Positions 1-64,000 of a stretch of 64,000 nt of DNA are shown in pieces. Every line of letters begins with the position of its first letter. The first letter of the stretch is position 1. The stretch covers positions 62,001 through 126,000 of the forward strand of contig NBIV01000030.1 in NCBI GenBank assembly GCA_003194525.1. The letters run 5' to 3'. This stretch comes from Gracilariopsis chorda (taxonomy: Eukaryota; Rhodophyta; Florideophyceae; Gracilariales; Gracilariaceae). The notes under the pieces were generated by a model that was given only the letters and a program-made list of their open reading frames with translations, made no database searches and was not told where the DNA came from. Made by a program: the position numbers and the translations under genes.

Positions 1-2464
1 GCTTTCCTCAGGAGATTGTACAATGTTTGCGAGGACGGATGGAAAAACTGTCCATGCAGTTTGGTTAACTGCTCTGTAGTGAACAGCGTTAAGACCGGAA
101 CGGATTATTGGGCATAGAGGTGTCCATCAAACCTTTTCAACGGTATGTGCCAATCATCCATGGCGTAGGAGTTATCTCCATCATCCACAATGGTCCGTTT
201 GACAAGCCGATTGGTGACGGTGCACGGGATCGAGCACATCCATTCCCATTAAGGCAGGAACATCGGCTGATATAACATCAAACAAAACCAGTATGGTGGG
301 TACTCCAGGCGGTGTGTTCAATGGGATCATTACTCTTCCTAAGGAGTCGTATACCGAGTCGGCAGATCTGAACTTGCGGTTAGAACGAAGTGGTCGTAAC
401 CTTTTCCCAATGCAGTGGTATATCCTACGCGCTTCTTTCATACCGATAACTGAGCACGGTGCGCCTATTTCAACGCAAAAGCCAGGGCGGTATCCTTTTT
501 CCGTCCGCTTGGTGAGGGACGTGCTGTAAACAGGAGTAAGTTCTACGACTTCTTTCTGATGCCTGTTACGCTTAAAGCGTTTGCATCTGAGGACGGTGCT
601 GTGGTGAGCAGACAACTTATATGGATGTCTAGGATCAAGTACACCTTCTAGGCATCCTGACGAAAATCCGAACGGCCTTTGAAGCTAATCTGCTTCTTCG
701 GCACGATTTTAACCGTAAGCAGAGAGGAAAGTGTGGACGACAAATGCGTCTGAAATTCCCTTTCGGTCATATGGTTCGTCAAGTTAACTTCCTCTGAGGT
801 GTTCGGTTCATCCAAGTGGTGACTGGACGTTAACGCGTAGAACGTTTCCAGATCGGTTACCTCTTGGGTATCCGGGTAGGAGTCAGATGAAGATTCTTCA
901 TCCCTGAGGCCGTTAACAACCTCTAAGAGGACATGGATAGCTGGGGTTCCCTGCTTAAGGGATTGAGCTACGCCATTCCGAATGCGGTTGAACCTTGAAC
1001 CAGTGAGGTGGTCCTTGGCGAAGTGGTCTTCGCTGCCGCATATATGGCACTGCATACGCTTGCCGTCTTTCCCGATGGGGTTGCAGCGCCTGTACGGTGT
1101 ACAAGAGCGAACCTTGTAGCGGCTTGGCGGTACACCATATTGCTGGTAGAATGTACCTGCAGCGGGGGATGAGGCATTACCAGAAAGGGTTTTCTTTTCT
1201 TACTCCAACTGGATCTGTTCCCTGAGAGCTGTCACAAACCTATTGAAGGTGAATCGCGCGGTGGTCATTTGCGATATGGGGGTCTCTGCCCATGACTGGG
1301 TCAGAACAGCCTTACGAAAAAATCGTTTCTTATGCTCATCTGAACGGAATTGCGGGGGAGCCTGAGGAGTAATGGCGTTGATCTTGTCCACCAGTTGGGT
1401 CAAACCTGAATCGGAGTCAGTCACGTCCTTGTCCTCCATCACCTGATCGATAGTAATACGTTCCAACTCGCCTTGCGCAGCAAGCTGACCAGCGTCATTG
1501 TCATTATCGTTGAGCATGAACTTGACCATTGCCTGAAAGGACATATCCCAAGCGGTGTTCTCAAAGAAGAATTCCCGAGCGGGTCCACCAAAGGCGTTCA
1601 CAAAGAACTTCTGGCACTGTTCTTGTGAGAGCTCAAACTGTTGAGCACAAAATTCATAATCCAGAAGGTTGTACCGAATGGACTGTCCTTGGAGCCAGTG
1701 AACTTCATGTCTTTGAAGTAAGTGGCAACCGAAGCAGCTTTCTTCGAAGTGTCCTTAGTTGGGTATCAAGGTGTAACCGAAGCGGTGTTGTGTTCTGAAT
1801 GTGGTAGGTTAACTTGCGGTACTTCCTATGCGGTCGGTGCAATTCCACTTTAGTTCCCTGTCTGGTCATTATGCGCTACGGATTGGGGTGAGAACCCATT
1901 CTGGACATAGAATGACTCGGAGGTTGTAGAGGATACTTACACCCGGGCGCTTGTGCGTAATATGGATTCGAAAAGCGAATCTTCTTGTACGCTTCTACCA
2001 TTTTGAAGACCAAATTCTTCTCATAACCGTAAGCGGAGAGTATCCAAACAAAGGCCATGACTAGCCCGGTCGGCTCGTGAAAAAGAGTCCAAGACGGCGA
2101 TTAGTGTCGGAAAGGTTGCGAAAAACTGTTCGGTGTCATGTAGCAGAACGACTACATAAGCACCGTGTCGAAATGTTTCTCGGCTGAAGATGACGACCGA
2201 TGCCGGAAGGAATGACTCGATGTCCATCTGTACCATTCAAAAGTCGTGTGGCCAGTCGGCTGGGTACACTTTCAGCAAATATTTTGCTGGGTTCAAAACG
2301 GAGCTCGAAGAATATTCACGAGAGTTGAAGTTCTTGAGACGTTTTAACAAGGGGTTGCGATGTACATTGAGCGCGTCGATTGATCTGCTGCCATGAGGTA
2401 GTCCTACGAAGAAACCAAATCCGGATTGACGAATTCTTTGTTGGCGGGCTTTGAGCGCTGTCAC
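1..2464 (-). pseudogene. decayed Ty1/copia-like gag-pol (element C), truncated by window start
   Basis: Read from high to low coordinates on the minus strand the pieces come in copia order: gag-like segments (2464-1876, several frames), a clean gag block (1601-1200), a zinc knuckle CHICGSEDHFAKDH (about 1055-1010, spacing CX2CX4HX4H), a retropepsin-like domain (615-181, motif FCVEIGAPCSVIG and later ALMGMDVLD), and the start of the integrase zinc domain (about 75-1, FFHPSSQTLYNLL). Frames change and an in-frame TAA lies between protease and integrase. The catalytic Asp of the protease is Glu here, so the copy is dead. The protease and integrase resemble those of element B at 34.7-35.3 kb, so both belong to one lineage. 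Integrase core, RT and RNase H lie outside the window. Confidence 0.75.
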
Positions 2465-2653
2465 GGTGTAAAGCGCGCCCCTAGAAGTGTAGACCGAAAA
2501 CGGTAAATAGAACCTGTAGGCGAATGTGGAGTACGATAGTTCGTAAAGTTAGGGAAGACTTAGAAGACCAGACCTGTCAACACCCTCTGTGCGCAGCTGG
2601 AATACGGGCAACCGTATGGTCTTTTACTGCTTATCTTCTACTCGTCTATCTCA

Positions 2654-2668
2654 CTGCTCTAGAGACCA
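2654..2668 (-). other. putative primer binding site of element C
   Basis: On the minus strand this reads TGGTCTCTAGAGCAG, beginning with the TGG that pairs with a tRNA CCA end. It lies one base inside a possible LTR edge (TGTGGTGTAG from 2670 on the plus strand) and just upstream of the gag remnants, which is where a primer binding site should be. The matching tRNA and the far end of the LTR were not identified. Confidence 0.35.
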
Positions 2669-2669
2669 G

Positions 2670-3466
2670 TGTGGTGTAGTAGCTAGCCTAAATTAATTTT
2701 CCAGCTACCAGACCGGTCGGTGAGATTCCACCCGTGCGGGAGCTCACGTGAAAGTAGGCTTACAGCCACACATTCGCAATTAGAGGTGCAGGGAGTCGAG
2801 AGGAAGAGTGGCAGAGAGAACAGTGTAACTTTGCTCAGAGGTGGAGGATTCTGGATGTAAATGTTGCAAACGTCTCTGTAAAGCGAGAAGATTCTTTTGG
2901 AGATTGCACCAATGAGATGAAGAGAAAGAAAAAGCCAAAAAGTGCGGAGTTCTTCTATTTTGCTCGTCTTACGATCACTATACTGATCGTAACGTAAGGT
3001 AAGCTTGAACCTCTTAAACCGAAAATAGGTTAGGATCACTATACTGATCATTGGAAGCATTAGGGATATCAGCTGCAGAAGCAGGAGTGGTTTCAGGGTC
3101 GGTGATAGGCATTCTGTTCGCTGGTAAGAGCTATGAGTTCCGCCGGAAATCGTCTGCTCCGAAACAGCAGTTACTGTTGAGATCCACGGCAGTCGGTCCT
3201 AGCCCAACGGCGCGCATCGTGGATGTCTTCTTTTCCCGGGGGGAAAGCCACCATTTAGAAAGCGCACGTCTGCCTCGATGATCCTTCTTCTTCGGGGCCA
3301 ACGAGGGTGGCCTTCATCACGATCTCTTTGCTCTCTCACTGTTTCCCTCTACGAGGAGACAGTGACAGTGAGATCCAAGCACTGTCAAGCTTATGTCTCT
3401 GTCGACTGAGCGCCCTAGAGTGACATAGTGACCAAGTCACTGTAGCTGAACCCACCGCCACGACTT
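2670..3466. other. putative LTR or leader of element C and promoter region of the next gene
   Basis: No gene is supported here. The left part probably belongs to the LTR of element C (minus orientation); its far end could not be placed because no second copy is in the window. Two copies of the 16-mer GATCACTATACTGATC stand at 2973-2988 and 3034-3049. The right part must hold the promoter of the plus-strand gene starting at 3583, but no clear TATA box is visible. Confidence 0.3.
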
Positions 3467-3582
3467 ACGTCTGCCTCACTATACGACCTTGCTCTGAAGC
3501 CGGGCACAATAGGTTCCATGACAGTATATCAGACCCGCAACCCTTTTTCAATCCCGCCGCTTCGAACAAGATCTTCGTGACC

Positions 3583-5595
3583 ATGGATCGCTTCGCATCG
3601 CCGCTTCTTTTCGCTTTCATTCTCTCACGTACCGCGTTTGCTGGTGAGCTGCCTCTTATACACAAAGACACGGGGCGTGTATGTAATCCAGGATTCTTCG
3701 AGAATGGGAACACCTGCCAACCCTGCTCCCCTGGAACGTTTCGGAATGACACCAATCCTTTCATCTGCCTCGCATGCCCTCCAGGTTTCTCTTTGGGATT
3801 CTCCGGAGGAATACATTGTTTTCCATGTTACGATGGACAATATCAGGATGAGCAAGGAGCCGCATTGTGCAAAAGGTGCCCAAAGGATTTCTCTTCGAAC
3901 GACACCTTGCCAGCCACGAAATGCACACCGTGTCCCGAAGGGACTTACACGTCAACGAAGCTCGGCTTTGCACGTGGATGTATAGCGTGTAGGCCGGGAA
4001 CTTTCTATACAGAGGCTGCTTCATTGCCTGGAGAGGAAGGAGTGCCCTTTCTTGAAGGACAGGGCCGTTGCAAAACATGTCCGCAAGGAACATTTAGCAC
4101 CAGGACTGGGGCACTCGAGTGCGAGCGCTGTCCACCCGGGCATTTCGTGCGCGATAGCACCAAGAAAGCATGTCAACCGTGCCCGCCTGGGACGTCCTTC
4201 CACATCAACAGGGGTTTCTGTCGTAAGTGCGCAGTGGGCTACTATCAGCCTTCTCCGGCTGCACTGTCATGTCGGAAGTGTCCAGACGGCTCCAGTTCAT
4301 CACCCAGTAGAACTGCTTGTATAGTCACTGGGCTTGGCTCCATAAATGGATGTCCAGCTGGAAACGGGCGGAGTCCTGGTTCAGGCAGCTGTGACAAATG
4401 CTCTGCAGGTCATGTTGCTCCGCTGTTTGGTGTAACAGAGTGTTCCAAATGCCTAGGACTGCGGATTCCGAATGAGGAGGCTTCAGAATGCGTATGCCCG
4501 CCAAACCATTATCCCCAGTATGGCGGGGACGGAACTCCGTGTTTGAGATGTGCGGATGGCGCATTTGGCAATGGGAAGAGATGCAACTGTCCTCCAGGGC
4601 AGTATATAGACACTGGTCGCAATAAATGTGCGTGTCCCCCAAAGATGATGTGGGATGGCTCAAAGTGCGTTGCATGTGCAGAAGACGCACTGCCCATAGA
4701 GGGAAGTGGGTGTGATTTCTGTACAGACGGATATGGCGAAAGGAATAATCGATGTGATGTTTGCTATGAAATCTACAGACAGGACACTGCTACATTTGAT
4801 CAATGTGTTGGATGTCCGGAAGATAAGCATTTCAGTTCTAGGGGAGTGGATGGTCCCTGTGTGTGCAATCAGGTGGATTACTTTAACCGAGGTATTGATG
4901 ATCCGTGTAGGAAATGTCCGGCTGGTACTGGAATAGCTTATTATGGGAGTAATGACTGTGTATCTTGTGAACACATCGAGCGAGTGTTCAACGGGACTGA
5001 TTGCGTAAGATGTGACTTTGAAAGTGAGGACTTCTTCAACGGGAAATGTTTACCGAAATGTAGCAGCGAGAAGACACGGAATCTTGACACAGGACGATGT
5101 GAATGTATTGGCGGTCCAGAAGTGAATGGGATGTGTAGAGTATGTGGGAGTGGGAGACGATACTCCCCGAAGAGCAAACGGTGCATCTGTATGTGGAACA
5201 TGTTTGAAAATGAGGAGGGACAATGTGTGGAATGTGCTGGTGGAACAAGTTCAACTGGTGAAGAGTGTAAGGCGTGTGGGTCTCTTCGGTACCGAATGAA
5301 GGGGCAGCTTAGCGGGTGCTCGCCTTGCGACGAAGGTGATCCTGATGAGCTTTTCGCATCGCAATGCGTAAGGAAACGATGTACGGGTGATGAGTTTGTT
5401 GGGTTGAATGGACGGTGCATGAGTTGTCCAACTGGGACGAGGTTGTTGAATAGGACTTGTGTGGATTGTGGCGAGGGTGTCAGTCCTGGTGGCAGGCGAG
5501 CTTACTGCTCTCGATGCACGGACGACAGCGTTGCCAATGAAGACCGGAATGCGTGTGTACCACGAATTGAGCGGGAAGAGAGTGCTTTTAATTGA
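3583..5595 (+). CDS. secreted cysteine-rich repeat protein (ephrin/TNF-receptor-like Cys modules)
   Basis: A 670-residue intact ORF. The first ATG of the frame (ACCATGG context) is followed by a signal peptide of about 20 residues ending in TAFA. The rest is a chain of short modules of the form C-x2-C-x2-G-[TS]-[FY], for example CQPCSPGTF, CTPCPEGTY and CKTCPQGTF, as in the cysteine-rich repeats of ephrin receptor and TNF receptor ectodomains and in many protist and algal secreted proteins. There is no transmembrane segment and no GPI-type C-terminus, so the product is probably released or held in the wall. The N-terminal half keeps the classic modules; the C-terminal half (from about residue 300) has more irregular spacing. 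A shorter paralogue lies at 10903-11901. Binding partner and function are unknown. Confidence 0.85.
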   Translation: MDRFASPLLFAFILSRTAFAGELPLIHKDTGRVCNPGFFENGNTCQPCSPGTFRNDTNPFICLACPPGFSLGFSGGIHCFPCYDGQYQDEQGAALCKRCPKDFSSNDTLPATKCTPCPEGTYTSTKLGFARGCIACRPGTFYTEAASLPGEEGVPFLEGQGRCKTCPQGTFSTRTGALECERCPPGHFVRDSTKKACQPCPPGTSFHINRGFCRKCAVGYYQPSPAALSCRKCPDGSSSSPSRTACIVTGLGSINGCPAGNGRSPGSGSCDKCSAGHVAPLFGVTECSKCLGLRIPNEEASECVCPPNHYPQYGGDGTPCLRCADGAFGNGKRCNCPPGQYIDTGRNKCACPPKMMWDGSKCVACAEDALPIEGSGCDFCTDGYGERNNRCDVCYEIYRQDTATFDQCVGCPEDKHFSSRGVDGPCVCNQVDYFNRGIDDPCRKCPAGTGIAYYGSNDCVSCEHIERVFNGTDCVRCDFESEDFFNGKCLPKCSSEKTRNLDTGRCECIGGPEVNGMCRVCGSGRRYSPKSKRCICMWNMFENEEGQCVECAGGTSSTGEECKACGSLRYRMKGQLSGCSPCDEGDPDELFASQCVRKRCTGDEFVGLNGRCMSCPTGTRLLNRTCVDCGEGVSPGGRRAYCSRCTDDSVANEDRNACVPRIEREESAFN

Positions 5596-6339
5596 ATGAC
5601 CTTCAGGAGGATTCACGTAGTCTATAGTATGACGAGAAGTGTGCTAATCAAATGGTATGCAAAATCAAATGATTGTGAGAGGGGTCGGGAGGACTTCAGT
5701 AAGGTTGGTGGGATGGTGACAAGATGTGCGAAACGATAGGCACGGTAAGTTGAACCAAAAGTTTCTAATAAAACGGTGGAACTATATATTGTTGTTTGAG
5801 ATGTGTTCTACTCTTAAAAGATGTTGGGGGCAAATGGGACGAAATGAGGACTTGCGAGAGTATTATGCGGGTGGAGGTGGCGAGCTTTCGGCTGTCACCG
5901 AGGCACTGTAAGAAGATTTGAATGAGGTTTGGCAACAGGATGGTCTCAGAAAGGACTTGGGCGCAGCGCGAAAAAAATTCCTTACGGACAGGTGTGCACT
6001 GAATGCTAACGGATGTGAACACTGTATGACGAAGTACTGGCAGATTAAAGGCCGAATACGAGCAATGAATTCAGATTGAGCAGCACAGTAGTTTAGGGTT
6101 TTTTCTGAAGTTTCTTGAATTCTAGCGGGTTGGATTCCGATGGAACAAGATTATTCGCAGCGGGACACTTTGTGCACCACGAGTACGTGTGCAGGGATGT
6201 AATGGCCCGGAACAGCTGAGCAGTCCTGTGATGGTCACCGAATTGGTGACTTCGATACCGTTGTTACTGGGCACGAACGAAGACGGTGCGGAAGAAGATG
6301 GAAGAGCAGTTTACAAGAAAGTTGCAACAAAAGTAGTGA
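5596..6339. other. intergenic, no gene seen
   Basis: This stretch between the two convergent cysteine-rich genes holds only short ORFs without recognisable motifs. It must contain both 3' untranslated regions. I see no repeat or RNA gene. Confidence 0.5.
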
Positions 6340-6903
6340 TTAGATTTGTGCCCTTGGACATCCACCGCATTGAACGACCTTTTGATTGACAATGGGGAGA
6401 ACTTCTTGTCTGAGACGCTCGATATCGATACGTTGGCCAAGCCCGAATTCCTCGCAAACAAACTTCTCATCGATGAAGCCCTGACGGGTCTTCATGGACA
6501 GGCACCAGTCTCTGAAGAATCTGCTTTCCGTAACGCGAACCTTGTTGGTGAGAGTTAGATAGCAGAAGCACCAAGCGGCGTTTTTAGGATTGGTAGCGAC
6601 ACAGAGGTCCGGTACATCTTTAGCCTTAGGTCCGGTTTCGTTTAAGGTGCACGGCGGCTTGAAAGAGGAGCAGAAGCGGCCGGAAGAGTTGATCACGGAT
6701 GGACAGCAGGGAGATCCTGGGGCGGTAGCAGCAGCCAAATCCCGTGGGCATTGCGTGGCGTCTTCGCAACGAAGACAGGAAGACGGACAACACGCGGTAC
6801 CGGAGAGCAGACCACGACTGCAAGTGGGGTCCAAGTCAGCGGCAGCCGACGAGAACAAGGTGGTGAGCACGGCCAAGATGGATATCGTGATAACGGACTT
6901 CAT
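6340..6903 (-). CDS. small secreted cysteine-rich protein
   Basis: A 187-residue ORF starting at the ATG at 6903. The first 22 residues form a signal peptide (hydrophobic core ISILAVLTTLF, then SSAAA). The mature part is rich in cysteine with doublets (ACCPSSC, PCCPS) and single Cys-x-Cys (WCFCYL), so it is probably disulfide-bonded and extracellular. No transmembrane segment follows. I do not recognise the family. It faces the larger cysteine-rich gene at 3583-5595 tail to tail. A TATA-like box lies about 120 bp upstream of the ATG. The coding frame, signal peptide and promoter fit together, so I take the gene as real. Confidence 0.75.
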   Translation of the reverse strand: MKSVITISILAVLTTLFSSAAADLDPTCSRGLLSGTACCPSSCLRCEDATQCPRDLAAATAPGSPCCPSVINSSGRFCSSFKPPCTLNETGPKAKDVPDLCVATNPKNAAWCFCYLTLTNKVRVTESRFFRDWCLSMKTRQGFIDEKFVCEEFGLGQRIDIERLRQEVLPIVNQKVVQCGGCPRAQI

Positions 6904-6938
6904 GTTTGTCTAAGGCAGGTGAGTCGGGGGGTGGGTGC

Positions 6939-6950
6939 GGGGGGGGGGGG
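6939..6950 (+). repeat. run of 12 G
   Basis: Uninterrupted poly-G on the plus strand (poly-C in the direction of the minus-strand gene), in the 5' leader region of the gene ending at 6340. Neighbouring GT/GGGT runs make the whole 6920-7020 stretch G-rich on this strand. Confidence 0.9.
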
Positions 6951-7024
6951 TGGACGGGGACGGGGTACGGGCGGTGAGGATGACGGGAGAGCGCGTGGAG
7001 CGCGAGGGGGGATGGGTGGGCGGC

Positions 7025-7030
7025 TTTATA
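7025..7030 (-). promoter_or_regulatory. TATA-like box for the gene at 6340-6903
   Basis: The minus strand reads TATAAA in a GC-rich setting, 122 bp upstream of the ATG at 6903. Distance and isolation in GC-rich DNA fit a core promoter. Not proven by any transcript. Confidence 0.5.
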
Positions 7031-10000
7031 AGAGCGGGAATGAGACGGGCCACGTGGCGCGCGCGAGGGATTGTGTGCACGCGCGTGCGTTTTACTATGA
7101 CGGCTGCAGCGTTTGAATTCGGTGGGTGTGACGAGGTGCTGTTTGGTGGCGGAGGGGGAGTGACGGAAGGTGTCGGACGGTGTCGGACGGCTGGTTGCGC
7201 TGTTGTCACGTGCGAGTCGTGGCCAAGTGACGCTTTTTGAGCTGCGTTCGCTTCGGTGGGCGGCTTTGTTTCACAACTTCTGCTTCCGCGTCGGCGAGCG
7301 CTGCCTTCGTTGCGTTTCCCAGAAAAAGCCGCGCTCGTGGGCGACCACCGCACACGCCGTCAGTCGTGCCGCTCTCGCAAATGCGCCGGCGCCGTAACAC
7401 GTGACGCACGCCGGCGCACTGTGTCTCGGCTCAACCGGACATTCGCGTAGGCGTACTAAGAGTACAGCTCAGCAGACTGCCGCTCAGCCCCGGATCAAAG
7501 CGTACGCTGTTTGTTCATCAACCCCCCACCTTCCACCCCCAACACAGTAGCCTTACACCTGCCATCCCACCCGTCACTATACGGTTTCCCGCCCACCCCC
7601 GCCGCCACTTGTCCGTTGCCGCTGCCAGCTGTCCGTTCCGACCACCCCGCCGATACCACCGCCAGCCTGTCTCGTCGCGCTGCCGCGCACTTCGATCCCA
7701 TCTCCAACACCAACTTCACCCCCTATGGTACGATACCGAACTCCTCTCACCATCTGCTCCCTTCTCCACGCGAGCTCCCAGTCCGCAATCACCACTCACA
7801 ACCCAACTTTTTGTCTCGACCACAACATCAATCCGCACCACTTTATTGCTCTCGTGATGCCTCAGCAACCCAGCGCACACCACGACAGCACCGCATCCAC
7901 AAATCAACGCACCGTCTCACAAATCACATAGCCATCAGCTGCGCCATTAAACGTTATGTCCACCAATTAACTCTCGCGATCACCTTGCAAATTCTATTCG
8001 ATCAGCTAAGTTAACTCAACCTCTAATCGTTCAACTTTGCACCGCGGTTGTGAGCGGATTAACTCTGTCCAGTGGACACCGTCCACTATGCACCTGTAGG
8101 TCAACAACTGCCTTCATTGCTGTATTCTAAACTCAAGATCTTCGTTGCTTTTTCTGACTTGCGTGTTGCGCTGCATTCGGGTACAACCGCTCCTTATCAA
8201 AGTGTGCTGCACGTTCATTTTCATCCGGAGTTGATCGCCATTGCTCTGAGCTGTTCACCCTATTGTGCGCTACCACTGTCAACAATACTAAATTGCACGC
8301 CCTTCTCTACGTAACTTATACCCTTAGTAGATATCATCATTGCCGACCAATTCAAAACCAAACTACCTCCCATCTTCGCACTAGCGCACCAGCACGTAGA
8401 CTAAAGGCCATATTACGTCACCACCTTAGTCCAGCGATTCCAGAGCCAGGCTTCATCCTGCATCTTTCCAAATGCCTATCGCTACGCTTCTCTTAACAAT
8501 AGCGGCATCAAGTGCTTTAGATGCTCGCTCAAACATTTCACAGTGACAATCACATCGTTAACATACCGTCAACAATACAACACATTAACATTTCTCAACT
8601 CGCTGCCTGGCTGTCATCAACTCTCCCTTTTCGTCCAACCTTCGTCGCCTTCCACGTTCACCATTCACGCCAAGCAAATAACAATGCATTCGTTGAAATT
8701 TCAGCTTACCCTACACCTAACCAACAAATCACTTATCGCTTTACACAGTGTTTCCGGGACCAGCTCTTTTGCTTATTGTATTGTTTAATCTAATCTACAG
8801 TTCTCTTTGCGTAACAAGAGTAGATAGGCCGACGACGGTAGAAGCACCCCTGAGGGCCCCGACTCAAGCACTATGGGTGCCACGTTAGTGAGAAAGACTT
8901 TACATACTGTAGGATACATGTTTGCATCCGTCCCTCCATCCATTCCCTCCATCTTTAGTTCACCTTCATATCAAATCTCCTCTCTCGTCGTAATGGATAG
9001 TAATTGTTAGCCTTCTTCCATAACCCAGTATCGCAAGATAGAAGCTATGCAATAACGGCCGGTTGTTCCTTGTTCCTTGATGTGCATCGTCACCACCTAC
9101 TTTGCAAACTTCGCAAATGAGAGCAAGCCATCACTCGAGCTCGTTGATCAGCGTCAGAATTTCTTTTCTCGCCGAATCCAACACGAACTCTTCCAAATGA
9201 AAACCGAGCTAGCAACCAAGGATAGCCGTTACCGCTAACCCTTCTATGTGGGATTGTTCCAAAAGGCTAATAAGGACACCGCGCATGAGATGTGTTGTCG
9301 GATAGATTGTTATCGCATAATTCGTTTAGCTCGCCATCTCACACTCATGACCGGGGCAGAAGCCCTTGCCTTGAATCATCATCATCTCCTCCTGAAAATC
9401 TTGCATCCTCTGCTCTTAGGTTATCCACTTACACTTAACTTACCTCTTTCTCACCCGTTCAAATTCCGGCAGCTTGACCAGAAGGAAACAGCGAAAACAG
9501 ATGTCAGACGCGTTGTCCCCATCCCGAGGCCATGACCATAGAGCCTACTTGGTCTACTAGTCACCAATATGACATATCAACAGAAATCACGTTGAGCCAT
9601 GAAGCTTTCAAAACTTTGCTCTATATGACTCTTGCAGGCTTTCCTGTTCATGAACCTGTTTATGGATTACCAAGCTTAGCAAACCCCTAACCCGTGTTGT
9701 TCTACATCTCTTTTTGGTACTTGGAATTACTGGTTTACAGCACATCAGTTGTCTTTCTTGCAATTGCATTCGTCCCAACCTATGTACATATTGCCAACTT
9801 TCGGTCGTTCCAAGCTATTCATTGCTGGTTTCCACTCTGGTTTCCACTCTCAGATTATATGAAACGACTGCACCTTTTCACGATTTCCAACGCCCTCCAC
9901 GAAAGTGGAACGAACATGTTAAATTACTGGCAACAATTCAAACAGCATGAACACTCAGCAAGCAAGCCATTTGCATTAGCGTCGATGTCGATACAGAACG

Positions 10001-10902
10001 ACACCTGAAACTACCCGGCTGTCATGTTCGGTGAAAATAGAACTTGTCCTCTGAGCATTCGAAAGAACAGTTCTTCACTCTATACTATTTCTCCAATTAG
10101 ATGATGCTATGCACCACAAACATACAACACACCCACATACTCCACATTTCGCAATATCCAATATTGGTCTCAAACGAAGATCAGAAACACTGAGACCGAG
10201 TATGGAAAGCATATCCTGTGGAAGAACCCTATTCACCTTTGCAACTTGTCATGTTAACCATAACGCAAGTTACAGAGGCGTTGTCTAATGACACCCATAC
10301 TTCAACTTGTCAAAGAGTAAAGGGTTAGCGATCTATCCGCCTCATCGATCGTCAACATTTTTCTGACGGACAAGCCAGAGTTTTATTGTCAATGCATTGT
10401 TTCTAGCAGTCTTAAGAGCTCATACCTCCCTTAGGGGACTGTTTCCGTTCCGCTGTGAGCATTCTGAGTTGGTAGTTTTTAGAAATGCTGACCACAGTTG
10501 GATCTCAAAGAATTCCAGTCTCACCGCTGTCCATGTGAGGAAGTACACTACCCAATCTTTAATGGATTCTCGAGGAGAAAGACCAAACCGACACTGTCAG
10601 GCTCTGCAGGTAGTTTCAATTTGAAGCTGTCAATGACTTATCTATTGCACATATCGGGTTTAACATTGGATGTGCTTTTCGTCTTCAATCTAATAGCTCT
10701 ACTACTCGCCAATGTGAGATTATGGCTTTTTGACAAGTCACATGCATACTGCGCAGAATTCTGAGTCGATCCTCCTCCGCTGTACGCATTTCATTCCCTG
10801 AGAGTCCTACTTAAGCACCGGTCCCCAAACGTATTGGAAGTACCTATCGCTCATCCCGCAGTTCTTTCCTCCCTCGTTCACACTCTTCCCCTGCAAAGAA
10901 AG
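7031..10902. other. intergenic, no gene seen
   Basis: About 3.9 kb without a convincing gene. 7500-8000 is C-rich and A-rich on the plus strand and gives open frames of low complexity (Pro, Ser, His, Thr), which I do not accept as coding. The remainder has only short ORFs without motifs. The end of the stretch must hold the promoter of the gene starting at 10903. Confidence 0.5.
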
Positions 10903-11901
10903 ATGAACTTGTTCGTTGCTTTTCTTTTCCTTCTAGCCTCTTGCGTGCTAGCCTCCGATATCTGCCCACCAGGGTTCATTTCTGATTATTCAGGAGGATG
11001 CCACCCTTGTGCCCCAGGAACTTATGATTCTGGTTCTTCTTTCTGCGAGCAGTGTAGAGCTGGAAGTTTTCAGCCTCTATCAGGCCAAACCGGCTGTATT
11101 GCCTGCCCTGACGGTTCAAACTCATCGTATGGCGCTGTTACTTGCGTCTCATGCGCTTCTGATGAAGCGATAATCAATGACAACACATGCGGGAAATGTG
11201 GCCCAGGTACTTACTACGATAACAGCTCGTATTACTGTGCTCAATGCTACGAGGGATTCTACAAAGCCGGGGAAGGATTTGGTCCATGTCTTCCTTGCAA
11301 AAGGAATGAACATTCTGGAGATGGTGCCTCAGAATGCATTACTTGCCCAGAGAATCAAGCTCCGATGAGCGATGGAACTTGTATGTCTTGTTCGCCCGGT
11401 AATTACTACGACGTATATTCCAAAAGTTGCTCTCAGTGCGATCAAGACACGTTCATGGACATCCCAAATAACAAAAGGAGCTGCTACCAATGTGCCGAAA
11501 ACGAGTATTCTCTTCCGGGTGCATCTCAGTGCTCACGGTGCCCAACTGGTCTCTTCTACATCAAAAGCAAGGCCAGGTGTGGCAGTTGCCAATCTGGTGA
11601 GTACTACTCGACGTACGAGAAGGAATGTGATCGATGCAATTACAATGAGTTCACGGTTGGCTTAGGAGAAGTGTATTGCAGAAGTTGTATGCCAGGGAGC
11701 TTTGCATTCCCCGGATCCGAAACTTGTTTCTCATGTCCGCTTGGAACGGTTCTACTAGCTGAAACCAGGAAATGTGGAACATGTCCTGAGGGCTACGAAT
11801 ACAGTAGTTATGATGCTTCCTGCATTGACTACGACAATTATGGTCCTTCTCCTTCCGCAGAGTTACCCGGGGAGGTGCTTCCGACTGCAGAGCCCTTTTA
11901 A
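10903..11901 (+). CDS. secreted cysteine-rich repeat protein, paralogue of the gene at 3583
   Basis: A 332-residue intact ORF. I choose the ATG at 10903 because it opens a clean signal peptide (MNLFVAFLFLLASCVLA) directly followed by DICPPGF. About ten modules follow with the same C-x2-C-x2-G-[TS]-[YF] plan as the protein encoded at 3583-5595, for example CHPCAPGTY, CGKCGPGTY and CFSCPLGTV, each followed by a second Cys pair. The last 25 residues are acidic and proline-rich and lack cysteine. No membrane anchor is seen. It is probably secreted, perhaps to the cell wall; a ligand cannot be told from the sequence. It is the third cysteine-rich secreted protein within 8.5 kb. Confidence 0.85.
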   Translation: MNLFVAFLFLLASCVLASDICPPGFISDYSGGCHPCAPGTYDSGSSFCEQCRAGSFQPLSGQTGCIACPDGSNSSYGAVTCVSCASDEAIINDNTCGKCGPGTYYDNSSYYCAQCYEGFYKAGEGFGPCLPCKRNEHSGDGASECITCPENQAPMSDGTCMSCSPGNYYDVYSKSCSQCDQDTFMDIPNNKRSCYQCAENEYSLPGASQCSRCPTGLFYIKSKARCGSCQSGEYYSTYEKECDRCNYNEFTVGLGEVYCRSCMPGSFAFPGSETCFSCPLGTVLLAETRKCGTCPEGYEYSSYDASCIDYDNYGPSPSAELPGEVLPTAEPF

Positions 11902-12650
11902 ACGAGAGCACATTTTCTCAAGCGTAAGACAAATGATTTAGCTAGTTCTTAAGATTCTTTGCGGCAGTTATGAAAGTAGCCCAATTAATGCAGAGTTCTC
12001 GAACATAAAGCCACATTTATGAGATGTAACCAAGCAAGGCAAGAAGCAATACACCTCATGATATAAATGATGAGGCGTTTGTATTGTATTATTTCGCGAT
12101 ATCCGCATTGTAACGTGGTGATGGTGAATGAAGTCTGACCTTCTCCACATGGATGGGAAGGTCGGCTGACGCCCATTTATACAGATCTTGTAGCGGTCAA
12201 GAGATTTCTATGGCTACGCTACAAGCTAGCTACTGTCTGGGAATATGAAAGCCACAGGCCGATCACGGTGATGAGGCGTGATTTGGCTTGTAAGCTGTCT
12301 TCTGTGTTACATGCGTCCAGAGGAATGCGCAAAAAGTTGCCGAGTGCAACAAAGACAATGCCATGAAGAGTTGGAAGCTTGTAGCGGTTTTGTGGCGAGT
12401 CCTAGGCCGTCGAGGCCGCGCCTATTCAATTTGGTGCACCTCGCGCGCTGCTCGCGCCGACCCCAGCGGCAGCAGCGCACCCCAATACCAATAAACGAGG
12501 GCTGGCCCCAGCCCGCCAGTCCGGGGGGAAGGAGAGGCAAGAGAAACTACACTATTTTTTCTCGCTGCCCATCTGTTGCTTTGCCTCGTTTTCAAGCGCT
12601 GCTTGTATGTCGTGTCCCGCCTCAGTTATAGGCCCAAGTCCAGCGCACTC
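11902..12650. other. intergenic / leader of element D, no gene seen
   Basis: 3' flank of the cysteine-rich gene and then probably the LTR or leader of element D. A GC-rich, C-rich block lies at 12400-12540. No matching second LTR was found. Open frames here lack motifs. Confidence 0.4.
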
Positions 12651-15600
12651 AAAACCACTTGCGCCAACCGACCTTCCAATGTTTAACCCAGAAGGCGACC
12701 TTCAGGAGTATCGCCATGACGTTGCTTGTTGGGTCGAAACCATTCAAGCGGCAGCTGAAAAGGGCACAGATCGTCTCTTAAAGACCGTGTATGCCGCACT
12801 AGCGCGCCAATAGTACGACAGAGGACTTTTTAGAGAACAAAAGTCTATTTTTCACGAAGCACGAGCAAAGCAGCTTATCGATTAGAAACAGGCCGATCAA
12901 ATTGATGGAATCAAGCAAATTGTCAAGGTTATTGCAGTTGATCCTCCGATTGCTGTCGTGAGTAGGCTCATTTCTTCCTTCACGGCCGGAATAAACTGCA
13001 GGCGCCGTCGTAGTGAGCACTTGAACACCTTAGTTTCCCGATTCGGAGGATTGGAAGCTGACCATATGATGCACGTAGAACTTGGTACTTTGCCTCAAGT
13101 GACGTTTTGGCTACCATTTTACTCAATAACGCGATATTCAGTGAAGAGACCCTCAAAAAAGCCAAACTTCAACTTGTTTCCCTAGCTGAAGCATGAAAAA
13201 AGTCCAAACCGAATTCGAAGTTACGATCACCAAGGATGCCCATTCCTCCTTGCTCAAGTTCATCGAAAAGTTCTCAGAGAACTTCAACGTTTATGATGCT
13301 CTTCGGCAGGTTTCCGACAATGCTAACATCTTTTAACGAAAGGCTAATGACATGGTCAATGCAACCCTGGAACTACTAGACAAGTATGGGGAACTCTTTC
13401 CGTACTTCGCCGAAAAGTCGAGACAGGAAACTATTGGTCGTAACATGTTCTTCACAGATCAGCGCTGCAAACCTGATATTGAGGATGCAGTGACTGTGAT
13501 CAAGAACCTCATGTTTTCTCCCAAGAAGGTTGAGGCTACATATTCGAAAGCCCACATTCACAACCTTATGTTCAAACAGCGTTGGTTGCCTTTCAGAAAG
13601 GATCAGAGCAGCTTCAATCATCGGACCACCATCAACGCACTTCGCAGAATCACAACAATAAATCCCAAAGTGGTAACCGCAAATCATTGGGAAAGAAGAG
13701 ATCTGCAGGTAATCCTTCGTTCTGCTTCGACTGCGGTGCCAAGAAGCATCTTAGAGGAAGTGCGGAATGTCACTCGCCTATCTTTCTTACTCAGAAACGC
13801 AGGAACGAAGAGGAGCTCCAAAAGGATACCAAAGACAAATCTGATAAGGATTTTTGGAAGGGCTCCAACCCCTCCCAACGCATTCATCTATAACTGCAGG
13901 GGAAGGAGCCCCCTCTGACCTTTTTCCGTCCGCCGCTGATCCTAACCCTATCGTCGATCCGGGCTGCCCGAGAATTGTAGGTGGCCTTTCATCCATTGCG
14001 CACCTCTGCATGCCACTTGGAATCGAACTTACCCTCGAAGAACTCGACTCTGAACCATTTCTGCATGGATTTGGTGAACAATGCCTAGATGCAAAACCCA
14101 CCTTTGCTATGTGGCGCTACAACGGGCAGGACGAGCATGGCGTAGATTTTTCCATTCCTTTCTATGTTGTGGATGGACCTGGACCTACTCTTCTCGGTAG
14201 TGATGTCCTCTCTCGATCGAGCCTCCTCGGCGCATCAAATGAAATTCGAGTCCCGGAAGGAGTAATCCAAAACCCGTCCAATATGGTTCTGCTTCGCACC
14301 TACCACACTGGTTCGAACCTCAGCAAACGCACTCATCTTCTACTCGTGCCATCATCTAGTGCAGTCATGAAAACCTTTCTCGCCAATCTTCGGAGGAGAA
14401 ACACAAACAAGAAACCCATCAAAAGCGAAGAGCCTTTTGCAAAAAGGTTTCATCTATACACTCATCTGCGTCCGAAGGATATGAAAAGGATCTATCAACG
14501 TGCTAGTGTTCTAACGAAGATTCTTGAAGTCCTTTTCCAAAATGCCTTCGAGTCCTGCACCGCATGTTCCAGCACAGATCGACCCCTCGCTTCTCGAAAA
14601 GTTTCCCTCGCCCGTCTTCTTAAGGAGTTCAATGAACACGTTCAAGTGGACTTCATGTTCTTCGCCGAACCAGGAAACCTCCCGATCCTCCATGTTAAGA
14701 TGCGGCCACTAGTTTCTCTTTGGGATGGCTCTCGTTCTCAAGGAACATAAAAGAAGCAGTTCAAAACTTCGTAGTCCATTGGATAACCATCCATGGACCC
14801 CCCTGTGAACTTTCTTGTGATCCCTAGTTTTACTGTGAAGAGTTTCGAACGCTTTGTGCTTCTCAGAGCATTGCCTTCGCCCCAAGACCAGCGTGGCAAC
14901 ACAAAAAACTTTGCGTCGTCGAGTCCTCACACGAAGCGATAAGATATCTTGTCCAACGCCTGGTCAAGGACAGGCAGTATACCGCATCTAACTGGCAGCA
15001 AGCTCCGTCTGACCAAGAATTCTGGCAAAAGCAGTGTTTTTTTAAGAACATCTTACTACGTTCAAAGTTCCTTTCTAGCTTTGAACTCGCATGTGGTTAC
15101 AGACCTTCTCTCTCCGGGCTCCCGAAGACAACGATCAGCAAAGAGCTCATTGCAGCATATCAAGAACAAGCCGCCCGTCACGCCTTGCAACTCTTCGTGA
15201 GAACAAAGAACGTGAAGTATCTCGACCGTACTCTACTCAAACCTTGGACTCCTGTCTACTATTTCGAGAAGGGAGTTAAGGGAGGACAGTGGTGCCCTGG
15301 CTTCGTCAAGGAGGTATTCAAGCACTATGTAATAGTGTGCAGCACTGAAGACCTTTAAGGCTATTCGTACACCATCTCATACGAAGATCTTTGACTCGGA
15401 CCACGCAACAAGTTGCTATTGGACGTTGAGGAACTGCAACTCGGGTGAACTAATGTTAGCGACAAGGAACCGCCGCCGATCAGTGACCCTTTCGAGGAAC
15501 TCAACCTACACTTGAACGAGAACCGACAAGAGAACCCTCTCGTCAGCATATCCGAAGAACCTTCAACCTTAGGAGAGGACTTCGATCCAGACTATGCCTT

Positions 15601-16024
15601 CTATGAGTGAGATTGCCACCCTTTAAGCTCTGCATACTTTTCAAAGAGCAAGGTAATCCGCCCCCTTGACATTCTATCGAAAGACATAGGATTTCAAATC
15701 GACTTTCTGCAAGGTTCCCTCACATACATCGCTCAAATCCACCAAGCAAGTCATTCTGAAGAACCTCTACAACCGTTTAGGGAATGAAGCACTCTCCCAG
15801 CATGAGCTTCAATTCGCCCCAAGGTGGCTATTGGACGAAGCAATTGAAAAGGAGAAGCTCAGCTACCTTGAACGAAAGGCGTATGAACCCGTTTCCATCA
15901 GATCCTTGCCGAGGGATGCAAACCTGACGTCGTCCCACCATTTCTTTGTGATGAAACAAGATGGAGAGAGTAATACCTTTAAGCTCAAGTGCCGCCTCGT
16001 TCCGCAGGGAAACAGAGACCGCGA

Positions 16025-16849
16025 TGTGGTGCAATGCCCCAAAGTGGAAAAACACCGAAAGACGTTCGGGATCTTTTTCTCAAGAGGTGAACCCATTTGG
16101 GTAGAGCCCTCCCAGAGGTGTCACGGCGAAGCCGGTTTGTAAGACCAGGGACACCTGTCGCGACTTGCGCAGGGAGGTGAAGGCGAAGAATCGGTATCCG
16201 CGTGAGCGGGGTGTGATCCTCAGTAGAGGTATGTTTCCACGTAAGTGGGGGTGTGTGAGCGGATGCGCACACGAGGGCCGCGGATAGCGGGAGGTGCTAC
16301 CCTAAAAAGGGGAAAAGGGAAGGGCGAAGAGGAGCAAGAGAGGACGAAGGGAGTCGCGAGAGCGACGGGGGCGAACGGTGATGCCGGTAACAATATCCCT
16401 ATACAGGGCGAAACACCAATGCAATTGGAATAATATGACTCCCAGTGATGGGTCTCTTTAGATGTGCAAGGGGGTTACATGTCCCGTGGTTTACGGCGTT
16501 TCCCTCCAAGGAGCAGTAGAGCACGCGCGCAAGCCGTAACAACTAGAGCCAATTCCCCAGGTTGGGGTCCCTTGTTGGGGATGGTTTACTGGTGCGACGG
16601 CAGTGCGCCGTCGCACTAAGTACTAGCTTCCCAGAAATGGGTGTGAAAATAATAAATAATATTAACTAAAATACTCCACATTTCGTGGCAACATCCACTA
16701 CTGTGGCCAACCGCCAATTGGCCCAAAAACGTGTCCCACGTGTCTATACCCACCATTGTGGGGCGTAGTTCATATACACACTACACAACCGATAATATCG
16801 GGAAAACGATTAAGTACCAAGAATCCCTCCCTGAGGGCGTTGCACTTCA
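16025..16849 (+). mobile_element. 825-bp TG...CA insertion (solo LTR or non-autonomous element) inside the RT of element D
   Basis: The host RT frame stops making sense at VPQGNRDRD and resumes as REKNELRSDSS. At the break CGCGA stands at 16020-16024 and again at 16850-16854 in the same codon phase, a 5-bp target duplication as made by copia integrases. The insert begins TGTGGTGCAATGCCC and ends GGGCGTTGCACTTCA, so its ends are TG and CA and form an imperfect inverted repeat of about 15 bp. AATAAA stands at 16651-16656. It has no ORF with recognisable motifs. A solo LTR is the simplest reading; a TIR element without a gene is the alternative. Its content is unusual: about 25 small hairpins (next entry). 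Confidence 0.75.
16055..16837 (+). repeat. array of about 25 mini-hairpins, several with GNRA-type loops
   Basis: Stems of 4-5 bp with loops of 2-6 nt follow each other with short spacers. Examples (stem-loop-stem): CCGC-GTGA-GCGG 16198-16209, CCAC-GTAA-GTGG 16237-16248, GTCGC-GAGA-GCGAC 16353-16366, CCCA-GTGA-TGGG 16441-16452, CCCA-GAAA-TGGG 16630-16641, CGGC-GAA-GCCG 16124-16134, CCTC-AGTA-GAGG 16218-16229, CCCT-ATAC-AGGG 16397-16408, CCAAT-GCA-ATTGG 16416-16428, CCAC-TACT-GTGG 16695-16706, CCGAT-AAT-ATCGG 16789-16801, CCCTC-CCT-GAGGG 16825-16837. The longest has 10-bp arms GTGCGACGGC / GCCGTCGCAC (16592-16616). GNRA loops are read only on the plus strand, which suggests a structured RNA in that sense. 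Confidence 0.7.
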
Positions 16850-17055
16850 CGCGAAAAGAATGAACTCCGATCAGATTCTTCGACCGCACAGTTTCCTATA
16901 ATTGGCTTGCTGCTTTCCATCGCATCACTCTTCCATCTTCCGCTCGCCTCCCTCGGCGTTAAATCTGCATTTCTACAAGCAGGTCCGCTTAAACGTGAGA
17001 TATACATGCGTCTGCCTTGGCTGAGATGTTTTCGGGACTTGCGCTCATTTCTCTA

Positions 17056-19677
17056 GAACAGAGAATTGCACTGAAGTGTTAAGGAGGACGACGAGAAGCG
17101 TAGTGTTTGAGCTTTACAAACAGGCTTGTATACCGCAGAACAGCCGCAATCTTTCTGCTTCCCGCGAAAGGGAACTATCGTTTTCACTGTCGTTGCAGCG
17201 TTTCTACATTGGCGCCAAATTGTCCGCTCGGCTCAAAAATGGCTTGGGACCATTTCAGCTGTTTTTCGTGTCCATTGTATTTCTTGGGTCTGTCCTAATG
17301 TAGAACGGGCCTAACCCCACCTTCCCGGGCAGGTCGCGAAAAGCTGGCCTGGGTTTTACACCCGACTCAGTCGTGTCATCCCCGGAAGGCCTTTATCAAT
17401 GGGTCCTTTCAATAGAGGAAGATCCAGAACGTCTTCATGGTGTTCCAAGCTCTAAAGCCTTGCCCTACAGGTTGTGTGATTGCCAAAAGCACCCTCACCT
17501 AAGTACAAAACCTATCTAAGTTCTAACCTTCAGGGTCCACACTCGTATCATATTTTCTCCTACAGCACAGCTGGTCTTGAGTATGACTGGCACAACCACA
17601 TTCAACACTTAAACCATGAGACGAACAAAAATCTGAGTCACCATCAAGTACTACTAGTGCACTTACCAAGTTACTGGTATCACCCGCATCGAATTGCACT
17701 GCACATAACTTTTCCTAGATTGACGGTACCCGCAAGACAGGGGGGAAGCCGCGGGGCAGAAAGCGAAAAGCAGACCATCTCTACATGGAAGTATCCCCAA
17801 TACCTGGTTACGTGCACGTTTGTAAACCAACTCGCAGTACACAACACCTAAACCACTACTGAAGTACCAGTCTTATGCTCCATACAGTCAAAATAATTCG
17901 ACTCTTCAACGCCGGTCCCATCTCCTCTCAGGATCAGTGAGAGACGACGGAGACACCGTTTCGTCCTCACTGAAATTCGATACCACATCAGAAAAATATC
18001 CTCATAACCAGGTTCAAAGTTTTGAAATACAGTTCTACTTTAGTCATATGATATTCGAAAGTTTCTAACCCCCATGATGGTCATCGGCCCTGATTGCTCT
18101 ATAAAAACGCGCAAACCCTCTCACGAGATGGAAAAACCGTCCAAGCAGAGACACGAGTCCCTGAGAGTCAGGGAAAGCGCCATCGAGACATGGACCATGC
18201 AAACCGATAACAACCATAACAATACACCCAATACGCGTATAACAAAACCAAAACACGAAAAGCGTAATACAATTCACTTCCCCCGCCTTAGGTATAGTAC
18301 CTCAGAAAACTACTACAACGTCGTCACTACGTGAGCAGAAAAAGAGCTTGATTTCTCAGCATGCAAACAATTCTTCTACAATTTCATGATCAGAACATTT
18401 GATCAGGTAGCAGTTCTTCCAATACTCTGATATGACACCTAAAAACACAGCCAGTGTTATGTCCTTACCGTCTCACGGTCATGACGCAGGTATTATACCG
18501 AAAGCAGTACTGCGAAACCGTGTCATGTCGTCTGCTTCTCTTCCTGACTTCTCGGCATGGGATGCAGACTCTCAATTCCATACCACAATCGATCTAGAAA
18601 TGAGCATTGAAATTCCTAATGAACATCATTCAGAATGCGTTGAACCGCGTTTCGTGTGTATATATTGCACTTTCCAAAGCCTTTGAAGCTGCTTCCGGTT
18701 TTGGACTAGCTTCTCGACCACCATTCGTTTAAACTAGCCTTCTAGATATATTTAGAATGCTGAACAGCATCCAAAATGGTCAACTCGTTCCCAAATACTG
18801 CCCATTGTTCACCCATATAAAGATTTCTCAAACACTGGAGGTACGAATGCCAAGTAGGTCGTTGATCCGAACACTGTCTGTACCTCTAAAAGCCTTGTAT
18901 GGTACATGCTATACTTCTCCAAGGGGTCTTCGTAGCAACAGAATCGGTATGTAACCATATCGGAGTAAAGAAGATTACCAACAATGCGTTTCATGGCCCA
19001 TCTTCTCAGGTTGAGTATCTGAGGTACCAGTGCCATGGTCAGTACTGGCATGATCGCACACTTTAAAAAGGTATCGCTTGCGATGCAAACCTTCCGGGTT
19101 CGGGATGTGTGCACTACTAAAAAGCGGTAAAGAAAAATACCAATCATGGGCTTTCCAGTGAGACGGCAGTCTTTTATAGTTAGCAGTGGGCATCCACACC
19201 GAGCTCTTCAGATTCATATTTAACTAATTTCCTTTTTGAAATGATATGCGCATCGTCGGAATTTCTTGAAGTAAAAACCCTACCCAAGGTCTCGTCGCGA
19301 GGGTGAGTATTTCATGCCGTTTCAATGGCAGATCGTTTGACGGTTATGCGCGACAAAGATAATCATTGCGCAAGGCAATATTCAAACTGTTCGAGAAAAT
19401 TAGGCAACCCAATCCCAACTTGGCGTCCACCCTTGTAGCGATGTGCCAGATGCCCCGTTCCAACCCAGTATTGTACCAAAGCAGTGTTGATCCATGTTAT
19501 GCCAGTCCATTGAAAATTTGAAATTAACGGTGCACTCTGCGTCGCCGTTCCATGCTTAATCCACCCAGGAAGGTATCATCCGCGCCGTGGCACTCTAAAA
19601 ATCACACTTAATTGCATCTGGCGCTGTGCCCCTTTCAAAATTGGGATCCAGCTACGTAGCTAATGTGCATGCACGCT
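17056..19677. other. no gene supported; probably degraded repeat DNA
   Basis: Only short open frames are found on either strand (for example 18432-18686 plus, 18975-19217 minus). One plus-strand frame near 18880 reads LKALYGTCYTSPRG, which faintly resembles the KALYG segment of copia RT and could be the continuation of element D, but the flanking sequence does not support it. No LTR or TIR was recognised. Confidence 0.35.
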
Positions 19678-20054
19678 CTAGTGTCTATCTGACCAGCGAC
19701 CTCATATGAGGTCATTTTTAATTACTCTAGAACTTTATCAAAACCTTTAAACTTTTCCAAAAACTTTTTCACTTTGATCTTCTCATCATGTCTTCTACGC
19801 CGGCAGCGCTGAACCATGTCCACAACACATCACCAACAGTCGTAGCTTTCACATCAAGCACTATTGTCAATAACATTCGTACACAATGGCCCCATCCACT
19901 GATCTTATAGTTCAAAGACCACCTGGTTGGCCATGTTTCGAGTTCGAAATTTGAAATGTGGGGCCATGCGGATCAGATTTCAATTCTTTTTAAATTTTGC
20001 GTGCCGTTGCGCTGACCTCATATGAGGTCAGCGCACCGGTCCGATAGACACTAG
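19678..20054. mobile_element. 377-bp MITE (copy 1)
   Basis: The ends are CTAGTGTCTATC and GATAGACACTAG, an inverted repeat, and close to each end lies TGACCTCATATGAGGTCA or a near version of it, itself an 18-bp palindrome. A copy of almost the same length and sequence lies at 45887-46262, so this is a dispersed family. CTAG at both ends may be the target duplication. No coding capacity; the autonomous partner was not identified. Confidence 0.85.
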
Positions 20055-20409
20055 GGTCTCAAGAGATTGTGGAAAGTACCCTTCCCCACAAGGGTAATCT
20101 GGAACATCTTGTTCATTTGATTGCCCTGTAGAGACGCACATCCACCCACCTTAATCATATTTTTACAGGAAGCTTACAACACAATCTAGCCAACAATTCC
20201 TCTCACCCCCAGCCGTGCTACACTCTCGCAGACTAAACAACACCTCTTTCCTAATTCTCCCCTTCGAATCGTCCTCAAAAGCGCTACAGAGCTATCTGAA
20301 ACACCCAACTCTTTCCCAAAATGTCAAAATGGTTCGAAATCTACGTTTTCAATGCAACTCTGATCACTTACAGAGTCCTTAAGAGTACTTCATGCCAGTC
20401 CACGAATCG

Positions 20410-20934
20410 TCAATCTAACACATGCATATCTAACAACGCTTGTGCGGCCTCATAGGCGTGTTTCTCCTTCTTCTCAAATCCTGCTACCATTACGTTCGCA
20501 CGTTCCTGTTCTTGTTCCAAGCAATCTCCAAACGTCATCCGTTTGTTAAACTGTTCTACCCCACTGGCCAGCACACCTCTCTTCCTCATTTCGTGTTTAC
20601 ATTCCGGGCACCTTAGGTTTTCTCTGGCATTTTTGGGGAGCGTCCCTGAGGTCATTTTCTTCTTGTGTTCTGCGGTTTGTTTGGGAGCAGTGATTCAACA
20701 ATGGCTCATTTCAGTCTTTTGTCTGTTAATGGCATCTCTCTCTGTTTAAAATCTTCGTTTCGCAGCCACCTTGCGTGGGATGATTTTAGCGATCGACAGC
20801 TTTCTCCTTGCACTTTTCAACTCACAATGGTGTGGCATTTTGTCCTTTCTCAAAATCGTCTCGACGTCTTCCATTTTCCTCTTTCGGGCTGCGATTACTT
20901 CTTTATGCGTCAAATATGCGGCAGATGCCACCAA
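20410..20934 (-). pseudogene. decayed ORF, charged protein fragment
   Basis: One minus-strand frame runs through two stop codons: an upper block (20934-20746, Lys/Arg-rich, ending KVAAKRRF) and a lower block (20655-20410, with CPECKHEM and a helical, Glu/Gln-rich tail). It could be the basic C-terminal tail of a transposase-like protein, similar in style to the tail of the pogo-like relic at 39.6-40.3 kb, but I do not recognise a domain. Confidence 0.35.
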
Positions 20935-22940
20935 TGATGGGTTGGAAAACGATCAATCTTCGATCACATATTTCAATATCCATTTCTTAGGTTGCCTGCA
21001 CTCTTCAATGATATCTCCTTCGTTATTGGCTCTCTTTACCATGCCGCGGCGGATCATTACTGGTACGTACTGTTGATGATTTTCTAAACTGGAGCTCTCG
21101 TCGTCGGATTGTTGACGAGTCTTACTGCTGAGATCAGATGTTACTGCTATAGTGTATTCGGTGTTTGCCCCTGCATGTAGAAGGGAATGAAAATGCTTTC
21201 GAAGTGCATGTAACGGCTTTTCGCGGTTGTACCCGAACTTTACGGCCTCTTTGCAGTATCTTAGGATTCTCTCTAACGTTTCGAAACTGTTTCTTCACTC
21301 TATATCCCAGCAAATACTAAAGCTGTGAATAACTGACCCTGTATTACATCCTCTTGTTCAGCAAAAAGTGCTTAACGTATGAATCGATTTAGGTTTCTCC
21401 CTAATCGCTCGATCTCCCTCCTCGCCGTTAACACTGCTTCAGACATATCCCAATGGGCACGTTGAAGGCAAGATTGAACGAAAAACCAAATACAGCGCAC
21501 TTTTCAGCAGTAACAGTGCGCCTGTTGCATCCGGTGACTAGAGAGAATTCGGATCTTCTCGCAGTTCTGCGTCAGAGCGAATACCGTCGACACCATCAAA
21601 GCGTTTCTCGTACCAATTAGGCTCTTTCATTAACTTGTTGACGATGGAGGCCATCTGAGCCCTTGGTGGGAACGAATACGACCTCTCCCAGGATGGATGA
21701 CCCGTGTCTGGGTTCCGAACTTCTTTTAAGAGTAACGTCAACCGGTTTCCAAGAACGCGAGAGCGCATGGAGCGAAGATGGCATTACTTCGTAATCTGGA
21801 GATTCTTTGTGCCAAGTGCCTTGACTAACGGGCTTCCTGGGGCAGTTCTCCCAAATGTGGGTTCCAAGCTCTAGTCTTGAGCTGCTGAGGAAGATTCTTC
21901 AGTGATAAGAGTAAACGTTCCTATCGTTGTGGAGTTGCCGGCGGACGCTCCGCGAGCTTGCGTGCACTTGGCCACTTGACGGTGTATGCTGCAACCGAGG
22001 CGGTGGTGAAACGACGCGTGAGGCGTGCACACAAGGTTGCAGCGGTGATTGGTATTTTTGGGCACCATCACGAGACGGTGACGCAGGAGGCCAAAATAAA
22101 TGACAAATTAGCCTAAAAAGGGTGTTCCTCGTAGCTCGAAGCCCCAACATAATGAAACGACAGGAACAAAAGATCAAACGAATAACCAATGCAGGGACCA
22201 AAAGGACTCAACCTGCGTCGATAACAACAAAGACAAAAGGAGAGCACAAGGCTCAATCCAAGTACAAACTGCTTGGTACTTCTTGAAATGGCGCACAACC
22301 CAAGAATTATTTCAAGGGTCACTAGGAGTCAGACTCCCGGCTTCCGGTAAGACACTCCGGATGTGAAGTGATTTCTGCAGCCTACTCACTTCTGCACCAA
22401 CCAGAAACAGATGCGTACAATCCTTACAGGGCTTCCAAAGAAGAGCTACTGACAGCGGGATATGATTTCACTCGATACCCAATCTGGCCCTTTGCGGGAG
22501 AGGTTGCACGGCACGTCACTTTCGAACAGCTTCCCTTTAAGCACCTCCGTCCGGAAACAACCAGGTATTTCGACCTTCACCGTTATCCGAGCAATGCTCT
22601 GGTGGGGGCCCATAGACGACCGAAGCGCCTTTGGTACACACTATCCGTCTCCCGTCCACGCCAAGGGCGCTTCAACCGGTCTCAGCGACGGTAATGTCCC
22701 ACCCCAAGTATGCGAAAAGTGGCAAGTACCTCACTAAGTGCAGTTGAGAGTTGATAGTTGATATTAAAAGTTGGGACAGTTGTGGGGGTGAAAACTTTGA
22801 TATGTGGTCCTTGAGATGAGCCCAGACCGAAGTTCGGGACTCAACTCGCCCTTTTATAGAGTCAAAAAAGCATGCAAAACAACACAGAAACGCATTAATA
22901 CTTTCTACTTACTCATGTGTGCGTCTAGGTTACTCCATTG
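20935..22940. other. no gene supported
   Basis: Short ORFs only. 22368-22694 plus (108 codons) and 21538-21768 minus (76 codons) have protein-like composition but no recognisable motif and are followed by stops and frame changes. I see no RNA gene or complete repeat. Confidence 0.35.
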
Positions 22941-22943
22941 GCT

Positions 22944-23098
22944 TCCAGAAGCCTCTGGAGCTGCACATTAACCAATAGCAATTTAGCAACTGGCGCCTGC
23001 ATCACCAAAATACAGTGGTAATGCTGGGCCAGCGAAGCTTAGAATGCTCCAGACACTCCTGGAGCACTCTACACGTGTGTTCCAGCAGTGCTGGAACA
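22944..23098. repeat. three hairpins sharing CCAG/CTGG arms
   Basis: TCCAGA-AGCC-TCTGGA (22944-22959), TGCTCCAG ... CTGGAGCA with a 6-nt loop (23045-23066), and TGTTCCAGCA-G-TGCTGGAACA (23078-23098). All three are built around the same CCAG and CTGG core, which argues against chance. Function unknown; could be the edge of a small element. Confidence 0.5.
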
Positions 23099-23710
23099 TT
23101 CTATCAATTTCGCGACCGACAGTATTCTACTATATCTGGTTCAAACGCCGTTAATTCTGCGCAATAGCACGTTCCGCCCCCTTACGTTAGGACTTGTGCA
23201 GAGACTGCGCCGTTGGTTCCCAGCCCAGATTCTCTGGCTTTCAGTGCGTCTTCCCGATCACGATCGATTCAAGACCTGTGGAAAGAGCTCAATGGTTCTC
23301 GGCGCGCCAGACGATGGTACAGCGGATGGGCCGTTAAACAAGTTGAAACAAAACCCGCTCATTGCCTCTGTTCTGCGTAGCCTATTAAAAAAAGGGCGTG
23401 GTGTGGAAGATAATGCCATTGACAGTGCTGCACACAGGTTGAACACTATTGTACGTTCTGCTTTGTCGGTCATGTTGCATATTGTGCCGTCTGTTTGAAG
23501 GTTGGTGAAAGCAGCATCGGCAGCACTCACCGCTGAGATATTCCTCCTTCTAATAAGGGTTTAGAACTCATATATCAGCAGAATTGTGAATTTACCAGCC
23601 TTCCCTCCTGTAGGAGCACAAGCGTTTCTACTCAGGCAACAGAGTCAATGTTGTCGAAGGCGCTATTGCTCCTGTTGTGCTCGGCATCCTATTGGCTTCG
23701 TGGGGAGCTT

Positions 23711-23800
23711 CGATCATTGGCAAGATTATACTCTACCAATTGAGCTATTTTCACTATTAATGTGAGGCGAAAGATGGGATTTGAACCCATGGCAATATCT
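23711..23800 (-). tRNA. tRNA-Gly(GCC)-like sequence with 3' half before 5' half (permuted)
   Basis: On the minus strand the order is: T arm ATGGG-TTCAAAT-CCCAT (23790-23774), acceptor 3' strand CTTTCGC (23773-23767), an 11-nt linker, then acceptor 5' strand GTGAAAA (23754-23748), TA, D arm GCTC-AATTGGTA-GAGT (23745-23730) and an anticodon loop TTGCCAA with anticodon GCC (23723-23717). The acceptor strands pair at 6 of 7 positions (one G-U, one A-C mismatch at the bottom). In a normal tRNA the D arm precedes the T arm, so the halves are swapped. The D arm is of the bacterial/mitochondrial type, so a rearranged mitochondrial insertion is the main alternative. The anticodon stem is imperfect in any join I tried. 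Confidence 0.45.
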
Positions 23801-24149
23801 TCGGCGATAGCAACGATGACGCCCATTGCAATCGCTGCGATAGCTGCAGTGCTTGTAAGCAATTAACCACATGCAGAAGAAGCACTACCAAAATAAAACT
23901 AAGGACGTGAAATGGCATAATTTCATCCGATTCTCACAAGATAGGAACGTATTTGAGAAAGTCAAAGACTACTTCTTACATGCGCTGCACTAGGCAGTAA
24001 GGGAGAACGACTGGCTTGATAAGATGATGAAATATGGTGGAATGATGACGACATCAGTGGTTGATTTGGTAATCATAGTCAATCGTTCATTGAGGAACAT
24101 AGCCTACCACGACGGTAAAGGGGGAGGCCATTCTTAGCCTCCTTCCCCA

Positions 24150-24172
24150 GGGCTCACCATCATGGTGAGCCC
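24150..24172. repeat. near-perfect palindromic hairpin
   Basis: Arms GGGCTCACCAT and ATGGTGAGCCC are separated by one base. A second weaker hairpin (GGAGGC ... GCCTCC) lies just upstream at about 24124-24142. No gene is seen in 23801-24600. Confidence 0.7.
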
Positions 24173-24644
24173 CATGCAGCCGAGCTCGCGGGAGGGGCAA
24201 GGGGAAGACCTAATGCCAGTGCTTGTGCGTTGCCCAGTGGGAGCACTGCGCACTTTCAATGCTGTAGCTGTGATGTGGCCGCGTCAGTGGGTGAATACGA
24301 TCTGGCATTGGTTCTTCAGTGTAAAGAATATTTAACATATTCTATGCCGACATATGGACTGCACGTTGTTATCTTCCAAAGTTTGCGACGGTACTGAGTC
24401 TCCGTGGGCTGCTGTTCGAAGCAAATCAATCAGTTAGGAATTCCTCCTCCTCTCTCCAGCAATTTTGTGCACAGAAAGACAACCCTCCCGTGAAAGCAAT
24501 TCGGGCAAAGTATCGACGAACAAAGTCGGTCCATTGTTTATGCAAATCTTTCCTTGTTCCTGCAACATCATGTTATAGGATATTGGGAAAAGACAAGAAG
24601 AGGTCACAACCAGCGTCGGTTTTCTCTTTTGGTTTTATGCGGTC

Positions 24645-25875
24645 TTGTGGCCCTGGTTACGCGAGCGTGAAGAAAACTATCTACTGTTACCGTCGGTACT
24701 TTTCTCTCCTAAAGAAGGCCAAAACCGTTTTGGAAGGAAGGAAGTGAGAGAAAGCTATATACTATCAGAAGCTGCAGGCATGTTTATAACAGTTGCAAGG
24801 GTAGACGAACAAAGCAAAGAGGTTGGTTTCATATTCTGCTGCCCCAGCCGCCAGTGATGAAAAGATGACGATTACTTTTCTACGAGAGGGTCACAGTGGA
24901 GATGAAGACAGATACAAATGGCAGGGAGATGTACTAAAAGTCACCGAAGTCACTCAAAGTGAACTAGATAAAGTGAATAAAATAGGATTGACCTAGTAAT
25001 TGGCACTTTATCGAAATGCATATGAGTTTGATACACAGGACCGCGTCAGAAATACCTTCCAACAGGCTCATAGCTATGCTGTGCCAAAGATGTTAGAGAA
25101 CCTTCATCAACTATCTGTAGATGACCTAGGCAACTCTGTAACTTTCAGCAAGATCGAAGAGGACAAGCTCGTGGACGTTAAGCAGTTGCTTTTCTCACCT
25201 TTGTTGTCACAAGAAGAAATCGAGGGAGATCTTAGCGAGATTGTTACATCAAATAGACCAGAATACTACCTCGTGGTGGAGCAAGACTACACGAAGAAAG
25301 CATACGGAAAATGGGATAAATTGCGACTCAGAGGAGTTGGAACAGACATGAAGACGTGATTTCTTGATGAGTTCAAGAACGGAACTCCCGCACAGAACTC
25401 AACAGCACAGAACAAAGCTCAAAAGTTGCTGGAAGCCCAGGGTGAAAGCGACACCTGAGGTAAGGCAAATGGAGTTGTAGATGTAGTTGTGTCACAGGGC
25501 GTTGCCAAAGAAGAGAAGCTGAGCGAACTGAATCCTGATGTCATATCCATGATTTCGGAAGAGAATACAGCCATCTTCATCAGACCAAATGTTCTCGACG
25601 ATGCCATCGTCAATCTCCCTCTGGAAGACTTCAAACTTCTCAAAAGCAACAAAGAGAAAATCATTGAATGTTTGAAGGAGACGAAAGGCAAGCAATGTGG
25701 GACTTGCATTAATGGTGGAAACGTATCACAGAGAGTTTGCATGAGTAGCAAAGGGAGGTCATTGGCCTTTCCTAGCGTGTCAGAAGCAATAACTCAAGCA
25801 ATGGGTAAAGCAAAACGTTGCTCATATGCCCAGAACAAGGAAGGCGAGAAGGACAGGTACCTATATTTCCTGTAA
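24645..25875 (+). pseudogene. broken ORF of unknown family
   Basis: Protein-like sequence with a consistent acidic composition runs along the plus strand: a first block (24645-24857), a frame change, then one frame from about 24850 to 25875 crossed by TAG, TAA, TGA and TGA. The longest uninterrupted blocks are 25000-25359 (contains SPLLSQEEIEGDLSEIV) and 25489-25875 (contains CGTCINGGN). No known domain was recognised. It may be the relic of a mobile element or host gene. Because frames hold for hundreds of bases between isolated stops, decay seems fairly recent. Confidence 0.5.
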
Positions 25876-26189
25876 GACGGAGAATGCGTCATTGCTAGAG
25901 AGCATGTGTGAATGGTGCAGCGTGCTGTACGGAGAATGGAACCAAATACAAGGCATGGAATGAACATATTTTTTGTGGCTTTATATAGCTTTGTTGTTAA
26001 CCATCGCCCGCATACCGTCCCCCTCTCCCGAAGAAGACTTTATTATGGCTGCTTACAGTTTTTTTGAACAACATCCATTGGCACTGACGGTCCAGGTTCA
26101 TTTTAATATTGATTTGCTCGGATCTGAAGATTCGTAGGTGCTGGTTTTAATTGTGTCCCAAGAACCCAACAAGAGCGCAGAAGGAGATG

Positions 26190-26770
26190 CTACTGGCTTT
26201 CTTTGACAAAATATTTGTCGTCTTGTGGAAGGTAGCCAGATGCTCTTCTTATCACTCCAACTGACCTTGCTTCAACTGCAGACCCAGCAGCCGCCTCCAT
26301 TGGTGACATAAACCTGGAATTCGGTACCGGAGGGTTTGAGTAGTCTTTAATAGCCATCTCCGCCATATCATGAAGTTTCCGCATTTCTTCATCGTCCTGT
26401 TTCTCCAAAGTCAGACGTCTAATTGTAAAGTAAAGGACATATTGCGGCCAACTAGACGAGCTCCATTCGAAACCATATCCTTCATTGTCTGTTCTAGATC
26501 AAAAGGAGTTATGTCACAGCTTAGCAAAGAGTCAATCATTTGTTATGGAGCAGCGACTAAAGGAAAAATCATTTTGACTTACTTGTTACTTCCAACTTCA
26601 TCCGCAAGGTACTTGTCGAAGTATTGGAAAGCCCGACGCATAGTGTCGCATTTTGACCGCTTTCGGCTCAAATGGTGTTCAACTTCTCCAAAGAGCTGAC
26701 AAATATCAACGAGACTTTGCTTGCCACATCTTAGTTCTTCGTCTATAATCGCAGAAACATCTGTGGAATG
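26190..26770 (-). pseudogene. 3' part of a spliced gene of unknown function, cut by copia element A
   Basis: Minus strand. The last exon is 26493-26190 (stop TAA-side at 26190) and the one before is 26770-26583, joined across an 89-nt intron (26582-26494) with donor GTAAGT and acceptor CTAG. Splicing restores one open frame: ...EVGSNK|TDNEGYGFEWSS... and on to EKQDDEEMRKLHDMAEMA and the stop. The C-terminal part is acidic and helical; no known domain was seen. The upstream coding sequence continues in frame beyond the insertion of element A at 31546-31560 (WTISSTRR) and there meets a stop codon or an unrecognised upstream splice site. The gene is therefore interrupted and presumably not functional in this copy. 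Confidence 0.6.
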
Positions 26771-27109
26771 TGTTGGGTATGGTTGGGTATGGTTGGGACC
26801 AGTTCTTTGTACTTTCAAGAACCTCATCCCGTTTATATATGGAAGCGTACCTTGGCAAAACCCTGCCAAAATCAAAGGTACTTCTAACTTGTGGTCAAAG
26901 CTCTATCACTGAGCTGCAGGGAACCACACATATCGGATATTACATCAACATGAATAGTATCGTACTATGTGCGGCCGAGATGTAGACACATCACCTCTCG
27001 TAACACTCTCATGTAACACCAGCGCGTCACATCACATATTGCAAGAGCTATATTGCAAGAGTGTTACGTGAGAACATTGTGAGTGCTCAATGGCATACTG
27101 CTCACAACA
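26771..27109 (-). repeat. 3' LTR of element A
   Basis: 339 bp, TG...CA. It carries an extra CTATATTGCAAGAG block (a 14-bp tandem duplication near 27045-27065) absent from the other LTR. A repeated GTTGGGTATG unit lies at the plus-strand start. Confidence 0.95.
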
Positions 27110-27173
27110 TCCTCCCCATGCCACAAGAGCATCTCACAAGTCCAAGCAAACTTCGCAGTTCTTGGTGGCGTCT

Positions 27174-30100
27174 CTATGATAGAGCCTTAGTAAATATGTC
27201 GGCATGCATGTTTTCTGTGCAACAGTAATTCAAGACGATTTCTTTTTGCTGAACACCTTCTTGTACGAAATGATATCGTAGTTCAACATGCTTCGCTCTT
27301 CTGCCACCAGCGGCCCAATCTAACACTCCGGTGTGGTCCTCATAAATGATTGTAGTTTTTTCAACTGATACAAGCTTTGTTTCACATAATAAATTGCGAA
27401 CCCACCTCACTTGCTTGAAGCAATCTGATAATGAAATATATTCAGCCTCTGTAGTTGACGTTGCAATGCTTCTCTGTTTCAATGTTTTCCACAATATGAC
27501 GTTGCCAAAAAGTAACACACAGAATCCACTTGTAGATTTGCGATCCGTGTCATCTCCAGCCCAATCTGCGTCAGCGTATACACACAGGACGGGGTGGGTT
27601 TCGGAATTTTTCTTGATGTGCATGCCTTAATCTTTTGTACCATTCAAGTAACGCATGACTCTCTTCACTGCAGTCCATTGTATGACTGTAGGCCTTGACT
27701 GAGCCCGTGAAAGAATATTGACGGCAGCACAGATATCTGGCCTAGTTCGTGAAGATAGATACAGCAAGGACCCTATTGCCTCCTGATAAAGTTCTTTAGG
27801 CTTGAATAGGCCTGCTTCTGATGCTGATACAGGTCTGTATCCCGGACTCAGTGGTGTAGTCACCTCCTTGGAGGTGTTCATGTTGAAATTCTGTAGGATT
27901 CGTTCAACAGCCGGACGTTGGTGCAGAGTTATTCCATTTTATTCACGTTGCGTGTAAACCCCCAAGAAGCTGTCTGTAGAAGAGCATTCTTTCATTTCAA
28001 ACTCTGAAAAGAGCATACTTTTCACCTTGCTGGTTTTCTTGGGGTAATTGCCGATCAACAAGAGATCATCAACATATAATAGTATCCATAATTGGTGTCC
28101 TCCCCAGGTTTTGTAGAAGGAGCAAGGGTCTGTCATGCATTGTATAAAGCCTAAGTTCTTCAACCTTTGGGTGAACAGTCGGCTCCAAATTGCATTGGAT
28201 TGCTTCAGACCATATATTGACCGGTTCAATTTGAGTACTTGATTCTTTTGTAAACCAAGGTCCAGACCTTTGGGTGGAGACATATAGACTGGCTTCTTTT
28301 CATCGATATGTCCGTTCAGAAATGCACATTTGACATCCAACTGCTGTATTTCAAAGTCAAACCTAGCTGCCAATGTCAATGCTAGTCGTACAGTTCCAAA
28401 GTCAACAACTGGAGAGTAGACACCTGTGACATTCCCTTGTTGGCACATTTTAGCTACAAGGTGAGCCTTGTATCTTGTGATAGAGCCATCATCGTCATGC
28501 TTTTGAGGGAACACGAGTTTGGAATCTATGATATGCTCTCCAACAGGCTTGTCCACAACTCCCCATGTCTTCATCGACATAAGCGAAGAGAGTTCTTCGT
28601 CAATAGCTTTTCTCCATCTTTGCCACTCAGGCGAATCTCTCGCGTCCGGCAAGCTTTCAGGGACGGTACTTATTGGTAGTTCTCTTGTCACAAGACTGTT
28701 ATGGTGTCTGTCTTGATAACGATTTGGAGGGTTTCGCTGACGGTCAGGGTAGCGGCGTACTGGGTAGTGTGTCAAGAATTCTTGCATGCTGGGTGTCATT
28801 GGGAAATGGTCCGATTCTGCTTCAAGTACTTGATCGTCCTCTTCATCTTCATTCGTACCACTTTCCACGACTTCATCTGCATTTTCATTACTTCCACCAT
28901 GTCCAGTTTCCAGCTCCTCTTCATTGTCAGCTTCAGCACCATCTGGCCCCTCTGTTTCTGGCTCTCCATCATCATCTGAGTCAGCTGATTCTTGCTGTCG
29001 GTCAGCAATTTCAGGTATGGCATTCAATTCCATCTGTTCTTGAGTGTTGAACAATCGTCTTCCTGGAAAAAATCTTCATTAAAACTGACATGCCTTGCGA
29101 ACGTAATATCTCCACGTTCAATGTCATAGACGCGATAATTCTGGTGTGGGAGGCAGCGTAAGAGAATTCCACGGCGAGCTTTGCTCTCTAACTTTTTCCG
29201 TTTAGCTACATGAACCCAGACCTCACATCCAAACGTTCTTAAAGAGGTAACGTTTGGTATCCTTCCAGTGAGCGTTTTGTGAGGTGTCTTCCCATCAGTG
29301 GCTCCACAACCGATGATGTTCATTGTTCTGGTAGCAGTAACGACTGCTTCAGCCCAGAACTTCTGTGGGAGGCCTGCATGTCATAACATTGCTCTATTCA
29401 TGTCCATAAACGACCTGTTAAATCGTTCTGCGACTCCATTTTGCTGCGGAGTGTATGGAGCACTGTTCTCCCAATCTATTGCGACTTCAGAGAGATATTT
29501 TCGGAGTGAAATGTACTCTGGACCATTATCAGAGTAAAAGACCTTGATCTTTCTTTCAGCCTGTCTCTCAAACTTTAATTGAAAGCATCTGAACTCCTGT
29601 ATCAGTTTCTTTCTTTTCGTCATGAGGCGTACGTCCTTTTACCTCGACTTTTTATCGATGAAAGACACAAATTATCTCTTCCTTCCGATGCTTGGGGTAC
29701 TCATAGGACCGCATATGTCCGTGTATATCACATCCCCGATCATAGCAGCATCATTACTCCTGCTGCTTAGACTCCTTCGTGTCATCCTTCCTTCAATGCA
29801 CGGAGTGCAGTCGGCACTGTGCTCTGGAGATACATTGAGGTCCAGTCCATGAACAGTGTTTTTGCTTGTCATTCGTCGTATTCTCTGGATTCCGATATGT
29901 CCGAATCTCTCATGCCAGAGCTGTAGGCCTTGCGTTTCTTTCGCTACATATGCAACATGCGGAGCTGGACTGCCCCAAATCTGATAAACCCCTGACCTTT
30001 TTGGTGCTCTGATCATGACATCCGATCCTCTGATGAGACACACCGTTGAATCGAAAGATATTTGGTACTGTTCCTCCGTTAGGCGAGAGCAAGATATTAA

Positions 30101-31114
30101 GTTGCAGTCCATATCTTCAACGTAAAGAACGTCATGCAGTAGTATCTTTACATAACGTCTTCCAGGCTGCAATACATTAAGACAAAGGTGTCCTGTTTTT
30201 GATGCTGTCACACCCCTACCATCGCCCAACACAATGGCTCTGTGCTGGGAGCGGTGAAATAAATGCGCCAAAGCACGGTCCCCAATCATTTTACTAGTTG
30301 CACCAGAGTCAACAATGAATTGGTGGTCTCCTTGTCTGGTGACGAGAGCTCGATGGGTACTTGGATCACCTGCACGATGATATGGTTTGACCGATCTATA
30401 GTCTCGTTTGTAGTGTCCTTTCCGGCCACATTTGAAAACTCTACCCTTCACTTTCGCTTGTAATGCCCTCTCCGTACCCAAAGGACCGGCCGGGCCTGAT
30501 CCTTCTGTTTTCGTCTCTGAAGTCCTGGTGTCATACTCTTGGAGAAGTCGAGCGGTTACCTTCTCCCAGGACAACTCCTCGTCCGACAAAGTCTGAAGGG
30601 CTGATATTACTGGACCATATGGCGTCTCTCCAGTAGAACCAAAACTGGAGAACAGGATAGCAATCTGCATACTATTCCCTATGGGACTTCCCATAGCTTC
30701 CAATCTTGAGAATACAGACTCGAAATCATCCACGTAGTCCGACATTACTGTTCCTTCAGTAAATCGAGTTTGGTGTAGCTTCGTTTGCAACTGTACCCTT
30801 GTCGCAGCATTCTCCGTTGCATACCTTTCACGCAGTTTTCGATACATAACGAATGGGTTGTGACGTTCGGAGGCAACCGCCCGTAGTGGTTTGTCTCCAA
30901 GAGATTGCACAAGATACATGCGAGCCTTCGAGAGGTTTTGCTTCACTTCCATAGGTAGGGCATCAATTGTCTCTTCCCCAACGGCATCTTCTAGAACTAA
31001 ATTCAGGAGTTCCTTTGATTCCAGTAGTGCTTCTATTCGCATCATCCACAAAGTAAAGTCCTCGTGGCGTTTTTCAGAGAAGCGAGGAACCTTCCTTGGA
31101 CTGTCGTCATCCAT
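27174..31114 (-). pseudogene. gag-pol of copia element A, with in-frame stops
   Basis: Starts at the ATG at 31114 (MDDDSPRKVPRF). Gag is followed by a damaged zinc knuckle (VFKCGRKGHYKRDYR near 30430; first and last Cys lost), protease motif VDSGATSKMIG (near 30300), integrase HHCC domain (LWHERFGHIG ... CTPC, near 29930-29800), integrase core (TDICGPM, then DNGPEY near 29520), RT (QLDVKCAFLNG near 28330; YVDD at about 28076-28065) and RNase H (YADADWAGD near 27580; STTEAEY near 27460). The frame is crossed by TAA twice near 29680-29640, TGA near 29380, a frame change near 29040, TAA near 27940, TAA at about 27627 and TAG near 27175. It cannot make a full polyprotein. Confidence 0.9.
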
Positions 31115-31216
31115 AGCAGCACTGAAGCAAAGTCCTGTAACACTTTGAGAAAGCAATTAAGGAACGGCTTCTTTTAGTTCGGAGCGTTGATTGCCAGTGG
31201 AGCGCGATGCTACCGC

Positions 31217-31541
31217 TGTTGGGTATGGTTGGGTATGGTTGGGACCAGTTCTTTGTACTTTCAAGAACCTCATCCCGTTTGTATGTGGAAGCGTACCTTG
31301 GCAAAACCCTGCCAAAATCAAAGGGACTTCTAACTTGTGGTCAAAGCTCTATCACTGAGCTGCAGGGAACCACACATATCGGATATTACATCAACATGAA
31401 TAGTATCGTACTATGTGCGGCCGAGATGTAGACACATCACCTCTCGTAACACTCTCATGTAACACCAGCGCGTCACATCACATATTGCAAGAGTGTTACG
31501 TGAGAACATTGTGAGTCCTCAATGGCATACTGCTCACAACA
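31217..31541 (-). repeat. 5' LTR of element A
   Basis: 325 bp, about 99 percent identical to the other LTR by eye apart from the 14-bp duplication in the latter. In the sense of the element it is followed by gag after about 100 bp. Confidence 0.95.
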
Positions 31542-31633
31542 GAATGCCGCCGAGTAGACGATATCGTCCAAAGTTTACACGTGCCTATGTACCGGCACTA
31601 CCGCGCCATGGCCGTGGGCGGCGGCCCGCCGAC
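31542..31633. other. host DNA sliver between two copia insertions
   Basis: 92 bp including GAATG (target duplication of A) at the left and CCGAC (target duplication of B) at the right. On the minus strand its left part continues the coding frame of the gene interrupted at 26770. Confidence 0.8.
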
Positions 31634-31929
31634 TGATAAGCTTGCCTGGGTAACCTATTGGGCACCTACGCAACTTTCAGTCACCTATGAAAATTATGTA
31701 GTATTGCGTAGGGGCCGATTACGGAAGGAGTCCATTTCAGGTTCACAGGGGAATAGCCTCTGTGAAATAATCCTTAGTCTACTCTACTGTAAAAGGCAAA
31801 GACTAGATGTTTTCAACCATGTAGTCCGATACCCGACTTTCACCATCTTTACCATCGCTTTTGTTTCAACAATCAGCATCATCATCATCAACATTACAAT
31901 TAATTTGCTATACTTATTGTATTAAAACA
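31634..31929 (+). repeat. 5' LTR of element B
   Basis: 296 bp, TG...CA. A CAT/CAA-rich stretch lies near its 3' end (31878-31895). Confidence 0.95.
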
Positions 31930-32112
31930 TTCGCGAACAAAGTACTTCAATATTCAACTATCAACTACTGGTATTGGCAGAAGAACTACTTTATTGTCCT
32001 TTACATTATTTAATATTGCGGTTATGGTCGCTTATTGAAAGGTGTAATACAAGAGAACGTATTGCTTTGTTCCTGCTGAAAAGCTAAAGTTTAAAAGTAA
32101 GTATTGTTTATT

Positions 32113-32712
32113 TCTTTTACGACACTACGTAAAATATCTAACCGAGCTCTATTCTACCTAGCGCCACGAAGCGAAAGATCCTCTGAATACTCGTCAGTTC
32201 GGTCAGACCATTTAACGGACTTGGTGGCTGCGCCACTTATCGTTGACTTCGAGGCAGGAGTTACGGGAGAAGAATCGCCATCGGACACTTTTACTATTCG
32301 CCAGGAAGGTACTGGGAATCTACCTGTCATACATCGTGACAAGGCTGCTCCCAACCCAATCTCAGACCATACACGTGTGTGTGAGCCAGATTGTGACCCT
32401 CTAACCCAGCGCAGTGCCATACATATCGCACGCGTGGCAACCCAAATCGAAAGGCGACGCAAAAATAAAACTGAAAACCAGTGATTCATAAATTGCGAAG
32501 TTTGTAGTATTTTGGTGGTCAGCCAGCGCCAATTCGAAGTACATCTCGGAGGGGTCAAGCACAAAAGGAACGAACGCCATGCCAAATACAGTGACAGTGA
32601 CATCACCTGTTGCCTGTGTGACATCAGGTTCACAGAAGCATACGACCTGCAAGTGCATTACAGGAGCCACCGTCACCGAACCCAGAAATACTGCCTTAGC
32701 ACTAAAATAGTT
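32113..32712 (+). pseudogene. extra ORF upstream of gag with two C2H2-type zinc fingers
   Basis: One plus-strand frame from about 32107 to the stop at 32712 with a single TGA (about 32482). The first part is unfamiliar; the second part carries a U1/matrin-like finger CEVCSILVVSQRQFEVHLGG-x-KH (near 32497-32570) and a classical C2H2 finger CLCDIRFTEAYDLQVHYRSH (near 32612-32674). No ATG opens the frame, but GTAAGT stands just upstream (about 32096), so splicing from a leader is possible. It lies between the left LTR and gag of element B, where copia elements normally carry no gene, so it looks like an accessory, perhaps captured, gene. Nucleic-acid binding is inferred from the fingers only. 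Confidence 0.55.
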
Positions 32713-32808
32713 TAAAATACATAATAAATATCCATTTCTAAACTAATAAAGCCCTCATAAAATAGCAACAACTAAGAGAAAACAAACCATAAACACAAAT
32801 CTCAACTT

Positions 32809-32925
32809 AAAGAAAAAGAAATGAAAAGAAAAGAAAAGAAAGGAAAAGAATAGAAAAGAAAAGAAAAACCAAATAGCAGAAAAAGGAAAAAAAAGAATAA
32901 GAAAAAGAAAACAAAACAAAAAAGT
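32809..32925 (+). repeat. AAAAG-rich purine tract
   Basis: Nearly pure A and G, built on AAAAG and variants, between the zinc-finger ORF and gag of element B. Confidence 0.85.
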
Positions 32926-33476
32926 GCGTTTAGTGCTACCTTGATTAGATTACAATTGAAAGTTGTGACACCTCCAGTAACCCGTTCTCGAATTAATGCT
33001 GAAGACAGAAATCAGGCACAGGAAACCCCATTCCGTACCCCGCCGTGAATACTCGTTTACGGTTTCCTCCCCAAGGCACTAATATGAATATGCCCCAAAT
33101 CAATCGATCTCCCTCACCTCCATCCAGGAATACAAGAAGACTTTTCGGTCAAGCCCTGGTAATTGTGAATAGCATCCAAAAGTCAATGCTGGACACTATC
33201 TGGTCTTACCAGAACGACGTTGTGGATCTTACCTGTGATCATCTCATCGAATTTATTCATGGAGATTATCCTCCCGATGTACTATTTAGTACACAATTGG
33301 CATCAAATGTGGCATTATCTAGTTCTCTTGCACGACTAGTTGTTAGCCTTTCTGGAAACCTACCTCCGCATACTTCGCAATGAATATTCCTAAAACTTGC
33401 ACACTCCATTTACTCTACCTGAGGAAGGGGAAATAGCAGAAAATGTATCGATAATAATCAACGATCTTCTATTTCG

Positions 33477-34646
33477 ATGGCTTCGTCTAACCCGGTCACG
33501 AATTTTACTCAGAAGCATAACATGAATCCTCCGATTACTTACAGACTTGAAGTTCCAGCTGCACATCGAACAACGGTTGATCTTACAAAACCTCAGACAT
33601 TCATTGACATTCCAGAAGCTGCCCATAATATTTCAATGCGGTTCAAGGATAAAGAGGCAAGGTTCTCAGGAGCTTTAGGCGACTCGTGGAACGACTATTT
33701 CATCGAGTACAAGAGAGCTTCAGAATACTATCTGGTACCAGAGCAAAAGCACCTTCCTTTTCTCCATTACATCCTCTGGGATTATGGGAAGCACTATTTC
33801 ACAACTAATGTCATTTCGACAGCAAGCTCACTAGAATGAGCCAATAACGTGAAGGAGAACCAGTTCAACTCCTTCGCTAACCAGAAGAAAATCGAAAATC
33901 TTCTCTCTCATCTTTGTTTTGAATCATTTGCAACCGGCTTTACGTCCGGAACTGCTACTATAAAGAAACTAGAAAAAGAAATATCCAAACTTGTACAAAA
34001 AGGTCCATCTCACTGCCGCTCGGAAGGAAACAAAATAACGTATCTTCGAAAAGCAGTAATCGGGAATTCATGGGCCAGTAGCCCCATTATTAGACATGAT
34101 ACCGAGCATCTCTCCTATCAAGAGTTTTATACGCAGCTCAAAAGCTCGACTCAGCCAGAGAAAGAGAAATCCAACGCTCGTAAGACGACAAGCTTATACG
34201 GATTGTTCTAAAAATCAAACACACCACAGTTACTTTACCAAACGAAGAACCAGTTTCCGCCACCACGCTACCGTAGACACAAGAACAATTTCAAACCACA
34301 TCTCAATGCGCGCGTGTGCTTCAATTGTGGTGAAAAAGGACATATTCTCAGGCATTATCGCCATCCCAAAGATGTTACTGCTATGGCAGCTCGCAAAGTC
34401 CAGACGTACCAGAATTCTAAGTATCCGAATCAGAATCATGCTTTGAAACAGGTCTTGTTCGAAATATGTGAGCAAGTAGATGCATCTGATACGGAAGATA
34501 CTGAGACTTTCTTCAACTTAGCTGGCGAGGAGACGGACGCAATCAATGCAGATGCCGAAGCGAAAAAATGTGATGCAAATGACGAAGAAGAAACATTTTT
34601 CAACGAACTTGACGCGGAGTCATTCTCATTTAGACCGGATGTTTAG
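33477..34646 (+). pseudogene. gag of element B
   Basis: Begins with ATG (MASSNPVTNFTQKHNM). One TGA interrupts the frame at 33837-33839, the frame reopens to 34211, then shifts to a frame carrying the zinc knuckle CFNCGEKGHILRHYRHP (near 34318-34370, last Cys replaced) and an acidic tail ending at 34646. Gag would form the particle and bind the element RNA. Broken by a stop and a frameshift. Confidence 0.75.
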
Positions 34647-34660
34647 AGCGAAACTCTCAT

Positions 34661-35345
34661 ATGCGTAGAATTTTTAATAAAATCAGAGACGTCCCAAAAG
34701 GCTCAGTGCATAAAGTCCAGAAACAGTTCAGACGACGCTTCAAGTGTTTTCAAGTCTCCGAAAATGACATGAACGGTGACACTTCTAATATCTTAAATGG
34801 TGGATGCCTTGACATCGGAGCTGAAAGATCTGTTATTGGTAAAGCTCAAGCTGAAACGTACTGCAGACAATACAAAATAACACCGTATAAAATAAAGTCT
34901 CGCATTCGCTACCGACTAGGAAACTCAAAATTCCAAAGCATTGCTCAGATTCCAATACGTATTTTGGTTCCAGATGGACTAATTCTCAAGCTATGTGTCG
35001 ACATCATAGACTGTGATATACCACTTCTGCTTGGTTTGGATTTCTTGGATCGTGAAAATCTCTACGTAGACAACACTGACAATAAATGGCTATGTAAGAA
35101 CGGCCGTAGCATGCCAATAACTCGCAAATTCGGTCATTTTTATGTCGAGTGGAAAAGTTACACCAATTACTTCACGAAGTCAGAACTGCGTAAAATGCAC
35201 CTCCACTTCTACCACCCAACCGTTGACAAACTGTTCAACCTACTCAAACGTGCAAAAACAGGTGATGCAAACAAGGAAACATAGGATTTACTACGGGAAA
35301 TAACAAAGGCGTGTCAGACGTGTCAGCGATTTGCCAAAGCCCCAA
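34661..35345 (+). pseudogene. protease and integrase N-terminus of element B
   Basis: ORF from ATG 34661 to TAG at about 35284, then the same frame to about 35345. Retropepsin-like domain with GGCLDIGAERSVIG (near 34800) and PLLLGLDFLD (near 35020), followed by the integrase zinc domain MHLHFYHPTVDKLFNLL (near 35190-35250) and CQTCQ after the stop (near 35312). The protease Asp is kept here, unlike in element C. Confidence 0.8.
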
Positions 35346-37440
35346 CGATTTCGAGTTTCTTTCCCACAAGGAGTCATTTTCAATCAGAATCTAGCCATTG
35401 ATCTGTTTTCATTATAAAGAGACGATTTTTGCATGTTGTCAATTTACAAACACATTTCAGCGCCGCTCGATTACTCAGAAGTCAATCGTTGGATGCAGTT
35501 TGAAACGCTGTTCTAGAGTGCTGGGCTGCGGTATATAACAGGCTATCCAGATTCAATTCGTTGTGACAAAGGTTCAGTATTCGCTTCCTCGAAATGGAAA
35601 GATCTAATGACTTAATTTGGAATTGATTTCACTCTATCCGGAGTAGAAAATCACAAATCTATAGGAGCAGGAGAGCGATATCACGACCTTCTTCGTCGCG
35701 TCTTTCATAAAATTCAGTTTGACGCCAAGATTAAGGACGATGATCTGATAGTTGCTACAGCTGTGAAATCCATGAACGACATTATGAATCCAGAAGGTCT
35801 CGTTCCCTCTCTTCTCGTCTTTGGAGTATTGATCGGATTTCCTGGAGAATATGCAAAGCTTCCGGATCAAGAGGATTGCATGCAAGCTCTTATGACAGCG
35901 TGGTCTCAAATGAAAATCATCGCCAATGAAGTTTGACTGAAGCGAGCCCTCGAGTGACGGCTACCAGATGCAGTTTGCTACGAATCTACCCCCGGACAGC
36001 AAGTCTTGATCTATCGAGAAAAAGAACAGCCCCAATGGACCCGTCCCTTTACGGTCACCAAGAGATCAGGCAATCAGATTTTCGTAGAGAAGAAGGAGGG
36101 TGAAGTGCAACACAGCGTTTCTCAAGCGAAAGCATTTATACTTGATCAGCACAGTGATCCCCGAAACCCTAAAAAACGTGACATACCTAATAACTTTGAG
36201 CACTCGCTCAACTACATGCTTTCCAATTTGAAAGAAAATCAGATCAACTCATATAACGTCAAAGTTCATGAAGTTAGCCTGTTTTATGTAGAAGGATCTA
36301 GCCACCTATACATAACCGAATTATTGCACCCCAGAGACCCTCGAAGACACTCCGAAAAGTTTTCAAATGCCAAGAACATGGAAATAAAATGATTTATGAA
36401 GAAAGAAACGTGGAAAGTAGTTTCGAAAGCCGACCTTCCCGAAGTAGCGAATGTCATATGATCTCGTTTCGTACCTGCAATAAAAAACCAAGGTACCAAA
36501 TACAAGGTTCACAAAGCAAGATTAGTATTTCAAGGGTTTTATGACAAAGACCAAAACTATTTAATCCACAATGGGAGAACTGTGAGGCATGATACCGTCA
36601 GATTCATTATTTCAATTGCAACAATGCATAATTGGGCCATATGGAGCCATGATGTGACCCAAGCGTACATACAAAGTAACCAGAATCTTGCACGTACCAT
36701 TTACATCAAACGGCCACCGGGTATGAACATTTCAAATGATTACGTGTTTCTTCTGATTAAACCGGTTTATGGATTACCTGATGGTAGCAAGTATTGGAAC
36801 AAAACAATCATGTCCCACGTCAAGAACGATTTGAAGATGAGCACCCTCAAAGGAGATATTTTGGCTTTCTTCAAAAGATCTGAGGGGACACTCACCGGAC
36901 GTCTTGGGTCGTACGTCGATGAATCGATTATTACAGGAACGAAAGATTTCATGACATTTACCAACAAGACCCTGAAAAGGGTGATATGATTTCTCAGCTG
37001 GGATATCTAGTGCTACTTGCGGACATGAACAACCAGTGAAACATTATTCATTATAGGAGTTACAAGAGTCGTCCAGTTGTGAGATCAGTACTAGGAGCAG
37101 AAGTTTATGCGTTTGCTGACACATTTGACTGCTCCTTTACATTGAAACAGGATCTGAAAAAAGTACTGGAGCAATCCATCCCATTAAGAATATTTACCGA
37201 TTCCAAAAGTCTCTTTGATGTGATAAATAAATGGTCTGCGGCTGCCGAGCAAAGGTTCTTAATAGATATAACGTCCCTTCGTGAAGCATAAGATGCCTAA
37301 AAAATATCCGATGTTGGTCTTGTTAAATCCGAAAACAATCCAGCTGATATTTTTACGAAGAACATTTCTAACAAAGAGTAGAGGTCAATTGCAACTAAGA
37401 ATACGTTAGACCACAAAATTGAGCAATGGAAACTTCGAGA
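35346..37440 (+). pseudogene. integrase core, RT and RNase H remnants of element B
   Basis: 35346-36000 is integrase core with many stops. RT begins around 36370 and is clearest at 36582-36989: RHDTVRFIISIATMHNWAIWSHDVTQAYIQ (in two halves of the motif) and LIKPVYGLPDGSKYW; the YVDD box appears as SYVDESI. RNase H at 37079-37291 shows VLGAEVYAFADTF and IFTDSKSLFDVI, with the acidic residues still present. The frame is broken at 36389, 36989 and elsewhere. Confidence 0.75.
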
Positions 37441-37485
37441 CTGGAACAAGAAGTAGTGGAATGTTACAATAGAGGTAATCTGTTT

Positions 37486-37501
37486 AAAGAAAAAGAGCGA
37501 G
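37486..37501 (+). other. polypurine tract of element B
   Basis: AAAGAAAAAGAGCGAG directly before the right LTR, as expected for the plus-strand primer of an LTR retrotransposon. Confidence 0.7.
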
Positions 37502-37797
37502 TGATAAGCTTGCGTGGGTAACATATTGGGCACCCACGCAACTTTCAGTCACCTTCGAAAATTATGTAGTGTTGCATGGGTGCCGATTACGGAAGGAGTC
37601 CATTTCAGGTTCACAGAGGAATAGCCTCTGTGAAATATTTTTTAGTCTAGTCTACTATAATAGGCAAAGTCTAGATGGCTTCAACCATCTATTCCGGTAG
37701 CTAACTTTCACCATCTCTACCATCGCTTTTCTTTCAACCCTCATCAACATCATCATCACCATTAAAACTAAATTGCCGCACTTATTGTAGTACAACA
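37502..37797 (+). repeat. 3' LTR of element B
   Basis: 296 bp, same ends as the left LTR; about 40 mismatches to it by eye. Confidence 0.95.
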
Positions 37798-38159
37798 CCG
37801 ACGGTGGCAATCGTCGGCAAATGGCGTCGTCATAGTGACGCGCTCGCGTGCCAACGTGTCCGGGCGGGGATGCAGCAGCAAGAAGGCGCGGGAAGACCTG
37901 CGCTTAAATTCAGACGTAAATGGAGCAGATAGCTATGCCTGCGGCGTTTTTGAGGCTACTGAAAAGTGCGTGCTTCGTGTTTACAAAAACCTGCTCTTCT
38001 TATTTACAAGAACGCGCGGTTCTCACATTCAAACTAGAGTTTGTATTCAGTCATCTCAGTATATGCGCGAACCCGAACGAGCTTCTAACTGACTGGGTGG
38101 ATTCGAACGACGGCGGGCCAAAAAGCGCTTGAGCGTTGGGTATTAAGATGCAATATCGA

Positions 38160-40343
38160 AACACATGGCACGATGTATCATGGTGAAACACACAACCGTG
38201 TCTGAAGACGATGATGACGCTTTCAATGCGACGTCAGTCTCTGAAACAAAAACGTCGCGAAAACCAAGAGAAACAAATAAGAGCTCAAAGGCCTGTAGCA
38301 ATACGTTTACTACAGCAACAGAATTCATTACGATACGTTCTGTCAGTCACTAAGCTCTCTCTTGGAACTCTTTCCCGATTGAGGAAAGAATGAGTGAGGC
38401 TAGCAAACAGTACGTAGAATATGACGATTTGTTGCAAGAAATGAATAGTGGGCGAGAAACTGTGGTCAGTTATTGCGAGGAGGGGATGATAATATTCCAC
38501 ATGAAGGAAGTATCAGGATCTCGATAAACCGTAATCACTTCAATGCTGAAATCAATGACCATCGAAATAGCAGACGACGGAATAAGGCGTGTTTCCGAGA
38601 TAATACTCGTCTGATGACTGGGTTGGAGGCGTCCGATTTTGCCATTGCAATGTCCCTCCTCGTAAAATGGAATCGAAAGAAGATGCCATACTGATGGCCG
38701 AAAACCCGGAATATGTCAAAACATAATCCTGGTATCTTTGATGATCCTGGTTTAGTTTGGAATATATAGAATAGAGAGGTTAGCATTAACATGAATGAAA
38801 CTGAGAAAAGACTTGCTCCAGTAACGAAGAACCACGGAGGATTCAAGATATCGTTGGATAACCAAGGCAAACGTCTCACAGCTGTGATTACTTTCTCTGC
38901 TTATGGGCATGTAGTGCCACCGTTTTTCATATTTGCAAGCCAGTACATAATGAAAGAATGGTTTCGACCGTTGCCAGTAGAATCGTTTAAAGACCAACTC
39001 GGTTTTTCTCATTGGCTAACAGAGAAAGATTGGTTTCCGAAAGGTTCAATCATCACAGGCTCCAAAAACGGGTCCATGACCAAAGCTGTCATTCCGTTCG
39101 TTACTGATCATAGTATTCGCCACGCTTCACACATTGTACCGTGTATGAAAATGTGCTTGAAGCTCCATGGACATCGTTTGCGGAATGGCCATCACTGGTT
39201 GTCCAAATCCAAAGAGAGAAATATAGAAGTCGCTTAGAGTCCTGCACACACATCAAATTTCTGGAAAGCTTGCGGTCAATCAAGCAACAGGAGGTTCAAA
39301 ACCTATGCACACAAAACCTTCGAATGAATTATTACTCAATTCCATTTCGATTACGGTGACGTGGGTACAAAAGTAAAACTCGGGGTATCGCTTTTTTTCC
39401 AAGGCTGTCGTTCAAGAGGCATTTGTAGCCTATGGATTTCAGATTCCAAGAGTGGACAGCACAAGAGTGTCCCAATCAGCAACTTCAGGTAGTTAAACTT
39501 GAAATTCATTCAAGAAGATCGGCGGGTAATCGTAAGTAGGATGATGGTACGTCCATTGTTACCCAGCCCTTGTCAAAGCAAAATAAAAATTACGCTATTT
39601 TTTAGATAGTCGAACAGGGCCAGCAGACAACGAAAGCCATTATGGAGAGACGAAAAGTAACGAAGAAAAGTACATGGAGGTACCCGATTGAGCACTTGGA
39701 CCGTACACCTATAAGTCGTGAGGCACGAGCTGCATGCTTGACTGACGGTGAGCTAATGAAGCGCTTCGGAGAGGAGGATACGGCAGCCGTAGAGAAGAAA
39801 AGAAAAAAAGAAAGAGCAAAGCGAGAGAAAGCACCACGTACGCAAAAGAAAAATCAGGACGTTGCTGCAAGGAAATAAATGCTGGCCCTAGAAAGCGCGA
39901 ATGAGAAAGCTGAAGCTGCTCGAGAGTTCAAAGAAGCAGCAGCCCAAATAGCGCAAACATTCCGTCAAAAAGCCAAAATCGGTGCCGTGAAAAAGGCTTC
40001 AATAGCTCTGCAAACATTGGAAAGGTGCTCGAACCAAAATGGCGATGTCAAAAAGTGCAATAACAGCCAAACATCACCTGTTTTGCTTGAGAAGGGAAGA
40101 AAGCTGGCTAGAAACGAAAGTTTGAAGGTGATGTCTTTGCCAGAAGTCAATATGGCCGATCTGAGAGATGTAAAAGTTTGGGTGAGACTGAAAAGGTTTT
40201 TGGGGTGCGCAAGCAAATACTTGACCCACCGGTATCTAAATTGGCCGTTTTGGACCATTAAAATAGCCAAGGTCGTTGATATTCTCTTTGTATGCCAAGT
40301 AGATTTAAAACTGCTGAGAGTCTTGAATTTGACTTTTCTCTAA
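38160..40343 (+). pseudogene. pogo-like (DDE_1 type) transposase relic
   Basis: Several plus-strand frames form a decayed transposase. 38190-38393 is a basic, Gln-rich N-terminus. 38791-39237 is the best part: NETEKRLAPVTKNHGG (usual form N-D-E-T-G; the first catalytic Asp is Asn), FSAYGHVVPPFFIFASQY and HWLTEKDWFP match the usual order of pogo/Tigger-type DDE transposases (sA.G..lPP, then a Trp-rich helix). 39642-40343 is one frame with a single TAA (near 39876) and encodes a charged coiled-coil tail. Stops and frame changes make it non-functional. Terminal repeats were not found. Confidence 0.6.
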
Positions 40344-41050
40344 TTGGTTCAAATGATGAAAAAAAGCAGAAGTGGTGTTTGCAGGAATCTTGTTGTGGTT
40401 GCTTGGTCATGATACCCATGCATTAAAGAGCTATCATATTGTTATGGAGGAGTTTGTGGGCGACCAGACTGTGATGGGTAGGGCAGACTGGAAGTTTTGC
40501 ACTTTGGTTCCAAACGAAGGCGACGTTCCACTTTGCCCTGGATCGCCAAAAAAATGGATTTAGAGAATTAGTGAGTGCCCAGCCGGTTTCTCGGTCTTTG
40601 TGCAAAGCTAAACTGCCAAACTTGGCAGGCTGTCTTGAGAAGTAGTAGGCTCTCATTGGAGGAGAATGTTGTGTATAATAAACATGTGAGGGCTGAGATA
40701 CGAGCGATTTACGTGAAAGAGGTTCCATTTGCCTCACCCAGGAAGCATCGGCTGTTAAGCATGCGCACTGCTTGCGAAGCTAAAGTGATTGCTATTTTAA
40801 AGAACGGTGTCTATAATATAGAGCACTGGTAGACTTGCTCTCAAAGCCTGCCTACTGTTGGGGCTATATGTAAATAGCCGAATAGCAATATGCTCGGATT
40901 GCAAAGGCGTGCAGGCCTACTGTGTAAAGGCTGAATGCTGACTCTGCGCGACGTGTAAGCCGTACATTGGATATTGGCGATGGAAGCACCCTACTACTCG
41001 AATCAATCGTACCAACCTCCAAACACCTACACCCTTCCCCCCAAGAGTTC
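40344..41050. other. no gene supported
   Basis: Two short plus-strand ORFs (40372-40563 and 40575-40832) with protein-like composition but no recognisable domain. The right end holds the start of the Harbinger-like element, whose terminal repeat I could not place. Confidence 0.35.
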
Positions 41051-41055
41051 CGCAC

Positions 41056-42404
41056 CATGCCTGACAATCCCTCCCCCTGGTCTTTTAACTCGGGCTTGAT
41101 GGCTCTCTGCGAAGTGCAGGACAGAGAGGAAGAATCTTTACAAGCTCTTCTCGCTTGCGCCTCGGCAATTGCAAGTCAATGTGATACACAGACGTCAAGC
41201 TACAGAGGACGCACCTCTCATACCACCCAACATCAGTCAAGGTCCTTGCCAGTGGTACGAAGACTATCTACAGCCGAACCCCGTTTACCCAGCCTCAACA
41301 TTTCGTAACATTTTTCGTTCGCCCCTCGCTCTCTACTGGCACATCCACGACGATCTTTTCGAGGCAGAACTAGCTCTGCGGCATCGAAAAGACGCGTTTG
41401 GACTCCGCAGTCACAGCAGTCACCAAAAGGTATTGTTTTGCCTTCGTAGGTTGGGCAGCAACGTATCTTACTACGAAACGGATGACATGTGCCGCATGGC
41501 ACCAGAGACAGAACGCCAGTACTTTCGTTTGTTTTTACGTGCAGTCCTAGCCCAATAAGAACCCATGTTCTTGAACCACGAGCCGGAAGTTCATGAGCTG
41601 CAAGAGATCATCGAGCAGTACAACGAAGCTGGATTCCTTGGTTTTATTGGGTGTCTCGATTGTATGCATGTAAAGTGGAAGAATTGTCTTCGGTCTTTAA
41701 AGGGGCAATACCACAACCCGAAGGAGAGAAAAATTGCTAGAATCAGCTATGAGGCCCTCTGCGATCGCAACCTTCACTGCTGGAATTGGTACGCGGGACG
41801 ATGTGGTGGTAATAATGACATCTCGGTGCTGGACAACAGCCCTTTGGTGAACGACATCCTAGCAACCCGACGCCAAGTGTACATTCCAGGAGGTTACAAA
41901 GTGAATGGAGAGCTTCGTTTGTGGCTTCTTTACATTCTTGTGGACGACATATATCCGCCGTGGGCTATATTTGTTGGACCAAACCATTCGCTGGTGAATG
42001 AGAAGCAACTGAATATGACGAAGCGGCAGGAGGCGGTGAGAAAGAATATTGAAGGATTCTTCGGTTGTTGGTAAGAGCGTTTCATAATCCTTCAGCAGGA
42101 AAGGATGGAATGGAGTGACAAAGGGATCATCTTAATCCCAAATGTATGGGTTGTGCTGCACAATATGGTCGTGAAGATGCATCTTCAGGGGGAGCTTAAC
42201 GTGAAAGGACTTCAGGAATACAGCGCCGGTCTTGTTGACGAGTTCTTTTTGGTTCCTGCTGGGGGTACATCACAGAATATTGGCGAACAAAGTAATGCCA
42301 CACATGGCAGTGAGCCTGCTGCAGAACTGGCAAGTTTAATTGAGCGACACGAGGTGGTCACGCACCGCCCTGCTCACAAAAAGCTCTATTCAGCCCTAAA
42401 TTAA
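41056..42404 (+). pseudogene. PIF/Harbinger-like nuclease (plant-transposon type)
   Basis: The N-terminus MPDNPSPWSFNSGLMALC from ATG 41056 is in another frame than the rest; the frame shifts near 41165. From 41169 one frame runs to 42404 with TAA at 41556-41558 and 42072-42074. It shows the landmarks of the Harbinger-type transposase: GFIGCLDCMHVKWKNC (first Asp), NPKERK, GRCGGNNDISVLDNSP (second Asp), YPPWAIFV and RKNIEGFFGCW (Glu), followed by IPNVWVVLHNMVV. All three catalytic residues are still present, so inactivation rests on the two stops and the frameshift. The partner gene lies tail to tail at 42652-43423. Confidence 0.8.
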
Positions 42405-42651
42405 CACCTTTGGAACAGAAGCGGGAACGCCGCAGACTAAAACCCGCCCCAAACTACTCACATGAACTCGTAGGGATGGCCATCGCGCGCAAAGCGCGTG
42501 CGAGTGCCATACCAGCTCGTCTGACATATATGCAGGCGTATTGGCGGCTGCGAGTGCGTGCTCCGGAGAGGAGGCTTCGTCCTCTGCCGAAGGCGGGTTC
42601 GTCAGGCTCATTGCTTGAAGTGGCGAGGGAGACGCGCAAACACCGGCAGTT

Positions 42652-43423
42652 TCATTGAATAAGACTTCCAAGGCGGCGCTGCAGTTCATCAGCAGGAAGC
42701 GTCATCTGGCGAAGCATCTTCAAACGGAGCTCAAAAGAGCCGGCAACAACGCGATCTTCGCCTCTCTTCTTGATAGTTGCGGAGATTCCATAAATCGACA
42801 TAGCCATCTTGTGAGCTTTCGCCTCTATCTTTTCGCCATAATTTGTCATCTTCACGCTCTTCGGGCGGGAGCAGGACGGAGAATAAATTCTAACGTTCCC
42901 GACCGTCTGCGGCGTGGGTGCAGGGGTTGACGGGCGAATACCAGATTAGAAACTGGAAGTTTGTGAGTAACTTGGGCTCTTCCCGCTGGACCCATCCGCT
43001 TCAGAGGTCTCGTAATCAGGTTAGGCGGTGGAAAAGCCGCCACCAATGGACTGGGAAAACTTACGATGATGCCAAAGAAGCATAGCTGCTGCACCGTACG
43101 TAAGAGGAGGGGGTAGGCGAGCCTGCTCATCCTTCATTAACTTGTTCTTCTCCCGAAAAAGATGCATCACATTAGCAACGGTGTATTCTTCATTCTCGCC
43201 AGAGGGGATCTTTGCGCGATAAAGGTGATTAGCTGCAAGGTACTTCTGAAACACGCATTGAACAATCGTCCACTGGCACTTCAAGCTGCACGAAAATCTA
43301 GGGGTCTTGAATTCAGAATGGAAAAAGAATTGGCATTCAATGTCTGCCAAAAACATGTCGGCGTTCTGGTCAATAGGGTTGCGGGAATTGGCAAGCCAGG
43401 CAGGTGCAAGGGCTAGATGGCCC
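42652..43423 (-). pseudogene. Myb/NAM-associated-type DNA-binding partner gene of the Harbinger-like element
   Basis: Minus strand. The block 43423-43021 reads WLANSRNPIDQNADMFLADIE, then CSLKCQWTIVQCVFQKYLAANHLYRAKIPSG and VANVMHLFREKNK with Leu/Pro-rich end. This follows the pattern of the second protein of PIF/Harbinger elements (Trp-spaced trihelix or NAM-associated region: sw..vs.dpi...q....fw..i, then s...rW..iq..v.kf). A stop ends the frame at 43021; a Lys/Arg-rich C-terminal block follows in another frame (42855-42652). In intact elements such a partner binds the terminal repeats and brings in the nuclease. This copy is broken. Confidence 0.55.
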
Positions 43424-44227
43424 TAAGGGCTGAATTTGGTGCCCTTTTTTTGACATTGCGGCAGTTTCGCGGTGCTTCAAGACAGTTAGTGATGGTTGCG
43501 GACGGCTTTGCGGCTGGGATAGTGGTACGGGAAAGCTGGGTTGGTGCATAGGGGGTTTGTGGGTTTTGGCGGGATTTCGGTGACTAAATGCCAAGTGGAA
43601 GGGAGCGCTTGGTCCGAATATTTGGCTTTCGATGGTGAAATCGTTATGTGTGTCGCCATATCCAGTGCAATTTACATATGGACATAGCGATATGACTCCT
43701 GATTTTGGCGGTAACCGGCCCAGTAGACTTGCGAATATGAAAAGTTCGTCGCCAAATCGAACGAATTTACATATATACTCCCACGGTAGGAATGCTCTTA
43801 TAGGTGCCTATGTATAATTCCTACATAGCACAGACCCCATTCTACAAAAGCACCAAAGACTTGTGGGTTGTGTGAATCTGGGTGTATGCTCTTGCCATGA
43901 TGGCAGGGCGTGCACCCCAAAATTGCCATGCCCTGCCATCATGGCAAGACCATGCATCTGCATAAGCATGCAAAGCAGCAAGCGAGTCCACCACGTACCG
44001 GCAGCGCCCTCCTGACGCCCTGGGCCAAGGCCCCAGCCGTGACTGCCGGCCAGCGCCGCCTCCGCCACAAACCCCCGTACTGCCATTCCTCACATGCATT
44101 CACGTCTACATGCTTCCGCTCCTGTCCCCACACGTGCTCCTACTCCGCCCTCTGCGAAATCCCGCCCTTATCTAGGGCAACTAGCCTTGCTAGCGATGCC
44201 CACAGCTCGGCCAGCCGTCGTGGGCCC
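43424..44227. other. no gene supported; contains a strong inverted repeat
   Basis: G-rich then AT-rich sequence without a convincing ORF. Perfect 19-nt inverted arms stand at 43891-43909 and 43930-43948. Confidence 0.4.
43891..43948. repeat. 19-bp perfect inverted repeat with 20-nt loop
   Basis: Arms CTTGCCATGATGGCAGGGC and GCCCTGCCATCATGGCAAG match without mismatch. Each arm itself contains GCCATGATGGC or GCCATCATGGC, a near palindrome, so a cruciform with side arms is possible. The arms are too short for a typical miRNA precursor. Confidence 0.9.
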
Positions 44228-44499
44228 ATGGATCCCCAGGGTGTTGTACGCGATTCTGAAAATGCTGTGCAGGATGAGTCACCACGACCAAACCCTAATG
44301 GTACGGCAAGTACTTATTCTAGGAAGAGAACTGCACAACACTTGGCGCCCAAGTCTCCTGCATTCTCTCCAATTGACAATATTTCATCTCGCTTGCTGCT
44401 TTCTGTCTCTGAGTCTGCTGCTCCGAAGAGAAGACGCACCTATGCTGGATACAGTCATTCGTATGCTCTTTTTCAGCGTATTTTTCATCAAGTTGTGCA

Positions 44500-44533
<34 letters not shown>
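44228..44533 (+). CDS. hypothetical protein with C-terminal polyglutamine
   Basis: A 101-residue ORF from ATG 44228 (MDPQGVVRDSENAVQDESP) to TAA. It has a Ser/Pro-rich N-terminus, a basic patch PKRRRTY that could be a nuclear signal, and ends in about ten Gln from a CAG repeat; just after the stop the other frames are also CAG/CAA-rich. It could be the first exon of a larger protein or a relic of a transposon gene. No known domain. Coding status is uncertain. Confidence 0.3.
44498..44531 (+). repeat. CAG trinucleotide repeat
   Basis: CAG repeated about ten times with one CAA near the start; the following 50 bp are also rich in CAA and CAG. Confidence 0.95.
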
Positions 44534-44534
<1 letters not shown>

Positions 44535-44612
44535 ACCAACAAGAGCAAGGGCAAACACCAAAATAACCACCGCAACAGCAACCACAGTATCACAATGAAG
44601 AAGAGGTATACT

Positions 44613-44894
44613 TTATTTGTCTAGACAGACATCAAGCATAGTTAGAAGGAGTGGAATAGAGAAGAAGGTATTTAGAAGACGACAGTTTGCAGAAAACACC
44701 ATTCCATGCAGTAGCCCACGCACGTAAAGATTCGGTGCCTGGGCAGTGAGTTCATTCAGTACCACAGCAGCTGCTTTCCATTCAATTTTGTTTCCAGAAA
44801 TACGACGAAGTACCTCTTCTAGCTCCTCTAACAAGGAAAAAGAAAGTTCGAAGCCTTCCACCTGTGCCAGTACTGCATTTGTAACAATATGCAA
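44613..44894 (-). CDS. hypothetical ORF, helical leucine-rich fragment
   Basis: 93 codons on the minus strand, composition of a helical protein (LLEELEEVLRRISG, then AAAVVLNELTAQAP). No recognisable family, no promoter seen, and it may be a fragment of a larger decayed gene. Confidence 0.25.
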   Translation of the reverse strand: MHIVTNAVLAQVEGFELSFSLLEELEEVLRRISGNKIEWKAAAVVLNELTAQAPNLYVRGLLHGMVFSANCRLLNTFFSIPLLLTMLDVCLDK

Positions 44895-45516
44895 AGTCCA
44901 CGGAGACGATGACGGTACTTAATTATCCTGTTTGGCTTCCATTTCAATAAACGGGTAGAATGAAACAAAGTGCTGTGATGAACTAAAATCGTATGTCATG
45001 TTGCGATTGATAAAAGTTGCGTGGGGCCTGGACATGATCAGGTGGCTGGAACAATGTCCGTGGAATTATCTACTGCCCTCACCAGATGTTCTATAGGCGA
45101 AACAATACCTTAAAACGTATAATACCTTTTTTCGAGCTGTATTTTCATGTCAAGTATGTTTCTCACAATAAGTGATTATAGATTCTTGGATAGACCTAGT
45201 CGATAACACTGGAGGATATAATTATAGAACCATTGCGCATAAAACGTCGAATTTGGCAACCTACAAGCCAACTCGGGCCAGACCATTACTTCTCCCTTTT
45301 GCAACTCCCACCATCTCTTAGGGCAGTCTGCTCCTCCCTGCCATCAAACACACTCTTCACCATTCACCTCTTTACGTATTGCAGCTTCTTTTCTTGCAAC
45401 TTGCCAGGTACTTGTAATACGCTGCCCTTTTTTGGAGTCGTCTTGTGTAGAATACTGCACTTTGGCCGCTCACAAGACCTAAGGTTTTGGTCGTTCCTAT
45501 AGGCTATTGCACTACA
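44895..45516. other. intergenic, no gene seen
   Basis: AT-rich sequence with short ORFs only; nothing recognised. Confidence 0.4.
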
Positions 45517-45890
45517 CTAGTGTCTATCCGCCCGGATGTAATGTAGCTAAATGATTATTTTTGAAGGGTTTGAACCTTTCATACACGCGTGAGGAACGGT
45601 GTTTTTGAATCAAAAGTACGTTTTTGATATCAAAAAAGCCGGTTTTCTGAAGCTTTGTAGTAAACTAGTCATATTTTACAAGCACATCTCTATCAAACCA
45701 TCTGGTTGTATTACGTTTCTGCTTCTCACTTAGCATAAACAACAGAAGCTTAGAATGTTTGCTATACAAAAACATGTTGTATAACTTATACAGCTACAAA
45801 AGGCAAAAAAATCCGATCAAAATAACTAAAATTAAATGTAAAGTTGATTGTTTTGACCTCATATGAGGTCAGCGGTCCGCTAAACACTAG
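45517..45890. mobile_element. MITE (copy 2), related to the others only at its ends
   Basis: Begins CTAGTGTCTATCC and ends AACACTAG; TGACCTCATATGAGGTCA stands near the right end (about 45855-45872) but not near the left end. The inside differs from copies 1 and 3. It shares its right CTAG with copy 3, so the two stand end to end. Confidence 0.65.
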
Positions 45891-46262
45891 TGTCTATCTG
45901 ACCAGCGACCTCATATGAGGTCAATATTAATTACCCTAGAACTTTATCAAAACCTTAAAAAGTTTTCAAAACCTTTTTCACTTTGATATTCTCATCATGT
46001 CTTCTACGCCGGCAGCGCTGAACCATGTCCAAAACACATCACCAACAGTCGTAGCTGTCACATCAAGCACTATCGTCAAAAACAATCGTACAAAATGGCC
46101 CCGTCCACAGATCTTTTAGTTCAAAGACCACCTGGTTAGCCATGTTTCAAGTTCGAAATTTGAAATGTGGGGCCATGCGGATCAGATTTCAATTTTTTTT
46201 AATTTTGCGTGCCGTTGCTCTGACCTCATATGAGGTCAGCGCACTGGTCCGATAGACACTAG
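45887..46262. mobile_element. 376-bp MITE (copy 3)
   Basis: Nearly the same sequence as 19678-20054 along the whole length, including both TGACCTCATATGAGGTCA palindromes and the CTAGTGTCTATC inverted ends. Differences are scattered substitutions and one-base indels. Confidence 0.9.
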
Positions 46263-46909
46263 GACTGACCATCAGCAGTACGGTAGATCTAAGGTTTTGA
46301 TTGCGTAGATTATCTGCAGCTGTAGTCTCTTTGCTACATTGTACAGGGCTTTGTCGCTCGTTGTGTTGTACGGTCACTACCGGGTTTCCTTTCTACCTTG
46401 CATCTTGGTTCTTTGTCGCAGTTTGTGCCTATATACTACATTGGCGTTGCACGCCTGTGCTGGTACTCTCGAGCTGCGAATATATTTTTGATCTACTCTC
46501 CAGCAAATAAGGGTACAAAGAGGACTGTCATCGTCCGGTGTCGTGAAATCGTGCAACATGACACTCACAGGTTGCTCACCCTTGTACTTTCACAGCAATT
46601 CTCATCCGTGTGGGAAAGGTCAGGATAAATATGGCGGGATCTGTACAGTCCGTGATATTTCAGAAAATTGTGAAATGAGCCTTATCATAAGGCTCTACCT
46701 ACCGACATTCCCAAATCTGCAAAACCGCACTCGGTGACCTCCACGGAGGGGTTTCGGCCACAGTCTCCAGAACCCCGCAACTTTATTCCTTCGCAGCCGC
46801 CTCTACTTTCCAGCGTCGCCCCTTCCGCATAGCTCAAAAGGACAGACGGAGCTCAAATTCCCATTCGCCGAAGTTTCGCTGTCTGAAACAGCCGGAGCCA
46901 TTCTCGGGG
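46263..46909. other. upstream region of the large ORF, no gene seen
   Basis: Short ORFs without motifs. The last 170 bp are C-rich and pyrimidine-rich and probably hold the core promoter and leader of the gene starting at 46910. No clear TATA box. Confidence 0.4.
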
Positions 46910-49900
46910 ATGGCGTCAAAAATGAAAGAGGTCGTCAGGGATTCGTGGAACCAGCCAACTGAAGGTCCTTGCGTTGCTTGTGGTGAAAATGACAAACGGA
47001 GGCCAACGAAAGCTTCATTCTTAAGTCGTACACAGCTCCTGAAACGATCTCAAGTCGATACAGGAACCCTTCCAAACCCTTTCGTCCGGAAGGATCCTGG
47101 CTTTTTCCTGCTTTGTACATCATGCCGCTCTCCTAAGAACGGCTGGAATGTGATTTGCGATGTAAGAAGGTACGGCAGCAAGTCACGTTCTGCTCTTCAA
47201 GCATGGAAAGTTCGAGCCTCTGCACGTGAAGCTAAGCAACGTACAGACTGTTACATATGTATAAAACTTGGTTGTCATTTTGATTCAAGCATCCGCACAA
47301 AAGCAAACTTTAAGTTGTTCTCCGTTCTGCTATATAGCGCTTGCGTACAAGAGCTCTTTTGCTCCGAGCTTTCTAGAAGGTCTGGACTTTGTGTTGAGGA
47401 TGGGCGATTTTTGCTGCATCAGATTGGAGAAGTTCGGTTCTGTTCTCTGCACCACAATCAAACGAGACACGCAAATGATATTGCTGCTACTGAGGAACCA
47501 ACTCTGCGGGGTGCCTTATCTGGGTACTGTATATTTAAAGGTCAAGGTTGTTCCGGGTTAAGTGCTGTGCTGAGGCCGCTTCCTAATCTCAAGATGGAAA
47601 CGCTGGAGGACACAGAGGTTTTTTGTGAGTATGATGATGCTGTTGACATCTATTCAGGTGGCAGTCTCAAGTTTGAGGATGTTGCGGGGAAGCATGCTTG
47701 CGGCAATTGTCGCTACATCGTTACAAGAGGAGCGCAAGGTATTCAGCCTTCCTTCGATACAGTGACTCTCACGGACGCAACTGATAGATGTTTAGTGGAC
47801 TGCATTTTGTTTGCACTAGACAAGGCCGCTTGTAATACTGTGTTTATGAGGGGCAATGACGGTATCACGCACGCAGCCAACGATTTGAGGTCTGCAGCAA
47901 TCGCTCCTTTTTCGGAAGCCCCTGCGTCTCGGTTTCTTCCCATAAAGGCTGTGTTTACTACTCGGAAAGCCTTGGCCGCTCTTAGCACAAACGGGTTTGA
48001 CGTGACAAACCGAACGGTTGAGTCGAGAATTGGTTCGGTTCTGTCGGCAAAGGATGTGCATCTTTATTCGCTTTCTAGAAAGTTTCGATGTTATGCACAA
48101 GTCGGGGCACTTTGCCCAATCGTTGGGGTTGTTATGACGCTAACAAAAGGTGAAAGTGTGACAATCACACTAAAAGAGAAGCGCAAAATGCTGGCAGAGA
48201 CTGGAAACAGATTTATGCGAAGCAAAGAAAAGTACTATCGTGGTGATTGGTCACTCTCTGATGAGATAGCAGCAGTTCCCCCTCGTCTTTGGGCTTCATT
48301 CATTCTCGAGATGGCTTCTGAAAAGCAACTGCTCTCCTGGAAAGTTGCAGCTGCAGCAATAGGCAAGAAAGTTGTGGATATGTTTCCAGTCCTTAATGAC
48401 TTCACCAACATTCCGAGAGAGGAATTTGACAACTTCGCACAGCAACGCTTTGTTCATAAAAGAGCAGACGAAACAGGGCTCAGAAGGGTTGACTTTTTAC
48501 TTTGCATTAGAGCTTTGAAAGTTATCGAACAGATGACATACTCTCAGTCGCGGTTACGTATCGGTCCTCTCACTATGACACTTTCAATTGCCGGTATTGC
48601 CGAGTCTAGTCCCTCATGGACTAGTGTTCTTCACTCTCTTGGCCTAGCGACGTCTTACGACGCTATGGAAAGCTTTAAGAAAAGTCTAATAGCTAAGAGG
48701 GAGCAGTCAACAAGAGGGGCATTCGAAGGTGTCAATACTACTGACCGATTGGTTTCAATTCAGCTGGACAACTTTGACATCTTACCCTTTCACAGCATGA
48801 AAGCGTCGGGTAAGGCCTTACCCATGGTAAGCGGTACTGCAACTCAAGGTATTGTGCAATCTAGAAAGCGTCCCAAACTTCATTCTGCGGTAGGAATTAA
48901 CCGCAGTACCGAAGAACCTGGGGCCTTGGTTGAGGCAGACACTTCATGGAGGAGTCCCTCAACAGTCCTCGTGGATCGTGCCACTTTCAGTTCAAGTTTT
49001 AACTCTGTCGCGGACAAGAATATCCTTGAAGACTTTTATGATATGGTGTTTGGAGTTGTGCTCAGCCGCCGGGATGATTTGCTGGGATCGTCGGCTTCTT
49101 CACAGTTCCAGCGAAGGACTGCAACATTGCCGTACAAGAATCAGGGGGTTAACTTCCGCACTCTTCTTTTGTCATGCTTCAGTCCGCATGGTGGCTCCGA
49201 TCGTTCTGCTCCCTACCTGTTCGACCAAGATGTCTTGTTCGTGGATATATGTCGAATGAGTGCTGCAGACATTCTCACCATACATCAGAAGTTATCCCTC
49301 ATTAAGGACTTACTGCAACTCGGGGAGGACGGAAGTCTTAAATATGTCGTTGTTAGCGGGGATCAGCCCACGTACCGCATGCTTGTCAAGATCTGGAGAC
49401 AATCTTTTCTTGAATCCAAAAGGGACACGGCCGAGAACTCACCAACAAATGAAGTTAAGGTTCACGAGTGGTTAATCCCGTTCCCGGGTTTCTTCCACGT
49501 CGAAAAGCAGAGCCTTTATCCATTGTGCAAAGAAATGCTACACGGGCTTGGGCTGACCGAGCTTTCCGGATGCTGTGGGCTCTCTAAGAGCCAAGTAGAC
49601 AACATTCTGAAGCACAGTCATGCCAGAAATAACCGCGCGGTCGTATTCAGCATTTGCGCAGCTCTCGTGATACACACAGTTGACCTGATTCAGGCAGAAC
49701 GCCCTGAGTTGAAGGACTCTGTCATGGAGATTGTGAACCGAGATCACTCTTCTACCAAGTCTCAGTCAACACTCTTCAAGTGCACTACAGATCTAGTGAC
49801 CGGTTCAATGATTGAAGCAGGTAGACAACTTCGAAAAGGTGTTTTCGACCTGTTTGCAAACGATCCGAACGGAACGCACATTGTGCACACAGTGCTCTTT

Positions 49901-52900
49901 ACGTGCCTCCTACCGACTGTGGGTTTTCACGTCCTTTCACGCACGGGTCACACAGATGTTCTAGACAGCTTCTGGCTCCGATTGAACAACGTTCTGCACA
50001 CGTCCGGTCATTTGAAGTACCAAGAGTTGTACCTCTTCTACTCATTTTTTCGATCCATCATGCCACGGATTGTATTCGAGGACCTCTACAACAACAAGCC
50101 CGGTGCCCTCGTAGCTCGTGTTCCTTCTTTTACGGCAGGTTCAAGGTCCGCCTATGACGAACGTGGATGGACGTACGTACACTTGGATGAGGCGTTGGAG
50201 ATGTTGATCATCAGACTAGTGAAAGGTCTCAATCAAGTCACTCTGCCGTACCTGGAGAGCGCCGGAGCCTGGCTTTTAGACGTGGCTAGTGCTAGGCTCT
50301 TAATAAGGAACGTAACGGCTGCTGCCCGCTTGTACAGGCCATCGCGCAGTGGGGATGACACTGGGGAAGGAATCGGGCCCCTTCTTCATTACGAAAAGAG
50401 CTCTATTCAAAGCAAAAGTGTGAAGGCCATGGTGGAACTTATGCGGGCAAAAGGGTTCCTCGGACATGACCACAGGAGTGGAGATAAACTTTGCAACGTT
50501 CTCGGTGACCATACGGCAACCTTGAATGACGCAAAGGCTCAGGAGCTAATCATGAAGTGTGACATTTACGGGAAGAAGACAGCTGAGCTGCACGCAAGCG
50601 CCCTCTTTCCTGATGTTTTCGGGAAGTTAACAAAAGAATATTACGAGACGGAATTTAGTGGAAAGCGGTTCAGAGGCGTGTGGACGAAGGCTCGACAGAT
50701 ACCGATGGCAGGTATCGTGATGGAGTCAGAAAAGAAGCACACAGTTCTAAAGTCATCTAAAGTTACGAAAGACCCAAAGAAGGCATTATCTGATCGTCGG
50801 TATGTTCTCAGCAAAGTAATGACTACTCTAACGCTAGCTGAACATGCTGCGTTGAGTTCCGGAGATCCCGAAGGTGCAGAACATGCTAGAAAGCAATGGA
50901 ATGTGTTATATTCCGCCCGTCATATGGCCTCCCCCTTTGCAGATGCCTACAGGTCTTTCGAGCAAGGCGCAGCTGGCATGCGCCATGCGCAAAAGAGTCA
51001 TATTCTGAATGCTTCAAACTTAGAAGGGTTTCAGGAAGGCGAAGATGGCGACGATGTAGGCATTCCGGTTCGGGAAACCAAGGCAGTTTCGTTTTATTAC
51101 GACTATCAGTTTCCTTCATATGCATCAGTCATGGTTGATGTGATGAACCACATATGGACTCGTGGAACCGACGGAAGACGAGGAAACTCCATCTTCCATG
51201 TCACAGTAATGAAGCTTAAGCATTTCCTTAGACCGTGGTTCTCCGGCTCTAGAGGCAAACAATTACGGCAACTGCACCTACATGTTGATGACCCCTCCAT
51301 TGTAATCCCCCAGAAGCATGGGGAGCAAGCAAGACGGGATGCGACGCGTAGCATGGACGAGAACACGGCAAGAAACGGAAGTGATGAACTGAACAGCATA
51401 GGGTTCTTGCTCCCAATCACTGTTCCCTGGGGAACAATTACGAGCTCAAGACGTAGCCGAGATGCAGTAAGCTCAGTGCACTTATTCTGCGGGGCAGTTG
51501 CTGCTATGGAACTGGCGGAGGAGAGCAGCATTGATGTGTCTGTCTTTTTGTATGGAGGATGCTTCTGCTTTAAAAGCAGCTGCGTGGGTAAAGGCTTCGA
51601 AGACCTCCTACCCGAATTGGCACTGCGCACCGACATCGGCAGCTTCCCTCGGGACGGAGAGGTGTTTATCGGTCTCAAGGAAGATCTCTTATCAATTGGA
51701 TGCAGCAACGGAGAAGGTGCACCAGGGCAAGCAGTTAGCTCAGATTCATCACAGGCAACAACTGCTAACAACGGACCCACAGTATTACCGTCTGGAGTCA
51801 GTCATCCCGATATGGCTGGATACAATCCCCGAAATGAGCTTGGTGAACGTAGAAATCAAACAGAAGAGGATGATTTGCTTCGAGTTCCAAGGACAGCTGT
51901 ATTGATGGTATCGAATGGCGGTGGACTACAAATATCAGGTGTTTGTATTAAGCATGGTGAGGCTGAGACGAGATTCGTAGCTGCGTTCAAGCATTTTGTA
52001 TCACCACTGCTCTCGGAGGAGAGTGAGAAGGATGTATTCAAGTATAATGATGGGCACCACTCTCCTTTGCCTAGTCATCTAAGGTGTGCAAGTATCGTCT
52101 TGTCTAAAGACACAGACGTGACAATGATACTTTGCCTTGCAGAGCGCATGCATGGAAGAGGTGTCCTACACGTGCTTGGCGAACACGTCATAGAGATCGA
52201 TACGCTGGTGCGTAATCTTTCTCTAAATGGGAGCAACCAAAGTACGCTTGCCTGTGTTTATACGCTCGCTGGGTGCGACTTCACACCCGGTTCGTATGGG
52301 GTTCGCCATAGCCATTTTTTAAGCGCAGCAGTAAGACAGAGAGTAATGTTGGGACACTTGGAAAGTAACTCAGATCCTACAGCCTTCGAACTGGCAACTT
52401 TATTGGCTTATCTGGAGAAGAAAGGCTATAGAAAATTGCTTACGTTGGCAGAGAAAGATGACGCAATGCAGAAGTGGAACACCGAGTCGTGCGATGCCGC
52501 AGAGATTCGAAGGAGAACGAGGACAATATTTGCAAGCCCTCATGTAGTGGGCTCTGAGGAGTGGGTTTTGGATGCACGGAGACATATATATGACGGGGCG
52601 AGGTCGGTCGCCGAACTAATCGCCCCAAAGCAGCACATTCATCTCCAAGCATCCCGTTCCAAGTTCGTTGTGTTCACGTATTGGTCGCAAGCGCATTGGG
52701 ATGACCTTTCTCCTGACGTTTTGAAAGGATGTGATGAGAGTAACGGTTTCGATGTTTCGGGGAGTGTTCTGTTAGAACGGGAGGACGATGTGAAGATTCT
52801 GTCCAAACAAATGAATGAACTTGTCGCAAGATGCAAGTGCAAAGGAAATTGTTCGAACAGAGTTTGCTCTTGTATTAAAAGAGACAGAAAGTGTATCAGG

Positions 52901-53119
52901 TGCGAATGTGACGCAGGCACTTGCCGTAATAGAGCTACCACATCCGGTATGATATACAATGCTAACGCAGAAGACGCCGATGGCATGGAAGTTGAAGAAG
53001 ATCAAGAGGACGGCTCCGATGATGAAGTGGTGACATCATTGCAAGTGACGGAGTTAAATTGTGACCTAGAGTGCAACTTAGCTAACGATGATGAAGAGAC
53101 AGATGCATGCTCTCCCTGA
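46910..53119 (+). CDS. giant 2069-residue protein: Cys pairs, DUF6589-like region, FEN1-like nuclease region, CXC domain
   Basis: An uninterrupted 6.2-kb single-exon ORF from ATG 46910. The N-terminus carries CX2C pairs (CVAC near residue 21, CTSC near 69, CGNC near 265). Residues about 610-900 have the DUF6589 signature order: QLDNFD (near 619), VVSGDQPTYR (near 816) and FPGFFHVEKQ (near 858), then a helical part ending LKHSHARNNRAV. Residues about 1680-1800 resemble a FEN1/XPG-type PIN nuclease: HGEAETRF, LSKDTDVTMIL and TLAGCDF, giving E, D-x-D and D in the expected order. Near residues 1975-2010 CKCKGNCSNRVCSCIK and CIRCECDAGTC form a tesmin/TSO1-type CXC DNA-binding domain; the tail is acidic. 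Similar multi-domain genes are known as repeated, transposon-like genes in cnidarians and fish. It may be a mobile-element gene or one tamed by the host. Intactness amid decayed elements argues for selection. Confidence 0.8.
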   Translation: MASKMKEVVRDSWNQPTEGPCVACGENDKRRPTKASFLSRTQLLKRSQVDTGTLPNPFVRKDPGFFLLCTSCRSPKNGWNVICDVRRYGSKSRSALQAWKVRASAREAKQRTDCYICIKLGCHFDSSIRTKANFKLFSVLLYSACVQELFCSELSRRSGLCVEDGRFLLHQIGEVRFCSLHHNQTRHANDIAATEEPTLRGALSGYCIFKGQGCSGLSAVLRPLPNLKMETLEDTEVFCEYDDAVDIYSGGSLKFEDVAGKHACGNCRYIVTRGAQGIQPSFDTVTLTDATDRCLVDCILFALDKAACNTVFMRGNDGITHAANDLRSAAIAPFSEAPASRFLPIKAVFTTRKALAALSTNGFDVTNRTVESRIGSVLSAKDVHLYSLSRKFRCYAQVGALCPIVGVVMTLTKGESVTITLKEKRKMLAETGNRFMRSKEKYYRGDWSLSDEIAAVPPRLWASFILEMASEKQLLSWKVAAAAIGKKVVDMFPVLNDFTNIPREEFDNFAQQRFVHKRADETGLRRVDFLLCIRALKVIEQMTYSQSRLRIGPLTMTLSIAGIAESSPSWTSVLHSLGLATSYDAMESFKKSLIAKREQSTRGAFEGVNTTDRLVSIQLDNFDILPFHSMKASGKALPMVSGTATQGIVQSRKRPKLHSAVGINRSTEEPGALVEADTSWRSPSTVLVDRATFSSSFNSVADKNILEDFYDMVFGVVLSRRDDLLGSSASSQFQRRTATLPYKNQGVNFRTLLLSCFSPHGGSDRSAPYLFDQDVLFVDICRMSAADILTIHQKLSLIKDLLQLGEDGSLKYVVVSGDQPTYRMLVKIWRQSFLESKRDTAENSPTNEVKVHEWLIPFPGFFHVEKQSLYPLCKEMLHGLGLTELSGCCGLSKSQVDNILKHSHARNNRAVVFSICAALVIHTVDLIQAERPELKDSVMEIVNRDHSSTKSQSTLFKCTTDLVTGSMIEAGRQLRKGVFDLFANDPNGTHIVHTVLFTCLLPTVGFHVLSRTGHTDVLDSFWLRLNNVLHTSGHLKYQELYLFYSFFRSIMPRIVFEDLYNNKPGALVARVPSFTAGSRSAYDERGWTYVHLDEALEMLIIRLVKGLNQVTLPYLESAGAWLLDVASARLLIRNVTAAARLYRPSRSGDDTGEGIGPLLHYEKSSIQSKSVKAMVELMRAKGFLGHDHRSGDKLCNVLGDHTATLNDAKAQELIMKCDIYGKKTAELHASALFPDVFGKLTKEYYETEFSGKRFRGVWTKARQIPMAGIVMESEKKHTVLKSSKVTKDPKKALSDRRYVLSKVMTTLTLAEHAALSSGDPEGAEHARKQWNVLYSARHMASPFADAYRSFEQGAAGMRHAQKSHILNASNLEGFQEGEDGDDVGIPVRETKAVSFYYDYQFPSYASVMVDVMNHIWTRGTDGRRGNSIFHVTVMKLKHFLRPWFSGSRGKQLRQLHLHVDDPSIVIPQKHGEQARRDATRSMDENTARNGSDELNSIGFLLPITVPWGTITSSRRSRDAVSSVHLFCGAVAAMELAEESSIDVSVFLYGGCFCFKSSCVGKGFEDLLPELALRTDIGSFPRDGEVFIGLKEDLLSIGCSNGEGAPGQAVSSDSSQATTANNGPTVLPSGVSHPDMAGYNPRNELGERRNQTEEDDLLRVPRTAVLMVSNGGGLQISGVCIKHGEAETRFVAAFKHFVSPLLSEESEKDVFKYNDGHHSPLPSHLRCASIVLSKDTDVTMILCLAERMHGRGVLHVLGEHVIEIDTLVRNLSLNGSNQSTLACVYTLAGCDFTPGSYGVRHSHFLSAAVRQRVMLGHLESNSDPTAFELATLLAYLEKKGYRKLLTLAEKDDAMQKWNTESCDAAEIRRRTRTIFASPHVVGSEEWVLDARRHIYDGARSVAELIAPKQHIHLQASRSKFVVFTYWSQAHWDDLSPDVLKGCDESNGFDVSGSVLLEREDDVKILSKQMNELVARCKCKGNCSNRVCSCIKRDRKCIRCECDAGTCRNRATTSGMIYNANAEDADGMEVEEDQEDGSDDEVVTSLQVTELNCDLECNLANDDEETDACSP

Positions 53120-53216
53120 CTATTCAAGCCTGAGTACGCACATTTACTGAAGGTCGAAATACAAATGTACCTCACAGCAAGTCCTTGCTGCCCGTTTATT
53201 GAGACACATCTTGCAG
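53120..53216. terminator. shared 3' region of two convergent genes
   Basis: Only 97 bp separate the stop codons of the large ORF and the methyltransferase gene, so their 3' untranslated regions must overlap or be very short. Confidence 0.4.
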
Positions 53217-54740
53217 TTACGGGACGTCAAAGAAAGACAATTTCCCACATCCGTCTCTTAGTCCTTTAGGAAATGCCTTTTCAAACGAAGGAAGTAGAAG
53301 TACAGCTCGTGATGCGCCATGACAAGCCCGGGCTATCCAGCTCATGTATAGAAGTTCCACATCGTTTGGAGGGGGATACTTTCCTAGGTATTCCCGGTTC
53401 CTCCAAATGAAAATGCCCAAGTCCTGATAACCGTGCTTTTGAGGATGCGAGTGGAACGCAAAGTATCCCTGCTGGTGCTTAAAAGAGAGACAGCCAGCTG
53501 GTATCTTGACCAGCATTATTGCTTTAGATGAAAGCCTGTGTGTTCTTTCCAATATGCCGTGCGTTTTTCCGAGGGGAAGTAGAACGCAGCGACAGTACGG
53601 TTTAGAACCCCTAGCTCCCTTATCGAACTCATCCAGCATGCGGTGCAGAAACTGCGTTTCGAAAGGGGGATTTCCTCCGGCCCCTTCTATTGTGTCCTCT
53701 ACGTCTTCCCAAATTCCGATGGACCCAAATAAATCATCACCTTCGTCCCGGCTGCAGTAGTTAGGAAGAACACCACTTTCATTCAGCGAATCTGCAAATA
53801 GTTCTACTGTGATACATGAGGTCAAGGACCATAACGCGTAGAGATCCGGGGTTACAGTTCTAGAAAGTGAGTTGAAGCGATCCTCAAACTTTCGTTGAAC
53901 TACGGTGCAGAGGGACTGCAAGAAATTAGTATCACTGTAGCCTGGCAAAAGCTCTTGGTAGCTTCCTTTTAAACCCCTTGGTGTACTTGACGGCTTGATT
54001 GTCAACACAGCAGAACAATCAGTACGCTTGGCATTATAGACCTGTGAGGAAAACCTCCAGTACAGCCTTTCAGCTAGCTCTCTCCGCACAACTGCTTTTC
54101 TATTTCTGATAAACCCGTCTTCACATAATAAAGGCACACAAAAGCAATAGCATAGGCAAGCAGCATTTGCTAGGCTTTCATTACCGATGCAGAGAACAGA
54201 AATGTCATGCCCTGGAACTTTCAAGGGGCCTAAAAGAGACCGAAAAGCACTATCAGACTCCAACTGCTGCAAACATTCCTTTGGGTCAGTTGGAGGCTTG
54301 TGACGGCCCCACCGCATACGCAAACCGTAGGAGTAATTACCGAAGGTCATTGTCGACGAAATAGACCTTTCTCCAAAGGCCAGAGCCACTTTCGGGAGAA
54401 TGAGGAAACCGCACGGCAATGCAGCTTCTAATTGAGGCCTTGGTTGGCCGTGTTCTCGACGAGAACACGAAAGATTGCTGAGAAAAGAATATCCAACGAT
54501 GCAGCAGTCTGAGCCGCTTGAAGCGCGCTCTTTTGTGGCGGTGGACGCTGCCGTAATCGTGAGTACGGGACTTCGCTTGTTGGTGGACAAAGAGTTCTTT
54601 TGGTGAAGGTGATGCTGTGGTGATGTGGCAACGGTCAGAAGGCGGTTCCCATTGGGCCCTGGAAGAGCATTTTGATATCCCTTTGCTTGGCGAGCAATCG
54701 CACGTTTTCTTAATATTTCCAAAATTGCTTCCAATCTCAT
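53217..54740 (-). CDS. NPPF-motif N6-adenine methyltransferase, PCIF1-like
   Basis: A 507-residue intact ORF from ATG 54740. The diagnostic part is FGSIGIWEDV ... EGAGGNPPFETQFLHRM (NPPF near residues 356-359), matching the catalytic loop of the PCIF1/CAPAM family, in which FGS...E...NPPF precedes a helix; NPPF binds the target adenine in N6-adenine methyltransferases. Before it, RRELAERLYWRFSS and an aromatic, Cys-rich helix region fit the family's helical domain. The first 150 residues are low in order and hold no WW domain. Known PCIF1 methylates the cap-adjacent 2'-O-methyladenosine of mRNA; relatives in protists and algae may act on other RNA or DNA, so the substrate here is open. It lies tail to tail with the giant ORF, 97 bp apart. 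Confidence 0.7.
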   Translation of the reverse strand: MRLEAILEILRKRAIARQAKGYQNALPGPNGNRLLTVATSPQHHLHQKNSLSTNKRSPVLTITAASTATKERASSGSDCCIVGYSFLSNLSCSRREHGQPRPQLEAALPCGFLILPKVALAFGERSISSTMTFGNYSYGLRMRWGRHKPPTDPKECLQQLESDSAFRSLLGPLKVPGHDISVLCIGNESLANAACLCYCFCVPLLCEDGFIRNRKAVVRRELAERLYWRFSSQVYNAKRTDCSAVLTIKPSSTPRGLKGSYQELLPGYSDTNFLQSLCTVVQRKFEDRFNSLSRTVTPDLYALWSLTSCITVELFADSLNESGVLPNYCSRDEGDDLFGSIGIWEDVEDTIEGAGGNPPFETQFLHRMLDEFDKGARGSKPYCRCVLLPLGKTHGILERTHRLSSKAIMLVKIPAGCLSFKHQQGYFAFHSHPQKHGYQDLGIFIWRNREYLGKYPPPNDVELLYMSWIARACHGASRAVLLLPSFEKAFPKGLRDGCGKLSFFDVP

Positions 54741-55631
54741 GGACTGTGTAGGGAGGTCTATGCCTTTTGCGTACTGTTTTATACAGCTTGGCAGGGCGAG
54801 TTTAGAGACAATGATTGCTGGCTACTCCTGTATCGTACGCTTCCTGTCCCCCATCGTGAATGGCCAGCCTCATCGAGGCTTGCCACCGACGCTGGCCATG
54901 CACGACGAGGGACACGAAACAAACGATATCGGAAGAAAGGGATTGTCTGCCCAGTCCGTAACGGAAGTGTACTACCTTTGCCCATCACACTTAAGTGTCT
55001 CCGTTAACATTCTCGGCGGCGGTGCTTCTAGGGACTGAGCTATGGCTCAGACGAGGCGTACTATTCAGCCTGAGCCTCTCTTCTCCCGCCCTATTTCACG
55101 GAAGAGAAATGAATGTCGCCAGCGTGATATATCATAGAAACGCGTGCACAGGGTTAGACGTTTGGTGTTTCTCAAACGAAAGCAGACGAAACAAAAGCTC
55201 AGGTGAAACTGTCATAGCAGGCTGATGTATCGTTTCCATTCCTATTCTTCGTAACGCAACGAGTTGCCATACTTGTTTTACAACTGTTCATGATGAGCTT
55301 TGGAGTAGAACGTTTATCATACTCTAAGACAAAATGCATAGGCCTTTGGTCTTTCACTGCCAGCAGCTGTGCACGGCGTTGAGAAAAGCTCCAGCGGATA
55401 CCGTCTGCACTTTTTACGGTGCACTCATGTTCCTATCTCCACCTCCTTCGAATCATACATGTACAACACGAATGGGGAATGGGTTTCACTTCTCGCTCAA
55501 ATGGAGGACACGAATCGGCTCATCACGCCCACTCAAAATCCGACACAACACATAGAATGCGAGAGTATCCCACATATACACCACCGCCATCGCCCTGTCA
55601 TAAGCCCGTCCAAAAGGAAACACGGCGACAC
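54741..55631. other. intergenic, no gene seen
   Basis: 5' flank of the methyltransferase gene and 3' flank of HisHF. Short ORFs only. Confidence 0.45.
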
Positions 55632-57452
55632 TTACGTTTGAATTACCTCAGATTCCACACCAACACTTCTCTCCACAACTTCATCAAGCGACCCAGATAT
55701 CCGAACAACAGTTCCATGTTCTAACATATGCTGTTTCACATCTCCAATGGAAACCTCCTTACGATGGAAGATACCCGCCGCAAGCGCCGCCTCAACATCC
55801 GTGGCATCAAAGCATTCCGTGAAATGCTGCGGTTTGCCAGCACCCGAGCTAGCAATGACAGGAATAGAAACCGCTTTGCGAACCATATCTATAAGCTGGA
55901 GGTCATACCCATTGTTCTGACCGTCTTGGTCCATAGAATTGAGCAATATCTCCCCTGCGCCGAGTTTTTCAGCGGCCGTTACCAGCTGTACCACATCGAT
56001 ATTCCGCCCTTCTCGTCCCCCTTTCACAGTGCATTGATACCAACACACCCGCCCATCGGGAAGAGTCACCGTGGTAAATGGGGTATCACTATGGTTTTCG
56101 ACGTACACGCGTTGTGGGTCCACAGAGACCACAACCGCCTGCGCACCATACACGTACGAGATGCGCTCAATGGATGAAGTTCCATCCGCGCCCTGTTTCA
56201 GAAACCGCTCAGCCGCATACACAGCATCACTGCCAAGAGAAACCTTATCAGCGCCAGCTCGAAAGTACATGCTAGCCACATCAAGAGCGGAATAATGGGT
56301 GCCATTTCGATCGGTGTAGTCGCGAATGCCGCCGCCAATACAAAGAGGAACGAAGACTTCCTTCGAAGTATGCTCGAGCACTTGGATCATGGGGGCGGAG
56401 CCGACAGGTTCACCTCGGAATGAGGTGATGTTAAGAAAACAAATTTCATCAGCGCCTTCCTCAAAATAGCGTTTGGCGAGCTCTACTGGCTTGCCAAGGT
56501 TGCGAACTTGTTTAGAATCGGTGTGACGAACGTCATATTGATCACCTTTTGTGACGACGAGATCGCCGTCATCATTTTCTCGTACATCGAGACAGGCGAC
56601 GATTCGTTTCGCAAGGCCGGATTGTCGGGCTTTGGAGGCGGCTGGACTGGAAAGTGGGATGGTGACGGTTGAAGAGCGGGTTGGTTCGGTGGATTTGGAG
56701 GATGGATTTCCGGAGTAGAGAAAGTTGCGGATGAGGCGAAGACCATCGGGTCCGGATTTCTCGGGATGAAATTGGGTAGCACAGATTTGGCCGCGCTGAA
56801 GAATGGAGAGATACGGTTCTCCATGGGTGGTAGTGGCGACATTAGTATTGTGCAAGGACTGCAAGACATCAGTTCCGATGCGATACGAATGCACGAAGTA
56901 AAAGCGGGACGGAGACGAGTGGTGGTTTGAATCGCGTTGTAGCAAAGGCATGGGAGACTGAACATCAACAGTATTCCATCCAATGTGCGGAACAGCTAAA
57001 CCTTGAGTATGATCGACGCTAAAGCGACGGACCATACCCGGAAACAAGGCGAGTCCAGGAATCTGAGGCGACTCTTCGGAGCCTTCGAAGAGGGTATGCA
57101 AGCCGAGGCAAATGCCCAAAAAGGGGCGATCATCTTGTATATATCGCTTCAAAGCGGTGACGAAACCGCGATCGTGGAGGTTTTCCATGGCGGCGCCGAA
57201 GGAGCCCACGCCGGGAAAGATGAGTTTGGAGGCATTGCTGATATCGGAGGCTGTGTTTGCCCAGCGTATGTGGCAGTCGAAGAGACGGAGGGCATTTTCG
57301 AGGGAGCGGACGTTGCCGGCGCCGTAATCAAGCACGGTGACGGACGGGCGCGAGGCACACGCGGAGGGGAGCAGCCGCCGGCGACGATGCGCGCGCGGAG
57401 CGACGGCAGTGGACGGTAACGGCGTTGGCGCGACGAACGCACTGGTGGCCAT
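55632..57452 (-). CDS. HIS7: imidazole glycerol phosphate synthase HisHF, plastid-targeted
   Basis: A 606-residue bifunctional enzyme of histidine biosynthesis: the glutaminase half (HisH) releases ammonia, the cyclase half (HisF) turns PRFAR into imidazole glycerol phosphate and AICAR. I start at ATG 57452 (MATSAFVAP); upstream codons of the same frame are Arg-rich and lack an ATG in good position. Residues 1-37 are a basic, Ser/Ala-rich plastid transit peptide. HisH: VLDYGAGNVRS, GICLGLHTLF with the nucleophile Cys near 115, and HPEKSG with His and Glu near 229-231. HisF from about 279: KRIVACLDV (catalytic Asp), LNITSFRGEP as in yeast His7, CIGGGIRDYT and VIASSGAGK. The fused form is typical of fungi, plants and algae. 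It is divergent from TPI with 307 bp between the start codons. Confidence 0.97.
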   Translation of the reverse strand: MATSAFVAPTPLPSTAVAPRAHRRRRLLPSACASRPSVTVLDYGAGNVRSLENALRLFDCHIRWANTASDISNASKLIFPGVGSFGAAMENLHDRGFVTALKRYIQDDRPFLGICLGLHTLFEGSEESPQIPGLALFPGMVRRFSVDHTQGLAVPHIGWNTVDVQSPMPLLQRDSNHHSSPSRFYFVHSYRIGTDVLQSLHNTNVATTTHGEPYLSILQRGQICATQFHPEKSGPDGLRLIRNFLYSGNPSSKSTEPTRSSTVTIPLSSPAASKARQSGLAKRIVACLDVRENDDGDLVVTKGDQYDVRHTDSKQVRNLGKPVELAKRYFEEGADEICFLNITSFRGEPVGSAPMIQVLEHTSKEVFVPLCIGGGIRDYTDRNGTHYSALDVASMYFRAGADKVSLGSDAVYAAERFLKQGADGTSSIERISYVYGAQAVVVSVDPQRVYVENHSDTPFTTVTLPDGRVCWYQCTVKGGREGRNIDVVQLVTAAEKLGAGEILLNSMDQDGQNNGYDLQLIDMVRKAVSIPVIASSGAGKPQHFTECFDATDVEAALAAGIFHRKEVSIGDVKQHMLEHGTVVRISGSLDEVVERSVGVESEVIQT

Positions 57453-57759
57453 TTTGCGCGGGCGGCGGCGGTGCGGCGCGGAGATCTGCAGCAGCGCATC
57501 ATCATCGCCTCCGCGCCGCTGCGGCCGCCCCACGGCACGTATGCCACGGGGACACCTGGACACGCGTGAAAATGTACACGTGTAACACGTGGGGCGGCTT
57601 CGAGCGGTGGCGAAGGCAGCGAGCGGCGCGGCGGTTGATCTCGAACGAGCACCGTCCATTCCGCGGACGAGGCGGCAGCCGTGCGGAGAGCCACTGGCGA
57701 ACAAACAAGAGCGGCAGCGACCGTGTCGTTGCCGCCGTCCGCATCTGCTCCGCAACACA
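57453..57759. promoter_or_regulatory. divergent promoter region of HisHF and TPI
   Basis: 307 bp, strongly GC-rich, between the two start codons. No TATA box is seen. Frames on both strands remain open because of the GC content, but lack ATG starts in good context. Confidence 0.6.
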
Positions 57760-58698
57760 ATGGCGCCTCCTGCTTTCGTCACTTCCACTGCCTCCGCTGC
57801 TCTGACCTCGGGCTTGTCCCATTTGGGACTCGGCGTCGTCTCCCCGCGCCGCCCACTTTACGCCCCCAACACCAATGCTGGAAGCCAGCCGCGCTTCTAT
57901 ATGGCCTCATCCTCCCCCGATGGGCGCCGCTTTTTTGTCGGCGGCAATTGGAAGTGTAACTTGAACAAGAGCGCCATTGCTGACTTAGTCGCTGCGTTTA
58001 ATGAAGCCCCACCTTTGGATCGTGACGGTGTTGATGTCGTTGTTGCACCGCCTTCCATTTACGTTGACTCCACCAGGCAGATCTTGCGAAACGACTTTGC
58101 CGTATCCGCGCAAAACTCGTGGATTTCCAAGGGCGGCGCGTTTACGGGCGAGTTGGATGCTACTATGATTAAGGACGTCGGCGCAGAATGGGTTATTCTT
58201 GGCCATTCTGAACGCCGGCATATCCCTCAGCTCAAGGAAACTGACGAGACCGTTGCAAAAAAGGCCAAGTATGCTTTGGAAAACGCTGACTTGAGCGTTA
58301 TATTTTGCATTGGAGAGTTGTTGGAGGAGCGCGAGGCTGGACAAACCATTGCTGTTTGTGAACGTCAGTTGAACGCTTTGAAGCAAGCCATCTCCGATTG
58401 GACTCGCGTCGTCATTGCTTATGAACCTGTTTGGGCCATTGGAACCGGAAAGGTTGCCACACCTGAACAGGCGGAAGACGTGCATCGTAGTTTGAGATTG
58501 TGGTTGAAGCAAAACGTTTCGGAGAGCGTCTCCGATCAAACTAGGATATTGTACGGTGGAAGTGTATCGCCTGCCAACTGCGTTGAGCTCGCCAAGCAGG
58601 ACAATATTGATGGCTTTTTGGTTGGAGGGGCCAGTATGAAGCCTACCTTCATGGAAATTGTTGATTCCTACAAGGTCACTTTAGCGGGCGCTGTTTAG
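57760..58698 (+). CDS. TPI: triosephosphate isomerase, probably plastid-targeted
   Basis: A 312-residue protein that interconverts dihydroxyacetone phosphate and glyceraldehyde 3-phosphate. Start at ATG 57760 (MAPPAFVTSTAS); the first 50 residues are a Ser/Ala/Leu-rich leader ending before the second Met (MASSSPDGRRFF), so a shorter cytosolic form from that Met is conceivable. The enzyme core has GGNWKCN (Lys near 65), VILGHSERR (His near 149), VIAYEPVWAIGTGK (Glu near 222) and ILYGGSVSPAN, all intact. The core of about 260 residues has the usual length for one subunit of the dimer. No introns. The leader opens with A-F-V, as in HisHF next to it, which points to the plastid. Confidence 0.97.
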   Translation: MAPPAFVTSTASAALTSGLSHLGLGVVSPRRPLYAPNTNAGSQPRFYMASSSPDGRRFFVGGNWKCNLNKSAIADLVAAFNEAPPLDRDGVDVVVAPPSIYVDSTRQILRNDFAVSAQNSWISKGGAFTGELDATMIKDVGAEWVILGHSERRHIPQLKETDETVAKKAKYALENADLSVIFCIGELLEEREAGQTIAVCERQLNALKQAISDWTRVVIAYEPVWAIGTGKVATPEQAEDVHRSLRLWLKQNVSESVSDQTRILYGGSVSPANCVELAKQDNIDGFLVGGASMKPTFMEIVDSYKVTLAGAV

Positions 58699-59001
58699 AT
58701 TTGCTTCTGCGGACAACGGCACGGGTTTGACAGCGCGTTTTTGATACGTTTTATCTTTGAGAGGGAGCGAAAGAGGGTCAGGAGCTGGTGGCACGTAGTT
58801 TTTCTTATGGATGTGTGATGGTCGTTTTTGCGTGTGAGTTTAGCGAGAGCAGCGCTTTGCATGGCGGTTCTGCTTCTTCGTTTTGGTCTTTGTCCTTAGG
58901 CGGGATGAAAGATGTGTTTGTAAAGCGAACGTGGAGATATGCCACTTCATAACCGCTGTCTTTCACGCCTGCCATATGTTGATGTTGTTTGTCAAGTCAA
59001 C

Positions 59002-59475
59002 TTATGAGGGCGCGGCTGTACTCTGTGCGCCGCCTGTGTCTTCAGAAGCAGCCAGACCTGGCCGAATGTACAAAACGTTGTTACAGCGTATAAGAATTTC
59101 ACCCAGGTGACCGTCCATAGCGCCGTCGACCCATTCTTCCGAGTTTTCCAGTTGAATGTTCATGTACTTGTCCACCGATTTCAGAAAGCCTGTCATTCGA
59201 ATGAGCGGTTGAGTGGGTTAGCGGTTGCTGCACTTGTGCAGTGGCTGGTATGTGTTTTGGAGGATGAGGGAAGCGTACCGCGATACTCCATGCCCCACTT
59301 GAGCTTGACGATTACTGGCTTGCCTATGAGAGAGTGCAGAAATGGCGTGGGGTTCACGTGCGTTTGCTTGCTTGTCTGTTTCGGCGGCGTGTGGCGGTTA
59401 GTGTGGACGCGGTTTTGGTTAGTTTTGTTCCGTTAACGAAAGATTTGGTGTAAACGGTGCTGAGCTCCTTACCAT
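59002..59475 (-). CDS. SNRPF: small nuclear ribonucleoprotein SmF, three exons
   Basis: Minus strand. Exon 1 contributes only the ATG (59475-59473), followed directly by the donor GTAAGG. Exon 2 starts at 59366 (after CAAGCAAG) or at 59375 (after ACAG), both in frame, and ends at 59279; it encodes [20 protein letters not shown] and KWGMEYRG. Intron 2 is 59278-59190 (89 nt, GTACGC...ACAG). Exon 3 (59189-59002) encodes [39 protein letters not shown] and IRPG plus a short tail. Sm1 and Sm2 motifs are complete; GALSGHLGE-like and [10 protein letters not shown] are specific to SmF. It forms the Sm ring of spliceosomal snRNPs with SmE, SmG and the others. It shares a divergent promoter with the next gene. 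Confidence 0.93.
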
Positions 59476-59868
59476 TGCGGATAGGACCTGGAAAAGTACG
59501 ACTATGCCAATTCTGTTCAAAAGTTCTTAGCTTCCCATCCTCAGTAAGTCCCAAACGGATGACTTCAACAAGGATCAACAAAGCAACGGGAGTTTGTATC
59601 TAAGATAACCGTACTGTATAATAATGCCGAACTGAAATACTGTATGTTGAAAAGGTTCAAAAACTTTCGACGGGCTGGCTTTCCTTTCCAGGATTCTCCA
59701 TCGTGAGATAGATATCAAGATACAAGAAAGCCGAGAAGAGCGGTCTCTCTGCTCAGGATAAGTACCAAGAGTACCAACGATAGTTTGCTTCGTCATAGCT
59801 TAGAGCATCACTCACCGGCGAAAATCGCTCTTTATCCTCGATGATGTAAGCATCAAGACTTGCACAAA
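59476..59868. promoter_or_regulatory. divergent promoter region of SmF and the beta-rich protein gene
   Basis: About 390 bp between the two start codons. No TATA box recognised; no other gene fits. Confidence 0.5.
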
Positions 59869-61548
59869 ATGTCGTCTCGTCTTTCCCTGCACGACTGCAC
59901 CCTCTCTGTCCGCGTCGCCAGCACGGCCTCCATAACCCTATCCGATCCTCCCGAACAAGTCGCGCTTCAAGCCTTGGCAAACCCCCGCGACAAAACAGAG
60001 GCATACATAGGCGAGACCATCTTCCTTTTGGCCACACTGACTCCGCCGGATGCCGCAAACACAAGTTCCGAAACCTTGCAGCGCGCCATTCAATCCTACG
60101 ACGATCCGCATGTCTACATCGGCGCGTTACCGCATGCAGCAAGCTTGGAAAAGCCTTCATCCAGACTTCCCATTCTTCGTGAGACTGCTTGGATCCCTGC
60201 GCGACATGACGGAGGACACCTTCTTTGTCGCGGTATGTGGGCACTTGTGAGATCACCACCGCAGCCTAGCCATGCTTCACGGGCACTGGCTATGGCGGGG
60301 CGTCAGAACCTGGTGTTGTCCTTGCGCGAACGAGACGTACCTAATTTGAAAAACTCTTCAGTCTGGGCTACTATTGATCGCGCGAGCAGATTGTTTGGAA
60401 AGAGTGTTGCATTGTACGCGACACGCTATGTGCTGCTTTCCATGCCGATTGAGATCTCGTGTCAGTGTGTTTCCGTTGAAAACAGCCTTGATAAGACATT
60501 GATTAACGTCACTGCGCGAAATTCTACCGGAGATGCTTACTTGTCGGTTGTTCCTCCGTACATCAATGTGTCGTCGTCTCGAATTGTGAAACTGTCATCT
60601 GCGGAAAATTCGCATGGTCGATCGGTGCTGTTGGACAATCTGTACGAGTTTGTGCTCTTGACAGATGATGAAAGCGACGATGATAGTACTCTCACAAACT
60701 TGTACAATAATCGTGATATGACCCTATCCAAACAGCCTAGTGAACAAGCCTGTGAAGATTACGGACTGTTCATTCCGTCCTTCAATCATCTTATACGACA
60801 TGCCGCCACGTTGGGCCCAAGAGAGGTTTACAACTTCGTATACCGCATTATTGAAAAACGAGCTCATGGCGCCTCTCAAGGCGAGAGTCAAGACCGCGAA
60901 GACAAATCCCAGTTTCCACCATGGAAAGCGTACAAGCTCTCTGCGGAGCAGTGTGTGCAGACGAGTGTAGCGGTGGCATGGAATTGTTCACCCAGGGATG
61001 ATAGCAATCTTTCTGTCTACTCGAGTGAAGCTTTCACGCGGGAGATGTCTGCTGGAGGAGTTTTGGCGGCGGGCAAGAGAAGTACAGTGGCTGTGCATGT
61101 GACCAGTATTAACTGGAGACCGGCTGTGTTGCTAAAGTCTCTGCTGGTATCGATTAGTGGTCCGGCTGCCGCTGTGCTGGGGAATCGGATCTGCATCTCG
61201 ATTCGAGTTGTGAATCAGACGGACTCGGACTTGCGCAACGTGAGGGTGAAACTTCAACAGGACGATAGATTGTACGGACTACTAGCATTGCGTACGGTTG
61301 TTGTGGTAGGCGATATTTTGGCGGGCGGTGAATCGAGTTTGCAGGTACCTTGTGTTGCAATTGGAACCGGTACGCTGGGAGTTGGAAAAGTGCAGATTGT
61401 TGATGAAAACGGCGTTGTGTGGATATCTGACAGCGAGTTTCGAGTGATCGTACTTGACAGAGAAGATGAAGAGGACGAAGTGGACGGTGTAACGGAGAGT
61501 GATGCTTTGGATAGAGTGGATACTTCGACTGTAACTGTGAAGACCTAA
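59869..61548 (+). CDS. conserved hypothetical beta-rich protein, possibly a TRAPP-associated (TRAPPC13/14-like) subunit
   Basis: A 559-residue intact ORF; ATG 59869 (MSSRLSLHDCTLSVRV) is the first of the frame. No signal peptide, membrane segment or catalytic motif is seen. The composition and the alternating strands (YIGETIFLLATLTPP near residue 45; RICISIRVVNQTDSDLRNVR and a final block with VPCVAIGTGTLGVGK) suggest immunoglobulin-like beta sandwiches, as in trafficking proteins of the TRAPP complex such as TRAPPC13 and TRAPPC14, in which a YxGE motif opens the first sandwich. The C-terminus is acidic (DREDEEDEV). This family link is my reading of pattern and style only. The gene is flanked by SmF and sits in the housekeeping island, so it is probably active. 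Confidence 0.6.
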   Translation: MSSRLSLHDCTLSVRVASTASITLSDPPEQVALQALANPRDKTEAYIGETIFLLATLTPPDAANTSSETLQRAIQSYDDPHVYIGALPHAASLEKPSSRLPILRETAWIPARHDGGHLLCRGMWALVRSPPQPSHASRALAMAGRQNLVLSLRERDVPNLKNSSVWATIDRASRLFGKSVALYATRYVLLSMPIEISCQCVSVENSLDKTLINVTARNSTGDAYLSVVPPYINVSSSRIVKLSSAENSHGRSVLLDNLYEFVLLTDDESDDDSTLTNLYNNRDMTLSKQPSEQACEDYGLFIPSFNHLIRHAATLGPREVYNFVYRIIEKRAHGASQGESQDREDKSQFPPWKAYKLSAEQCVQTSVAVAWNCSPRDDSNLSVYSSEAFTREMSAGGVLAAGKRSTVAVHVTSINWRPAVLLKSLLVSISGPAAAVLGNRICISIRVVNQTDSDLRNVRVKLQQDDRLYGLLALRTVVVVGDILAGGESSLQVPCVAIGTGTLGVGKVQIVDENGVVWISDSEFRVIVLDREDEEDEVDGVTESDALDRVDTSTVTVKT

Positions 61549-61657
61549 CATGTAAAGAGAGCTGACTTTTTTCTCTATGAACGTTTGAACTGGCGACAGC
61601 GTGGGTCAGGAACAAGTGGTTGAATGGACAGTTCTACTATTCTGAGCTGATAGCGGG

Positions 61658-62110
61658 ATGGTGTCGATTGCTTTGAGCGGCAGCGCTAAGCTTTACAAGC
61701 GGGGGAAGTTCTGCTTCAAAATCTACCTGCAGCAATCGGACCACATCAACGCTTCTGGGTCAACTTCACCGCGGCCCAAACGACAAGAAAGCACGGATGC
61801 AACAACTATGGTCTCTAGTAAATTGGAGTTGTTCCCATCCCGCGATCTCTCTTGTTTTCTCTGCCTAGGATTGAGTTCTTGCCGGCATCGACGGGAGACC
61901 CAGAACCAAACTTGGAGTCCACTCTCGAGGCATCTCTACTTCTGGAAGGGAGGACACATCAGCGCCATTACTGTCAGAAACGGCCGAAGAGTGGGCAGAG
62001 TGAGTGTTCAGAACACGGGAAGTGATGACAATTTGGCACCTTCAATAAGACTCGCTGCGTGTCTGCAGTGCAGACTCGCAGAAGCCGCAGAAAAACATCG
62101 ATTAGAATGA
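61658..62110 (+). CDS. hypothetical protein
   Basis: 150 codons from ATG 61658 (MVSIALSGSAKLYKRGKFCF). No recognisable domain, no hydrophobic segments, no homology I can name. It lies in the gap between two plus-strand genes and could be a real small gene or chance; the opposite strand also has open frames. Confidence 0.25.
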   Translation: MVSIALSGSAKLYKRGKFCFKIYLQQSDHINASGSTSPRPKRQESTDATTMVSSKLELFPSRDLSCFLCLGLSSCRHRRETQNQTWSPLSRHLYFWKGGHISAITVRNGRRVGRVSVQNTGSDDNLAPSIRLAACLQCRLAEAAEKHRLE

Positions 62111-62236
62111 ATTAAAGTGAACATTTGTTTGGGTTTCGTACAAGGGTACAGCGGACAAGATGTTGCTGTTTTGAGAGGTGATTGGGTTGTTGCGTCCACG
62201 GCGACGTAGACAGGTCAACGACTCGTAGGTAGCAGG

Positions 62237-62518
62237 TCATATGTGGCGGCGTGCACGGAGAGTGTCTGTTTCAGAAAGGTGGCTGATAGATACAAGCTCA
62301 AACGGCGGCTTGCTCTCTTCAACAGAAGACGTTGATCTGAAACGGGCATATCGAAAGAGTGCTTTAAAGTCGTCAGAAGGGGAGGGAAAGAGCGTTACTT
62401 GAAGGCGCTGAGCACAGGAAGAAGAAAAAACGTACACCTTCTCTTTGAAAGCGCTCGCGTACAAAGGCGGCGGAACAGCGTGTGAAGCTAAGAAGAAAAG
62501 AAGGCTTGTCGAATTCAT
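62237..62518 (-). CDS. hypothetical small protein, divergent from DDRGK1
   Basis: 93 codons from ATG 62518 (MNSTSLLFFLASHAVPPPL). Start codons of this ORF and DDRGK1 are 96 bp apart, so a common promoter is possible. The start is moderately hydrophobic; no family recognised. Coding status uncertain. Confidence 0.25.
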   Translation of the reverse strand: MNSTSLLFFLASHAVPPPLYASAFKEKVYVFSSSCAQRLQVTLFPSPSDDFKALFRYARFRSTSSVEESKPPFELVSISHLSETDTLRARRHI

Positions 62519-62614
62519 CGTGTTGTCCACAGCCGGTTGGACTGCGTTTTGGTTTTATTCGGGTGAAGATCGAGAGAGCTGAGACCGGACGTTGGTGAGA
62601 AAAGCAACAGAAGA

Positions 62615-63466
62615 ATGGGGTTGACGATTTGGGAAGTGGTGCCCTTTGTGGCTTTGTTCGGTGTGCTGTTCACGTTGGTGGTATTGTTACAAAAAGTGAG
62701 AAATGCGCCTGCACCACAAGTTGCGGAAGGTGACAGAGCGGAAAGCAGAGATGTGGGCGAGACGGGGAGCGGTGTTGAAGAGCGATCGGCAGGAACGGTG
62801 AGACGACGCCGGGGCGGACTTGCTCGGATGCGACGTGCTGTTGGCACAGAGGAGGGCGGGGAGGTTGAGGAGAGTGTTGTGAGTGGTGCAGCGGGCAGGA
62901 AGAAGAGCAAGAAGGAGGCGAATCGAGAGGCTAGACGGGAAGCGCGTGAAGCGCGGTTAGCGGCGGTTGAGGAACGGCGGGAACGGGAGTCGCGAATGGA
63001 GGAAGCGAGACGTGAGGAGGACGAACGAGAGATGGAGGAGATGCGAGAAAGGGAGGAAGAGGAGAGAAAAGAACAAGAGGAACGCGACAAGAAGGAGAAG
63101 GAAGAATATGAGGCTTGGAAGGACATGTTCAAATTGGAGGAGGAGGGGGAGGATGGAGGGATGGAAGAAGAAGATGAAGAGATGTTGGAGAAATTCTGTG
63201 GTCGGTTGAGGGAGGGTCGGATTGTGGTGTTGGAGGAAGTAGGAATGGAATTTGGAATGGGGACGGAAGAGGTGGTGGATCGGGTGGTGAAGCTGGAGGA
63301 GATGGGACGGATTAATGGGGTGTTTGATGATCGTGGGAAGTACGTTTGCGTTAGTGAGGAGGAAATGAAGCAAATGGCTTTGTTTATTGAGAAGAGGGGT
63401 CGGATTAGTATTGAGGAATTGGCAATTGAAACGAGCCGATTGCTTGAATTGGATTCGGTAACATAA
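62615..63466 (+). CDS. DDRGK1: DDRGK domain-containing protein 1 (UFBP1), ER-bound UFMylation factor
   Basis: A 283-residue protein. An N-terminal membrane anchor (VVPFVALFGVLFTLVVLLQ, residues about 8-26) places it in the ER membrane. A long charged Glu/Arg coiled coil follows (residues about 95-170). The C-terminal PCI/winged-helix region has the name-giving block GVFDDRGKYVCVSEEEMKQM, then AFIEKRGRISIEELA in the slightly varied form LFIEKRGRISIEELA. In animals and plants it binds UFL1 and CDK5RAP3 and carries UFM1 during ribosome UFMylation and ER-phagy. Length and layout are as in the family. Intact, no intron. Confidence 0.95.
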   Translation: MGLTIWEVVPFVALFGVLFTLVVLLQKVRNAPAPQVAEGDRAESRDVGETGSGVEERSAGTVRRRRGGLARMRRAVGTEEGGEVEESVVSGAAGRKKSKKEANREARREAREARLAAVEERRERESRMEEARREEDEREMEEMREREEEERKEQEERDKKEKEEYEAWKDMFKLEEEGEDGGMEEEDEEMLEKFCGRLREGRIVVLEEVGMEFGMGTEEVVDRVVKLEEMGRINGVFDDRGKYVCVSEEEMKQMALFIEKRGRISIEELAIETSRLLELDSVT

Positions 63467-63789
63467 GGGGGCGGTGCGTAGCGGGTAGAACGAGTAGATA
63501 CACGGAGGGTGGTAAAAAGGGGTTTTCCTCCTTGCGGGCGTATTGTTTTACACAGGGTTTGTAAGCAGTTTTGTTTGCACGAAGCGGGGCAGGGGTAGGT
63601 GGGCGGGCGGTGGACTGGCGGTCTCAAAGGTGAGGCCGGCGTACTTTGAGGGTTGTTGGTGAGGCTGGGTGCGATGCTTAGGGGGTGTTGCTGGGGGAGA
63701 TTGGGGGTGGTGCGAAGACGGGGTGTGGGCTTGCGGTGGGGAGTGGGTTGGAGATGGGGATTGACGGCGACTTCGGATGTTTGCAGGGG
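63467..63789. other. 3' flank of DDRGK1, no gene seen
   Basis: G-rich on the plus strand with GGT and GGGT runs; nothing else recognised. Confidence 0.4.
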
Positions 63790-63999
63790 TTAGAAGACGG
63801 GAGTGTCGGGGCTGGGCAGGTGGGGACGGGGTGGTGTGGATGGGTTCTGTGAAGTAACCGGAGGAGTGGTCCCAGCGACGAAGGGCGAGTGTCGGAGGGG
63901 GGAGGGGAGTGTGGGGGAGGAGTAGGGGGCGAGGGTGTCGTTGACGACGTCCTTGCCGGGGACGAAGAAGGGCACGAGGTGGCGCGCGGAGGTGTGCAT
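63790..63999 (-). CDS. possible start of a gene continuing to the left or spliced, Pro/Ser-rich
   Basis: 69 codons on the minus strand from an ATG at 63999 (MHTSARHLVPFFVPGKDVV), then a Pro/Ser-rich stretch to a stop at 63790. The first 25 residues look protein-like, the rest is low complexity. It may be an exon of a gene mostly outside the window, or chance in C-rich DNA. Confidence 0.2.
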   Translation of the reverse strand: MHTSARHLVPFFVPGKDVVNDTLAPYSSPTLPSPLRHSPFVAGTTPPVTSQNPSTPPRPHLPSPDTPVF

Positions 64000-64000
64000 G

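Follow-up and report, generated by a model that had tools for sequence, protein, structure and literature searches.

The 64,000-nucleotide stretch of Gracilariopsis chorda DNA analysed here (hereafter, the window) contains an intact giant reading frame, and the question raised by this locus is whether the frame is part of a mobile element and, if so, of what kind. The initial annotation had read it as one protein joining a DUF6589-like region, a FEN1-like nuclease region and a tesmin-type CXC domain. The frame itself is as described: it runs on the plus strand from an ATG to a stop codon at 46910-53119, encodes 2069 residues with zero internal stops, and carries QLDNFD (residue 618), GDQPTY (817), HVEKQ (863), HGEAETRF (1682), SKDTDV (1732), LAGCDF (1786) and CKCKGNC (1975) at the sites where these motifs had been placed. 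A genome-wide protein search with the ORF gave at least 36 matches, i.e. the window copy, two other full-length copies that are stop-free and 99% identical at the amino acid level, and 33 other stretches with 28-52% identity among the matches listed; this count is a lower bound, as 23 of 177 candidates were scored. In one further match listing, hits with at least 97% identity were omitted. The older copies, at 28-52% protein identity, retain the layout of the element.

The mobile unit is larger than the ORF (Table 1). Thus, the annotated coordinates are correct for the ORF but not for the unit, which spans 46646-54746 and includes a second gene. The ends of this unit are found in six copies in the 91.3-Mb assembly, three full-length and three internally deleted. 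The three full-length copies are 99.4-99.5% identical across 8.1 kb and diverge abruptly outside. All six copies terminate in CAGTCC, have the terminal inverted repeats CAGTCCrTGAkATT at both ends and are flanked by exact 4-bp target duplications (TGTA, TTTG, ACTA, ATAC, CAAT and ATAT); in another subfamily, copy C252 has CAAG on both sides. The copy C116 is inserted in a repeat, and the three empty sites examined for it each have one CAAT versus two in the filled site. C116 and C13 both hold one and the same 1435-bp deletion derivative at unrelated genomic sites, demonstrating that a deletion derivative of the element has moved too. The internal deletion junctions have 3-5 bp of microhomology, which is the pattern expected from gap repair after excision. 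For the window copy, among the 40 matches scored, the flank is repeated over its first 72-82 bases only and no empty site was found. At C157, one candidate element end was rejected because it is in the wrong orientation; another end is likelier there. Altogether, the element ends, the duplications, the empty site and recent movement are demonstrated, and the suggestion that the frame belongs to a mobile element is borne out. The search for inverted ends and target duplications that the initial annotation had proposed as a check was thus positive.

Table 1. Features of the element in the window.
Feature	Position	Strand	Basis
Whole transposon, 8101 bp	46646-54746		Three copies aligned with unrelated flanks; each end found six times in the genome
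Left target-site duplication, TGTA	46642-46645		Sequence comparison of copies
Right target-site duplication, TGTA	54747-54750		Sequence comparison of copies
Left terminal inverted repeat, CAGTCCGTGATATT	46646-46659	+	Agrees with the right end at 12 of 14 bases
Right terminal inverted repeat, CAGTCCATGAGATT (minus-strand reading)	54733-54746	-	Comparison of element ends
Giant ORF, 2069 aa, proposed transposase and nuclease	46910-53119	+	ORF reading; genome-wide protein matches
Candidate catalytic D620 (D623), D818 and E865, putative RNase H-like core	48761-49510	+	Conservation in alignments
Pfam DUF6589 match, residues 802-923	49313-49678	+	Match partly inside the candidate core
XPG/FEN1-like region, residues 1404-1800	51119-52309	+	Alignment A2; hhalign versus three same-genome XPG-family proteins
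Acidic residues of the XPG/FEN1-like region: D1410, E1684/E1686, D1734/D1736, D1790		+	Alignment A2
Nine-cysteine motif, CxCx3Cx4CxCx6CxxCxCx4C	52832-52930	+	Cysteine positions across element rows
PCIF1-like methyltransferase ORF, 507 aa	53217-54740	-	Pfam PCIF1_WW; alignment A3
NPPF motif, methyltransferase residues 357-360	53661-53672	-	Sequence comparison

Between subfamilies, nonsynonymous differences amount to 0.30-0.48 per site while synonymous differences are saturated at 0.78-0.94 (16 of 19 pairs, the remaining three being close pairs). To judge from these substitutions, both genes of the element are constrained between subfamilies. Together with the genome matches, this constraint argues that the giant ORF is no chance frame. 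By contrast, the changes private to the recent copies of the ORF, 40 nonsynonymous and 10 synonymous over 4615 and 1592 sites, respectively, look neutral, and neither gene shows visible constraint after the recent insertions. A non-mobile family of duplicated host genes would account for three intact stop-free frames, but the sharp ends, the inverted repeats and the neutral look of the private changes speak against it, and the empty site together with the target duplications in all six copies refutes it; we give this explanation next to no probability.

What the element proteins might do was addressed in alignments A1-A3, which comprise selected stop-free fragments (13, 17 and 14 rows, respectively), i.e. 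a subset of the copies; the profile work excluded near-identical hits (>95% identity to the query) as well as fragments that were short or repeated. The putative RNase H-like core is conserved in that D620, D818 and E865 are identical in four of four aligned subfamilies; in the 13-row alignment, D replaces E865 in two decayed copies and Y replaces D818 in one. The proposed DUF6589 likeness is weakly supported. Seven of 13 member fragments match Pfam DUF6589 (PF20231) at E ≤0.1 (best 2e-5), and the element fragments share the region with GDQ and HxEK with the DUF6589 proteins, but the window ORF differs in scoring 13.3 of 27 bits, under the curated cut-off, and a genome-wide PF20231 search yielded a single sub-threshold match, which lies outside the elements. 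Two runs of structure prediction from single sequences had low confidence (mean pLDDT 33.8 and 31.9).

The FEN1-like reading of the C-terminal part finds support in a profile comparison by hhalign, in which the real score is 33.3 and none of 300 column shuffles scores above 24.0; the probability that hhalign itself assigns is 17%, and 0.7-9.8% versus single XPG-family proteins, and Pfam XPG_I does not match the elements. Compared by eye with FEN1/XPG nucleases, the element has EAE, DxD and GCD(F/Y) in the same order and with a similar spacing from DxD to GCD; however, it has ~30 extra residues between EAE and DxD, does not keep the aspartate of VFDG and is below Pfam detection. A scan for prokaryotic relatives of FEN1 found none. 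The third proposed domain did not hold up: 34 of 300 shuffles equal or beat the real score in the tesmin CXC profile comparison (with hits from L050-L053, the CXC loci of the host, excluded and one chance row from L049 retained), and PF03638, searched against the genome, hit two loci outside the elements and none within them. Because the score is not above that of shuffles, we reject the tesmin CXC identity, and what remains is a cysteine motif that is probably metal-binding. All nine cysteines are in place in six of 14 other element rows, while at least one is lost or shifted in the rest.

The second gene encodes a PCIF1-like methyltransferase. Its true start is probably Met131 (54350), since similarity to other subfamilies begins near there. 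Seven of 14 members match Pfam PCIF1_WW at E ≤1 (best 1.1e-8) over the NPPF region; the window enzyme itself has an E value of 1.9e-5 and 24.8 of 31.1 bits, i.e. below the curated cut-off, while two matches in the genome search are over it. N357, P358 and F360 are identical in five of five sequences; several more decayed copies differ. The gene lies 3' of the ORF in convergent orientation at 16 of 19 listed ORF loci (listings compared by eye) and adjoins ORF remains in five further loci. The enzymes of other subfamilies are 35-54% identical to the window copy, with place and orientation kept and synonymous sites saturated. By these comparisons, the ORF and the methyltransferase gene are long co-inherited and the latter is apparently integral to the element. 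One could argue instead that it is a captured host gene, a passenger with no role in transposition: three of the 19 listed ORF loci have no methyltransferase match, and in one of the three full-length copies (C205) the gene is frameshifted by a 1-base deletion, the one real indel, so that the methyltransferase may be dispensable in cis. We consider this unlikely, given that its place and orientation are constant across such divergent subfamilies. Moreover, all 14 genomic PCIF1_WW matches overlap matches of the element enzyme and, therefore, no separate host donor is seen, although a donor that is highly divergent or split by introns might have escaped the search.

Relatives were found neither in viral contigs nor in bacterial and archaeal genomes; sequence searches of the PDB gave chance-level hits or none, NCBIfam and PADLOC gave no match, and Rfam gave no hit in the window. 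Literature searches for DUF6589 and for a tesmin CXC domain plus FEN1 in transposons returned nothing, and a search for PCIF1 methyltransferases with transposons or the red alga returned nothing relevant.

We suggest that the element is an apparently autonomous DNA transposon, most likely of a lineage of or near AcademX, in which the giant ORF is the transposase and the NPPF-type methyltransferase serves the element; we put the probability of this reading at roughly 0.7. The nuclease of AcademX is XPG-type. The proposed kinship follows from two traits, the length of the target duplication and the putative nuclease: the passages on AcademX in PMC10045372 give duplications of 3 or 4 bp and lineages that differ in whether a helicase or a nuclease is encoded. 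Alternatively, the element could represent a superfamily other than Academ, with no more in common than the 4-bp stagger and the XPG-like nuclease. This is fairly unlikely in view of the match, but gains some weight from the likeness to Academ being drawn from described traits and from DUF6589 being an unnamed family with weak matches; moreover, the Academ passages mention no methyltransferase, and the one in PMC3627910 names a RecQ helicase and no nuclease.

For this proposed AcademX-like transposon, we infer a cut-and-paste chemistry with the following catalytic roles and methyltransferase activity and substrate. The DUF6589-related, RNase H-like D-D-E core would cut the element ends and join them to the target with a 4-bp stagger, while flaps or strands there would probably be processed by the XPG/FEN1-like part. 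The cysteine motif would probably bind DNA. The NPPF-type, PCIF1-like enzyme would act as an N6-adenine methyltransferase on the element DNA, either as a mark on the ends or as a defence against silencing or cleavage by the host; alternatively, the element transcripts could be its substrate.

If so, one transposon lineage has kept an adenine-type methyltransferase across deep divergence. Because this long retention is combined with recently moved copies that have defined ends, the role of the methyltransferase is directly testable, and transposons may be a source or reservoir of PCIF1-type enzymes. Element parts adjoin 12 of the 14 PCIF1-type matches found in this genome, and all 14 resemble the element enzyme. 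Tentatively, and leaning against it ourselves, we speculate that in this lineage a PCIF1-class N6-adenine methyltransferase has become obligate to the life cycle, as a mark on its ends or transcripts by which excision is controlled or silencing avoided; given these matches, the PCIF1-type enzymes of the host may, on this reading, all be carried by transposons. For DUF6589-type proteins, the data point to a function as transposases with a 4-bp stagger.

PCIF1 is a longer protein that acts on mRNA caps. The element enzyme shares with this cap-adenosine methyltransferase (PCIF1/CAPAM) the PCIF1_WW match over the NPPF region and differs in being transposon-borne. With AcademX, the element shares a 3-4 bp target duplication and, probably, an encoded nuclease, here the XPG-like region, whereas the PCIF1-like methyltransferase as second gene sets it apart. 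Eukaryotic DNA transposons that combine a nuclease and a methyltransferase, as here, are described in passages of PMC3627910, whose authors were, in 2013, unaware of earlier reports of methyltransferases in transposons and considered the role of the methyltransferase in transposition largely unknown. The elements described there differ in that their transposase belongs to another superfamily, their target duplications are TA and their methyltransferases are Methyltransf_26 or cytosine-C5 enzymes.

The initial annotation described an intact giant open reading frame (ORF) and suggested either a mobile element or horizontal movement. The ORF is real and does belong to a mobile element: its frame is unbroken, and three near-identical copies, aligned with their surroundings, share 99.4-99.5% identity over 8101-8103 bases, with an abrupt loss of identity on both sides. 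The left end of the window copy is CAGTCCGTGATATT and the right end, read inward, is CAGTCCATGAGATT; each end stretch has six matches in the genome, at one common set of six places. The suggested check for inverted ends and target duplications around the copies was positive, with exact 4-bp duplications at all six copies that differ from site to site (TGTA, TTTG, ACTA, ATAC, CAAT and ATAT). When the flanks of the copy on contig C116 were joined without the element and with a single CAAT, junction-spanning matches were obtained at more than 10 other genomic places, and CAAT is present once in all three empty places fetched, as opposed to twice at the filled site. For the window's own copy, a flank search of the genome found no empty site. 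In other words, the element has defined ends, duplicates 4 bp of its target and has moved.

The shortened copies on C116 and C13 have an identical deletion junction and unrelated flanks and, therefore, this deletion derivative must itself have moved. Microhomology of 3-5 bp at the deletion junctions of the shortened copies would fit interrupted repair following excision. By eye, we also found the palindrome GAGCCTTATcATAAGGCTC (window 46677-46695; 9-base arms), 31 bases inward of the left end and below the minimum length set for the palindrome search; it is a possible transposase site, and none like it was seen by eye in the ends listed for other subfamilies.

Features of the window and copies of the transposon
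Feature	Window position	Strand	Remarks
ORFs with Ephrin_rec_like/TNFR_ELAPOR1-type cysteine repeats	3577-5595 and 10834-11901	+	
378-base repeat	19678-20055 and 45887-46263		two copies, 94% identical
Copia-type retrotransposon gene pieces	27939-31156	-	Pfam Retrotran_gag_2, Pol_BBD, gag_pre-integrs, RVT_2
PF04827 'Plant transposon protein' transposase fragment	41565-42074	+	E 2e-33
Transposon unit	46646-54746		from alignment of three near-identical copies
Giant ORF	46910-53119	+	intact, 2069 aa
Methyltransferase ORF	53217-54740	-	507 aa, between giant ORF and right end
Fused glutamine amidotransferase/histidine biosynthesis protein	55632-57788	-	host-type gene, right of transposon
Triosephosphate isomerase	57589-58698	+	host-type gene, right of transposon
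Full-length transposon copies			n=3; 8101, 8101 and 8100 bp
C184 copy			internal deletion, 1859 bp
C116 and C13 copies			internal deletions, 1435 bp each

The window corresponds to C30:62001-126000 in an assembly of 1081 contigs and 91.3 Mb. Searched in six frames, this assembly gave at least 36 matches to the giant ORF, window copy included; these counts are lower bounds because 23 of 177 candidates were scored. Besides the window copy, stop-free full-length copies at 99% are present on C413 and C205, and at least 33 older stretches have 28-52% identity, many with stops. Putative ends of older subfamilies (CAGTCnnT) were recognised on nine contigs with a 10-base pattern allowing up to two mismatches, which also yields chance matches. 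On C252, CAAG flanks both putative ends, and on C24 the flanks are TAAG versus TAAT; on C228, C172, C14, C117, C84, C157 and C118, a single end was recognised or lay within the sequence covered.

The domain assignments fared unevenly. Seven of 13 giant ORF fragments match Pfam DUF6589 at E up to 0.1 (best 2e-5), in line with the proposed DUF6589-like region, but the window ORF is under the curated cut-off and a genome search with the profile recovered none of the elements and one sub-threshold place elsewhere. D620, D623, D818 and E865 are identical across all four aligned subfamilies; in a 13-row alignment, E865 is replaced by D at two loci (L009 and L016) and D818 by Y at one (L014). For the region proposed to be FEN1-like (D1410, EAE 1684-1686, DTD 1734-1736, GCD ending at 1790), an hhalign comparison with three of the genome's own XPG-family proteins gave the profile a score of 33.3, above all 300 column shuffles (at most 24.0) and the reversed profile (10.4), but the hhalign probability is 17% (0.7-9.8% against the three proteins singly) and Pfam XPG_I has no match in this region of the elements. 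Of 14 other element rows, 6 keep all nine cysteines of the cysteine motif in position. The label of a tesmin-type CXC domain is not upheld: compared with the genome's CXC domains, the motif does not stand out from its shuffled versions, 34 of 300 of which reach the real score. Two single-sequence AlphaFold runs gave low-confidence models, with mean pLDDT of 33.8 and 31.9.

The unexpected part of the finding is a second gene, encoding a PCIF1-like methyltransferase. The window protein matches Pfam PCIF1_WW at residues 308-374, NPPF included, with E 1.9e-5, under the curated cut-off; of 14 methyltransferase fragments, 7 reach E values up to 1, the lowest being 1.1e-8. A genome search gave 63 matches and, among the matches listed, the gene lies by eye 3' of the giant ORF and convergent with it at 16 of 19 ORF loci, the others being two C363 loci and C246; it adjoins ORF remains at five further loci (C1, C268, C365, C118 and C117). 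All 14 places found with PF12237, two of them above cut-off, overlap methyltransferase matches. The neighbour check covered all of these places except C227: 12 have ORF parts or element ends beside them, and the flanking sequence covered at C205:78 kb contained no ORF part. The first ATG is within the terminal repeat and likeness to other subfamilies' methyltransferases starts around residue 126-136; the true start is, therefore, probably Met131, at 54350. The C205 gene has a 1-base deletion. At L056 (C46) and L057 (C36), loci of other subfamilies, the gene adjoins what is left of the N-terminal part of the giant ORF, as would be expected of additional internal-deletion derivatives.

Across 16 distant pairs covering both genes, synonymous sites have reached saturation, at 0.78-0.94 differences per site, and the nonsynonymous figure is 0.30-0.48; three closer pairs have dN/dS of 0.71-0.96. 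Among the full-length copies, changes found in just one of the three number 40 nonsynonymous and 10 synonymous for the giant ORF (4615 to 1592 sites); the methyltransferase gene has 12 nonsynonymous and 2 synonymous (1123 to 398 sites). We conclude that constraint acts during spread of the element, with none visible after insertion, as would be expected for a transposon.

Elsewhere in the window, the 378-base copies are bounded by CTAGTGTCTATC/GATAGACACTAG with the palindrome GACCTCATATGAGGTC inside; they probably represent a short non-autonomous element that has no relationship with the 8101-bp transposon. The PF04827 fragment is presumably of Harbinger kinship. The two host-type ORFs lie on opposite strands and have 200 bases in common.

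In the mechanism that we consider probable, the giant protein would bind the CAGTCC ends and its RNase H-like D-D-E core would cut and join with a 4-bp stagger, the XPG-like part would trim or resolve strands and the methyltransferase would modify adenine on the element's own DNA or RNA. This chemistry and these roles are our inference.

PMC3627910 describes Mariner elements that carry genes for an endonuclease and a methyltransferase, and regards the role of these genes as largely unknown. Among the titles and abstract openings listed from an open-licence library, none reports a PCIF1-type gene in a transposon. Kinship of the transposon with Academ, for which the defining paper is Kojima 2020, is likely. 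We grade it no higher because PMC3627910 names a RecQ helicase for Academ. According to PMC10045372, AcademX elements have duplications of 3 or 4 bp and AcademH elements of 9 or 10, lengths that it relates to the helicase and nuclease encoded by these elements.
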